A stretch of 44,259 bases of DNA from a virus: the IMG/VR virus record IMGVR_UViG_3300027969_002885, positions 1-44,259 of that record; one strand, written 5' to 3'. Positions 1 to 44,259 of the stretch are shown piece by piece (the stretch's first letter is position 1; each line of letters starts with the position of its first letter). The notes under the pieces were generated by a model, which ran no database searches, had not been told where the DNA came from, and saw only the letters and a list, made by a program, of their open reading frames with translations. Made by a program: the position numbers and the translations under genes.

Positions 1-148
1 TTATTGCCCCTAAGGCACCTGTATAATTTAAACTCCAAATAGCTGAGAAAGGAGCAACAATCTCAGTATTAGAATGCGGTGGATTGACATTTTTTGTGAG
101 AGTAGTCCCACTCGTTATCATCAGAGTTGATATTCCGTTTAGTGCCAT
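1..148 (-). CDS. Hypothetical protein, 3' part outside window
   Basis: The reading frame opens with ATG at 148 and runs off the left edge, giving the first 49 residues only. The start is one base after the stop of the upstream 93-aa gene and has a modest AGGAAAA ribosome site. The visible part starts MALNGIST and is rich in Thr, Ser, Asn and small hydrophobic residues. That composition is common in phage virion proteins, but no family is recognised. It is probably co-transcribed with the genes at 150-2390. Confidence 0.6.
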   Translation of the reverse strand, partial: MALNGISTLMITSGTTLTKNVNPPHSNTEIVAPFSAIWSLNYTGALGAI

Positions 149-149
149 A

Positions 150-431
150 TTATTTTCCTACAGGCTTTTCGCCGGTTAAGTATGGTCTACTAAACCATAA
201 CTGGAACCATTCAGGAGTTCCGGGTTGTATGTTGTGTTCACGCATTAATCGACCCTTTTCAGTTCCAGTAATACTGATATTACTTTCTTCACCTATAACT
301 TGAGTAGTAATTCCACTGAGTTTTTTTAAATCTTCTAAGGTAGTGTCAACGTTTTCCTCACGTGAAGGAACGGATTTGATTTTCTCAAATCCGTTCATTA
401 TTTTAGCTTGTTTCCATACATTGAAAGTCAT
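150..431 (-). CDS. Small conserved-type phage protein (93 aa)
   Basis: A 93-residue soluble protein with no signal peptide or membrane segment. The C-terminal third carries an aromatic motif (GTPEWFQLWFSRPYLTG, about residues 71-87), while the N-terminal half is charged and probably helical. I have the impression of similar short proteins in large phages, but I cannot name a family. It lies in a minus-strand run, after the methyltransferase gene and one base before the next start, so it is probably translated from the same message. Function unknown. Confidence 0.65.
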   Translation of the reverse strand: MTFNVWKQAKIMNGFEKIKSVPSREENVDTTLEDLKKLSGITTQVIGEESNISITGTEKGRLMREHNIQPGTPEWFQLWFSRPYLTGEKPVGK

Positions 432-449
432 GTATGTATTTAGCTGGAA

Positions 450-1127
450 TTATTTAATATCTAATGGACAACGCTTGTACACTACCATAACCATATACTT
501 GTCAAGTAGTTTCTCTCCGTCTGATTTTTCTACTTCAAATTCTATTGAATTAGACAACGTAGTTGAAAATCCTGCACGATTTAGTAACGCATCCCATTGT
601 TTAATTCCAAGAACACTATATTTATTGGGGTTATATTCATGGCGCAATGCAGAGTCAGGGGTCGGGGTTTCTAGATAAAGTCTACCTTTTTCTTTCAACA
701 ATCTGTTAAATTCAGCTAAAGTAATGATTGGGTATGGGCTATGTTCGATTGTTTGTCTACAAAAAATGAAGTCTACACTTTCGTCATGGTAGCCATCTTT
801 TTGTGGGATGCATGTCATATCATAGTTTTTAATGTTATGGCCTTTTTCTCTGCATATCTTAGTCTCAGTTTCACTTAACGTAATTCCAGTTACATTAGTG
901 TATCCTCGTGATTTCATTGCATCCAAGAAATATCCGGATCCGCAACCTATGTCCAAAATTACTGCATCCTTAGCTAAATTAAGTGGATCAATATAAGTTT
1001 CCACCATTTTGTTTATTAGCTCAAGATTGTATGCGGGTAGCTCTTGTTCAGACATGTGGGCTGTATAAAGCCACTCGTTGAAGAATTTTAGTTTGATTAA
1101 ATCAAGTGTTTTGTTAATGTCTATCAT
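450..1127 (-). CDS. SAM-dependent methyltransferase (class I)
   Basis: A 225-aa protein with the class I methyltransferase fold. Motif I is VILDIGCGSGYFLDAM near residues 56-71 and binds S-adenosylmethionine. A later segment (VDFIFCRQTIEH) matches the post-motif region ending in an acidic/His pair typical of the Methyltransf_11/23 group, followed by RLLKEKGRLYLETPTP. The substrate cannot be read from sequence. Its position next to virion genes, and the abundance of sugar enzymes elsewhere in the window, make methylation of a glycan or small molecule plausible. DNA methylation is unlikely, because no DPPY/NPPY motif is seen. Start ATG at 1127 follows a weak AGAAAG site. Confidence 0.85.
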   Translation of the reverse strand: MIDINKTLDLIKLKFFNEWLYTAHMSEQELPAYNLELINKMVETYIDPLNLAKDAVILDIGCGSGYFLDAMKSRGYTNVTGITLSETETKICREKGHNIKNYDMTCIPQKDGYHDESVDFIFCRQTIEHSPYPIITLAEFNRLLKEKGRLYLETPTPDSALRHEYNPNKYSVLGIKQWDALLNRAGFSTTLSNSIEFEVEKSDGEKLLDKYMVMVVYKRCPLDIK

Positions 1128-1174
1128 ATTTCTTTCTACAAAGTATCAATTACTTATGCAGAGAAATGATGATA

Positions 1175-1561
1175 TTATTTTTTCTTAGATTTAGCACCGT
1201 AACCAGCAAATCCCAGTATTGGACTGACTTTGTGTGTGTCATCAAGTTCTTTACTTTTCATGTCACCTTGGTTAAGGTCTTTGTATTCTGCACCAACAGC
1301 TTTGTATGCTTGTTTTAGCATATCCTGTTCTTCTTTTGTATAAGGATGTGTAGTTTTTTGCTTACCTACCCAACTTTTTGCTTTCATATCCAATGGATCT
1401 TTTCCATTAGCTCCTGCTACTGCCATACCTAAACGATATGAGGTATAATCACCACTAACGTGTTCACTGTCACCGTATGTATTCAGTCCCTTAGATGATT
1501 GAGATTGTCTTTTGGTAATTTTCTTCTGGCTTGATTCAGCCATGAATTCGTTTGCTCTCAT
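1175..1561 (-). CDS. Hypothetical phage protein with MRxNE N-terminus (128 aa)
   Basis: A Lys-rich, 128-aa soluble protein beginning MRANEFMAES and ending in a basic tail (KSKKK). The middle (SGDYTSYRLGMAVAGANG, then HPYTKEEQDMLKQAYKAVG) looks like a compact helical domain. The start resembles that of the GNAT-like protein at 15179-15547 (MRINEIAG). Its ATG abuts the stop of the tail-fibre-type gene at 1563, so the two are probably co-translated. No function is recognised; a virion-associated role is possible. Confidence 0.65.
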   Translation of the reverse strand: MRANEFMAESSQKKITKRQSQSSKGLNTYGDSEHVSGDYTSYRLGMAVAGANGKDPLDMKAKSWVGKQKTTHPYTKEEQDMLKQAYKAVGAEYKDLNQGDMKSKELDDTHKVSPILGFAGYGAKSKKK

Positions 1562-1562
1562 A

Positions 1563-2390
1563 TTATGCTACATCGTTTAAGAAAGAAACCAAATGTACTA
1601 TTTCTACATTAGGGATAGGTGATACCATGATTCTCACATTACCAAATGAAATATCTGCGTTATATCGTGTGAGCGGTGTTCCATAAAAAGTAGTACCAAA
1701 TACAGTGTGCTGGGCTACGATTCCATCAGTTCTTTTGTTTACTGTCATTGAGGCAGATTGGCTATCATTCGTATCAGGTCTATGAGATGTTATCTGTAGT
1801 CGTAAGGTTGTACAGTTTGTTTGAGGAATTTGATAAACTACCTGATTGGCAACGTTGCTATATGTAGTGACGTTTGCTGTATTAATAGCAATGTTAGAAA
1901 GATTTATACCACCATTAATTGTCACGTTTCCAGTTGATGTAATTTCACCAATAGCAAGAATTCCACCAGTTGCATAAATATTTCCAACTTGCAAGTCAGA
2001 TTGAGAATTTTTATCCCCTGTTTTAAAAAAATTCAGGATGTTATTAACTTCACCTACAGTCACGTTCCCCACGTGAAGCGCATCCTTTTTACTTATCCAA
2101 ACATTTGAAATTAGCTTAGTGCTACTACCAATATCTACTACCTCTGTTGTTAAAGGTATGATATCTGTATTCAATCTTATTGCATTATTTGGTACATCAT
2201 AGATTAGATTTGCGGTACCGCCACTCAATCCATCGTTATTATATTGAATAGCATTATTAGGACCACCTTGATTTAATAAAGGGATACTCTCAAAATTTAA
2301 ATTAATCTTTTCAAAGGCAACACGTAACGGATCACCTGTTCCATCATTGGGTAAATCACCTATATTGATTGTTTGAAGTGTATATGGCAT
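1563..2390 (-). CDS. Tail-fibre / virion structural protein
   Basis: A 275-aa protein. The start chosen is ATG 2390, because the N-terminus MPYTLQTINIGDLPNDGTG leads directly into the sequence DPLRVAFEKINLNFESI. That NDGTGDPLR..F.K.N.NF pattern is a recurring N-terminal module of T4-like phage fibre and structural proteins. The rest is Asn/Thr/Gly/Ile rich with beta-strand periodicity (ITSTGNVTINGGINL), fitting a fibrous beta-helical virion protein. A longer frame upstream to 2519 exists but would run through the divergent promoter region, so I rejected it. An ATAAATATAC late-promoter candidate lies about 20 bases upstream. Confidence 0.75.
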   Translation of the reverse strand: MPYTLQTINIGDLPNDGTGDPLRVAFEKINLNFESIPLLNQGGPNNAIQYNNDGLSGGTANLIYDVPNNAIRLNTDIIPLTTEVVDIGSSTKLISNVWISKKDALHVGNVTVGEVNNILNFFKTGDKNSQSDLQVGNIYATGGILAIGEITSTGNVTINGGINLSNIAINTANVTTYSNVANQVVYQIPQTNCTTLRLQITSHRPDTNDSQSASMTVNKRTDGIVAQHTVFGTTFYGTPLTRYNADISFGNVRIMVSPIPNVEIVHLVSFLNDVA

Positions 2391-2410
2391 AAGTCTACGT
2401 TTCTTGTATA

Positions 2411-2463
2411 GTATATTTATCGTTGGTTGAGCCAAAGTAATATTGTGATTATCATAAATATAC
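2411..2463. promoter_or_regulatory. Divergent pair of late-type promoter candidates
   Basis: The 10-base sequence ATAAATATAC occurs twice in this 93-base divergent gap: on the minus strand at 2420-2411 and on the plus strand at 2454-2463. Each lies about 20 bases upstream of its gene start (ATG 2390 and ATG 2483). It resembles the T4 late promoter TATAAATA, with G or C as the first base. The symmetry suggests that both the fibre gene and the nuclease gene are expressed late. No -35 element is seen. Confidence 0.45.
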
Positions 2464-2482
2464 ATATATTTAGGAGACAAAT

Positions 2483-3298
2483 ATGCGTATATTATTAGCT
2501 TTGATGCTATCCCTGGCATCTACAAGCAGTTTTTCTTGGGACCAACGTCCTCCTCTACCCGTGCAAGCATGTCAAGTACACAGTCCTTATGGATTTGCAC
2601 AGACCGCACGTACTGCACAGCCTATATGCCGTGAAGCATATCTAGTAGCATACGATGCTCCAGTTAAGATTCCAATCTATGTAGCATACACATTGTTGCC
2701 ACAGAATGCATTGGGTTGCTGGCCACGCACTAACGCATTCGTTGCTGACAAAAGTATCGTCGGTGGTGCAACACCAGACGATTATGCAGGTACAGGATAT
2801 GATAAAGGTCATGCAGTTCCCGACGGTGACTTAAGTTGGAGTGAAATCGTAGAGTACGAAAGTTTTTTAATGACAAACATGTATCCCCAGCACGGCAGTT
2901 TAAACCGTGGAATATGGAAATTACTAGAAACAAGTGTCAGGGGATGGGCTGTGCAATTGAACCAACCTCTTACAGTATACGTTGGAGCTATGTATGGCGC
3001 TGGTGATTTGACTATCGGTAAGGGTGTTATTGTACCGCATGCTTATTACAAGATTGTCATCAATCAAGCTACAGGACAAGTTGCTGGATGGGTATTCCCA
3101 CATACAAAACCATATGTTAACTTGGGCAATGATTTAACAAAGTTCCGTGTATCAGTAGGTGATATACAGAAACAAGCAGGGGTTCAATATGCTTTTCCAA
3201 AGAATGCTACAGAGTTGCAGCCTGGAAAAGAATGGCCAGTTGATTACGGGGCATTGACTAACGCTAAACGTGCTAAGTGCAAAAATAACGCTGATTAA
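2483..3298 (+). CDS. Secreted DNA/RNA non-specific endonuclease
   Basis: A 271-aa protein starting at an ATG with a clear TTAGGAGACA ribosome site. Residues 1-18 form a signal peptide (hydrophobic LLALMLSLAS, then SSFS). The ββα-Me nuclease signature is present: DKGH at 107-110 (His as general base; DRGH in the family), Asn132 and Asn141 in NMYPQHGSLNRGIW, followed by KLLE. Such enzymes cleave DNA and RNA with Mg2+ and act outside the cytoplasm. It is one of only two plus-strand genes in the window and ends directly against the stop of the candidate o-spanin gene. A role in degrading periplasmic or extracellular DNA around lysis, or in superinfection exclusion, is inference. Confidence 0.9.
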   Translation: MRILLALMLSLASTSSFSWDQRPPLPVQACQVHSPYGFAQTARTAQPICREAYLVAYDAPVKIPIYVAYTLLPQNALGCWPRTNAFVADKSIVGGATPDDYAGTGYDKGHAVPDGDLSWSEIVEYESFLMTNMYPQHGSLNRGIWKLLETSVRGWAVQLNQPLTVYVGAMYGAGDLTIGKGVIVPHAYYKIVINQATGQVAGWVFPHTKPYVNLGNDLTKFRVSVGDIQKQAGVQYAFPKNATELQPGKEWPVDYGALTNAKRAKCKNNAD

Positions 3299-3586
3299 TT
3301 ATTTACCAGCTTTATCAAAAATATCTTTTTGAATCTTATACCACTCTATGAATGCATCGTGCTTAACTGCACATTCATAGTAAGTGGTATAGTTTATTGC
3401 AACTGTTTTACTTATATCACTCAACGTAGCTTCATCACCTAGTTTTGATAATTGAGGGCAAGTTACCAACAATCTATCTGGCACTTCAGGGAATTTAGCG
3501 GTTACTGGTACTACCGTACTACACCCTGTTGCTAACAACGCAAGTATAATAAAAATTGCTAGTACAAATAATTTAAGTAAATTCAT
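3299..3586 (-). CDS. Lipoprotein, probable o-spanin (Rz1-like)
   Basis: A 95-aa protein with a lipoprotein signal peptide: hydrophobic residues 5-20, then LLATGC with the lipidated Cys at residue 22. The mature part is about 74 residues, contains two more Cys (VTCPQL and YYECAV) and ends in an amphipathic helix. A small outer-membrane lipoprotein directly after, and overlapping by four bases (ATGA), a membrane-anchored coiled-coil protein is the arrangement of a two-component spanin, which fuses inner and outer membranes at lysis. Lambda Rz1 is Pro-rich while this one has few prolines, so the assignment rests on context and lipobox. Confidence 0.7.
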   Translation of the reverse strand: MNLLKLFVLAIFIILALLATGCSTVVPVTAKFPEVPDRLLVTCPQLSKLGDEATLSDISKTVAINYTTYYECAVKHDAFIEWYKIQKDIFDKAGK

Positions 3587-4032
3587 TTTGGTGCCTCTGC
3601 CGCATCGTTATGTGCTTTGATAAATTCTTTAGGTATTTCACAAATTCCACCTGGAGCAAACTTTGTATCATATTTGACTATTTCACGGTCAACATATCTT
3701 ACAATATCTTCGCCTCGAGTTCTTACAATTTGTGTTTTTGTAATTACTTTAGTCACTATCTTTGTATTTTCTTTGGCACTCTTTAATTCTGCTTCTGCTA
3801 GTTTAGCTTCAACTTCTTTAACTTTAAGTTGCCATGCATTATAATCTGCTAGTCCGCCCTCTAGATATAATGCTAGTGATAACACTAATAAACTTATAAT
3901 ACGAACAGGAAGGGCATATAGTTTGATACTACTAGGTACCGTACCCAGTACAAAACCGACAAATGTTCCCAGTACACCTACTGCTAACATTGCATGAAAG
4001 ACCCAATCGGGTAAAAATGATATTATCCACAT
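3583..4032 (-). CDS. Membrane-anchored coiled-coil protein, probable i-spanin
   Basis: A 149-aa protein with two hydrophobic segments (about residues 8-30 and 43-60), then a charged coiled coil (VKEVEAKLAEAELKSAKEN) and a region of alternating Val/Thr/Lys (TKVITKTQIVRTRGEDIVRYV) before a short tail containing one Cys (GGICEIPKEF). This matches the inner-membrane half of spanin pairs, with the periplasmic part meant to zip up with the lipoprotein encoded next. Lambda Rz has one membrane segment, so the two seen here are slightly unusual. The start follows the epimerase stop by a few bases. Confidence 0.65.
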   Translation of the reverse strand: MWIISFLPDWVFHAMLAVGVLGTFVGFVLGTVPSSIKLYALPVRIISLLVLSLALYLEGGLADYNAWQLKVKEVEAKLAEAELKSAKENTKIVTKVITKTQIVRTRGEDIVRYVDREIVKYDTKFAPGGICEIPKEFIKAHNDAAEAPK

Positions 4033-4036
4033 ATAG

Positions 4037-4999
4037 TTATTTATTAAAATATGAGTCTGACTTTAACCAATCATAGTATATTTGAAATCCTTCTTCTACA
4101 TCAACTTTAGGATCAAATCCAAAATCACGTCTGGCCGCATCAATATTTAATTTTCCTCTGCTAGGGAAATCAAGGTCTCTCTCACCTACTATTAAGTTCC
4201 CGCCACCTGCTAGTTCTAGTGCCATTCGGGCGGCTTCTAATAATGTAACACTATGACTTTTTGTAATGTTGTAAGTTTTGTTCTCTGTATTGTCTGAGAG
4301 TGCGGCTGCAACAATCCCATCTGCGGCATCATCAACATAAGTAAAATCTAATGTCTCTTTTTCTCCGTTAACTTTGATAGTTTCCCCGCGCATTGCTGTA
4401 AGTAAAAATTTACTTATAACTCTGTCTTCCACATCCAAAGGTCCGTATACAGCACTAGGCCGAATGATAGTATGGACAAGATTAGTTCTGCGAGTATAAT
4501 CTCTAACAAGCCATTCTCCTGCTAATTTCATAATGCCATATTGTCCTTGAGGTTTACATATAGCATCTTCTGTAACATCATCAGTAAAGTCTCCGTATAC
4601 CATTGAACTACTGATATAGATAAACTTGCGTACTTCATATTTATCACTAGTTTCCAACAAATTTAGTAATCCTTCGCTCATAGTACGACTACCTAACATT
4701 GGATTTGCATTAACAACTTTCTGTCTAGGAAAGCTAGCCATATGAATTACAATCTCAGGTTCTTCAATCTGAAATATACCATCAATATCTTTATCTGAAA
4801 TATCTGTTTTATAAATTGCACAGTTATACTCATCTATCTTTTTTAAACGCTGGTACATTAGATAGTCAATTTGGTCTTTTGAGATAATTCCATAGTTTGT
4901 TCTTGTATCTATGATTGATACAATATGTCCTTGATCTTGTAGTCGTTTAACTACATTGTGACCTATCAGTCCTAATCCACCTGTTACTAAAATATTCAT
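4037..4999 (-). CDS. NAD-dependent sugar epimerase/dehydratase
   Basis: A 320-aa extended short-chain dehydrogenase. The NAD site is TGGLGLIGHNVV (residues 6-17), and the catalytic triad is visible as Ser-Ser in YISSSMVYGDF with Tyr and Lys in YGIMKLAGEW. The C-terminal half (RPSAVYGPLD, then TFYVDDAADGIVAA-like FTYVDDAADG) binds the nucleotide-sugar in this family. Length and motifs fit UDP-glucose 4-epimerase/dTDP-glucose dehydratase relatives; the exact sugar is not readable. It overlaps the next gene by four bases and could supply an NDP-sugar to the glycosyltransferases of this genome. Confidence 0.88.
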   Translation of the reverse strand: MNILVTGGLGLIGHNVVKRLQDQGHIVSIIDTRTNYGIISKDQIDYLMYQRLKKIDEYNCAIYKTDISDKDIDGIFQIEEPEIVIHMASFPRQKVVNANPMLGSRTMSEGLLNLLETSDKYEVRKFIYISSSMVYGDFTDDVTEDAICKPQGQYGIMKLAGEWLVRDYTRRTNLVHTIIRPSAVYGPLDVEDRVISKFLLTAMRGETIKVNGEKETLDFTYVDDAADGIVAAALSDNTENKTYNITKSHSVTLLEAARMALELAGGGNLIVGERDLDFPSRGKLNIDAARRDFGFDPKVDVEEGFQIYYDWLKSDSYFNK

Positions 5000-5268
5000 T
5001 CAAATCTCAACTTATAATATGTTAATTGTTGTGGGGTAAAATATGCAGTAATCGTGTAAAGATGACCGTGACCATGAATCAATCTGTTCCACATCGGAGT
5101 AGGAGAACTATTTTCCATTACATATTTCCCTGCCGAAGTTTGTTGCCAATCATATATAGGACTAGCAACCATCAAATCTGGATCTTCTACATCCCCCATT
5201 GGGATTTTATGCACAACATATTCGATTGTTGCTTCATCAGACAGCCATGTTTGCTTTGATTGCGCCAT
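4996..5268 (-). CDS. Small conserved-type phage protein (90 aa)
   Basis: A 90-residue soluble protein with a recognisable core (IPMGDVEDPDLMVASPIYDW), followed by an aromatic C-terminal half that ends ITAYFTPQQLTYYKLRFE. It overlaps the thymidylate synthase 3' end by 32 bases and the epimerase start by four. I recall similar proteins next to metabolic genes in T4-like phages but cannot assign a function. No signal peptide, membrane segment or metal motif is seen. Confidence 0.65.
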   Translation of the reverse strand: MAQSKQTWLSDEATIEYVVHKIPMGDVEDPDLMVASPIYDWQQTSAGKYVMENSSPTPMWNRLIHGHGHLYTITAYFTPQQLTYYKLRFE

Positions 5269-6148
5269 GACTTTGATAATTCTCTAAATGCACATCTTGC
5301 ATTGTCATTTGAAATATATTATTCTTTTTTGAATTTAACATTAACGTTGGTAAGGGAAATTCTGCACGTGTTAATTGTTCTTTTACTTGGTCAATATGAT
5401 CGGTATAGATATGCGTGTCGCCGGTGCTAATGAGTAATTCACCTACTTTATATCCACAATGATGTGCAATCAAATGAGTGAGTAACGCATAGCTAGCAAT
5501 GTTAAAAGGTAAACCAAGAAACACATCCACACTGCGCTGGTACATATGACAAGAGAGTTCTTTATTTTTGTTGACATAAAATTGGCTCATCACGTGACAC
5601 GGTGGCAAAGCCATTTGGTCTAATTCACCTGCATTCCATGCATTGATTATGTGTCTACGACCATTGGGGTCTTTGATTAAACCCTCAAGTAAGTTCTTTA
5701 GTTGGTCAGTTTCTTTGATATGGATGCTGCCATTGCGGTTATAGCTGTTACCAAAATCATCTTTAAATGTTTCATTTTTATGGACTATTGGTGTTTGCCA
5801 GTGTCGCCATTGTACTCCATATACACGGCCCAAATCACCTTCATACCCTGCTTTATCTTTCCAATAACTTGCAAGTGCATTAGGTGTCCAGATTGTTACG
5901 GTACCTTCTTTGCTGCCATGCGTGATCTCCGAAAGACGCCTTTCGTCTTGCGAACCTTCGATGAACCAGAGAAGTTCACCGCAGACGGCTTTCCATGCGA
6001 GTCGCTTGGTAGTGATAGCTGGAAAGCCCCTACGCAAATCAAAGCGAAGATTACGTCCAAACACACTAATAGTGCCAACGCCAGTTCTGTCATCTTTTAT
6101 TTCTCCGTTATCTAATATATCTTGCAATAAATCGTGATACTGTTTCAT
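5237..6148 (-). CDS. thyA: Thymidylate synthase (folate-dependent, ThyA type)
   Basis: Converts dUMP and methylene-tetrahydrofolate to dTMP and dihydrofolate, feeding phage DNA synthesis. All hallmarks are present in 303 residues: R21 in DDRTGVGT, the ELLWFIEGS segment (58-66), WRHW (114-117), the phosphate-binding RR in PNGRRHI (164-165), catalytic Cys184 in LPPCHVMSQF, and QRSVDVFLGLPFN (204-216). A roughly 30-residue insertion after WRHWQTP is like that of phage T4 td rather than the short bacterial form. The C-terminus ends AIKANMAV, matching the family's mobile C-terminal closure. No intron or frameshift is seen. Confidence 0.97.
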   Translation of the reverse strand: MKQYHDLLQDILDNGEIKDDRTGVGTISVFGRNLRFDLRRGFPAITTKRLAWKAVCGELLWFIEGSQDERRLSEITHGSKEGTVTIWTPNALASYWKDKAGYEGDLGRVYGVQWRHWQTPIVHKNETFKDDFGNSYNRNGSIHIKETDQLKNLLEGLIKDPNGRRHIINAWNAGELDQMALPPCHVMSQFYVNKNKELSCHMYQRSVDVFLGLPFNIASYALLTHLIAHHCGYKVGELLISTGDTHIYTDHIDQVKEQLTRAEFPLPTLMLNSKKNNIFQMTMQDVHLENYQSHGAIKANMAV

Positions 6149-6441
6149 AACTTTCCAAGTAATTTATCAGTTTCTGGTTGTACTGTTTCTGCAATACTCT
6201 CAACATTAAGAATAAATTCAAAACTTGTAATTAAAGGATCCAATTCATGTAGCTTGCGAGAAATGACTTCTTCTACTTCTTCAGGGTCCAATCCTTGACG
6301 CATTAATGCCTGAATGTTGATAGTATGTTGTTTTTTACCAGACATTCGTACTACTATTTTTCGTATAAATTGTACCGGTACTTTTACTTTGTCAACATCT
6401 TCAAGTATGTGTTCCCACTTTCTGATGTATTCGGGTGTCAT
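6145..6441 (-). CDS. Conserved T4-like phage hypothetical (98 aa)
   Basis: A 98-aa soluble, charged protein with the central segment FIRKIVVRMSGKKQHTINIQALMRQG and the C-terminal motif SIAETVQPETDKLLGKL. I recall similar proteins in T4-like cyanophages, but no function is known to me. It overlaps the thymidylate synthase start by four bases (ATGA), so translation is probably coupled. The repeated basic residues around SGKKQ could contact nucleic acid, which is speculation. Confidence 0.7.
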   Translation of the reverse strand: MTPEYIRKWEHILEDVDKVKVPVQFIRKIVVRMSGKKQHTINIQALMRQGLDPEEVEEVISRKLHELDPLITSFEFILNVESIAETVQPETDKLLGKL

Positions 6442-6447
6442 TATATG

Positions 6448-7125
6448 TTATGCTGTTAGTGCTGCCTTTGCAGGACGACCTCGTTTTTTAGCCGGGGCTT
6501 CTGCAATAACTGTTGCTGCCTTTTTAGATTTTTTAGCTGTTACGGTTTTAGCACCATCTAATTGAGCGGCTTCTTTAAGTAATCGTTGACTCTCAGCCAT
6601 TAACCCTTTTGCTTCTAAATCCATTTTAGCGGCTTGGTCACGTAGACTTTTAGCAATTATAGTATCAGCTAATATACCTTCAGGGGCTGATGGAGCAACA
6701 CCTTTGAATTGTTTTGCAATATCAGTTGGGGCTAAATCATCAATTTCAGCAAGACGTTTAACTGCATTTTCACCTGCTTCCATTTCATCTAAAATTTTAT
6801 TTAACTCATTGAGTTTGATTTTAGTTTGTGGATTAGGTGTGACTATGACTGTATCAGTTTGTACTTTTTTAATTAATCGTTGACCATGCAATACTTGCAG
6901 GATGTATTTACCATCTTGTGTATGTGTACGATTCAACGCATCTGCTAAATCTTTGCTATTTTGACCAATATCACTTTCAATGCATTTAATCATTGGGTCG
7001 TGAATGTGTCTGTTTAATGTCTCAGTAAAAGTTACTAGAGCCATATGCGGTTCGCCCGGTACTTGGCGGAAGATGATTGCAACTTTACGATCACCAATTT
7101 TACCTACGTGTCTTAAAAAACTCAT
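6448..7125 (-). CDS. Conserved phage protein with basic AT-hook-like tail (225 aa)
   Basis: The N-terminal domain (residues 1-100, MSFLRHVGKIGDRKVAIIFRQ through GKYILQVLHGQRL) looks globular. It is followed by a helical, acidic/basic middle and an Ala/Lys-rich C-terminus. The end carries KKRGRPAKA, the GRP core flanked by basic residues that defines an AT-hook able to bind the minor groove of AT-rich DNA. A nucleic-acid-binding role is therefore reasonable but not proven. A good GAGATAAAC ribosome site precedes the ATG. This gene begins the run that continues into thymidylate synthase. Confidence 0.7.
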   Translation of the reverse strand: MSFLRHVGKIGDRKVAIIFRQVPGEPHMALVTFTETLNRHIHDPMIKCIESDIGQNSKDLADALNRTHTQDGKYILQVLHGQRLIKKVQTDTVIVTPNPQTKIKLNELNKILDEMEAGENAVKRLAEIDDLAPTDIAKQFKGVAPSAPEGILADTIIAKSLRDQAAKMDLEAKGLMAESQRLLKEAAQLDGAKTVTAKKSKKAATVIAEAPAKKRGRPAKAALTA

Positions 7126-7179
7126 GTTTATCTCCTTGAGGTTCTAAACATATTTAATACAATTTTTACATAAGTAAAT

Positions 7180-7437
7180 TTATTTACTGCCAGACCAGCG
7201 TAATTCGTGCATCATTGCTTCGGCCGGGTCTTCAAAATATATATTTTGGGTAAGTGAAAATATAGACATGATGTCATTAACATCTTCCTCTGCACTTACA
7301 ATAGCATAACGACCTTGACATTTAGTCATTACCCAAAATAATGATTCTTCTGTTATTGCAGTAGGTGCTTTAATAAAATGAGGAGGGATATGTTGTAATT
7401 TTCTTTCACTGAACCACAACAAAGGATTTACATTCAT
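7180..7437 (-). CDS. Hypothetical protein (85 aa)
   Basis: An 85-residue soluble protein with no recognised domain. It starts MNVNPLLWFSERKL and contains ITEESLFWVMTKCQGRYAIVS, which resembles a beta-alpha segment. It overlaps the stop of the 136-aa gene by four bases (ATGA) and belongs to a chain of four small genes (8427 to 7180) read as one unit. No function can be assigned. Confidence 0.65.
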   Translation of the reverse strand: MNVNPLLWFSERKLQHIPPHFIKAPTAITEESLFWVMTKCQGRYAIVSAEEDVNDIMSIFSLTQNIYFEDPAEAMMHELRWSGSK

Positions 7438-7844
7438 CTCGTTAGTATATCCAACATCTTATATTTTTCATACGCATCTACTGCGGCAGGGTTACTATTA
7501 GTATTAGTAGGCACTACTTGCCACCATAATTGGTCACCACCTTTAAATGGATGTTGATAACCCATTGCTCCAATAAAGGATCTAGGTTGATGAATCTTAC
7601 CCATGTACCAAAGCGTTTCTGCTAACTTTAACACATCTTCTAATTCATAATCACCTAGTTCATAGTTACCGGGCCGTGATGCAAACGGATTACCCTGAGC
7701 ATGATATGCCTTTACAACATTAATAAATCTCTCATAATCAGGTGCGTCGGTACGTGTTACAATAAACATAACTTCCTTTTCGGACACTTCATTTGCCATC
7801 ATGCTTTGCAAGCATCCACCTAAACTTGTTCCAATATACATCAT
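7434..7844 (-). CDS. Conserved T4-like phage hypothetical (136 aa)
   Basis: A 136-aa protein starting MMYIGTSLGGCLQSMM, with EVMFIVTRTDAP and LKLAETLWYMGKIHQPR segments and a Trp-rich stretch (GGDQLWWQVVPT). I remember proteins with the same layout in T4-like phages of marine and freshwater bacteria; their role is unknown. It overlaps both neighbours by four bases, which implies coupled translation. Confidence 0.68.
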   Translation of the reverse strand: MMYIGTSLGGCLQSMMANEVSEKEVMFIVTRTDAPDYERFINVVKAYHAQGNPFASRPGNYELGDYELEDVLKLAETLWYMGKIHQPRSFIGAMGYQHPFKGGDQLWWQVVPTNTNSNPAAVDAYEKYKMLDILTR

Positions 7845-8164
7845 ATAATTACTGCTTTCTGTGTTGCTCGGTCGCTATAAATTTTCTCACCGTTCTTACG
7901 AATGAAATCTACTATGCCTTGAGGAGCAGTTTCAAATGCTAACTTTATTGATTCTTCTGTTAAATCATCATCGGCGGTGAATGCATAGATTTCATAACAA
8001 CGTTGATTATTAGCCTTAGCACGTAGTATCATCATTTGAATACTAGGTGTAGTTGGCTTAGGCTTTTCAGAAAGAATACTCCACATATATTCTTTCTCCC
8101 ACTTGTCTGTATCAAACAAAAATTCAAGACCATACATGTCCCACATTGCAAGATATTTTTTCAT
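7841..8164 (-). CDS. Conserved-type phage hypothetical (107 aa)
   Basis: A 107-aa protein starting MKKYLAMWDMYGLEFLFD. It has a Trp/Glu-rich N-terminal part (KWEKEYMWSIL), a beta-strand RCYEIYAFTAD and a C-terminal helix. No catalytic motif, signal or membrane segment is visible. It is in a four-base overlap with both neighbours. It looks like a helper protein of the phage replication or takeover phase, but only by location near other small genes. Confidence 0.65.
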   Translation of the reverse strand: MKKYLAMWDMYGLEFLFDTDKWEKEYMWSILSEKPKPTTPSIQMMILRAKANNQRCYEIYAFTADDDLTEESIKLAFETAPQGIVDFIRKNGEKIYSDRATQKAVII

Positions 8165-8427
8165 TTTCTATCCTTTACCAGATTGTAAATCATAATGACT
8201 TTATCAACTGCATCAGCCAATGGGACATTTGTTTTTGCTAAACGTCTTATCTTGCCCCACATTTTATCTTCTAGTAGACTTTCACGTAAAGATTTCACTT
8301 TTTCACTTTCATAATGCACGTGTCTTTCATTGGAACCAACCTGACGTGCGTAAATAGTTTCGCCACCGTCAGGTGATTCATAAACATACCCGTCCGGAAA
8401 ATCAATTTGATTATTATTTTTCCTCAT
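8161..8427 (-). CDS. Hypothetical protein (88 aa)
   Basis: The start is placed at ATG 8427 (MRKNNNQIDFPDGYVYES), giving 88 residues and a 14-base overlap with the VWA gene. A longer in-frame version to 8544 would overlap that gene by more than 130 bases and begins with a residue pattern unlike the rest, so I consider it spurious. The C-terminal half is helical and basic (LAKTNVPLADAVDKVIMIYNLVKDRK). No function is recognised. Confidence 0.6.
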   Translation of the reverse strand: MRKNNNQIDFPDGYVYESPDGGETIYARQVGSNERHVHYESEKVKSLRESLLEDKMWGKIRRLAKTNVPLADAVDKVIMIYNLVKDRK

Positions 8428-9688
8428 ACAAAGCAAACTGACCGAAAGGGGGATTTGGATTTTTGTCCCCATGAATGATCCATGTAGTATCACAAAAATC
8501 AGGGTCGCCCCATGAACCACAAGGATATCCGTCAGTAAACACAATCAAACGTTTAGGTTCAATAGCATTTTTCTTTAGATAATCAAAGATGCAATCAAAG
8601 TCAGTACCGCCGCCACCTTGTGGTTCGTATTCTTCAATACTGTCCATGTTCTCACTATCAAAGTCTTGCGGATTATATGTATCAGTATCAAAACAGAATA
8701 CATGTACCTTGTAACCATCAAATGCATCCATCATGCCGGCAATCTCACCTAAGAATGCTTTAGCTTGTTTGTCGCTAATACTACCTGACATGTCAAGTGA
8801 AACAACAACGTCAATCTCTTCACCGGGAGTAGTACCGGGCATAATAGCATCCATGTGCCAACCTTTACGATTGGTTCGCATCCAACTATAGTCAGTGCGA
8901 ATTGCACTAGTCAAGTTAGTTTGAATCAGTTCACGCCAAGGCATTTGAGGTTCAGTTACATCTTTAATAAGACGTTCAACACCTTTAGGTAGTGTACCAG
9001 CCTCTGCACTTTGTGCGGCTTGAATAATTGCCTGTTTCATTTCGGCACGGGCACGATCTTTTTCTTCTTGTGTCATACGTGGACGACCGGGCTTGTTTCC
9101 ATCACCGTCGCCTTCACCCTCACCTTCACCATCATCACCATCCATATGATCATCAAGCAACATATCAATCAATTGATCAATATTGATTTTCTGTACATTC
9201 TTCATCAAGTCATCATAAATTTCTTCAGCTGGCTTACCGTCGTATTTTGTTTCATACAAGCAAGGCACAGTAGTAATGAATTGACCCACATTGTGACGTT
9301 TCAAGTCTGCATTAACTGCATAGTCATCAGCAATATTCCAGATTTGAGGATCTCTATCATTGCGGCGACCCATATGATCATAAACAACGTGCAACACTTC
9401 ATGACCTACTAAGAATTCAACTTCTTTAGGCTTCAACATCATAATAAAGCGGCTATTGTAATAGAATTTTAAACCATCTGTTGCCGCTGTTGCACACCAT
9501 TCATCGGCGTTAACTAGTTTCATGCGAGTAGCAAGATTACCAAAGAAACTATGACGCAACAATAGACCAATACGTGCCGCTACTAATCGTTCACGTGCCT
9601 GTGCATCAATCTTAGGGTCAGTTGGTCCAATAAGTTTATCAAACTTATCACTACGATTCTTTTTACGTTTGCCGATTACTTCACTCAT
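8414..9688 (-). CDS. Metallopeptidase-like / VWA protein, MoxR partner
   Basis: A 424-aa protein with two parts seen in the DUF2201/VWA family. The N-terminal part has a zinc-protease-like HEVLH at 96-100 with a nearby HMGRRNDRDPQIWN segment. Then comes an acidic linker (GDDGEGEGEGDGDG, about 184-197). The C-terminal von Willebrand A domain has the MIDAS motif D299-M-S301-G-S303 and a later TDGYPCG loop. Such proteins work with MoxR-type AAA ATPases as metal-dependent chaperone systems, and the MoxR gene lies just upstream. It is preceded by a consensus sigma70 promoter (9718-9746) and an AAAGGA ribosome site. Substrate unknown. Confidence 0.85.
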   Translation of the reverse strand: MSEVIGKRKKNRSDKFDKLIGPTDPKIDAQARERLVAARIGLLLRHSFFGNLATRMKLVNADEWCATAATDGLKFYYNSRFIMMLKPKEVEFLVGHEVLHVVYDHMGRRNDRDPQIWNIADDYAVNADLKRHNVGQFITTVPCLYETKYDGKPAEEIYDDLMKNVQKINIDQLIDMLLDDHMDGDDGEGEGEGDGDGNKPGRPRMTQEEKDRARAEMKQAIIQAAQSAEAGTLPKGVERLIKDVTEPQMPWRELIQTNLTSAIRTDYSWMRTNRKGWHMDAIMPGTTPGEEIDVVVSLDMSGSISDKQAKAFLGEIAGMMDAFDGYKVHVFCFDTDTYNPQDFDSENMDSIEEYEPQGGGGTDFDCIFDYLKKNAIEPKRLIVFTDGYPCGSWGDPDFCDTTWIIHGDKNPNPPFGQFALYEEK

Positions 9689-9717
9689 TGCATGTTCCTT
9701 TATCAGTTAATACTAGT

Positions 9718-9746
9718 ATTATATTACCAACTGTATTTATTGTCAA
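9718..9746 (-). promoter_or_regulatory. Consensus sigma70 promoter for the VWA gene
   Basis: On the minus strand, TTGACA (9746-9741) is followed after exactly 17 bases by TATAAT (9723-9718), a perfect match to the housekeeping sigma70 consensus. It lies about 30 bases upstream of the ATG at 9688 and overlaps the last codons of the 55-aa gene. It probably drives early expression by host polymerase. Confidence 0.85.
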
Positions 9747-9910
9747 GCACATAATCCTCGAAAGCCTTTATCAAATGAGATTCGGGCATATGGTTGTGCT
9801 GAGTCAATTTTATAGAATTCCATTCCTTGATCCTTAGACCAACCTTTTGCACGGACACGTTGACCGATTGCATAAAAATATTTTTTACCGGAAAGAGCAG
9901 TATGTTTCAT
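9743..9910 (-). CDS. Small hypothetical protein (55 aa)
   Basis: A 55-aa basic protein (MKHTALSGKKYFYAIGQRVRAKGWSK begins the frame in short pieces: MKHTALSGKK, then YFYAIGQRVRAKGW) ending RISFDKGFRGLCA. An AAGGATTTAAA ribosome site precedes ATG 9910. It sits alone between a terminator hairpin at 9924-9958 and the promoter of the VWA gene, so its expression probably depends on read-through or an unseen promoter. The basic residues suggest nucleic-acid or protein binding. No family is recognised. Confidence 0.6.
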   Translation of the reverse strand: MKHTALSGKKYFYAIGQRVRAKGWSKDQGMEFYKIDSAQPYARISFDKGFRGLCA

Positions 9911-9923
9911 TTTAAATCCTTAG

Positions 9924-9958
9924 AAAAAAGGGCGGGAATATTCACACTATCCCCGCCC
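9924..9958 (-). terminator. Rho-independent terminator after the MoxR gene
   Basis: Read on the minus strand, GGGCGGG (9958-9952) pairs perfectly with CCCGCCC (9936-9930) across a 15-base loop and is followed by a run of six T (9929-9924). It is the last of three hairpins after the MoxR stop codon. Confidence 0.75.
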
Positions 9959-9963
9959 GTTAA

Positions 9964-10003
9964 CGGAACCTTTCGGCTCCGAGGGAGTCAACTATATGTT
10001 GAC
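9964..10003 (-). other. Two adjacent RNA hairpins between MoxR stop and terminator
   Basis: On the minus strand, GTCAAC-ATATA-GTTGAC (10003-9987) forms a 6-bp stem with a 5-base loop. CGGAGCC-GAAA-GGTTCCG (9981-9964) forms a 7-bp stem with one G·U pair and a GAAA tetraloop. They lie in the 3' untranslated region of the MoxR message, directly ahead of the terminator. They could stabilise the message or be a processing signal. Confidence 0.55.
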
Positions 10004-10009
10004 GTAAAC

Positions 10010-11113
10010 TTAGTTACCGGCTTCTACAATGTACTTGCCGTACTTCTTGTGGAACTCGTCAAAGTTTCTCAACTGACTAGGTTCGATAGGCAGTTCGTAT
10101 GTTTTTAATGCAATCTTTGCACCCATAACAACCAACTCAGTTTCAAAGTTGTTCATCATGTAGTCAATAAAGTTTTGAGCCATTTCGTGGAACTCTTTTG
10201 CTTTAACTTTTTTCTGTTCTACTGCATCTTTCAACTCATAGCACATACCAACAGTCAATGCGTACATTGCACTAATTTCTTTAACAGACAAGTCTTTCAC
10301 TTTGCCTGCAAGAATATCAGCAGGATCGGGCATCTTACCTGAGATTTTGCGGTGTGCTGAAAACTTAACAGCAAGACCTTCACCTACTGCACCTGCAATC
10401 AAGTTGAATTGTGTATCAGTGTCCATGTTGTCCTCGTCTTTCAACAAGTCACTAACGAAACACCAACTACGGGGTGTTGCAAACGCACGGCTTGATGATT
10501 TAGCATCAAAGTCGTACATGTCTTGTTTTGCAAACGACAAGTAACCAACAACGTCTTTGTGAATGTTGTTTTTTACAGCCCATGTCTGCCATGAAGAAAA
10601 ATCGGCTCGCATTTCAAGGTGAATGAAACGATTAGCAAGGGGCATCGGCATACGATAAGTAACACCTTTGTCACTATCACGATTACCTGCCGCTACGATA
10701 ACGACATTATCGGGCAAGAAATATTTACCTACACGACGGTTAAGTACAAGTTGATAACCTGCCGCTTGTACTGATGGGGGTGCCGAGTTCATTTCGTCAA
10801 GAAACAAAACTACAACTGGATACTTACTTGCAAGTTCTTCATCAGGCAAGTCAACAGGGGGAGCCCAGTCCATTTTACCGTTCTCTTTATTGAAGAAGGG
10901 AATACCACGAATGTCAGTGGGTTCCATTTGCGCCATACGCAAATCAATCATAATACCACCTAGTTCCTGAGTAATTTCAGAAACAACATCAGACTTACCG
11001 ATGCCGGGAGGTCCCCAGAGAAAAACGGGACGTTTAGTTTTGAAAGCAGATAAAATTGCTTTGCGAGTTTGTACACTAGTGATAGTGTGATTGTCAGAGA
11101 CTTGAGATGCCAT
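10010..11113 (-). CDS. MoxR-family AAA+ ATPase
   Basis: A 367-aa AAA+ ATPase. Walker A is GPPGIGKS at 34-41, Walker B is VVVLFLDEMN near 100-109, and the following NSAPPSVQAAGYQLVLNRRVG and VIVAAGNRDSD (sensor 1 Asn) match the MoxR/CbbQ group. PMPLANRFIHLEM gives the arginine-finger region. MoxR ATPases pair with VWA proteins to remodel or metallate client enzymes; the partner gene is at 8414-9688. The start has an excellent AAGGAG site. The gene has its own consensus promoter at 11154-11182 and three hairpins downstream, so it is a separate transcription unit from its partner. Confidence 0.93.
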   Translation of the reverse strand: MASQVSDNHTITSVQTRKAILSAFKTKRPVFLWGPPGIGKSDVVSEITQELGGIMIDLRMAQMEPTDIRGIPFFNKENGKMDWAPPVDLPDEELASKYPVVVLFLDEMNSAPPSVQAAGYQLVLNRRVGKYFLPDNVVIVAAGNRDSDKGVTYRMPMPLANRFIHLEMRADFSSWQTWAVKNNIHKDVVGYLSFAKQDMYDFDAKSSSRAFATPRSWCFVSDLLKDEDNMDTDTQFNLIAGAVGEGLAVKFSAHRKISGKMPDPADILAGKVKDLSVKEISAMYALTVGMCYELKDAVEQKKVKAKEFHEMAQNFIDYMMNNFETELVVMGAKIALKTYELPIEPSQLRNFDEFHKKYGKYIVEAGN

Positions 11114-11153
11114 TGTTGACTCCTTGTTGATGGCTTACTAATAACGAAAACAT

Positions 11154-11182
11154 AGTATAACAGTAAAACGAATTACTGTCAA
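11154..11182 (-). promoter_or_regulatory. Sigma70 promoter for the MoxR gene
   Basis: On the minus strand, TTGACA (11182-11177), 17 bases, then TATACT (11159-11154). It lies about 40 bases upstream of ATG 11113 and overlaps the last codons of the SprT-like gene. Confidence 0.82.
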
Positions 11183-11646
11183 CCAACTTTTTTACTCTTT
11201 TTTATTTTTCGGGCAACTTGATCAAGTAGTGCAAATACCAATTCACCTTCTCGGCGGAAGGCTTCACGTTCCCAAGGGCGTTTCAAATACGCAACGGAAT
11301 ACGGTTTACCCAACCAGATTTTTTTCATTCTACCGTTACGTGATAACTCACCACGATACTGACCACGAACATACTGTTTGGCATGAACCATTTCGTGGGC
11401 AAGTGTCATTAGCAGTTGAGGTAATGCTAATGTACTATCTACTGCAATAGTGATTTCTTTATCACCAGTTTTACTACAAATGCCGTTGTTACCGTCGTGT
11501 TTGCGTAAGTTAGGGGCACTTACAACTAGTACTTTATAGTTAAATTTTTGGATGTTTAAGTATTTTGCATAGAATTTTGATGCTTTGGTAAGCAATTCAA
11601 TGCGTGATTGACTTGTGTTTCCGTGTGCTAGTATTTCGATTTCCAT
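11179..11646 (-). CDS. SprT-like zinc metalloprotease
   Basis: A 155-aa protein from ATG 11646. HEMVH at 84-88 is the HExxH zinc site, preceded by LPQLLMTLA, as in SprT/WSS-type proteases. The rest matches the compact size of phage and bacterial SprT-like proteins, and the C-terminus is basic (KIKKSKKVG). Such proteases degrade DNA-bound proteins or act in protein turnover. The longer frame to 11799 runs through a perfect promoter and is rejected. The promoter's -10 box ends only six bases before the ATG, so the message would be essentially leaderless. It lies directly upstream of MoxR and VWA genes, another protein-handling pair. Confidence 0.82.
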   Translation of the reverse strand: MEIEILAHGNTSQSRIELLTKASKFYAKYLNIQKFNYKVLVVSAPNLRKHDGNNGICSKTGDKEITIAVDSTLALPQLLMTLAHEMVHAKQYVRGQYRGELSRNGRMKKIWLGKPYSVAYLKRPWEREAFRREGELVFALLDQVARKIKKSKKVG

Positions 11647-11652
11647 ACTGTA

Positions 11653-11681
11653 AGTATAGCAGACTCTGGATTTATTGTCAA
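11653..11681 (-). promoter_or_regulatory. Sigma70 promoter placed for a leaderless SprT message
   Basis: On the minus strand, TTGACA (11681-11676), 17 bases, TATACT (11658-11653). Transcription would normally begin about seven bases after the -10 box, i.e. at or next to the A of the ATG at 11646. Confidence 0.78.
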
Positions 11682-11708
11682 CCGCTGGAACCAATACTAA
11701 GTACATAT

Positions 11709-13061
11709 ATGAAAATACTAGTCGTACTCCAAACCCACAGCAAAGGTGATAGCCAACATTATTTGGGCATGAACAATAATGAAAGATTTTGTAAAGCACC
11801 TAAAAGCGAAATAACCAGAAGGTGTAGTCGCAGCCTGGTTGATACCATGAACTACGCCAAAGAATTATACTTAGATAGTGATTTTGAATTAGTTGTATTT
11901 GATGATCATAGTGATGAGGCAACAGTAAATGAGATTAAAAATAATCTGAGCATTGCTACATTCAAAACACAATTCATAGCACTTGACACATATGGAATCA
12001 TGCCAAGCATATTACGTTGTTATGAACATGGTCGTGATTATGGTGAAGAGATTGTGTACTTTGCACAAGATGATTATCTATACGATACTACTGCCATTTA
12101 TGACATGATCCAAACCATGATGTTTACTAGTTATGCATTGGGTAATTTTACATGTATCTATCCATATGATGATCCATACAAATATATACCCGAAAACACA
12201 GTAGTACAAAGCCATATCATTCGTCATCAAGGTCGTCATTGGAGAACATTACCAATGACCGCTAGTTGTTTTATGGTACATCATAAGGTTCTAACTGATA
12301 ATTGGGATGTGTTTGAAGCAATGGGTAAACATAAAGTTGATAGCAAGATGGAAGATAACACTATCAATAAATTGTTTAGGGAAAGAGGATATTATTTGTT
12401 TGTTCCTATTCCAAGTCTAGCATTACACATGCAATACGATACTGAATTGGATGATCAAATGAATTGGCGTGATTGGTGGGACAGATATGATAGGCCCAAA
12501 CCTTTACGACCCGCAGTTGACAAAACAGTATTGAACGTTGGATTTGGGGGGATGCCCATTAAAGATTTATTGTACACAGAAGTGTTTGAAGGGTATCGTG
12601 AAGTGTCCTTGGACATTGACACTAAATTCAATCCGGATATACTTGCTGACGTAACTGATATAAGTCACATACCAAATAATTTTGTAGATTGTGCATACAC
12701 ATCGCATATGATTGAACACATTGATTACTTTAAAGTGTCAAGTGTAATCAGCGAATTATTACGTGTATGTAAGCCGGGAGGCTATGTCAGAATTTTGACA
12801 CCTAACCTACAGAGTATAGGTGAAAAGATTGCATCGGGTGATCTACTTGATGTAGTGTATGAAAGTGCGGGTGGACCAATTAGTCCTATTGATATTATCT
12901 ATGGGCATCGTCATAGTGTGCATAAGAATCGGGTAGATTTCATGCGTCATCGTACTGGGTTCAGTAGAAAAGTCTTTGAACATATTGCCAAAGAACATAA
13001 CTTTGTTATGGATATCAAAGAAGTTGGATTTGATTTGTTAGTTGACGTTAAGAAACTTTAG
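11709..13061 (+). CDS. Glycosyltransferase (GT2-like) fused to methyltransferase
   Basis: A 450-aa two-domain protein. Residues 1-260 look like a GT-A glycosyltransferase: ELVVFDDHSDEATVNEI near 60-76 is the GT2 signature, and YFAQDDYLYD near 117-126 is the metal/nucleotide-binding acidic motif. From about residue 280, a class I methyltransferase follows: VLNVGFGGMPIKDLL, YTSHMIEHIDY and LRVCKPGGYVRILTP. It probably transfers a sugar and methylates the same or a related product. The start is ATG 11709 (MKILVVLQTH); the longer frame starts inside the divergent promoter. It is one of two plus-strand genes and converges on the small gene at 13058. No strong ribosome site is visible. Confidence 0.82.
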   Translation: MKILVVLQTHSKGDSQHYLGMNNNERFCKAPKSEITRRCSRSLVDTMNYAKELYLDSDFELVVFDDHSDEATVNEIKNNLSIATFKTQFIALDTYGIMPSILRCYEHGRDYGEEIVYFAQDDYLYDTTAIYDMIQTMMFTSYALGNFTCIYPYDDPYKYIPENTVVQSHIIRHQGRHWRTLPMTASCFMVHHKVLTDNWDVFEAMGKHKVDSKMEDNTINKLFRERGYYLFVPIPSLALHMQYDTELDDQMNWRDWWDRYDRPKPLRPAVDKTVLNVGFGGMPIKDLLYTEVFEGYREVSLDIDTKFNPDILADVTDISHIPNNFVDCAYTSHMIEHIDYFKVSSVISELLRVCKPGGYVRILTPNLQSIGEKIASGDLLDVVYESAGGPISPIDIIYGHRHSVHKNRVDFMRHRTGFSRKVFEHIAKEHNFVMDIKEVGFDLLVDVKKL

Positions 13062-13312
13062 CGCATCAATTGAGCCATTAACAACAATTTTTCTAAATGA
13101 TCTATTGCTTTGTTAATTTTATCTAGTTGTATATCAACTATATTAGATTTGCGAATACGTCTAGCTTCCACTTCAGTCTTACTGAGTTCACTTACCATAT
13201 TGGTAATATTGTTTAGCATTTTTTGAAGATCGGGGTTGTACCCAATACTATTCATTTGTTTACGCAGGGCAGAATGGACATCTTGCCAATCTAGTGCGTT
13301 TTCAATCTTCAT
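13058..13312 (-). CDS. Small helical protein (84 aa)
   Basis: An 84-aa, almost entirely helical and charged protein (KMLNNITNMVSELSKTEVEARRIR, read in parts) with heptad-like spacing towards the C-terminus (LDKINKAIDHLEKLLLMAQLM). It could form a coiled coil and oligomerise. Its stop overlaps the end of the convergent fusion gene by four bases. It is separated by a strong terminator from the barrel gene upstream, so it must have its own weak promoter or rely on read-through. Function unknown. Confidence 0.6.
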   Translation of the reverse strand: MKIENALDWQDVHSALRKQMNSIGYNPDLQKMLNNITNMVSELSKTEVEARRIRKSNIVDIQLDKINKAIDHLEKLLLMAQLMR

Positions 13313-13343
13313 ACACTAATTTATGTCACCGAAGTATAGAGGT

Positions 13344-13370
13344 AAAAAAAGGCTCCGAAGAGCCTTTTAT
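13344..13370 (-). terminator. Terminator after the barrel-protein gene
   Basis: GGCTC-TTCG-GAGCC on the minus strand (13364-13351), flanked by AAAA and a run of seven T. The UUCG-type tetraloop and U-run make it a strong intrinsic terminator. The A-run on the other side makes it potentially bidirectional, also protecting against the convergent plus-strand gene. The core closely matches the tmRNA terminator at 14929-14954. Confidence 0.85.
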
Positions 13371-13381
13371 TTTGTTTCTAA

Positions 13382-13933
13382 TTAGAAACTACGTGTGTAC
13401 TGTAGACGCCATGCATCTTTTTCTTCATCACCATAACTACGGCTCCAGCGAACTGCAACTGCATCTTGTTTAGTAAGTGCATAACCTACTGCAACATGGC
13501 CACGTGTAGTACGATAGCTATGACCAGACTCAAATGCATTACGATAACGAGCACCAACATCACCAGTGAATCCTGCACCAAGGGGAATCTTTACACCTGC
13601 ATCGACTGCATAGTGACTGAAGTGTTCGCTACTATTAACTTTCTCACCCAAACGTCCACCTAAGTAGAACATATCAAAAGTTCGTTTGACACGTACTTCT
13701 AGACCTTGAGAAATGGAACCACTGCCATATGCAGTTTGGCTATTTTCCATTTTGATGCTGTAATCCATTGCGCCATCTTTAGTACCAACAACTACTGCTT
13801 CTTTGATACTGCCTGCATTTGTTGCACGATTGTTTTCATCAGAATATTCCAATGATGCATAGCCACCTGCGGCCATTGCTGAACCTGCAATCAATAAAGT
13901 TGCGAATGTTACTGCTAGTTTTGTAAATCTCAT
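13382..13933 (-). CDS. Outer-membrane beta-barrel-like protein
   Basis: A 183-aa protein with a classic signal peptide (MRFTKLAVTFATLLIAGSAMA, cleavage near residue 21 or 22), then GGYASLEYSDEN. The remainder is alternating polar/hydrophobic strands (AVVVGTKDGAMDYSIKME, FYLGGRLGE, GHVAVGYALT), ending YTRSF with a C-terminal Phe, the recognition feature for outer-membrane assembly. About eight to ten strands fit the length. It is likely exported to the host outer membrane. A T4-late-type TATAAATA and an AAGGAGATAAA ribosome site precede it, and a terminator follows, so it is a single-gene unit. A role in blocking receptors or altering permeability is possible but not shown. Confidence 0.78.
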   Translation of the reverse strand: MRFTKLAVTFATLLIAGSAMAAGGYASLEYSDENNRATNAGSIKEAVVVGTKDGAMDYSIKMENSQTAYGSGSISQGLEVRVKRTFDMFYLGGRLGEKVNSSEHFSHYAVDAGVKIPLGAGFTGDVGARYRNAFESGHSYRTTRGHVAVGYALTKQDAVAVRWSRSYGDEEKDAWRLQYTRSF

Positions 13934-13962
13934 TTTATCTCCTTATGTGTTAAATGATTATA

Positions 13963-13970
13963 TATTTATA
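13963..13970 (-). promoter_or_regulatory. T4-type late promoter candidate (TATAAATA)
   Basis: Minus-strand TATAAATA at 13970-13963, about 30 bases ahead of ATG 13933, exactly the T4 late consensus. No -35 element of the sigma70 type is at the right distance. Confidence 0.6.
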
Positions 13971-13999
13971 GTGTAGAATATGACAGAAATATTATTGTC

Positions 14000-14287
14000 T
14001 CATTCATTGCTATTTGGTAGACCATTACTGTGTCTATCACGTACTTGCTCTACGTCTTGAAATAAACGTTTTTCTTGGGTAGTCAACTTATCTTTGTGTG
14101 TTTTTCTAGGATTACCGCATACAAAACATTCTGGATTACCGCAATCTAGTGCATGATGTTTGGCGAACTTATGCGGTTCATCGACTTTCATACCAGATGC
14201 TTTGGCAATCTTTACTTGTTTGTTAATAGCGTTTTCATCCTTGAGTAAACGCTTAGAATGATTGAATTTGTCTTGTTCGGTACTCAT
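14000..14287 (-). CDS. Putative Cys-rich metal-binding phage protein (95 aa)
   Basis: A 95-aa, very hydrophilic protein. The centre has three clustered Cys with flanking His: KFAKHHALDCGNPECFVCGNP, with Cys spaced C-x5-C-x2-C. It is followed by RKTHKDKLTTQEKRLFQD. This HH-LDCGNP-C--C-NPRK pattern recurs in phage and bacterial small proteins of unknown role and probably binds zinc. The start overlaps the stop of the upstream 40-aa gene (ATGA). Confidence 0.72.
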   Translation of the reverse strand: MSTEQDKFNHSKRLLKDENAINKQVKIAKASGMKVDEPHKFAKHHALDCGNPECFVCGNPRKTHKDKLTTQEKRLFQDVEQVRDRHSNGLPNSNE

Positions 14288-14406
14288 TTTTTTGATTCTT
14301 CTTTTTTCTCAATTGAAGGTGGAAAATAGGGTTCAATTACATAATGATTTGCGCCCCACCATCCGAATGCTGTAAAAAAACCGTATACAATTACTTCCAA
14401 TATCAT
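14284..14406 (-). CDS. Small membrane protein (40 aa)
   Basis: A 40-residue frame from ATG 14406 with an AAAGGAG ribosome site. Residues 2-22 (ILEVIVYGFFTAFGWWGANHY) are hydrophobic and can span the membrane once; the tail is charged (SIEKKEESKK). It overlaps the next gene by ATGA and overlaps the stop of the preceding 81-aa gene by four bases, which supports real translation. Function unknown. Confidence 0.62.
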   Translation of the reverse strand: MILEVIVYGFFTAFGWWGANHYVIEPYFPPSIEKKEESKK

Positions 14407-14648
14407 TTAAACTCCTTTAAAGGTTTAATATCATTGTGTTTGACAATTACTATATTTTTAATTTGCCCATCTATTTTAATAGGTAAATCTAAATGCACAG
14501 TAATTTCAGGCCCCTCTAAATTTATAACACGATCATTGCCCACTGTACCTACAAATGGAATCTTCTTATAATAACCGAATACACGGTCACCGATATAATA
14601 CGTAGGACGGTATGCTTTGTTTTCAAAATAAGTAGTTAGACTTGCCAT
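14403..14648 (-). CDS. Conserved T4-like phage hypothetical (81 aa)
   Basis: An 81-aa protein beginning MASLTTYFENKAYRPTYY, with GDRVFGYYKKIPFVGTVGND and VHLDLPIKIDG motifs that read as a small all-beta domain. I recall very similar proteins in T4-like phages, with no known role. It has a TTAGGAGATATC ribosome site. GATAAAT and TATAAT sequences about 25-40 bases upstream, right after the pqqA terminator, could be its promoter. Confidence 0.7.
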   Translation of the reverse strand: MASLTTYFENKAYRPTYYIGDRVFGYYKKIPFVGTVGNDRVINLEGPEITVHLDLPIKIDGQIKNIVIVKHNDIKPLKEFK

Positions 14649-14699
14649 GATATCTCCTAAGTTGACGTTCTATTATATAGATTTATCTAAAGGAGTAAA

Positions 14700-14722
14700 G
14701 AAAAAAGGGCAACTAGTGCCCT
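14700..14722 (-). terminator. Terminator after pqqA
   Basis: Minus strand: AGGGCA-CTAGT-TGCCCT (14722-14706), a 6-bp stem with a 5-base loop, followed by TTTTTT. It lies about 20 bases after the pqqA stop codon. Confidence 0.75.
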
Positions 14723-14742
14723 AATCTTGAAGTCAATACATA

Positions 14743-14814
14743 TCAGCGGTTAGCGATATACATTGTGATTTCAAATCCGAAACGCATATCAGATGCTGTT
14801 GGTTTTGTCCACAT
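14743..14814 (-). CDS. pqqA: PqqA, precursor peptide of the cofactor PQQ
   Basis: A 23-codon gene. The peptide starts MWTKP and ends GFEITMYIANR, the typical length and pattern of PqqA (W-K-P, D9, R11, G13, E15, Y19, final R). Glu15 and Tyr19 are at the same positions as in Klebsiella PqqA; PqqE/PqqD crosslink these two residues and they become the PQQ skeleton. An AGGAG ribosome site lies seven bases ahead of the ATG, with a TATAAT box further upstream and a terminator downstream, so it is expressed alone. No pqqB, C, D or E gene is in the window, so the peptide would have to be processed by host enzymes. PQQ serves periplasmic methanol, glucose and alcohol dehydrogenases. Confidence 0.88.
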   Translation of the reverse strand: MWTKPTASDMRFGFEITMYIANR

Positions 14815-14835
14815 AATTTTCTCCTGTTAAGTTTG

Positions 14836-14866
14836 ACATACTGTCTTAGTATGTATCACTATTATA
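14836..14866 (-). promoter_or_regulatory. pqqA promoter and leader inverted repeat
   Basis: On the minus strand, TATAAT lies at 14866-14861. It is followed in the leader by ACATACT-AAGAC-AGTATGT (14854-14836), a perfect 7-bp inverted repeat with a 5-base spacer, and then the ribosome site. No good TTGACA is at the right distance. The repeat could be an operator just downstream of the start point or an RNA hairpin ahead of the ribosome site. Confidence 0.6.
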
Positions 14867-14928
14867 CACGGAAAAATCAGAAATAACATAGTGAAAATCA
14901 TTGTTCTTACTAAGTGTAAACACTTAGA

Positions 14929-14954
14929 GAAAAAGGCTCCAAAGAGCCTTTTCT
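14929..14954 (-). terminator. Intrinsic terminator of the tmRNA unit
   Basis: AAAAGGCTC-TTTG-GAGCCTTTTT on the minus strand: a 5-bp GC-rich core extended by A/T pairs, with a U-run. It lies right after the tmRNA coding piece. An 18-base near-perfect palindrome (14910-14927, CTAAGTGT-AA-ACACTTAG on the plus strand) lies immediately beyond it. Confidence 0.82.
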
Positions 14955-15177
14955 GATTTTCTGTTACGAGGTATGTCTTACCCTAAGCTGCCTTTATCAG
15001 GCTGCTAATGCGAACTGTGAGTCGTTTGCGGTTACTTTTTTCGCTTCTTCGGCCGGGCCTAACGTCTTTCTATGCTATGAGCATAGCGACTATTGCTTTT
15101 CCCCCAACCCTACGGTTTTCACATTACCGTGCTGTCCACTCTATTACTTGTTGCCCTGTCGAATCTAGGTCAGGCCC
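14955..15177 (-). ncRNA. ssrA: Permuted tmRNA, coding piece (tag ANDSQFALAA)
   Basis: Read from 15177 downward, the RNA starts GGGCCTGACCTAGATTCGAC, matching the 5' end of tmRNA (acceptor strand plus D-analogue, as E. coli GGGGCUGAUUCUGGAUUCGAC). A pseudoknot-like ACGGT/ACCGT stem follows, then a CTATGCT/AGCATAG hairpin. The resume region AGTAACC-GCA opens an in-frame tag, A-NDSQFALAA, then TGA. The 5' strand GGGCCTG pairs with CAGGTCC of the acceptor piece at 15560-15632, giving a 7-bp acceptor stem with the G3·U70 pair that alanyl-tRNA synthetase needs. No T-arm or CCA follows the tag; a terminator does. So the gene is circularly permuted. The exact 3' end is not known; 14955 is approximate. 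Confidence 0.88.
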
Positions 15178-15178
15178 A

Positions 15179-15547
15179 TCATAAAGAAACTTGTTTGACA
15201 TACTGCTCACCGTCACCGGTAACATACCAATACTCATCATCGTTGACTATGTATCCCGAGTCTGCCAAACTATCCATAGCATTGTCAAATGCTTGGGTGC
15301 GTGACTCATCTTCTACATAGTCTAATCCTGACATGATGGCAGTATAGATTCCTTTTAGTATTAGAATTTTACCTAATCCCTTGCCTTGAAGGGTTGGATC
15401 TAACTCTACTAAACTTCTTCCACTATCTGCATCGTATTGAAACGTTCCTGCATATTGCCCGCCAACGTTCATTTCAACACCAATGGTATTACTACCTTTT
15501 GTTGTATTGAAACTTAGTTTTGCACCGGCAATCTCATTAATACGCAT
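15179..15547 (-). CDS. GNAT-like acetyltransferase inside the split tmRNA gene
   Basis: A 122-aa protein from ATG 15547 (MRINEIAGAK). The segment VELDPTLQGKGLGKILILKG carries the acetyl-CoA-binding Q/RxxGxG/A motif of GNAT acetyltransferases, preceded by beta strands and followed by a helix. It is shorter than typical GNAT proteins (about 150 aa) and may be a minimal form. The gene starts 12 bases after the encoded CCA of the tmRNA acceptor piece, with an AAGGAAG ribosome site. Its TGA ends one base before the first base of the tmRNA coding piece. It therefore fills the spacer that is normally excised between the two tmRNA halves. The substrate is unknown. A TTG three bases upstream is a less likely start. 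Confidence 0.72.
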   Translation of the reverse strand: MRINEIAGAKLSFNTTKGSNTIGVEMNVGGQYAGTFQYDADSGRSLVELDPTLQGKGLGKILILKGIYTAIMSGLDYVEDESRTQAFDNAMDSLADSGYIVNDDEYWYVTGDGEQYVKQVSL

Positions 15548-15559
15548 CAAACTTCCTTA

Positions 15560-15632
15560 TGGTGGACCTGGGGGGATTCGCACCCCCGTCCAGAACACTT
15601 TTCTCTTTGCTTCATACAGCAATAACTTACTC
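15560..15632 (-). ncRNA. ssrA: Permuted tmRNA, acceptor piece
   Basis: Read on the minus strand, the piece ends GGAC-GGGGG-TGCGAAT-CCCCC-CAGGTCC-ACCA, the exact layout of the tmRNA 3' end (E. coli: GGAC, 5-bp T-stem, 7-base loop, acceptor strand, ACCA). CCA is encoded, ending at 15560. CAGGTCC pairs with GGGCCTG of the coding piece. TGCTGT near 15615-15620 can pair with ACAGCA of the coding piece as the inner end of helix P2, as in E. coli where GCAUG/CAUGC occupies that place. The 5' boundary is a guess, since it overlaps the last codons of the 49-aa gene upstream. It precedes the coding piece, so the order is reversed relative to one-piece tmRNA. Confidence 0.87.
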
Positions 15633-15776
15633 TTTTGATTTGTCAAAGACTGAATCTAACCAATCTCTAGCTTCCTCTTCGCTGTCAAAAAACGGACTAA
15701 TACATTGTTGCTTTTCGTTTACATAAAACCAAGTATATGTAACCATACCCGCATCTCTGTAACGTATTAGCTTCAT
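15627..15776 (-). CDS. Small hypothetical protein (49 aa)
   Basis: Begins MKLIRYRDAG with ATG 15776 and ends DSVFDKSKE. The second half (FFDSEEEARDWLDSVF) is a predicted amphipathic helix, and the first half reads as beta strands (MVTYTWFYVN). The stop codon lies at or inside the 5' end of the tmRNA acceptor piece, so tmRNA could be cut from the same transcript. Unknown function; coding pattern and neighbours make it a probable gene. Confidence 0.58.
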   Translation of the reverse strand: MKLIRYRDAGMVTYTWFYVNEKQQCISPFFDSEEEARDWLDSVFDKSKE

Positions 15777-15778
15777 AA

Positions 15779-15865
15779 TTAGTCATCTATCTTTTCAATA
15801 GCATCTTTGCAGACTACCATATAATACAAAAACACTGATCCCAATATCAATAATATCCAACTCAT
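15779..15865 (-). CDS. Tiny membrane peptide (28 aa)
   Basis: ATG 15865 follows an AAGGAGAC ribosome site. Residues 2-18 (SWILLILGSVFLYYMVV) form one membrane span, and the tail is charged (CKDAIEKIDD). The stop is two bases ahead of the next start. Short single-span peptides are common in phage takeover regions, but no role can be given. Confidence 0.55.
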   Translation of the reverse strand: MSWILLILGSVFLYYMVVCKDAIEKIDD

Positions 15866-15906
15866 GATAGTCTCCTTAGTATACTACATTATTTAGCTAA
15901 GGACAA

Positions 15907-18444
15907 TTATTTTTGGTCAAAACGTATACGCAACCATTCCCAATCATAAGTCAACATAAGTTTATTAAAATCCCCGCCAACTTCTTTGTAGTATTTAACC
16001 GCATCTTCTGCACCGTTGACGGACTGCTCTCCGAACTTTCCGTCACCTTTTGTAAGCCAAATACTTAATCTAAACTTACTGTCATTGTCGGTAGCATGTG
16101 ACAACTTAATACATTCACGGAACGCTGTTCTCCAAGTATCCCATTCGTTAGTATTATACATAGCTATACCAGAATCAATATCTACTACTTCAGTTGTGCT
16201 ATCCATAGTAAAGTCTAACCCGCGTACTACAGTATTCAATGTTAATTTTTTATTGTTAGCGACAATAGCTTGATGTCCGTAAACTAACCCGTTTACAGGA
16301 TTAGTTGCTCTGAATATATAATGTCTGCGTGATTTATATATGTTGGGTTGCCAATTGAAGTCAAAATCATCTCTTACTTTCAATTTAGCATTGACTAAGA
16401 AATACCACGGGGTATTACTAGCATTTGCTGCCGCATGTTGACTTGCTACACGACCTTTAACACCATCAATTCGCACGATCCTATTAGGTAAATTAAGTGA
16501 CAGTAAATGTTCATAATTAGCATCCGCACATGCCTCACCATTACTAAAGAATATAATATCCAGTGGTTCAACTGTTTCTTCAAACTTGTGTTCAATAACA
16601 TAGTCATAGTCAGTAATCTTATCATAAAAGAAAGTCACGGCTGCTTTAGGTATAATAGCTTCACTTGGGAATAAATGCACACTGATTTTATCTGCTTTAA
16701 TTAGGTTGTGATTATAATTACTTGTACCCTTTACAAAATGCATGTATGCTGTTGTAAACTTATTCTCCATACATGCATCAAATATGCTATCCTCATAAAC
16801 GATTTTATCTATCTTTAAATCAGCTTGCACTTTATCAATATATTTGTTTTCTGTTGCGTTATCATGACCTCGGTACATGATTGCAGGCATTATTTCAGGT
16901 GTATGAAATTTAGTACCAACAATGTGATTAAATTTTTCTTCTAGTTCCTCGGGGTGCCAACTAAAGTCAAATGTATCTCTATCAATTACCTCAATGAAAC
17001 GCCAATTGCGAATATTAGGTTTCTTTGTAACTCTCATTGTATTAATATATTTTTTATCTGTCCCATTTCTAAAACGATAAGTTGGTCCGCCTGTACGTTG
17101 ATGTTGTGTTCCAAAAACAAATATAGTAGGAGGTTCAGTTGGCTTTGGGCACCAGCTATAGTCAAAATTAGAGTCTTCGATATCTTCAGGTATTTCCCAA
17201 TTTTCTTTATCAGGTGTTAATGTAGCTTTTATATCGTTAATATATTTCTTTTCAATTGCACCCTTGACACGATACAAAATAGTAGGCATATCTTCTGAGT
17301 TATGCCATTGATTTCCAAATACATATATGTAAGGAGGTTCGTCTTCATCAGGATGCCAGCTATAATCAAACTCTACATTTGAGACCACTGGTCTATATGC
17401 ACGATTATCTTTATTATTTTTTTTAGTTGCTCTGAGCAAATCAAAATGTTTTATTACAGTTGCGTTAGGCGCATTGTATTTGGGGCCGCCATTTTTTTGC
17501 CATTGTGTTCCAAACTGCCATATATATGCTGGTTCGTCTGGGTGCGGTAGCCAGCTATAATCAAAGTCATCTTCTATGTCATCTGGTATAGTCCACATAG
17601 ATTTATTAGGAGTTAATGTGACTTTGATATCAGTCATATACTTCTTTTCAGTAGCACCCTTTACACGATACAGTAACGTAGGCATTGTTAGACTATCATA
17701 CCATTGATTGCCAAACACATATATGTAGGGCGGATCATTTTTATCTGGATGCCAACTAAAATCAAAATCAATGTTAGGTAATAAAGGTCTCCAGCATCTA
17801 TCTTCTTTATTGTCTTTCTTAGTAGCAATTAGTGCCGATGAGTACTTAGTATGAACTCCGTTTTTTGCAACATAACTAGGACCACCTGTCTTTTGATGTT
17901 GTGTTCCGAATTCCCAGATTAGTGGTGGCTCTGTAGGACTCGGTACCCAACTATAATCAAAATCATCTTCTATATCATCTGGAATAATCCAATTAGTTTT
18001 ATCAGGTGTTAATGTGGCTTTAATTGTATCAATATATTTTTTTTCAGTTGCACCTGAAATTTTGTACTGCATAGTTGGCATTGTAACTGAGTCATACCAT
18101 TGATTTCCAAATACATACACGAAAGGCGGTTCTGTTTCATCAGGATGCCAGCTATAATCAAACTCTACGTTTGCTATTAGTGGTCTCCAATTTCTTAAGT
18201 CTGGCGTAGGTAATCTTATTGCATGTTGGCTTGTTTGATATTTTATACCTTCGTTTTTTGGTATTACAAATCTTGGTCCACCTGTCTTTTGATGTTGTGT
18301 ACCAAACTGATGTATGTATGGTCTGTCATACTTGAATGGTCTCCAATCAAAATCAAAATTACTAGTATCAATGTTTTCAGGGATATCCCAATAACCACTT
18401 GACCATAATTGTTCCCTTCTATCTAATTCTGACGAATCAATCAC
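15907..18444 (-). CDS. Tandem-repeat protein with glycosyltransferase-like C-terminal domain
   Basis: An 845-aa protein starting at GTG 18444, overlapping the carbamoyltransferase stop (GTGA). Residues 1 to about 560 consist of eight units of about 70 aa, each opening with FDYSW or FDFSW-x-P. Two types alternate: A units carry FGTQHQKTGGP, B units carry FGNQWYDS-x2-MP and end with KKYI-x-KATLTPDK. The arrangement is four A-B pairs. The remainder has EPLDIIFFSNGEACADANYEHL and RIDGVKGRVASQHAAANASNTPWYFLVNA, which matches the N-terminal part of the protein at 29754-30701, a GT-A-like fold. A further degenerate FDFNWQP unit lies inside it. The repeats may bind a glycan or protein partner. The function is not known. 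Confidence 0.78.
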   Translation of the reverse strand: MIDSSELDRREQLWSSGYWDIPENIDTSNFDFDWRPFKYDRPYIHQFGTQHQKTGGPRFVIPKNEGIKYQTSQHAIRLPTPDLRNWRPLIANVEFDYSWHPDETEPPFVYVFGNQWYDSVTMPTMQYKISGATEKKYIDTIKATLTPDKTNWIIPDDIEDDFDYSWVPSPTEPPLIWEFGTQHQKTGGPSYVAKNGVHTKYSSALIATKKDNKEDRCWRPLLPNIDFDFSWHPDKNDPPYIYVFGNQWYDSLTMPTLLYRVKGATEKKYMTDIKVTLTPNKSMWTIPDDIEDDFDYSWLPHPDEPAYIWQFGTQWQKNGGPKYNAPNATVIKHFDLLRATKKNNKDNRAYRPVVSNVEFDYSWHPDEDEPPYIYVFGNQWHNSEDMPTILYRVKGAIEKKYINDIKATLTPDKENWEIPEDIEDSNFDYSWCPKPTEPPTIFVFGTQHQRTGGPTYRFRNGTDKKYINTMRVTKKPNIRNWRFIEVIDRDTFDFSWHPEELEEKFNHIVGTKFHTPEIMPAIMYRGHDNATENKYIDKVQADLKIDKIVYEDSIFDACMENKFTTAYMHFVKGTSNYNHNLIKADKISVHLFPSEAIIPKAAVTFFYDKITDYDYVIEHKFEETVEPLDIIFFSNGEACADANYEHLLSLNLPNRIVRIDGVKGRVASQHAAANASNTPWYFLVNAKLKVRDDFDFNWQPNIYKSRRHYIFRATNPVNGLVYGHQAIVANNKKLTLNTVVRGLDFTMDSTTEVVDIDSGIAMYNTNEWDTWRTAFRECIKLSHATDNDSKFRLSIWLTKGDGKFGEQSVNGAEDAVKYYKEVGGDFNKLMLTYDWEWLRIRFDQK

Positions 18445-19937
18445 GAAAGAACCTTTATACCATAATGCATTTCAAATCTATCTGCATCTAATCTAGTATT
18501 AACCATTGGCTCACCCCTAATGTTTAGTGATGTGTTAAGCAACATAGGACAACCAGTTAAGACATACCATTTTTCAAGGAGTTCTCTGATTCCGCTACCA
18601 TCATTCGGGACAGTTTGGACACGACTAGTGCCGTCAACATGGACGATAGCAGGATATAAGTCAGGATACCTACAAGTACTGATGACTTGCATATACTGAC
18701 TATCACGCCAATTGACAGGCATGTTAAAATAATTATGAACATACTCTTCCAGAATGACTGGCGCAAAGGGTCTGAACTTCTGTCTTCGTTTAATTTCATT
18801 TACTTTCTCCTTAATCTTGCTGCCTCTAGGGTCTGCAAGGAGGCTACGGTTTCCGAGTGCGCGGGGGCCGAACTCGGCTCGTCCTGAGGCAACTCCCACA
18901 ATTTGTTCAGTAAGTAGCCTATCCAATAACTGATTAACGGGATAAGGGCCAGGAATATCATACCCGAGATAAGAATTGGTCCAGTTAACTCTACCCCCAA
19001 AAGCCAGAGCGGCAGCACCAAGGCTACTACCACTATCACCGGGGCTAGGCATAATCCATATATTATCAAAGTATTCTCCTAGAAATCTATTTGCTAAACA
19101 GTTTAGTGCTACACCGCCGCCGTATACTAGATTCTTACTACAACCGTTAATTTTTGCACGTTGTAATATATTTTTTAATAAGACTTCTAATAGTAATTGT
19201 CCACTGGCGGCTAAATCTTCATTACTAGCATCTGGTAAATATTCACCCGGAAATCCCAAATGTAAATTGTCTTTAAAATCTATGTTGTAACTATCGGATA
19301 GCAGATCCATATGCATCTGTGGATAGTATTTACTATCACCATATGCTGCCATACCCATTGTAATGTATTCTTCTTCGTTTGGTTTTAATCCAATCCTATC
19401 TGTTAACGAACTGTAAAATAAACCTAAACTGTCAGGGTATTTTTTACTGTATATTTTTTTATACACAGCTTTATGATTGTTATCGTATCTAGCATCCCAG
19501 ACGCTTATAGTGTCAAACTCCCCAATGGCATCAATTATCAATACTGTGGCTTCTGTAAAATTACTTGTTTGAAACCCAGCAGCCGCATGGCAAAGATGAT
19601 GACCATGAGTATGTATTTTCTTTTTACCTAGGCTCTTGTAAGCACCTTGAGCTAAGTATCTGCTAGGAAATAATGTGTTTAAATTTGGATTTTCCCCTGA
19701 GCGTAATTGTCTCAAGTACTTTAACCAAGGACGTTCATAGTAATGTAACTCATAGTCACCTTGAACATATTGCAATGCATCTTTGACTATTGCAGAGCCT
19801 ATATCTTTATCATTTTTTATCCCGCTATATCGTTCATTATGACCCGCAAATAATATGTCGCCGTCTTTGATTACAGCTAAAGATGCATCATGGAATCCAG
19901 CGGATATTCCTATGTAATTTGTATTTTTCATTGTCAC
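18441..19937 (-). CDS. Carbamoyltransferase (NodU/CmcH family)
   Basis: A 498-aa enzyme that transfers a carbamoyl group, via carbamoyl-adenylate from carbamoyl phosphate and ATP, to a hydroxyl of a sugar or antibiotic. Motifs: YIGISAGFHDASLAVIKDG at the start, HTHGHHLCHAAAGFQTS (metal-binding His), TVLIIDAIGE, YGGGVALNCLANR, then GRAEFGPRALGNRSLLADPR and KFRPFAPVI of the YrdC-like part. It is slightly shorter than the usual 550-600 aa. Start GTG 19937 overlaps the upstream stop (GTGA); an ATG at 19931 is an alternative. It follows the sugar gene cluster, so O-carbamoylation of a glycan is a natural reading. Confidence 0.92.
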   Translation of the reverse strand: MTMKNTNYIGISAGFHDASLAVIKDGDILFAGHNERYSGIKNDKDIGSAIVKDALQYVQGDYELHYYERPWLKYLRQLRSGENPNLNTLFPSRYLAQGAYKSLGKKKIHTHGHHLCHAAAGFQTSNFTEATVLIIDAIGEFDTISVWDARYDNNHKAVYKKIYSKKYPDSLGLFYSSLTDRIGLKPNEEEYITMGMAAYGDSKYYPQMHMDLLSDSYNIDFKDNLHLGFPGEYLPDASNEDLAASGQLLLEVLLKNILQRAKINGCSKNLVYGGGVALNCLANRFLGEYFDNIWIMPSPGDSGSSLGAAALAFGGRVNWTNSYLGYDIPGPYPVNQLLDRLLTEQIVGVASGRAEFGPRALGNRSLLADPRGSKIKEKVNEIKRRQKFRPFAPVILEEYVHNYFNMPVNWRDSQYMQVISTCRYPDLYPAIVHVDGTSRVQTVPNDGSGIRELLEKWYVLTGCPMLLNTSLNIRGEPMVNTRLDADRFEMHYGIKVLS

Positions 19938-20050
19938 TTATAGATAAATGGATCTCGTTTCTTCAACTCTTTAAGTCGTTTACGATATTTGTATTCTCTA
20001 ACTAATTTTCCAATTGTATTATAATATAGTGTTTGAAATAAGTTTCTCAT
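19934..20050 (-). CDS. Small basic protein (38 aa)
   Basis: ATG 20050 to TGA 19934, 38 residues, strongly basic in its second half (YKYRKRLKELKKRDPFIYK). The end KKRDPFIY is a motif I recall from other T4-like phages' short proteins. It overlaps the carbamoyltransferase start. A membrane or RNA-binding role is possible; none is shown. Confidence 0.55.
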   Translation of the reverse strand: MRNLFQTLYYNTIGKLVREYKYRKRLKELKKRDPFIYK

Positions 20051-20060
20051 AGTTTATCTT

Positions 20061-20726
20061 TCAGTTATGCCATTCAATAGACGGAAACATTTTGACAGTT
20101 TTGTAATCAATATCATATTTACTGTTTACAATTAGGTCGATAATTTCTATTATAGAATTTGGATCCATTGCATTAGTAGCATCTCCTAACGGGTATGGGG
20201 TATTATCCCATAATGGAGTATTAATCCCACCGGGGTGTATGCTAGAGACTTTGATATGTCTGTCTCTTAGTTCTTTACCAAGTATTCCAGCAAATGCAGT
20301 TAGACCATACTTACTAGCACAATATATACTTTGATTCTCTAATTCTTCTAATCCTGCTACACTATTGATAAAGACTATTTTACTATGATCTGGCATTGAC
20401 TCTAATGCTAATCTGGTTACATACATGGCACCTGACAGGTTAGTATTAATAACACGGTCAATAGTATGGATAGATGTTTGAGTAAACTTGACCATATCAA
20501 ATACCCCTGCATTATTAATCAGTAAATCAATTTCACTATCACCGATGGAATAAAATGTTTTAGATACGTTATCAAAGTTACTAATATCACAAATATGATG
20601 AGTATAATTAGGCATTTCTACATTGGTTCTACTTAATCCAATAACATTGTGATTCTTGCTATAGTGTTTTGCCAGAGCTAAACCTAGACCACTACTAGTG
20701 CCAGTAATCAATATGGTCTTTTTCAT
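20061..20726 (-). CDS. Short-chain dehydrogenase/reductase
   Basis: A classical 221-aa SDR using NAD(P)H. The cofactor motif TGTSSGLG is at 8-15, LINNAG near 89-94, the catalytic Ser lies in FINSVAG, and the Tyr/Lys pair in IYCASKYG. HPGGINTPLW is the post-catalytic PG motif. It overlaps the cyclase gene by 32 bases and is the last enzyme of the cyclase-kinase-RLP-nucleotidyltransferase run. A keto reduction or hydroxyl oxidation of a cyclitol or sugar is the most economical role, by context only. Confidence 0.9.
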   Translation of the reverse strand: MKKTILITGTSSGLGLALAKHYSKNHNVIGLSRTNVEMPNYTHHICDISNFDNVSKTFYSIGDSEIDLLINNAGVFDMVKFTQTSIHTIDRVINTNLSGAMYVTRLALESMPDHSKIVFINSVAGLEELENQSIYCASKYGLTAFAGILGKELRDRHIKVSSIHPGGINTPLWDNTPYPLGDATNAMDPNSIIEIIDLIVNSKYDIDYKTVKMFPSIEWHN

Positions 20727-21786
20727 ATAATCTCATTAGTTGTATTGCTGATTCTAATTCAGTAGGTGTTAGGTCATTGATGATTTTACACTGTCCAATA
20801 GATGCTGGTATAGGTAAGTATTGATTTCCGTTTCTGTGCTTCATTACATCAGACAAGCCTTCTAACAATAATGTGCTATTTAAAAAATCAGTATGAGTTA
20901 CAGGTAGATTCATTTTTCTAGTCAAATTAAATATTCTAGTTAACTCATCCGCTGAAAGAAGGTTTCTAACAGTTGATATACAGCAACTTAATAAACAATC
21001 TAGTATAACTGCTTCTCCGTGAAGTAGATTAGGTAGGTTCTTCATTTCAATTAGAGGACTGAATGAATGACCAAAATCTACTGGTCTTTCTAATTCTTGC
21101 TCCCACAAATTATCATTAAGTTCTTTGGTCATACCTGCAATTGCCCGTTCAATTATTTCAGTTGAATGTGTGGTATTTTGAAATTTGCACTGTAGTAACT
21201 TATCTGAATCTGTTTCTATTAATTCAAACAACTTACTATCTAACACGATTGCTAATTTCAATATCTCTGCAAAGCCATTAGATATTTCTCTATCGGATTG
21301 TGTTTTGATAAACGTAGTGTCAATCAATGTTAGTTGTGGTGGATAAAAACTACCCAAACGATTTCTTCTATTAAAATGATTTATGCTTGTTTTTGCTCCC
21401 ACACTAGCGTCAACGATTGCTAGTAATGTCGTGGGTATACGAATGTAAGGAATACCCCTACGATATATACTACAGCAAAATCCTACTAAGTCTAATAAGA
21501 CTCCGCCACCTATTGCTATGACTGGTTCTGACCTACGTAATATTTTATTTTCTTCTAAGAAGGTTAGTACCATTTCCGCATTTGCCCAATCTTTGTTTTC
21601 TTCGGACGAGTCTATAAATAACAACGAATCTACGTCATCAAATAGTTGATCGGAATATAACTCATAAACATTTCTGTCAATTATAACAATTTTTCTTTTA
21701 CTAGTAACCTCGGATAACGATAATACATTGACAGCTTTACGGATTTCAAATTCAATCAAGAGTGATGTTTTTATGTTACATATCAT
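20695..21786 (-). CDS. Sugar-phosphate cyclase, sedoheptulose-7-phosphate cyclase-like
   Basis: A 363-aa member of the dehydroquinate-synthase superfamily: NAD motif GGGVLLDLVGF (93-103), YRRGIPYIRIPTTLLAIVDASVG (108-130), and zinc ligands E174 (GFAEILK), H240 (DFGHSF) and H256 (LLHGEA). Several features point away from AroB and towards the C7-cyclitol enzymes (2-epi-5-epi-valiolone or desmethyl-4-deoxygadusol synthases): YRRG instead of YLRG, NRLGSFYPP, and the block NLWEQELERPVDFGHSFSPLIEM (read in parts) typical of that group. It would turn sedoheptulose 7-phosphate into a cyclitol. Its start overlaps the kinase stop (ATGA). The exact product cannot be read. Confidence 0.85.
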   Translation of the reverse strand: MICNIKTSLLIEFEIRKAVNVLSLSEVTSKRKIVIIDRNVYELYSDQLFDDVDSLLFIDSSEENKDWANAEMVLTFLEENKILRRSEPVIAIGGGVLLDLVGFCCSIYRRGIPYIRIPTTLLAIVDASVGAKTSINHFNRRNRLGSFYPPQLTLIDTTFIKTQSDREISNGFAEILKLAIVLDSKLFELIETDSDKLLQCKFQNTTHSTEIIERAIAGMTKELNDNLWEQELERPVDFGHSFSPLIEMKNLPNLLHGEAVILDCLLSCCISTVRNLLSADELTRIFNLTRKMNLPVTHTDFLNSTLLLEGLSDVMKHRNGNQYLPIPASIGQCKIINDLTPTELESAIQLMRLYEKDHIDYWH

Positions 21787-22736
21787 AGTAATTTATTTAC
21801 TAGATAGCATCCATACCCATAAAAAAACTTAGCGTGAGATATGTTACCACTATGACACTTAAACGGTAACATTCTAAAATATTGGGTAGCCTCAAATAGC
21901 ATTACCAACGATGTGTTATCTTCAATATTTTCTATAAACAACGAATTGAACTCTGCTAATTTATTTGGTATAATATAATTGGACATAATCTGATTATCAT
22001 TAATTGTTACTATTGAATCATTTATCAATCCATAGTGACTATTACTGCATTGTAACACCTGACTATAATCTGAATATCTACTATCAACTATCCCTTCTTC
22101 ATATAAATCAATAAAGGTTATTTTGTTTGTATCAGTATTGTATAGTATGTTTTCAAGTGTGGGATTGCCGTGGACATAGCCTTCACTAGTAATATCTCTA
22201 TTGAATAGTTTTTTGAACTTATCGTGCTGTCCGATCATGCCCCTAAATGTTTCACCCCTATACTCATATACATCCATCATGTAAAAGTCTCTGAACTCTG
22301 GGAACTCTAGTGCATCATGTAGTTTCTGTTCTACTTCTTCCATAAAGTAAAGCATAAGAGAACTACGCAGTGGACTATATGACCTATGATGTATCAAGTC
22401 AAACGCTTCCCATAATGATTGATTCAACTTTTCTACATCATCTATTAGATTATTCTTAAACAAAGTTTTAATATCTATACCATCAATATATTCAATATCA
22501 AAGTATGCTTCATTATCATTAACTCCTGCATCCAAGACCTTTGGAACAAATCCAGGAAACATACTATTATAACGTTGTAATTTCTTTAGCTGACTATACC
22601 ATCGAACATATCCATATTCTCTATTCTTATCTGTAGCTATTTTTTTTCTAACAAACTTACCCATAGAGTTTTCATGTAGACATGTTGAATTTAAAGAACC
22701 GCCTTTAAGTATTGTGATGTTATCTGTCGATGGCAT
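21783..22736 (-). CDS. Kinase-fold (aminoglycoside-phosphotransferase-like) protein
   Basis: 317 aa from ATG 22736 (an alternative ATG lies at 22769, overlapping the RLP gene by 50 bases). The C-lobe has the Brenner motif at 188-197, VHGNPTLENIL, and ITFIDLYEEG near 206-215 for Mg-ATP. In the family the motif is HGDxxxxN; here the catalytic Asp is Asn (N191), so catalysis may be altered. The rest resembles capsule-cluster phosphotransferases. Position between the cyclase and the RuBisCO-like protein suggests it handles a cyclitol or sugar, as substrate kinase or as a binding pseudokinase. Confidence 0.72.
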   Translation of the reverse strand: MPSTDNITILKGGSLNSTCLHENSMGKFVRKKIATDKNREYGYVRWYSQLKKLQRYNSMFPGFVPKVLDAGVNDNEAYFDIEYIDGIDIKTLFKNNLIDDVEKLNQSLWEAFDLIHHRSYSPLRSSLMLYFMEEVEQKLHDALEFPEFRDFYMMDVYEYRGETFRGMIGQHDKFKKLFNRDITSEGYVHGNPTLENILYNTDTNKITFIDLYEEGIVDSRYSDYSQVLQCSNSHYGLINDSIVTINDNQIMSNYIIPNKLAEFNSLFIENIEDNTSLVMLFEATQYFRMLPFKCHSGNISHAKFFYGYGCYLVNKLL

Positions 22737-23838
22737 TTCGTAATTCCCGTACAGCAGCCTTAATTCCATCAGGATGTGTGTGACATGCCCCGCCTACATT
22801 CGCTAAGTAATCAACACCAAACTTATCGGTAACTTGTGGTATTAATGTTGCATTCATTCCACAACTCAATGCAGGGACTACATTGTGACTAGTTAATGTG
22901 TCCATAATATTTTTAAGGTACACAGGATCATCACTTAAGTATCCGCCCCACATTCCGGCATGTATAGTATCGATACCACTAATGATTGCTAACTTGCATA
23001 GAACTATCCAATCGATACCATATGGATTATGTATATTGGTTAAAATCTTATCACCACTCTTTTGGTAATGCATGACTAGTGGATAATTTTTATTTCGAAC
23101 AGCGGCATAACTACCTAAACCACTCCAGATATTAATATGTATACCATTAACCCCTAGCATCTTAACAGTATTAGTCTTTTCTATAAGTTTGTCTGGATTG
23201 CTGTTAATGCAAGTAAGATAAACTACATTCTTATCTTGTATAATATCTCTAATGTAGGGTAAGCGTGATTCTAAATTGCAGTATGAGGGTGATCCTAAAA
23301 TTTCATCTTCTTTAATAATGTTAGCCCCACCATCAATCATTTCCTTAACTAATAATGATAGTTCTTTAGGGCGTAGTCCTGTCTTAGGTTTTAATATACA
23401 TCCTAATAAAGGTCGATCATATGTTTTAGTTAATTCTCTTATACCCGAAAGACCAAACTTTGGCTTAAGCATAGGCAAATTAGTTATATCAATGTCGGTT
23501 ACTCTACACTTAACTACATGATCTATGTCAAGCTGTCCACCTTGAATCATACAAAGTAGTTGTGATACACCATCTTCATCCCAATCAATATTTACTAACG
23601 GATAACCAATAATTATTTCACCATCAGTTATTTTAGACCATTCATTTTTATCTCCTAATATTTTAGCAGAATGATTACTAACTAATTCAGGTGATTCAAA
23701 CTCATTTCGCACAGATGGATTGCCGATACTCTGTCCTATAGCAATTGCCTCTGCCGCAATAGATAGATTTTTAGTAGAGGTAACTTGATATGTTACTTTA
23801 ATATGGTCTGTGGGTATCTCATTGATATAAATGTTCAT
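22720..23838 (-). CDS. RuBisCO-like protein (form IV)
   Basis: A 372-aa homologue of the RuBisCO large subunit. Catalytic counterparts seen: LLGCILKPKTGL (K150 and K152, spinach K175/K177), the carbamylation and metal triad IIKEDEI (K176, D178, E179 for K201, D203, E204), H257 in LVMHYQKSG (about H294), H293 in TIHAGMWGG (H327), S325 in ALSCGM (S379) and the phosphate-binding GG at 349-350. Loop 6, with the essential Lys334 (VGKLEG), is replaced by GGYLSDD, so CO2 fixation is not expected. RLPs act as enolases, isomerases or decarboxylases on sugar phosphates. The start overlaps the cupin stop (ATGA), inside a cyclase-kinase-nucleotidyltransferase operon. No small subunit is seen. Confidence 0.92.
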   Translation of the reverse strand: MNIYINEIPTDHIKVTYQVTSTKNLSIAAEAIAIGQSIGNPSVRNEFESPELVSNHSAKILGDKNEWSKITDGEIIIGYPLVNIDWDEDGVSQLLCMIQGGQLDIDHVVKCRVTDIDITNLPMLKPKFGLSGIRELTKTYDRPLLGCILKPKTGLRPKELSLLVKEMIDGGANIIKEDEILGSPSYCNLESRLPYIRDIIQDKNVVYLTCINSNPDKLIEKTNTVKMLGVNGIHINIWSGLGSYAAVRNKNYPLVMHYQKSGDKILTNIHNPYGIDWIVLCKLAIISGIDTIHAGMWGGYLSDDPVYLKNIMDTLTSHNVVPALSCGMNATLIPQVTDKFGVDYLANVGGACHTHPDGIKAAVRELRNAIDR

Positions 23839-24161
23839 TTTATTTCTACTTCATATTTGTCATTAGGATCGCTAATATCTCTAACTACGATTAATTTAAC
23901 ATCTGTTAGATACTCTACTTGACTAATTTCGTATGGCTCTAATACAAAAATTTCACCCGGGCCGAACTCATTTCCGTTTAATAGTAAGTGACCTTCTATT
24001 ATAACATTAATCTCTGTACCTAATTTATGAAAATGATCTTGGTGGAATTCTCCGGCTTTGTGTTGATGTAGTCCTACTTCAAAATCAGCTTTCAACAAGC
24101 TAGGATCAAAGTTACCAACAAACCAACCCTTTGTGAATTGTTCTATGTGTGCTATTTTCAT
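23835..24161 (-). CDS. Small cupin protein
   Basis: A 108-aa single-domain cupin. The two conserved motifs are visible: GEFHQDHFHKLGTEINVIIEG (residues about 37-57, with HxH...E metal ligands) and GPGEIFVLEPYEISQVEY. Cupins of this size act as isomerases, dioxygenases or metal-dependent epimerases on small sugars or acids. It lies two bases before the nucleotidyltransferase stop and overlaps the RLP start, so it probably belongs to the same pathway. The substrate is unknown. Confidence 0.8.
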   Translation of the reverse strand: MKIAHIEQFTKGWFVGNFDPSLLKADFEVGLHQHKAGEFHQDHFHKLGTEINVIIEGHLLLNGNEFGPGEIFVLEPYEISQVEYLTDVKLIVVRDISDPNDKYEVEIK

Positions 24162-24163
24162 AT

Positions 24164-24892
24164 CTATTTTCCAAAATTCATATAGGCATTACGGTTAATA
24201 AAGTTTTCTAAATCTTTTGGTGTGCCAATTGGCCAGAACTCTTTACTATGCAATTCATAATTTTTTACTTTTAGCCCACGCTTTATCGAATAATTATAAA
24301 CTGGTGCAACATAGTATTCACCATTCTCTTTGTGATCTTCTGCAATCATTGTTTCCGCATCCGTAAAGAAATCAGATGCTTTTGCCCAATGATACACTCC
24401 TACAGTTGCGTCATTGCTTATAACTTGTTTCTCTCTAACTTCAATAATATCACCTTTTTCATTTTTTTTAATATAACTGCACTTAGTATCATTTTCCTTG
24501 TATGTTAAAATATATGAAGTATTAGGATAATCGCATAGCATTGAATTAAAGCAACTAGAGTCCCAATCTAAATATTGATCTCCGTTAACTGATATCAAGG
24601 GCTTAGTTAAATCAATATAATCTTTGGCTAGTAACAATGTTTGCGCGGCGCCCTGGGTAGTAAATTCGCTAACTATGATAGTACCCATAGGTGACAATAT
24701 ATCTTTAATTTGCGGGTATTGATCTATGTGTTCTTTCAATACAATAAAAAATACATCGCCCAAAATTTTTAAAGTCTTTACTGCATGTTCAATCATGGGA
24801 GATCCATTAACATCAATGATGTATTTAGGTATAGTATAACCCACATCACGAAAACGTTTACCCGCGCCACATAATCCAAACAATATATTCAT
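24164..24892 (-). CDS. Sugar-phosphate nucleotidylyltransferase-like enzyme
   Basis: A 242-aa GT-A-fold nucleotidyltransferase. The signature at the N-terminus is LCGAGKRFRDVGYTIPKYI (G-x-G-x-R-F..PK; residues 7-25), followed by VNGSPMIEHAVKTL. SVNGDQYLDWD contains the Mg-binding Asp. It activates a sugar or cyclitol phosphate with an NTP to give an NDP- or CDP-linked donor. The motif resembles capsule nucleotidyltransferases. It begins at a four-base overlap with the SGNH gene. Together with the cyclase and kinase genes downstream it completes a plausible route to an activated cyclitol or unusual sugar. Confidence 0.87.
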   Translation of the reverse strand: MNILFGLCGAGKRFRDVGYTIPKYIIDVNGSPMIEHAVKTLKILGDVFFIVLKEHIDQYPQIKDILSPMGTIIVSEFTTQGAAQTLLLAKDYIDLTKPLISVNGDQYLDWDSSCFNSMLCDYPNTSYILTYKENDTKCSYIKKNEKGDIIEVREKQVISNDATVGVYHWAKASDFFTDAETMIAEDHKENGEYYVAPVYNYSIKRGLKVKNYELHSKEFWPIGTPKDLENFINRNAYMNFGK

Positions 24893-25665
24893 ATCAAGTG
24901 ATGTTCTTTAATAAAGTTAATAACATTTTCACCTACGAGCCTATTGCCCTCTTCATTACAATGTGAACTACCCATAGTATCAGGATATAATCTTGTATAA
25001 TATCCCCATTCATTTGGCATGAAGTTTTCAATATAAGTAAGTTCTAATGATGGGAAACCCATAATCATATGCGGTATGTTAAATTTTTTCAGCAAAAAAT
25101 GCATCGTAATTATTAATGCTTGATCATACTCACCTTTAACACCAGTGTCAAATAATTCGGTATAATAATACTTGATTGCTTCAAATTTTGATTTATTAAC
25201 TTTTTCAAATAGTTTAGCAATGCCCGGTGCCTTTCCACATTGAAAGTAATTAATATTTGAGATTGTTTCGGATATCAATCTTGCATCGTTTGATCCAAAT
25301 GCTAATTCTCTACCGTTAGTAGGTGTTGTACCATGGTATGGAATATATGATTTATATTCAACATCTGACAAGTTTGGCTTTTTATATTTTGTACCGTCAT
25401 CTAATGGAAAAATTAATCTTTCATGGAATGTAGTAGTGATTACCACTAACGGTTTATAAGATGGATCGCGGCGAATTTGTTCTATAATCTTTTTTACTTG
25501 AAGATAAATTACAAAATTACAACAGCCTGCACGTGCATATACTTTTAAAGGTAAATCAAAATGACTTGCAACGACTCCACCGAAACTATCTTCAAAACAT
25601 CTATCATCAGGTAATCCAGTACCTACGCCAAAACTATCTCCGCATATTGCAATGTGTGTTACCAT
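24889..25665 (-). CDS. SGNH/GDSL-type hydrolase-like protein
   Basis: A 258-aa protein with the family's block I, AICGDSFGVG (residues 6-15, nucleophile Ser in GDSF), and a block-V-like SSHCNEEGNRLVGENVI near the end (His in place of DxxH). A Gly/Asn oxyanion region is less clear. SGNH enzymes deacylate or acylate glycans and lipids. It lies beside a second SGNH gene and nucleotidyltransferase, so a glycan-modifying esterase or acyltransferase is likely. No signal peptide is visible. The start overlaps the neighbour's stop. Confidence 0.72.
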   Translation of the reverse strand: MVTHIAICGDSFGVGTGLPDDRCFEDSFGGVVASHFDLPLKVYARAGCCNFVIYLQVKKIIEQIRRDPSYKPLVVITTTFHERLIFPLDDGTKYKKPNLSDVEYKSYIPYHGTTPTNGRELAFGSNDARLISETISNINYFQCGKAPGIAKLFEKVNKSKFEAIKYYYTELFDTGVKGEYDQALIITMHFLLKKFNIPHMIMGFPSLELTYIENFMPNEWGYYTRLYPDTMGSSHCNEEGNRLVGENVINFIKEHHLI

Positions 25666-26459
25666 AAATTATTCTCCGTAATATAATCTCTCATATGCTC
25701 TGCCCACAGTGTGTGTCCTAACTCACTGGGATGCATATTTAGAATAACTGATTTCTTTTCAGGATCAGGATCATGGCTTGTAATATAGTTGTGAAAACTA
25801 TGGATCTCATCATTCTTATGCATAAAAGTTTTTTCATCAATAAGGTCCCATACCATTCCATCCGGTTGACTTTGATAATGTCTAGCATAAGGATCATCAG
25901 TCCATTGTTTAATATGCATATCTTGGCGTTGATAGAATGCTTGAAAGAACAAAAATTTAATATTATAATGTTTGAATAATGTTTGTAGATAGAAAATTTG
26001 TTGCAGATATCTGTGTGTAGATTCTTCTACATTCCAAAAATATTCAGCATATAATCTACCAAATCTACGCAGTGGTTCTTGCATGTAATCATGTGACCAC
26101 ATTGGCCATATAGTAATCCAGTTACGTATTTTTTCATCTACATAAAAGAAGTCTTTTCGTTCCGGACTGGTCAACCCTACTACAACAAATAATTCGCTTG
26201 TATCTTTACCTTTACTTAGATATTCTTGTGTCAACCATCCTACTAAAAGTCTAACACTTCTATCATTGCTACCTGCAGGATAGCTTAGATTAACTACGTC
26301 TGAGGTCCCAAACATATTACCAAGTTTTGTAGGCCATATTCTAGTACTCCGATATGTATCATTTTCTGCGTCCCAGTCATTGACAGTGGTAGGAAGTGTT
26401 GGATCTTTCATCTCACTACCGTATGTCCAACTATCTCCCACTACTACTAGTTTTTTCAT
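25659..26459 (-). CDS. SGNH/GDSL-type hydrolase-like protein, second copy
   Basis: 266 aa beginning MKKLVVVGDSWTYG (GDSW nucleophile motif at 8-11). PAGSNDRSVR provides the block with Asn, and NMHPSELGHTLWAEHM near the end provides the His of the triad (xxSxLGH). It is a homologue or functional analogue of the preceding protein but shares only the core motifs. Cytoplasmic by sequence. Probably modifies acyl groups on the glycan made by this cluster; the substrate is unknown. Confidence 0.75.
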   Translation of the reverse strand: MKKLVVVGDSWTYGSEMKDPTLPTTVNDWDAENDTYRSTRIWPTKLGNMFGTSDVVNLSYPAGSNDRSVRLLVGWLTQEYLSKGKDTSELFVVVGLTSPERKDFFYVDEKIRNWITIWPMWSHDYMQEPLRRFGRLYAEYFWNVEESTHRYLQQIFYLQTLFKHYNIKFLFFQAFYQRQDMHIKQWTDDPYARHYQSQPDGMVWDLIDEKTFMHKNDEIHSFHNYITSHDPDPEKKSVILNMHPSELGHTLWAEHMRDYITENNLW

Positions 26460-27193
26460 AATCTTTGATATCTTTCTCTTATTAAAGTATAATCCCGAAA
26501 AGGATCTAAATCACTTACGTCATCTCGCCACGGCACTTCACCAAGCCAGGCAGCAAACTTAACTACATGAATATTTTGCATAATACATCTATTATAAATC
26601 ATATTACCCGGACTATAGAAACTAGACTCAGGATCAAATTTAACACCAGATATTAGTAACTGATTATTGGGTAATGCTTTATGCTTATAATACATAAACG
26701 TATTAGTAGCAATATCCATAGATTCACTATCACCCCAAAAAATTAAATCAGCTATTCCGTGATGTTCATAATCAGTATGATTGATTCCGTTGTCTCCACC
26801 TGAACTGTAAATTGTTCTAGGATCGATTTTTGAGTTACTAAATTTATTAAATTCTGGAAAAACTAAATCAAACCTAGTTTTGATTACTAAGTCATACCGA
26901 AAGTTATTTTTTATTTCATGTTTCTTCTTCAATTCATTTGCCATCATTATGCTATAAAACATGTTTCCAAATGACCCCATTGAATTCAATTCAAATGGTT
27001 GTTGGTTGATATAACTAGTAGGCTTATATAGGTCGTTGACTGTTCTATGCGTTTCGTCATCCAATCCCCATGTATGATAGAATATATCTGCATTTAAATC
27101 GCCAAAGAAATTTTTAAAACAAGGATGTGCTTTTATCCCCGTTCTAAGTAATCCACTAATACATATTGCAATTTTACCAGATTTCGAATCCAT
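26456..27193 (-). CDS. Putative glycosyltransferase (family with LRT/QPRT start)
   Basis: A 245-aa protein starting with KIAICISGLLRTG, similar in layout to the next protein (KIALCFSGQPRTW). Both share DIFYHTWG/DIFCHLWD near residue 35-50, then a YDLVIKTRFDLVFPE/YDIVIRMRYDAFFTA motif that supplies the acidic residue after the RxD, and a FWGDSESMDIAT/FWYSDSQTYDIL segment. This pattern is found in putative glycosyltransferases of capsule and phage clusters. The two genes are paralogues in tandem, overlapping by 20 bases. The donor and acceptor are unknown. Confidence 0.72.
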   Translation of the reverse strand: MDSKSGKIAICISGLLRTGIKAHPCFKNFFGDLNADIFYHTWGLDDETHRTVNDLYKPTSYINQQPFELNSMGSFGNMFYSIMMANELKKKHEIKNNFRYDLVIKTRFDLVFPEFNKFSNSKIDPRTIYSSGGDNGINHTDYEHHGIADLIFWGDSESMDIATNTFMYYKHKALPNNQLLISGVKFDPESSFYSPGNMIYNRCIMQNIHVVKFAAWLGEVPWRDDVSDLDPFRDYTLIRERYQRL

Positions 27194-27944
27194 CTTTGCC
27201 CTTGGAAAATGCTAGTTCGGCTGACTCACGGAATAATTTGATATCCCAATGATTTACAATTAACTTGATATTATTCTTTTTAGCGTAGTGAAAAAATAAT
27301 TGGTGCATATCAGGTTTCCTATTAAAGCTATATTTCAATTTTATAGTATGTATGTTTAAATAATAATCAGCAAGGATATCATAAGTCTGTGAATCAGAAT
27401 ACCAAAATATATCCCCTAAACGACCGCTATTGGTAAGATGATCCCAACCAACGTGAAAACAGTACATTGAGTTATCTTCTATAACACTCGGATGTTGGTT
27501 ATATATTACAGGAGCCGTAAAGAATGCATCATATCTCATTCTTATTACTATATCATATTGAATCATGTTTTCAATTTCGTATTCTCTTTTTATTCTAGCA
27601 CTTGACATGATACCATAGTACTGACTTAAAAAGTTAGAAAAAACAATAGGCTGATTTTTTCTGATGGGAACGAAAGTTTTTGCCGGTTCTATTATATATT
27701 TTTTTGGATTTAGTATACCAATTAACTCAGCCAAATCACCTTCGGGGGATAACCAAGTATCAGCAGGACCATCTGCTATTGAGTTTGGTATAGAATTATA
27801 GTCCCAAAGGTGACAAAATATGTCAACATTATTATTCTGGATAACATGTTGCTTCCAAGATTCAATACATTTTCTCCAAGTCCTAGGCTGACCACTGAAG
27901 CATAATGCTATTTTAAGATTTCCAGGTTTCAATATAATCCCCAC
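27174..27944 (-). CDS. Putative glycosyltransferase, paralogue of the neighbour
   Basis: 256 aa, sharing the KIALCFSGQPRTW start, DIFCHLWDYNS, YDIVIRMRYDAFF and FWYSDSQTYDIL motifs with the gene downstream. The C-terminal third, containing RKPDMHQLFFHYAKKNN, differs, which suggests a different acceptor. It overlaps the GDPD-like gene by 32 bases. No membrane segment is present. Confidence 0.72.
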   Translation of the reverse strand: MGIILKPGNLKIALCFSGQPRTWRKCIESWKQHVIQNNNVDIFCHLWDYNSIPNSIADGPADTWLSPEGDLAELIGILNPKKYIIEPAKTFVPIRKNQPIVFSNFLSQYYGIMSSARIKREYEIENMIQYDIVIRMRYDAFFTAPVIYNQHPSVIEDNSMYCFHVGWDHLTNSGRLGDIFWYSDSQTYDILADYYLNIHTIKLKYSFNRKPDMHQLFFHYAKKNNIKLIVNHWDIKLFRESAELAFSKGKDGFEIW

Positions 27945-28344
27945 ATACTGCGTAAATATTTTTATCTTTTAAATTTAGATGTTCAGTTAACACTACCAAA
28001 ACACTATTCGGTACAGTATCTTTGTCAGGGTATGTCCAAATATAGTTTCTGCTAGTCAATGTTCTCTCATCATTCTCATGCCAAAAACAATGAACAGTGT
28101 TGTTTAATAGGTATTCTAATGATGGTAAATTTTTAGCGTGTGCCCAAATTTCATCACGTTGTAAAAAGTCTAATGTTGTTTCATGTGTAGGTTCATCATG
28201 ACCTAACATAATCTTACCATTAATATACCATACATCTACTTCTACATCATACCCACTATCAATTGCTGATAGTATGTAGCCGGGAGTATTTTCATACTCA
28301 ACGTTTGGTCCTAGAATATTACCTCTATGTGCTATAAATTTCAT
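27913..28344 (-). CDS. Half-length glycerophosphodiester phosphodiesterase-like protein
   Basis: 143 aa starting MKFIAHRGNILGPNVEYENT: the HRG...ENT motif of GDPD/PI-PLC enzymes, followed by EVDVWYINGKIMLGHDE (metal Glu and Asp, catalytic His). These residues sit in the first half of the TIM barrel; the family's usual 230-260 aa are reduced to 143. So it is either a minimal active form or part of a barrel with altered activity. It overlaps both neighbours (start ATGA with the radical SAM gene). A role in removing or transferring a phospho-glycerol group on a glycan is possible. Confidence 0.7.
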   Translation of the reverse strand: MKFIAHRGNILGPNVEYENTPGYILSAIDSGYDVEVDVWYINGKIMLGHDEPTHETTLDFLQRDEIWAHAKNLPSLEYLLNNTVHCFWHENDERTLTSRNYIWTYPDKDTVPNSVLVVLTEHLNLKDKNIYAVCGDYIETWKS

Positions 28345-29750
28345 AATAATGCCGCCTCCTTACACATGTTATAAAAGTTTTCCATTTCAGGAAAAGTTTC
28401 TAAGAAGTTTGTTCCCCTACGAAGGTCATGTTCATCTACAAATTTAACCAAATCGTGACGATTCCAGTCTACAAATTCATTTTTGTTTTCTACTGCATTC
28501 TTTGCCATTTCATAGATGCGCTTTAGTTTGTCAGCTTCATGCTCATAAAATCCTTTATTAGCAGTGCCTTCCCAACTCTTACACTCTAGATTACGATACA
28601 TGTGTGTTACTTGATCGTGAATCAACGGAAGCATAGCCTCGTCTGCTAAAAATATAGTCTGATGTTCGGGGAATCTTAGATAAGGAATATCTAGCAACAT
28701 AGGGGTCTTGTTGCTATCAGACTTACCATACTTGCGTTTAATGTGTAATATATCATTTAAGAATTCAATATAACTAGTCACACTTAAAATATTATAGGTG
28801 CTCATTACAGTAAACTGAATAGTGGGTATAGTTTCGTATGTCTTGTGAATATTACTAAGCCACTTATCATAGTCCATACCAAATCTAATATATTCACTTC
28901 GCTTACCATGCGCCTCAGCACTAGTGAATATCTTAATCTTTTTAAGTTTTTTCTCGTCAACAATGATTTTCAATTTCTCTAGGAACTTGTCAAACAAATC
29001 ATCAGGAGGATTCATGTTCGTATTAATAGAAACTTCTAAGTTAGGATTAGGGTTGGCAATAATATAATCTAACACTTTGAAAGTGTTCTTGTTTAATAAT
29101 GGTTCTCCGCCGGTGATTCTAAAATGATGTAGGCTAGAATACATCTTAGGCCACCAAGCCCAGAATGCATCTATGTATGGGTTTTCATCCTTGTTAGCAA
29201 TAGGCATCATATTTTGACTTTTGATCCAATTCAAGTTATTGAATTTATTGACAGTTGGATATGGACCGTGACGTTCGATTTCTTCCATCCACTGACTGCT
29301 AATATGAGGGGCACAATAACTACATTTGAAGTTACAGACATTACCAAATGATACTTCTACATAGCTAGGGTCAACATTATCATCCCATGATTTATTAGTG
29401 ATATCGGCTACGTGAGGAAATGCCCATTGGTCTGCACTTTTATATACTCTATCCGAAAAACTGTCAGTAGAATTATCTTCTACTCTCCAGCAATAGTCAC
29501 ATTCACTAGGACGAGTTCCTTCTAACATCATTTTGCGTTGTTGCTTTTTAAAATTAGTATTGTGAAGTGCAGAAGGATTAACTGCAATCTCATCCAATGG
29601 CACTAGATGTGTGCTAGGGTGATGGCAACTATGAGTATGTCCATTCTGTAAATGCATTGTAACTTGCTTCCATTTTGCCACACAGAAACTAGGGCTCACC
29701 TCATCTAGTTTTTGTTTTACATTATTTAAATGATTTTTATAATTATCCAT
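28341..29750 (-). CDS. Radical SAM protein with extra Cys-rich site
   Basis: A 469-aa protein. The radical SAM cluster motif C139-x3-C143-x2-C146 lies in SFGNVCNFKCSYCAPH, and GGEPLLNKNTF is the SAM-binding GGE motif. Before it, SFCVAKWKQVTMHLQNGHTHSC (read in parts) and the PSECDYCWRVE pair (C84, C87) provide further Cys residues for a possible second cluster, a pattern seen in twitch-type radical SAM proteins of phages. It may carry out a difficult C-H modification on a sugar, or on a peptide. It is not PqqE-like in order or context. It lies between the GDPD-like gene and a glycosyltransferase gene. Confidence 0.88.
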   Translation of the reverse strand: MDNYKNHLNNVKQKLDEVSPSFCVAKWKQVTMHLQNGHTHSCHHPSTHLVPLDEIAVNPSALHNTNFKKQQRKMMLEGTRPSECDYCWRVEDNSTDSFSDRVYKSADQWAFPHVADITNKSWDDNVDPSYVEVSFGNVCNFKCSYCAPHISSQWMEEIERHGPYPTVNKFNNLNWIKSQNMMPIANKDENPYIDAFWAWWPKMYSSLHHFRITGGEPLLNKNTFKVLDYIIANPNPNLEVSINTNMNPPDDLFDKFLEKLKIIVDEKKLKKIKIFTSAEAHGKRSEYIRFGMDYDKWLSNIHKTYETIPTIQFTVMSTYNILSVTSYIEFLNDILHIKRKYGKSDSNKTPMLLDIPYLRFPEHQTIFLADEAMLPLIHDQVTHMYRNLECKSWEGTANKGFYEHEADKLKRIYEMAKNAVENKNEFVDWNRHDLVKFVDEHDLRRGTNFLETFPEMENFYNMCKEAALL

Positions 29751-29753
29751 TGT

Positions 29754-30701
29754 TTACCAACCTTCTATTTTTCGTATTACATCTATCTCACGCACTAGAG
29801 GACCTAGATTGTGTTTGTCACTATTATAATGACGCTTAAAAAATTTACTTTGGTATTCGTCTAATGTACACATTGGTAAGCCTAGCTTATCACTTAATGA
29901 GACTCCAAACAAAGCAGATTCACGTACAGGATCTTTATCTTTACATTCTTCCCACATTGACGGGTAGTTATCGAACCATTGGACTTGTTTGCTATTCCAA
30001 TCTGTTAACATAGTCATATATGTTCCCATACGTGCTCCTAAAATAGCCCATTCTCCGTTCTCTACATCAGCACCTACATTGTGCCAAATAGTTAAGTGAT
30101 TGAAATTACGACCGGATACATTGCGTTTGAATTCTTCTATCTCAGGTTTGCGTCCGTTGACTAAACACATTTTTACACCCTCACGAAATCCGGCGCGCCA
30201 TGCTTGAAAAGGTGTACCGTTAGGGTGAGTTGTGCTGTAACAATCGTACATACTCCAATACAAACTGTTGTTATAGTCTAAACAAAAGTCAACTGTATGA
30301 GTATCATTACCATCACTTGCTTCGTGTGTACGCATGTTCATTACGTACTCTTTTGTCCAACTACTCATGCCGCCGTTTCCATAGCGCAACCCGTTGATAG
30401 CATTAACTGCTCTCCAACGATATTGTGCTTTTTTGTAATCTTCGTGCTTGTCTGTGAAGTCTAGGGTAAGATTGAAGAACTCCATGTTAGGCATGTTGTC
30501 CCCGTCAATCAATATGAAACGTTCAGTATCACTTGCTTCGGCTGCTGCCTTATGTGCGGCGTCACTACCTTTAACTCCGTCTACTCTACGTGCCCATGGC
30601 ACCATATTTTTAATTTTTAACCAGAATTCTTCTTTTTGTGGCTCGTCATAACTTAGGTAAATACAATCTAAATCTGCTACATCAATTAAACTTGAACTCA
30701 T
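29754..30701 (-). CDS. Putative glycosyltransferase, GT-A-like
   Basis: 315 aa. Residues 11-60 (LDCIYLSYDEPQKEEFWLKI, RRVDGVKGSDAAHKAAAEAS) and ILIDGDNMPN (DxD-type motif, FILIDGDN) resemble a GT-A nucleotide-sugar site. The same segment pattern recurs in the C-terminal domain of the 845-aa repeat protein. It starts MSSSLIDVAD and overlaps the 124-aa gene by 20 bases. Probably adds a sugar within the same pathway; the donor is unknown. Confidence 0.72.
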   Translation of the reverse strand: MSSSLIDVADLDCIYLSYDEPQKEEFWLKIKNMVPWARRVDGVKGSDAAHKAAAEASDTERFILIDGDNMPNMEFFNLTLDFTDKHEDYKKAQYRWRAVNAINGLRYGNGGMSSWTKEYVMNMRTHEASDGNDTHTVDFCLDYNNSLYWSMYDCYSTTHPNGTPFQAWRAGFREGVKMCLVNGRKPEIEEFKRNVSGRNFNHLTIWHNVGADVENGEWAILGARMGTYMTMLTDWNSKQVQWFDNYPSMWEECKDKDPVRESALFGVSLSDKLGLPMCTLDEYQSKFFKRHYNSDKHNLGPLVREIDVIRKIEGW

Positions 30702-31056
30702 CTTGTTTTATTTCCCATTTCTTGCTATCACCTTCATGGTCATCAGAAACCGGAATACTAATATCTTCGGCTGCACAGGAAATTCCATTGTCTGCTTCAA
30801 CTAACTTAGTTACTATAAATGTAGGTTCCATAACTTGAATCTTCCCGTCCATTATTTTTATATCTTGCCTACCTATAGCAAATGTTTCAGCGTCAATGAC
30901 AATATAATTACCCTCAATTTCCTCACATGAATAAGTTATTATACTACCATCCTCACTGTAATACAACCTAAATTCCGTGGGAACGGGTAATTTAGGTTCA
31001 ATAGTTTTAGAATATTCAAACAACATTGCGCCAAGGTCTAATTCTTCATTTTCCAT
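30682..31056 (-). CDS. Conserved-type phage hypothetical (124 aa)
   Basis: A 124-aa acidic protein with beta-strand blocks (EFRLYYSEDGSIITYSCEEI, NYIVIDAETFAIGRQDIKIMDGKIQVM, read in parts). I recall similar small proteins in T4-like cyanophages, without known function. It starts 10 bases inside the stop of the 254-aa gene upstream. No motif for catalysis is seen; a structural or chaperone-like role next to the glycosyltransferases is possible. Confidence 0.65.
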   Translation of the reverse strand: MENEELDLGAMLFEYSKTIEPKLPVPTEFRLYYSEDGSIITYSCEEIEGNYIVIDAETFAIGRQDIKIMDGKIQVMEPTFIVTKLVEADNGISCAAEDISIPVSDDHEGDSKKWEIKQDEFKFN

Positions 31057-31810
31057 TATGTTCTCCTATAACATCACTAAACGATTTAATATGATAATGA
31101 AATGGATATTCTTGCACAATCGTCCCGATTTTAAGTACGGGTTGAAATTCGTATATCAATTCTTTAGTCCAATCATCCATTGTAAGATTATTTATGAAAG
31201 ATTTCATATGTATAAAACTAAACTCGCTAAAATTGGGCATTGTAGTATTTTCTACGCCCATAATATGACAAGCAATACTATATACCCAATCTGTAGTTGC
31301 TACTTCTGAAACATCACATTTTAGCATAGATTTGAAGTCGTCCCAATTCTCAAAAACATGTCGTACTATTTTATAAAACTTGTCTGCGGTCTCTGACTTT
31401 TTAAAGTATGTGATTGCGTTATACACGTCTGGTAATTGATTGTTAGTTATAAAATTTCTATATACTTTAACATCTGAGATTTGGTTAGTATAATCCCTAA
31501 TCGTACTACTTACTACTAAATCACGTGATTTTAATACTTCCCACCAATATGAAATATCTTTTGGAATAAACATATCCGCTTCAAGTTTGATAGTGTATTC
31601 ATATGGACTGGCTTCATATACTTGCCAATCATTGATTAGTTTCCAATCACTATCTTTAGCTAAGTCCCCGTAAGGTAATAAGTTTTCTGTAATAATAGTT
31701 ATACTGGCATCAGGCATGACCCTAGTAATACTTTTAGATAAATGCTCTGCACATTTTACATAATCAACAGATGATGTGTTCTGTGCCATAATTACAAAGC
31801 CATGACTCAT
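31046..31810 (-). CDS. Putative glycosyltransferase (GT8-like, first of two)
   Basis: 254 aa starting MSHGFVIMAQNTSSVDYVKCAEHL. ASITIITENL and YTIKLEADMFIP (acidic D/E-x-D-type motif in the donor site) lie in the positions seen in GT8-like phage enzymes; the next gene's protein has ETLLLDTDYLI at the matching place. The two proteins are tandem paralogues with a four-base overlap. The substrate is unknown. Confidence 0.7.
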   Translation of the reverse strand: MSHGFVIMAQNTSSVDYVKCAEHLSKSITRVMPDASITIITENLLPYGDLAKDSDWKLINDWQVYEASPYEYTIKLEADMFIPKDISYWWEVLKSRDLVVSSTIRDYTNQISDVKVYRNFITNNQLPDVYNAITYFKKSETADKFYKIVRHVFENWDDFKSMLKCDVSEVATTDWVYSIACHIMGVENTTMPNFSEFSFIHMKSFINNLTMDDWTKELIYEFQPVLKIGTIVQEYPFHYHIKSFSDVIGEHNGK

Positions 31811-32610
31811 ACTACCTCCATAAAGTTTTCTTTACTGAGCATATGAAAGTCTTTGTCTTTAATCGTAATATATTCTTTCTTTACTTTATGTCGGGTATGG
31901 TTATCATATAATAAAGCATATGAAACATTATAAGGATGATTATTATTTGAGATAACTGTAACATCCTTATCCGCGTGTGTTAGTGGCCAAGGGATATAAT
32001 TATTCTTATCCTCAGTTTGCCCATTAACTATACGTAGTGCAAAGGTCAAAGCAAAATCATTACGAAAGAATCCTACTGTAGGGTTATATATATTGACATA
32101 ATGTTGATAGTTTTCTTGAACCATCTTTATAGTGTCGAATATTAGTTTAGTTTTTTTTGTTTTTTTAAAGTAAATCACTGTTGCCCAAAGTGTGTTGAAA
32201 GAGTACTTGCTTATTTTCTCTTGCTCGGCCTCTGGTTTCATTAAAAACTCAGTGGTATTATGACACATGAAATCTTCATATAACTCAAATGGTTTTAGTA
32301 ATGTATCACTATTGATAAGATAATCTGTATCCAATAATAATGTTTCATCATACGGAGATAGGTCATATGCTTGATATCTTCCCTTGTTGATCCATATTTG
32401 ATTGTCTACATTTTTATTGCTTTTGTCAGAATCAACCAATATCACATTCTCAAAATTATGAGAATAATTCTCTAAAATTGTATTGGAATCTGTAACTACT
32501 GTGGTTTTTAGATTTAAGAATTCACGGGCTCTGTTTGCAGTGGCTACTGCCATTTTAAAATAGTCAGTAGTTCCGTTGTTAAATGCAAATAACAACACAC
32601 CCTTACTCAT
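31807..32610 (-). CDS. Putative glycosyltransferase (GT8-like, second of two)
   Basis: 267 aa starting MSKGVLLFAFNNGTTDYFKMAVATANRAREFL, a pattern of a nucleotide-sugar fold. LKTTVVTDSN follows, and ETLLLDTDYLINSDTLL carries the DxD metal motif. TLWATVIYFKKTKKT sits where GT8 enzymes bind the donor sugar. Paralogue of the downstream gene, with which it shares a four-base overlap. It may start glycan assembly. Confidence 0.74.
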   Translation of the reverse strand: MSKGVLLFAFNNGTTDYFKMAVATANRAREFLNLKTTVVTDSNTILENYSHNFENVILVDSDKSNKNVDNQIWINKGRYQAYDLSPYDETLLLDTDYLINSDTLLKPFELYEDFMCHNTTEFLMKPEAEQEKISKYSFNTLWATVIYFKKTKKTKLIFDTIKMVQENYQHYVNIYNPTVGFFRNDFALTFALRIVNGQTEDKNNYIPWPLTHADKDVTVISNNNHPYNVSYALLYDNHTRHKVKKEYITIKDKDFHMLSKENFMEVV

Positions 32611-32912
32611 CTAATCTTCTCTAATGTTGATAACTCAGTATGCCATTGTTCCATAACAATGTTATAAGTTTCTGTTAATTTTATTTGTAATTTGTTAATA
32701 TCAACACGAATAGGATTTTCGTATGAATCTAATATAACTACATACCTATTGTTGATACTAGATAAAAATCCTATTAGTTCGGGAGTTGCTGTCCATAGCC
32801 CGCCTTGGTCAGCGACTATTAATTTGCTTTGGTATTTGCTTTTTAGATAAGCCTTAGCCGAATTATGATTAAACCGTGCTTTAGCTTCATTGATTAGTTC
32901 TTTAGTATCCAT
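32607..32912 (-). CDS. Small hypothetical protein (101 aa)
   Basis: A 101-aa protein, charged and helical at the N-terminus (MDTKELINEAKARFNHNSAKAYL), then beta strands (SKLIVADQGGLWTATPEL, YVVILDSYENPIRVD) and a helix at the end. Overlaps the GT gene by four bases and is the first gene of the long sugar operon on this side. It begins after a 47-base gap from the virion protein gene. Function unknown. Confidence 0.62.
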   Translation of the reverse strand: MDTKELINEAKARFNHNSAKAYLKSKYQSKLIVADQGGLWTATPELIGFLSSINNRYVVILDSYENPIRVDINKLQIKLTETYNIVMEQWHTELSTLEKIR

Positions 32913-32959
32913 GTATACTCCTGAAAGTATTTACTGGATGTAATCAATACTAAAGAATT

Positions 32960-33916
32960 TTATGCTTTAACAACTGAACCGGCAAACACTATTGTTCCCC
33001 AAGACTTGGTGATATAGGTTGTTGCCGGCGGTCTAATAACTAGATACGTAGTAGTTCTGGCTCTAGTCACTGAATCAGGACCAGTATATGATCCTGCACC
33101 TGTGTTTAAACCATTAGGAACTTCATCCCAAGTTGTTTCAAAATTAATTGTTGCTCCGTTATTTGAAGTATAAGCAAAAACTTCAATACTGTTTTGACTA
33201 TATGTTCCGCCGCCGACTGCCGGATTCGTGTATGTTGCACCAATTTGTTTAAATATTGACTGTCGAGTTGTAGTTAATCCAGCGTAGCCCAAATTAGTAC
33301 CAATAGTAGGTGTATTGCCTTGCCTCGGTATTTGGTTGGGAATCGAGGTAACACCGTTATAAATTACGTCGGCAATACTTCTTGTGCCTGAACTATGACC
33401 GCTTAATACAATTGTGCCGCAATTAGTGGCTAGTCCATTAAATACTCCGTCAATACCAGTACTACTAGCTGGGTGAACAAACTGTAATGCAAGTTGACCT
33501 CCTGCATTAAAATAATATTGAGCCATTGTTGCATTGGTAAAAGTTACGCTTTGAGTAAATGTTGCATACTCCTTCCAAGCTGACGGGACTTCGGTACCGT
33601 TATATACAAATGTTCCAAGAAGTTTTGCATTAAATTTATTAGTAACAATAGTACTTTGATTTGTCATCAATGCGGCAGCATAAGTTGCTGTATCCCCTAA
33701 TATAGGTGAACTTAAACTAGTTATGGTTGTTCCTTGCTGATTTGCAAGATTAGAAATTGTTTCAATTACGTTTTTCCATTCAGTATATGTCATCTTATTA
33801 AATGGAACTACGTTAGAAATAGTAGTTTGACCTAAGGAACTAAGTACTGAATTAACATTTAACAGAATTTGGTTTAAGTCTTCTGCTTCGATTTTTCCGC
33901 TTTTTTGATATGCCAT
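32960..33916 (-). CDS. Tail-fibre / virion structural protein
   Basis: A 318-aa protein starting MAYQKSGKIEAEDLNQILLNVNSVLSSLG, typical of phage tail-fibre N-termini (GxIxxxDxNxLLxxVN pattern). The C-terminal 200 residues are Ala/Thr/Gly/Asn rich with little charge, and the last part (TTYLVIRPPATTYITKSWGTIVFAG) looks like a beta-rich tip domain. Its message probably runs from the neighbouring fibre gene; only 12 bases separate them. Likely a receptor-contacting or accessory fibre subunit. Confidence 0.74.
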   Translation of the reverse strand: MAYQKSGKIEAEDLNQILLNVNSVLSSLGQTTISNVVPFNKMTYTEWKNVIETISNLANQQGTTITSLSSPILGDTATYAAALMTNQSTIVTNKFNAKLLGTFVYNGTEVPSAWKEYATFTQSVTFTNATMAQYYFNAGGQLALQFVHPASSTGIDGVFNGLATNCGTIVLSGHSSGTRSIADVIYNGVTSIPNQIPRQGNTPTIGTNLGYAGLTTTRQSIFKQIGATYTNPAVGGGTYSQNSIEVFAYTSNNGATINFETTWDEVPNGLNTGAGSYTGPDSVTRARTTTYLVIRPPATTYITKSWGTIVFAGSVVKA

Positions 33917-33928
33917 TATTTTTCCTTC

Positions 33929-35137
33929 TTATTTCAACATTACAACTGCTTCAACAGTTCCATCTGTATCATCTAATTTATCACCTAGCGAACGACCGAT
34001 AGTATTAAATGCTGTCACTTCTTCTTTATTTGCTGACCTTGCATACCCACTTCCTGCGCTAACAAGTCTATCACCCTTTTTAACTGATCCTTTTACCTTT
34101 ACTTGGACACGACCGCTAATTGCAATCGGAGGATGAGTTGCATCTGTATACCCTGATTTGCTATTCATTAAATAAGCTGCCGTGTTGCTTACAACTCCAA
34201 ACACGGTATCACTTAAATCTTCAACTACAGCAGTGATTTCTTTCTCACCACCAAGTTCGACAACCGTACCCGGATCATATACTGCATCTGCTTCAAATCT
34301 TTCAGCTAAGTCAGCGTATGTTGCTTGAAATCTTGCGTTAGCATCTAACGTCCAAGTACCCTGAATCTTGCCTCCACCTGCCAAGAAATTAGTGGTAACC
34401 TTGTTAGGAGCAATATTACCCTTAAATCCACTGACGTTATCGTCGGCTAAATAAAGCGCAACGTTAGAACTATTATAGGTACCTGTTGGTGTAAAGGCCG
34501 CACCATTTGCGTACATATAGTTGTCTGATCTAATGCCATACGTGCTTGCAGAAAAGCGTAAATTACCAGTTAGTGTCATTGCGTTACCACTAGTAGGACC
34601 AATTACAGCCCATTTACCAGTTAGAGTACCATCAGTACTAGCAGAGCCGGTTGAAATTGCTTGACTATTTAAAGTAAGTATAGTACCAGTAGAATAATCA
34701 ATAGAAGTGCCACTCAAGTCTGTAATAGTACCAGTAGCGGCAGTAATAGAGTCCCCGAGAATAAAACCATCAACAGAAAGATTACCGTTGATTTCAGAAT
34801 CACCAGTTACATGTAACGCTCCAATTGTTACAAGACCACCGGATCCACCTGTGCTAGCTAGTTTGCTCCAAGAACTTTTAGAAGTTAGTCCGTCAGCTGG
34901 ACAAACGTATAATTCTGCACCGGAAGTATCATACCAAAGTTGACCTTTTAACGCATTTGGTGGGGGTGCGTCACTAGCAAAATTTTCAGTTAGTCGGACA
35001 AAGTTTTGGTTCAATGCTTGACCATACCCTGCTTTATTTCGTCCTGGTAATTGTAGTGATGTGCTAGTAGTATTAATAGTACCATCCTGAATTGTTGTCA
35101 GGGTTGATCCATTAGTTCTAAGTATTTGGTATGCCAT
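33929..35137 (-). CDS. Tail-fibre protein
   Basis: A 402-aa protein whose N-terminus (MAYQILRTNGSTLTTIQDGTINTT), then GQALNQNFVRLTENFAS and PNALKGQLWYDTSG, reproduces an N-terminal module common to T4-like phage fibre proteins. The middle is a Gly/Thr/Ser-rich beta region. The C-terminal 120 residues (ATYADLAERFEADAVYDPGTVVELG, then PIAISGRVQVKVKGSVKKGDRLVSA) form a domain seen at the ends of many phage fibres. A GATAAATATA late-promoter candidate lies about 25 bases upstream at 35161-35169. Adhesion or a tail-fibre hinge role. Confidence 0.8.
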   Translation of the reverse strand: MAYQILRTNGSTLTTIQDGTINTTSTSLQLPGRNKAGYGQALNQNFVRLTENFASDAPPPNALKGQLWYDTSGAELYVCPADGLTSKSSWSKLASTGGSGGLVTIGALHVTGDSEINGNLSVDGFILGDSITAATGTITDLSGTSIDYSTGTILTLNSQAISTGSASTDGTLTGKWAVIGPTSGNAMTLTGNLRFSASTYGIRSDNYMYANGAAFTPTGTYNSSNVALYLADDNVSGFKGNIAPNKVTTNFLAGGGKIQGTWTLDANARFQATYADLAERFEADAVYDPGTVVELGGEKEITAVVEDLSDTVFGVVSNTAAYLMNSKSGYTDATHPPIAISGRVQVKVKGSVKKGDRLVSAGSGYARSANKEEVTAFNTIGRSLGDKLDDTDGTVEAVVMLK

Positions 35138-35170
35138 TTATTTTACTCCGCAATATTAATATATTTATCT

Positions 35171-35791
35171 TTAAACCGTGATTAAGTTGGTCAAACTTTG
35201 AATTCGGATTGTATAGTCAATCTGAATTTGTCTATTCAAACTCTTTTGAATTGGGTGAAAAATCACATGAGTCAAAAGTTTAGTAAGTTCATTTCCGTTA
35301 GCATCGCTTCCATAATCTGCAATTAGTCCTATTTCATCAAAAACAAACGATGAAGCATTTCTAGTTCCATTATCAAATGCTAATTGTCCTGGAGGCTCGC
35401 CGTAATCTAATATACATTCAATGATAATATCAGAAAACACCTTACCTGTAGGGTGATTTACAATCATTTTATTTCTACTAGGGTCTGTGTTTAAAATACT
35501 AGTATCATCGATAACTTTTACGTAAGTTTGATTATACAATGAAGCATTTTGTCCAGTAGTGTTAGTAGGTAAATATGTGATAACTCCGGTTTCGTCTACG
35601 CTTGCGCCACCGTTACCAAAACCCATTCTAAGAATACTACCGTAACCTCGACTGCTTAGTGTATCTGCAATTGCTACACTGATATTTTCATAGTGAATAG
35701 CATTGTGTCCGTCATAAAAAACTTCCCCGTTGTTGGGGTCGAAAACTTTCAAAAAGCCCTCAATTTGAATAGGAATTGTTACTTGTGACAT
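35171..35791 (-). CDS. Probable baseplate or fibre-associated structural protein
   Basis: A 206-aa acidic beta-rich protein with no signal: MSQVTIPIQIEGFLKVFDPN, HNAIHYENISVAIADTLSSRGYGSI, FDEIGLIADYG and a final beta segment. I recall a comparable protein in T4-like phages between the giant baseplate/fibre genes, but I cannot name its role. Starts at the TAATG junction with the 51-aa gene. Confidence 0.65.
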   Translation of the reverse strand: MSQVTIPIQIEGFLKVFDPNNGEVFYDGHNAIHYENISVAIADTLSSRGYGSILRMGFGNGGASVDETGVITYLPTNTTGQNASLYNQTYVKVIDDTSILNTDPSRNKMIVNHPTGKVFSDIIIECILDYGEPPGQLAFDNGTRNASSFVFDEIGLIADYGSDANGNELTKLLTHVIFHPIQKSLNRQIQIDYTIRIQSLTNLITV

Positions 35792-35946
35792 TAATCGTCG
35801 CCTCGCATATGTAATATAATCTCTTTGGTATTAGGATCAGATATCTTAATACTAGAACTAAAGATAAACCCTCCCTGCTCATTTGGGGCAGGGGTAGAAT
35901 CTTGTTGGGGTTGCTCTACATCAATGGGTTTTTCGTTCATAATCAT
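35791..35946 (-). CDS. Small acidic protein (51 aa)
   Basis: ATG 35946 (or 35940) to TAA 35791, 51 or 49 residues: KPIDVEQPQQDSTPAPNEQ then GGFIFSSSIKISDPNTKEI and ILHMRGDD. The N-terminal half is Pro/Gln rich and probably unstructured. The stop overlaps the next ATG (TAATG). The space between the giant gene and the 206-aa gene is filled exactly by it, which supports a real gene. Virion-associated by position only. Confidence 0.58.
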   Translation of the reverse strand: MIMNEKPIDVEQPQQDSTPAPNEQGGFIFSSSIKISDPNTKEIILHMRGDD

Positions 35947-35957
35947 TTATTTATCTC

Positions 35958-38900
35958 TCATTGTAGACCGATATTTAAGAATTTTACCGGGATATTATCA
36001 CTGAGTTGAATAGGATCCCCGGCTTGTTTATTGTACCAAAGTCTATTATAATAATCGTTTTCTAATTTAGTTGACGCAGATATTGAGAATACCGTAGTAT
36101 TAACCTTATGTATTAATACCTGTCCGGTTCCTTCTATTCCTCGAGTCAATCCTGATATTGTATTTTCTGCATAGTCTACCGTAGTAAATCGAATTTTCTC
36201 TCCATTAATCTGTATTATCTTAGTGTCGGGATGTACAACATATGAAACATTGTTCAAGTAAATAGTGTCATCTGACGCAATAAAATCTGGGCTTCCGCCC
36301 TCAGTACGGCGTGACGGTACTATCCAAGCAGTCTTCTTAATATCAGCTTGATATACTGATGCCTCATGTGACTTATTAATATCTAACAGATATGTGTTGC
36401 TATTTGGAGAAGCACCCGGAACCATTGAAGTTACTATTATTTGATCACCTGAATTAACTGTCGTTAATATGTTCAACTTAGTTGAATTTTCTCCTGGGAC
36501 AAATCTTAACTGGCTAGGAGAAACTCTATTTCCATTAATTGTGACCCAAGTTCTGTTTGTATCTTTTGGCACAACATAGAAAGTTTGAGCAGTTTTTGTA
36601 ATGGCCACCGAAGAAATTGTAATTGGAATCAAGTTGCTAACTTTAGTAACAAATCCAAGAGGTTGTTCATATTGGTTAACGCTTACATTTACACTACGAA
36701 TAGGAGTTGTTAATCCGCTATCGGTATATAATGTGTACGGGTAATATGTGTCTCCGCCGTTCACAAAAGAACTATTAGCAAATAGATATACTTGTATATT
36801 ATTCAATTGAGGTGATGAGCTAAATCCATCTAAGACAACATAATCACCAGTGACAAATCCAGGATTACCTAAAAACACAACAGAAACATCAACAAACGAA
36901 CTGTTATCAACATATGAAATTGGAACACTTACAAAAGAAGTCGTAGTATCAGTGTTTAAATATTGTCGTTTTGTTTCATGGTAAGATGTAACAGCAACAA
37001 TATCTCCTGATCCGGCACTTGGTACAGTTACTGTACCTGCTACTGCATTAATGGTATAATCTGCCGGTTTTAATCTTAATCCATTTAATTCAATGATTGC
37101 ATTGTCTTCATTGTCTGAAGCTGACCCAAGATAGTTAAGATTATTTGATAAAGTAAATGTAGTTGATGAGGTGTACTCAAATACTTGTGTCTCCGGAATA
37201 CTATATCCAAAATGATCGTCAGTATTATAATCATTTATAGTTGTGCTATCCTGAAGGATAGCAAATGATATGAAATCAACTTCTGGATCATATACATTAT
37301 CGAACAGAATTGACATTAGATTATTATCACTTAACTCAACTGTGTAATCGGTTCCATATACTAAACGAGATCCATTATGATATACCAGCGGAGTTTCAAG
37401 TAATATATACCATGAATTTAATTCAATTTCGCTATTTCCTGTCATAGAATTTGTTTTTAACGGAACATTATCAGTAGTTCCCCTTGCGATTTGATTGCCG
37501 TTACCTATTTCGTATACTTCTATCAACAATGAAGTATTTGGAGATAGAGCATTAATTAAAGTTATTTCTTTAGTAATCCAATTAACAGTATAATCAAAAC
37601 CTTGATAGATTCTAGGTCCCATAAAGGTGTCATTGTCAACTACAAATACTGATAGTTGTGCAGGGGTAGTAACCATATCAGCAAAACTCAATACAGAGTC
37701 ACCGCTACTATCGATTCTAGATTTCATATTGAAACCAGTATAACCATAAAGTTTACTTTGAGAAACAGTTTCAACATCCCACCAAGATCCAGGTCTTGTC
37801 GTTACTCTAAATGAAATAGTATCACTAACTACTCCGGGTATCATTTCTTCAGGACCATAACCAGTTAAGAAATCACTACCTTTAATTTCATAATAAGGTT
37901 GAGTAACAACAACATTACTAATATCAGTCCACAAGTCTCCGGTTAAACTTCTGAACATCGAACCATTTGAACCTACTATAAAGAAATGTGTTCCGTCATA
38001 TGATATATTGATTAGATTGTTAGTTAGACCATTAGTGTTGCTAGCTTGCCAAACATATCCGTCACTAGAAGTAATAATTATTCCATTATCGCCCACAGCA
38101 ATAAAAGTATTGTTTGCATAAATTACATCTCGTAATGTAGAGGTTATAGGATCTCCATTATAGTCATCTACTGTTACTTGTCCCCAGTTACTAGCATTCA
38201 AACTTATCCACAAATCTCCGCCGGAACCGACAACAACAATCAATTGATTAGATGACGCTACACCAAAGAATTCATTAGTTGTAAACTGTACTGAACTTTC
38301 TCCCCACGTTTCTCCGGAATCACTAAGCAGTATTTTACCATAACTCTCAATAACAGGGGCAGCAGTTTCGTTACCAGATACTACTTTATTTCCAATACCC
38401 ACAGCAAGGAATCCTGCATAGCCAGTAGTTTCAACATACTTTATATCATTTAAATTTTGATATAGTCTACTTGTATTAGTATAAACACTTCTCCACAATA
38501 TTCCATCATCACTCTTAACAATTTGGTACATGCCGCATGCAATGAATGATTCACCTGAAGTAATTATAGAGTTTAGTGGGGTTTCAGGACAATCAATTTG
38601 CAACTCATCATACCCAGCATTGCTGTAGCCGCCAAAATCAAATGTGATTTGTTCTCCGATAGTAACCCAATTAACTTTATTAGGACTTACAAGTAATCCG
38701 GTTTTTGCATTAGTAGTTGTTGCTACATAGAAGAAACCATTGAATGCTATATCACTCACGCCAATATCACCGATATGAAAATCTTTAAATGACCAATCAA
38801 TTAATGTAGTTTTTAACCATACTGTACCATTGTCGCTTGCCATTAGTAATGATTCGTTATTAGCTTCTCCGATAGCTACGTATTCTGTTCTAATCAAAGT

Positions 38901-41900
38901 ATGTGACTGATCATAGATTAAAATAGGTATCATAGCATTTATATTGATGTCTCTTGGATAGAATCTAGTATCCTTAATAATAGAATCTAACGGAAGCACT
39001 TCGTCAGGTGCAAAACTATTGCCAAGATATGTTGGATTAGGATTAGTTACACCCAATAATAGCTGTCCCAAATCTTTTGCAGGCATATTAATTGTAGGCT
39101 CATAATAACCTGCAATACGATCAACTGCATTTAATGAACGGTCATCGACATTAACTTCTTGCCATTTTTTGTAATCAAAATAATCATCACTGTTACTTTC
39201 GATACAACGATATACCTTTTTATTATAAGACACTAACGCAGATACAACATACTTATACCCACCACTAGTAATTAGTGGTTCTGCTAAATATGCAAAATCA
39301 GAAGTGCCGTCACTCTTAAAAATAAAGTCAGTGAATGGTGTTGGTTTGATTAGTCCTGAATCACTAAATATTTTTAACTCTGTTGGAGTTACTGGGAAAA
39401 TATAATAGTTTGCAGTAAAGCCAACTGATAGACCACTAATTTTAGATATTTGAATTTCACCAGTGGTATCGTTTGCATAGTTAATATCAATAACAGCATC
39501 ATTTGTTCCGGTAACACCACCTAAATCATTTCCGGGTATAATTATAACGTCCCCGTCTTTATAGATAGTGCCGGGGTCAATTATTTTTAAATAGTATCTG
39601 TTAACAATAATTTGTGGATCAAAGTTTGGTCTGTGTATTTCAAAAATAGCGCCGCCGTTTGTTTGAATACTTATTGGGGTTGTAATTGTTTGTGCTTTAG
39701 TTACTTTATAGTAACCTACGCCGCCCGTTGTTCCTACAATAACTGAAGCTATTTTAGTACCCGAAACAAGTTCACTATTTGATAACGTTTGTCCAGCACT
39801 CAACTTACCTTTAGTAACTTCTGTTACTGTCATGGTCACTGGTGTAACTGTAAAAGTTACAGTAGACACTTGTGTTACTGGCGAACTAATAGTCCAAGAA
39901 CTATTTGTACTTATACTTGTACCTGTTTTTCTTTCTACGATATAAACATCCGTCGCAATTGAACCACCGGTTAGTAAATCACCGATACTGATACCTATAC
40001 TCACAGGTGCTGAAGTTACTGTTAGTGTTGTACCTGCAATGGTTCCTTGAAAAGTTGAAGTTTCTCCAATTTCAAATGTTGCTTTAAAATTTGCACCGGT
40101 ATCATTATATGTGTAAGATGGCAGATTTCTAAAGAATTGAGTTTTTAGTCCTTTAACTTGTCCTGGTTTTAAGTTACTAGGAACATAGTTAACTTTTATT
40201 ATTGCCCCGTCATCTGATGGATCTAAACTAGCACTGACAATAGGCATAACTGCACCTTGCAAACTAGCTGTAAGTATTTTGCTTTGTAGTAGTAATTCGT
40301 TAGCATTGATATCTTCTGGAATGTACGGGTCGCCGCTAACGCTAACTGTTTTGATCGGCCCAGCTGATCCTGTTCCTGTAATTTGAGTAATCGTAATTAT
40401 AACATCGTTTGATGGCGTAGAGCCACCCAAATTGTCTCCGGTAATAGTAATAGTGTCATTAACTCTAAATCCTACTCCAGGTGAGGTTATAGTTACATAA
40501 TATTCACCAATAGCTATTTCATTAAACACGCTAAATTTTAATCCCAAACCAGCAAAAGATGATATAGAAATTGTATTATCTAATGTAGCAGTATATTGAT
40601 CAAATTTATACTCAGTACTAGAACTCATCGTTAAATTAGAACTTGAGTCATTTCCTAAACTAACAAAGATGCTAGGCCAAAAAATACCGGACTCCCAAGG
40701 AACAACTAATGATTTATAACTGGTTCGATCAAATCTTAACTTTGGAGATATTCCTCGTACAATGGAATTATTGGTAATAACTATTGCTCTAGGAACCATT
40801 TCAAGAGTATATGATAATGAAACATTTAATCTGTTTGTTTTAAATGAGACTCTGTGGTCACCTGATAGTGCTTCTCTCAATGAATAATGCAACGAAATAA
40901 CAGGTTTATTTGATCGTATTGATGCTTGGTTAAAACCCAATACTTTTACATAGTAATAACCCGGTAAGATAGACTCAAATGTATTTGAGTTTGATACAAT
41001 CTTTACCTGATCGCCAGTTTGCAATTGATCAGAGTCAATTACTAGTAAATCATATTCATAATTTAATTGCGTATTATTAAAATCTATTGTAAACGCAGGC
41101 TCAAATACAATATCAGGGGTAACTACGTAACCTTCCCCCGGATCTAAAACTTGCACCTCTACTACCCTGTCTTCTATTAGGACTGCCTTTAATGATGCTT
41201 CTTTTCTTGGTGCAGAATATTTTGTAAGGTCTATTTTGGCTTTCACAATAGGAGCGTCAACATAACCTCTGCCACCAAAAATTACAACAATACCTGACAA
41301 ATCTGAGAATACTTTTGTGCCCGGTAAGTGCTCGGTTACGGTTGTATTTTCAACCCCTCTGCTTATGCCAAACAATTTCTTGTGTTCTCTATCAACTTGA
41401 GTGTATCGTATTAGTTCATCATCAATTTTGATTAAGCCAGTTACTGGTACGCCATACGCAGTTTCTAGAATAATTTCTTGTGATGAGGTAGACATATACT
41501 TGCCTAATATGCCAATAACTTGATCTTTTCCGGAATCTATTTTTAATCCATAATTTTCATACCAAGACTTGTTTTCAGTATCAGTTGACCAAAGGTTATC
41601 AGTAGCAACAATATCACTCTCAGTATTAAAGTTAGTATTTTTTAATTTTGGAGACTCAAATTTACTTGTATCTACATTGTATTTGGCTGGTAAGTCAAAG
41701 TCAAAAATACTACCTTGGTACACATCAGTACCAAAATATGTAAAATAAAACTCTTTCAATACGGTGTGATAAGGTTTTACTTCGTTGATAAATCCTTCTA
41801 ATAAATTAATATTTTCAGTTTGATATTTTTGATAAGATTTCAATTCTCTTACTTGATAACTTACATCCGCTAAACTTGTTTTATTTAACCAAGGAAGATA

Positions 41901-44259
41901 ATTTTGTGATTCAATATTTTCACTTTGAATATATTCAAACATCAATATTAGGCTTTTGTTTCTATGTTCTAGCAACTCACCTACATAAATCTGTTCATTT
42001 AATGCACGTATTATATTTTTTGTTTCAGTTACTGGATAAGAATCAAAACTTAGTACGTCAAAGAAATTATCACCATAGCCAATATCATCTCCTATAGGAT
42101 TCCAAATCTTAGATGATATTTCTATAGTTCCATTTTCAAGTCCAATGCGTTGCCATGAACCAAAAGTAAATTTATATACCTCTCGATGCCCTTGAAGGTT
42201 TTTAATGACGCCCACAATTGCGCCGTCAGCTACAGTTTCTTTTATTAAATCAGGATATGTGTTGACTTCAAATATTGGTTTAACTGTGTCTGAATATCCT
42301 TCAGCCCACCAATAAGTGTAGTTCCAATATTTAGTAGTGTCATAATTGTCACCTGAATCACTTAAAAAAGTTAAATTAGGCAATTCAGTTATCGGATAAC
42401 CCTTCAATACACTGTTAGCATATTTTATATAATTCTTCAACGCTTCAGTTCTATTAATAAACATAGTTTGTCCAGGACGTACTCCTGTACCTATTTGAAC
42501 TAATTTAGGAACATTTGAATTAGGTAAAACTTGACCATTATCATCTTGCCCTGCTAAACTTTCAATGAACTTTTTGTACAATCCTTCTGGAATCAAATAA
42601 TTTTTACCATCAGGTAAACCAGGCAAGAAATCACTAGGGAAATCTGATCGGATTAACTTGACTTCACTGTGTATTGGTATATCAACTGATGTTGAACTAT
42701 AACCAATATGTAAATTAGTTTTGGTTCCTCTCAACGAATCACGAATATTGTATAATCCAAATACATTTGATTTTAGTGCTGTAAAATAACTAATACCAGA
42801 TCCAAGCGGGTTTAGAATATAATTTTCAATTACCGTATCTGTTAATGTTTTTCCTTTAGCACTGAATAGGATATTAGTATTTCTTACCCAATAGTAATAT
42901 CTAACATTTAAATTTCCGCCAGCGTCAGTTTCATATGATACGCTATAACTTGCAAAATCATACGGAGTACCTCCTCCAATATAATTAATAGGCAGTACAT
43001 CGCTTTCTATCCAGCTGTAAACTGTTACAATACTTCCCGGAAATACGGAACCCCAATACTTACTGTTATATTCAATATCATCTTGATGGTAATTAATGAA
43101 TTTAGTACTAGAGATATCAAACCACATTGTTCCTATTTTGTTTTTTGACCAGACTACGTTACCGGTGGCTATGTCATTGTTATACCCTGCAGGATCTACA
43201 CCGGCAATGTAGTCGAGATTGACTGCAATAGTTCCTAATAATTTACCTTGTAACGGGTCAAAGTAATCAAGTGAGTCTAAAGTCAAATTAGTAGTATTAT
43301 CGTACAACTGAACTTTTTGAATTTTATTCACATCTGTAATTTCAGATGACTTTCTAAATACAGACCAGTGCTTGTCACCGGATAAATTCTGATAAGCAAC
43401 TGCTCGTCCAGTAGTAGTACCTGAACTATACTTATGATTTGGGGCACCAATGATGGCTCGGTTATTTCTTAATGCAACTGCTTTACCATAGTAAGGTTGT
43501 TTGCCGTAAGATGTTTCTAAGTCCGGTAAAGATTGTGAATATATATAATTACCTAAAGAAAGTAGCGTTTCACCTTGTGAGTCAATGTATTCATACACGT
43601 AGGCTTGTCCTGCATTTTTATAATTATCTTCCCATTGAGTGAAGTTATTATCAAATACACAATCATTGTGGTTGTTTGTATCATCGGTAAAGTCAAACGT
43701 TGTATTCAAATATCTGTCTGTAGTAGGAGCACCTACAATAAAACTATTTAACTCGCTAAACTTCACGCTATAACCAAAACTAGTTCTTGAGTTTGGTCTA
43801 GGATCAGTTATGACTTCTGTTGTAATATATTCGGCAATACCTAGTTGTGTCATAATTATAGAAGGACCGGCAAGTGCTTCAGTCCAGTTAACTACAACTT
43901 TTCCGTCATCCCAAGGAGCTGAAGCAAAAGTCAATGTATTACCTGACAAACTATAGTTATAACTAGGGATTACATAATCGTCTATTGTAACTGTTAGATA
44001 TGATTTGTTTGGTGGTGCATGTGCTAATACAAAAGAAAGGGTAGATGCATCACCGGTGAACTTATCTTCATGATAGTAGTTAGAACCAAAGACAGTTATA
44101 TTCAATTTGTTATTAACTGGTCCTAAATTAAAATCACGTAGGCGAATTCTTAAATAAGTTTGACCACCATCATCAGTGAATGCATAAGCAAACACATTGT
44201 TTACTACTGACAAATTAATTCTATTAGCAACATAGTAGGCATCACCAACAATGCCTTCA
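35958..44259 (-). CDS. Giant tail-fibre/baseplate protein, 5' end outside window
   Basis: At least 2,766 codons: the frame stays open to the right edge, so an apparent start at TTG 44213 is not real and the N-terminus is missing. The sequence is Ser/Thr/Asn/Gly-rich beta structure throughout. Between about 37,900 and 38,850, seven Asp-box-like repeats (S-x-D/N-G-x-x-W, e.g. ASDNGTVW, KSDDGILW, LSDSGETW, SSDGYVW) suggest a sialidase-like beta-propeller. Two copies of a typical phage-tail module (DELIRYTQVD...GISRGVENT and EKIRFTTVDY...GLTRGIEGT) occur near 41,300-41,450 and 36,120-36,200. A carbohydrate-binding-module-like YRCIESN...YKKWQEVN lies near 39,150-39,210. Likely a large host-binding fibre or baseplate protein. 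Confidence 0.8.
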   Translation of the reverse strand, partial: EGIVGDAYYVANRINLSVVNNVFAYAFTDDGGQTYLRIRLRDFNLGPVNNKLNITVFGSNYYHEDKFTGDASTLSFVLAHAPPNKSYLTVTIDDYVIPSYNYSLSGNTLTFASAPWDDGKVVVNWTEALAGPSIIMTQLGIAEYITTEVITDPRPNSRTSFGYSVKFSELNSFIVGAPTTDRYLNTTFDFTDDTNNHNDCVFDNNFTQWEDNYKNAGQAYVYEYIDSQGETLLSLGNYIYSQSLPDLETSYGKQPYYGKAVALRNNRAIIGAPNHKYSSGTTTGRAVAYQNLSGDKHWSVFRKSSEITDVNKIQKVQLYDNTTNLTLDSLDYFDPLQGKLLGTIAVNLDYIAGVDPAGYNNDIATGNVVWSKNKIGTMWFDISSTKFINYHQDDIEYNSKYWGSVFPGSIVTVYSWIESDVLPINYIGGGTPYDFASYSVSYETDAGGNLNVRYYYWVRNTNILFSAKGKTLTDTVIENYILNPLGSGISYFTALKSNVFGLYNIRDSLRGTKTNLHIGYSSTSVDIPIHSEVKLIRSDFPSDFLPGLPDGKNYLIPEGLYKKFIESLAGQDDNGQVLPNSNVPKLVQIGTGVRPGQTMFINRTEALKNYIKYANSVLKGYPITELPNLTFLSDSGDNYDTTKYWNYTYWWAEGYSDTVKPIFEVNTYPDLIKETVADGAIVGVIKNLQGHREVYKFTFGSWQRIGLENGTIEISSKIWNPIGDDIGYGDNFFDVLSFDSYPVTETKNIIRALNEQIYVGELLEHRNKSLILMFEYIQSENIESQNYLPWLNKTSLADVSYQVRELKSYQKYQTENINLLEGFINEVKPYHTVLKEFYFTYFGTDVYQGSIFDFDLPAKYNVDTSKFESPKLKNTNFNTESDIVATDNLWSTDTENKSWYENYGLKIDSGKDQVIGILGKYMSTSSQEIILETAYGVPVTGLIKIDDELIRYTQVDREHKKLFGISRGVENTTVTEHLPGTKVFSDLSGIVVIFGGRGYVDAPIVKAKIDLTKYSAPRKEASLKAVLIEDRVVEVQVLDPGEGYVVTPDIVFEPAFTIDFNNTQLNYEYDLLVIDSDQLQTGDQVKIVSNSNTFESILPGYYYVKVLGFNQASIRSNKPVISLHYSLREALSGDHRVSFKTNRLNVSLSYTLEMVPRAIVITNNSIVRGISPKLRFDRTSYKSLVVPWESGIFWPSIFVSLGNDSSSNLTMSSSTEYKFDQYTATLDNTISISSFAGLGLKFSVFNEIAIGEYYVTITSPGVGFRVNDTITITGDNLGGSTPSNDVIITITQITGTGSAGPIKTVSVSGDPYIPEDINANELLLQSKILTASLQGAVMPIVSASLDPSDDGAIIKVNYVPSNLKPGQVKGLKTQFFRNLPSYTYNDTGANFKATFEIGETSTFQGTIAGTTLTVTSAPVSIGISIGDLLTGGSIATDVYIVERKTGTSISTNSSWTISSPVTQVSTVTFTVTPVTMTVTEVTKGKLSAGQTLSNSELVSGTKIASVIVGTTGGVGYYKVTKAQTITTPISIQTNGGAIFEIHRPNFDPQIIVNRYYLKIIDPGTIYKDGDVIIIPGNDLGGVTGTNDAVIDINYANDTTGEIQISKISGLSVGFTANYYIFPVTPTELKIFSDSGLIKPTPFTDFIFKSDGTSDFAYLAEPLITSGGYKYVVSALVSYNKKVYRCIESNSDDYFDYKKWQEVNVDDRSLNAVDRIAGYYEPTINMPAKDLGQLLLGVTNPNPTYLGNSFAPDEVLPLDSIIKDTRFYPRDININAMIPILIYDQSHTLIRTEYVAIGEANNESLLMASDNGTVWLKTTLIDWSFKDFHIGDIGVSDIAFNGFFYVATTTNAKTGLLVSPNKVNWVTIGEQITFDFGGYSNAGYDELQIDCPETPLNSIITSGESFIACGMYQIVKSDDGILWRSVYTNTSRLYQNLNDIKYVETTGYAGFLAVGIGNKVVSGNETAAPVIESYGKILLSDSGETWGESSVQFTTNEFFGVASSNQLIVVVGSGGDLWISLNASNWGQVTVDDYNGDPITSTLRDVIYANNTFIAVGDNGIIITSSDGYVWQASNTNGLTNNLINISYDGTHFFIVGSNGSMFRSLTGDLWTDISNVVVTQPYYEIKGSDFLTGYGPEEMIPGVVSDTISFRVTTRPGSWWDVETVSQSKLYGYTGFNMKSRIDSSGDSVLSFADMVTTPAQLSVFVVDNDTFMGPRIYQGFDYTVNWITKEITLINALSPNTSLLIEVYEIGNGNQIARGTTDNVPLKTNSMTGNSEIELNSWYILLETPLVYHNGSRLVYGTDYTVELSDNNLMSILFDNVYDPEVDFISFAILQDSTTINDYNTDDHFGYSIPETQVFEYTSSTTFTLSNNLNYLGSASDNEDNAIIELNGLRLKPADYTINAVAGTVTVPSAGSGDIVAVTSYHETKRQYLNTDTTTSFVSVPISYVDNSSFVDVSVVFLGNPGFVTGDYVVLDGFSSSPQLNNIQVYLFANSSFVNGGDTYYPYTLYTDSGLTTPIRSVNVSVNQYEQPLGFVTKVSNLIPITISSVAITKTAQTFYVVPKDTNRTWVTINGNRVSPSQLRFVPGENSTKLNILTTVNSGDQIIVTSMVPGASPNSNTYLLDINKSHEASVYQADIKKTAWIVPSRRTEGGSPDFIASDDTIYLNNVSYVVHPDTKIIQINGEKIRFTTVDYAENTISGLTRGIEGTGQVLIHKVNTTVFSISASTKLENDYYNRLWYNKQAGDPIQLSDNIPVKFLNIGLQ

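Follow-up and report, generated by a model that had tools for sequence, protein, structure and literature searches.

The window, a 44,259-nucleotide stretch of viral DNA, comes from a T4-like environmental phage. A run of six genes on its minus strand, from 20061 to 24892, encodes, in order of transcription, a sugar-phosphate nucleotidyltransferase (NTP), a cupin, a RuBisCO-like protein (RLP), a kinase-like protein, a putative cyclase and an SDR oxidoreductase (Table 1). All six open reading frames are intact, and the genes and families named in a preliminary description of the sequence are real, the identities of the kinase-like protein and the cupin having been settled by fold. All six genes had been described as overlapping; four of the five junctions do overlap (by 4, 50, 4, and 32 nt), but the NTP and cupin genes are 2 nt apart. 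The six genes probably lie in one polycistron, amid genes of the surface-polysaccharide type. A scan for promoters and terminators gave no signal above chance. Among the neighbours, the predicted carbamoyltransferase was confirmed by a Pfam match; in another locus, L009, a carbamoyltransferase gene directly follows the RLP gene. The genes originally called glycosyltransferases (26456 to 27944) are putative at most under that label: they have no Pfam glycosyltransferase match, with one a weak match to DUF7796. The large gene at 35958 to 44213 matched no phage record.

Table 1. Genes of the six-gene run and associated features in the window
Feature	Coordinates	Strand	Basis
Sugar-phosphate nucleotidyltransferase (NTP), RLP-cassette type by phylogeny	24164..24892	-	PF00483 2.6e-8; PHROG 3980 5e-53; phylogeny
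Small cupin, sugar-phosphate-isomerase-like fold	23835..24161	-	AlphaFold; Foldseek; motif HxH(4)E(6)G
RuBisCO-like protein (RLP), uncharacterised family	22720..23838	-	PF00016 2.3e-33; residue survey; clade
APH-fold kinase-like protein, HGN instead of HGD	21783..22769 (likely start 22736)	-	Fold; residues
Putative sedoheptulose-7-phosphate cyclase, EEVS (ValA) type	20695..21786	-	PF01761 3.5e-36 and DHQS_C; ValA match; residues; tree
SDR oxidoreductase of the cyclitol cassette	20061..20726	-	PF00106 1.7e-35; Y135/K139
Small GDPD-like protein (G28), the fourth gene that recurs in the RLP cassette	27913..28344	-	Conserved residues; PDB GDPD profile match
NolO/TobZ-type carbamoyltransferase, probable decoration enzyme	18441..19937 (downstream)	-	PF16861 2.5e-48; PHROG 1601 3.5e-89

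The kinase-like protein matched the Pfam APH family only below threshold (0.0035). Its structural model (pLDDT, 89.4) found APH enzymes as the best PDB matches, with an E value of 3e-8 for APH(2'')-Ia. The kinase fold first proposed therefore stands as an APH fold, but the catalytic Asp of the HGD motif is Asn in every homologue, and all 15 non-redundant homologues have HGN. The protein may not be a kinase, with the APH fold binding a nucleotide for some other reaction, a reading that we consider somewhat unlikely. In its favour are HGN itself and a profile search that weakly picked JAK2 kinase-domain entries; against it, the putative ATP-site residues Lys42 and Glu51 and the putative metal-binding residues Asn207 and Asp221 are nearly invariant among homologues. 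Translation probably starts at 22736 rather than 22769, since residues 1 to 11 are absent from homologues and were modelled at a pLDDT below 50.

For the cyclase, the preliminary description had proposed a sedoheptulose-7-phosphate-cyclase-like enzyme, to be checked against AroB (3-dehydroquinate synthase) by phylogeny. In our tree, DHQS was separated from the phage cyclases by a 100/100 branch, and DDGS formed a separate 100/100 pair. The best solved relative is ValA (4p53; 3e-83, versus 5e-44 for DHQS), and the score against TIGR01357 was 216 bits, below the cut-off of 305. Hence, we rejected AroB, and the original proposal held. The window's cyclase keeps the EEVS-type residues L267, D281, and H360 together with the metal ligands E213, H284, and H300. 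At the three diagnostic positions, all the phage cyclases have L/D/H, whereas DDGS references have E/A/T and DHQS has V/N/V; ligands and motifs were checked with the exception of one truncated or frameshifted row. Part of the list of EEVS residues used in this comparison is reportedly that of Kean 2014. The existence of a residue fingerprint for this class of cyclase is stated in PMC4426668. The phage cyclases formed a clade of their own (90/100), the EEVS references did not form a single clade, and the tree took in no EVS reference. This placement would also suit an EVS (2-epi-valiolone synthase) or some cyclase of sedoheptulose 7-phosphate that is as yet unassigned. However, all three EEVS-type residues and ValA-like motifs were present in 16 of 16 phage sequences compared, and we regard such an identity as unlikely. 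These comparisons support a cyclase of the EEVS (ValA) type with a putative product. The SDR, with Y135 and K139 conserved, follows the cyclase in the cyclitol loci that extend far enough.

The RLP belongs to the RuBisCO superfamily (PF00016, 116 bits; threshold, 30.1), and its incomplete set of carboxylase residues places it in form IV. It has in common with OiaX, MtnW, and form III RuBisCO the fold, the catalytic lysine K175, and the metal site K201-D203-E204. In contrast to these proteins, E60, N123, H294, and K334 are replaced uniformly across the RLP family; in nearly all of 66 RLPs, E60, T65, W66, N123, H294, R295, and K334 have become G, N, P, G, Q, K, and Y, respectively. The replacements rule out a carboxylase. 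The protein reaches a fraction of each NCBIfam equivalog cut-off (82 of 514 bits for MtnW and 126 of 700 bits for OiaX), and the family forms a clade of its own (100/99) in a tree with RuBisCO and OiaX sequences; one Azospirillum reference (L147), represented by a wrong ORF, was left out of this tree. Members of the family occur in at least 302 viral contigs as well as in SAR11 and other cells; a search of 50,697 phage records gave no match.

The cupin had no Pfam match. Its AlphaFold model (pLDDT, 95.9) matched cupins best in Foldseek, including sugar-phosphate isomerases of the PMI type (E value, about 6e-5). Cupin motif 1, G(X)5HXH(X)3-4E(X)6G, is present as H43-x-H45-(x)4-E50-(x)6-G57 and is conserved in 55 sequences; the His of motif 2 is absent. 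In the GDPD-like protein, HRG, E35/D37, and H49-D50 are conserved; a PDB GDPD profile matched the N-terminal third only (3.8e-4), and the protein is about half the length of a GDPD.

The preliminary description had read the six genes as a single pathway in which the RLP helps to make an activated cyclitol. The six-gene set does recur, in 10 other viral contigs, with two more cut by contig ends. However, the RLP travels with the NTP, the cupin, and the GDPD-like gene, almost always without the cyclase: among 64 non-redundant RLP loci, 61 have the NTP, 46 the cupin, 46 the GDPD-like gene (within 6 kb), and 4 the cyclase. Matches to the NTP near RLP genes lay within 1.5 kb in 64 of 68 cases, 63 of these on the same strand, and none lay at 3 to 8 kb. 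NTPs were also surveyed with our own profiles, since PF00483 missed the window's own NTP. Conversely, the trio of APH-fold protein, cyclase, and SDR occurs without RLP in about 29 other viral contigs, usually with a different NTP of its own. There were 37 RLP-only records without cyclase and 17 cyclase-only records without RLP. This distribution rules out the RLP as a general cyclitol-pathway enzyme. The NTP, formerly counted as a member of the cyclitol pathway, groups with the NTPs of RLP, RpiB, and DHBP cassettes and apart (100/100) from those of cyclitol-only loci; by phylogeny, it belongs to the RLP cassette. We conclude that the six genes are two cassettes and not one pathway.

Exchange within the operon was also apparent. 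Between loci L067 and L013, identity is 94% for the NTP, 98% for the cupin, 94% for the kinase-like protein, 95% for the cyclase, and 91% for the SDR, but 49% for the RLP. The incoming RLP type is about 84% identical (L127 versus L007) to the RLP of L007, a locus without cyclase. In these two cyclitol operons, whose other genes are 91 to 98% identical, the RLP was swapped in place for a type from a cyclase-less phage.

In a merged pathway, the substrate of the RLP and cupin would be the cyclitol or a precursor of it, and a single NTP would activate the cyclitol phosphate; this reading would account for several features of the joined loci. The order NTP-cupin-RLP-kinase-cyclase-SDR, mostly overlapping, is kept in divergent phages; where the RLP cassette joins cyclitol genes, it is always placed immediately upstream of the gene for the kinase-like protein, and no cyclitol NTP is present; a 68.8-kb near-twin record has only one NTP, of the RLP type; and the slot of the replaced RLP gene was refilled rather than lost. 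Against this, the incoming RLP type occurs in cyclase-less phages, the RLP family is mostly found without cyclase, and the NTP clade tracks the RLP and not the cyclase. We therefore consider a merged pathway improbable. Two independently mobile cassettes, one for a nucleotide-activated sugar and one for a C7 cyclitol, are the best explanation and a somewhat probable one.

The NTP-cupin-GDPD set also occurs with RpiB (pentose-phosphate isomerase) and no RLP, in phages that include isolated cyanophages. Among cupin-bearing loci, counted from two differently aimed scans, 84 have RLP, 70 have RpiB, 10 have neither, and none has both; for non-redundant loci, the counts are 57, 18, 3, and 0 (hypergeometric 6e-15 for zero overlap). 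RLP and RpiB are thus mutually exclusive among cupin loci. The cyanophages Bellamy and SynMITS9220M01 have NTP, cupin, and GDPD-like genes of these families, arranged much alike, with the difference that RpiB, fused to the NTP, stands where the RLP would. The Cys and His motifs of RpiB are retained in this domain. In S-SKS1, a relative of the NTP is fused to DHBP synthase, which uses ribulose-5-phosphate. A PfkB-like kinase and a HAD gene are further members of RpiB-type loci, so the two kinds of cassette may differ in product. Decarboxylation or cleavage by the RLP of a sugar phosphate that is branched or a keto acid, in the manner of OiaX in apionate catabolism, is improbable as an alternative to isomerisation: Tyr at position 334 is as in OiaX, and among NCBIfam models OiaX scores next to RuBisCO, but the score is far under the OiaX cut-off, residues 294, 295, and 327 differ, and the cassette context, common to RpiB, is biosynthetic (NTP).

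From these gene sets we infer every substrate, every product, and the decoration role in the following scheme. The first cassette (NTP, cupin, RLP, and usually the GDPD-like gene) would make a nucleotide-activated sugar. The RLP would be a sugar-phosphate isomerase feeding this route, isomerising or epimerising a ketose phosphate through the RuBisCO enolisation site, without CO2 chemistry; its substrate would most likely be a pentulose phosphate, in keeping with what RpiB does in the sister cassettes. A second isomerase may be provided by the cupin, and the NTP would attach the nucleotide. In the second cassette, the APH-fold protein, the EEVS-type cyclase, and the SDR would convert sedoheptulose 7-phosphate to a C7 cyclitol, a ring-shaped sugar mimic that this set very probably makes, and then modify it. 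Since the usual NTP of this cassette is absent here, one NTP may serve both products, or the cyclitol may have another use. The probable role of the products is to decorate glycans on the surface of the virion or the host.

Both cassettes have partial counterparts in known systems. Cyclitol pathways for acarbose and validamycin comprise EEVS, kinases, and the nucleotidyltransferase AcbR/ValB (PMC9200736). The phage set is like them in its cyclase with ValA residues, its SDR, and its kinase-fold protein, and in cyclitol-only phages also in an adjacent nucleotidyltransferase. It differs in being phage encoded and in its APH-type kinase-like protein with HGN, and those pathways have no RLP or cupin; plasmid-borne bacterial relatives adjoin ROK kinases. 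An RLP acting as a 1,3-isomerase together with a cupin has a precedent in Rhodopseudomonas palustris and Rhodospirillum rubrum (PMC5893883). In that MTA-isoprenoid shunt, the DeepYkr RLP isomerises a ketose phosphate and a cupin gene lies beside the RLP gene, as here; the system differs in serving methionine salvage without a nucleotidyltransferase. Global Ocean Sampling reported marine RuBisCO homologues that cluster with no known form, giving no context, host, or function (PMC1821046). The phage RLP family likely corresponds to these unassigned groups and may explain homologues reported in 2007.

In the literature searched, we found no report of an RLP nucleotide-sugar cassette, common in phages as it is, and no earlier viral case of an EEVS-type cyclase. 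To our knowledge, few reactions of RuBisCO-like proteins are known, mostly in methionine salvage and apionate breakdown. We tentatively propose that a large RLP family is a sugar-phosphate isomerase or epimerase, interchangeable with RpiB, leading to a novel activated sugar, and that some phages add an EEVS-made carbocyclic mimic and so place two rare sugars on their own or the host surface. If true, the RuBisCO fold gains a new job, and because RpiB chemistry predicts the substrate class, the role of the RLP is directly testable. Phage EEVS-type cyclases would point to surface chemistry, of the phage or its host, that includes carbocyclic mimics of sugars. Searches run without a positive control found no cyclase at E ≤ 1e-50 in 297 Pelagibacterales genomes or in 398 sampled genomes from the phylum of a Legionella locus.

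The window is a 44,259-base virus record from IMG/VR, and six intact ORFs lie on its minus strand. Their transcription order is nucleotidyltransferase (NTP), cupin (CUP), RuBisCO-like protein (RLP), kinase-like protein (KIN), sedoheptulose-7-phosphate cyclase (CYC), and oxidoreductase (SDR), bearing out the six genes of the preliminary description. Four of the five junctions are overlaps, and the remaining one is a 2-nt gap. SDR, CYC, RLP, and NTP have clear Pfam assignments; the Pfam search gave only a below-threshold match for KIN and no match for CUP. The identities of these two were settled by AlphaFold models built from family alignments and by their best PDB matches: APH aminoglycoside kinases for KIN (pLDDT, 89.4) and cupins, including phosphomannose-isomerase-type enzymes, for CUP (pLDDT, 95.9).

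Scans of viral contigs identified CYC at 34 loci along with a minimum of 302 RLP relatives, 80 of which were kept. A scan of cellular genomes turned up 22 further relatives of RLP, a large number of them from Pelagibacteraceae. Of 64 RLP loci, non-redundant at 90%, 61 have NTP, 46 have CUP, and 46 have a gene for a small GDPD-like protein (G28), with nearly all NTP and CUP matches within 1.5 kb of RLP. CYC was present in only 4. KIN, CYC, and SDR occur without RLP on ~29 contigs, usually with a different NTP immediately upstream. The six genes of the window form two cassettes: an RLP cassette of NTP, CUP, and RLP, usually accompanied by G28, and a cyclitol cassette of KIN, CYC, and SDR. Whole-record searches, in which many records were fragments, found no RLP in any of the 17 records that have only the cyclase and no cyclase in any of the 37 that have only RLP. 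NTPs of cyclase-only loci form a separate clade (support, 100/100), and the window NTP groups with those of RLP, RpiB, and DHBP synthase cassettes. L002, a 68.8-kb near-twin record of the window that by our own reading appears to carry T4-like baseplate genes, has one NTP, of the RLP type. The products of the two cassettes may converge on this one NTP. The RLP family is also present in cultured Legionella species, where it adjoins an NTP, and in Azospirillum; it could be studied in these organisms.

L067 and L013, two loci with the same six genes, are 91 to 98% identical in five of them (NTP, 94%; CUP, 98%; KIN, 94%; CYC, 95%; SDR, 91%) and 49% identical in RLP. The RLP of the group comprising L013 and L127 is ~84% identical to its counterpart in L007 (L127 versus L007), which is a phage contig lacking a cyclase, and clusters with it at 100/100. 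The RLP gene was exchanged in place for a distant homologue. A single RLP-cyclitol pathway had been proposed, and the six-gene operon does seem to require an RLP; however, a cyclitol is unlikely to be the RLP substrate, since the swapped-in RLP type also serves phages without cyclitol genes.

RLP had no match among 50,697 phage records; the NTP, CUP, and G28 families were found there in Synechococcus phages. SynMITS9220M01 and Bellamy encode a fusion of NTP to the pentose-phosphate isomerase RpiB (PF02502, 4e-33 in SynMITS9220M01), directly followed by the same cupin. S-SKS1 has NTP fused to DHBP synthase (PF00926, 5e-65), an enzyme whose substrate is ribulose 5-phosphate, and S-CAM9 and B23 have an NTP-HAD domain fusion with G28 nearby. 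A viral scan with the cupin as the query added 80 loci. Cupin-bearing loci had RLP in 84 cases, RpiB in 70, neither in 10, and both in none (57, 18, 3, and 0 when non-redundant, with NTP in all of the latter); RpiB takes the slot of RLP in these cassettes. The hypergeometric chance of zero overlap, 6e-15, is a rough guide only, because the scans behind the two sets were aimed differently and viewed only 5 to 10 kb around each gene. Members of this NTP family are frequently fused to a domain of the HAD phosphatase or phosphoglucomutase-like type, pointing to additional versions of this nucleotide-sugar cassette. A HAD phosphatase and a PfkB-like kinase upstream of NTP, a feature of RpiB-type and related cupin loci, are perhaps extra steps in the RpiB-type sugar pathway.

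Across 66 sequences, RLP retains Lys175, Lys177, the Lys201-Asp203-Glu204 metal site, His327, Ser379, and the phosphate glycines, and seven replacements are nearly uniform (Glu60 to Gly, Thr65 to Asn, Trp66 to Pro, Asn123 to Gly, His294 to Gln, Arg295 to Lys, and Lys334 to Tyr). This pattern fits enolization without carboxylation. One RLP (L009) lacks ~25 residues, including the KPK motif bearing the catalytic lysine; this copy is either inactive or misassembled. RuBisCO, RpiB, and DHBP synthase all work via enediols of pentulose phosphates. Like the phage RLP next to CUP, an RLP that isomerizes a ketose phosphate adjoins a cupin in R. rubrum and R. palustris (PMC5893883). Given the enediol chemistry, the residue pattern, and this precedent, we propose that RLP isomerizes or epimerizes a phosphorylated ketose, with a pentulose phosphate the likeliest candidate, that CUP helps the reaction, and that NTP makes a nucleotide sugar.

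The RLP family scores far under the model cutoffs of both OiaX and MtnW. In a tree with RuBisCO, OiaX, and 4nas sequences, it forms a clade separate from these (100/99). RuBisCO homologues clustering with no known form in a 2007 ocean survey (PMC1821046) are a possible counterpart. Neither a phage EEVS nor a phage RLP family was reported in the open-access full texts searched.

The closest solved relative of CYC is ValA (3e-83), the EEVS of validamycin, followed by DDGS (2e-54) and DHQS (5e-44). At three positions that separate EEVS from DDGS, the window CYC, all other phage cyclases, and ValA have Leu, Asp, and His, versus Glu, Ala, and Thr in DDGS and Val, Asn, and Val in DHQS; metal ligands are retained in the window and other phage cyclases. 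That such a residue fingerprint exists is stated in PMC4426668. The cyclase tree splits off DHQS (100/100) and unites the phage cyclases (90/100). Since its EEVS references are not monophyletic and it has no EVS reference, the phage CYC is only likely to be an EEVS. The cyclitol cassette would convert sedoheptulose 7-phosphate to a C7 cyclitol. The case for a kinase step is weakened, despite the kinase fold of KIN, by an Asn that replaces the catalytic Asp of the HGD motif in every homologue. The remainder of the nucleotide site is retained. These proteins could be unusual kinases or ATP-using enzymes of a different kind.

Positions of features in the window and in compared loci
Sequence	Positions	Feature
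Window	15907-18444	Predicted tail-fibre-like protein built from a W/P-rich repeat unit (FDFDW..FGTQHQKTGGP)
Window	21783-22769	KIN; start probably 22736
Window	24889-26459	Pair of neighboring SGNH-hydrolase-like proteins, including a DUF6071 member
Window	27913-28344	G28, GDPD-like gene
Window	29754-30701	Gene with stretches like the W/P-rich repeats of the 15907-18444 protein
Window	35958-44258	Giant ORF running off the window edge, 2,751 aa or longer
L009	8001-9053	Short RLP
L010	5877-7235	NTP fused to HAD phosphatase or phosphoglucomutase-like domain
L042	2425-3795	As L010
L156	8341-9726	As L010
L224	2974-4280	HAD phosphatase and PfkB-like kinase just upstream of NTP
L063, L064, L065	~9000-10900	RLP family in cultured Legionella species and Azospirillum (with L062)
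L062		As L063 to L065

The last 1,000 residues (C-terminal) of the giant ORF had no match in the phage records searched. The SGNH-hydrolase-like pair recurs next to the RLP cassette among phages of this group.
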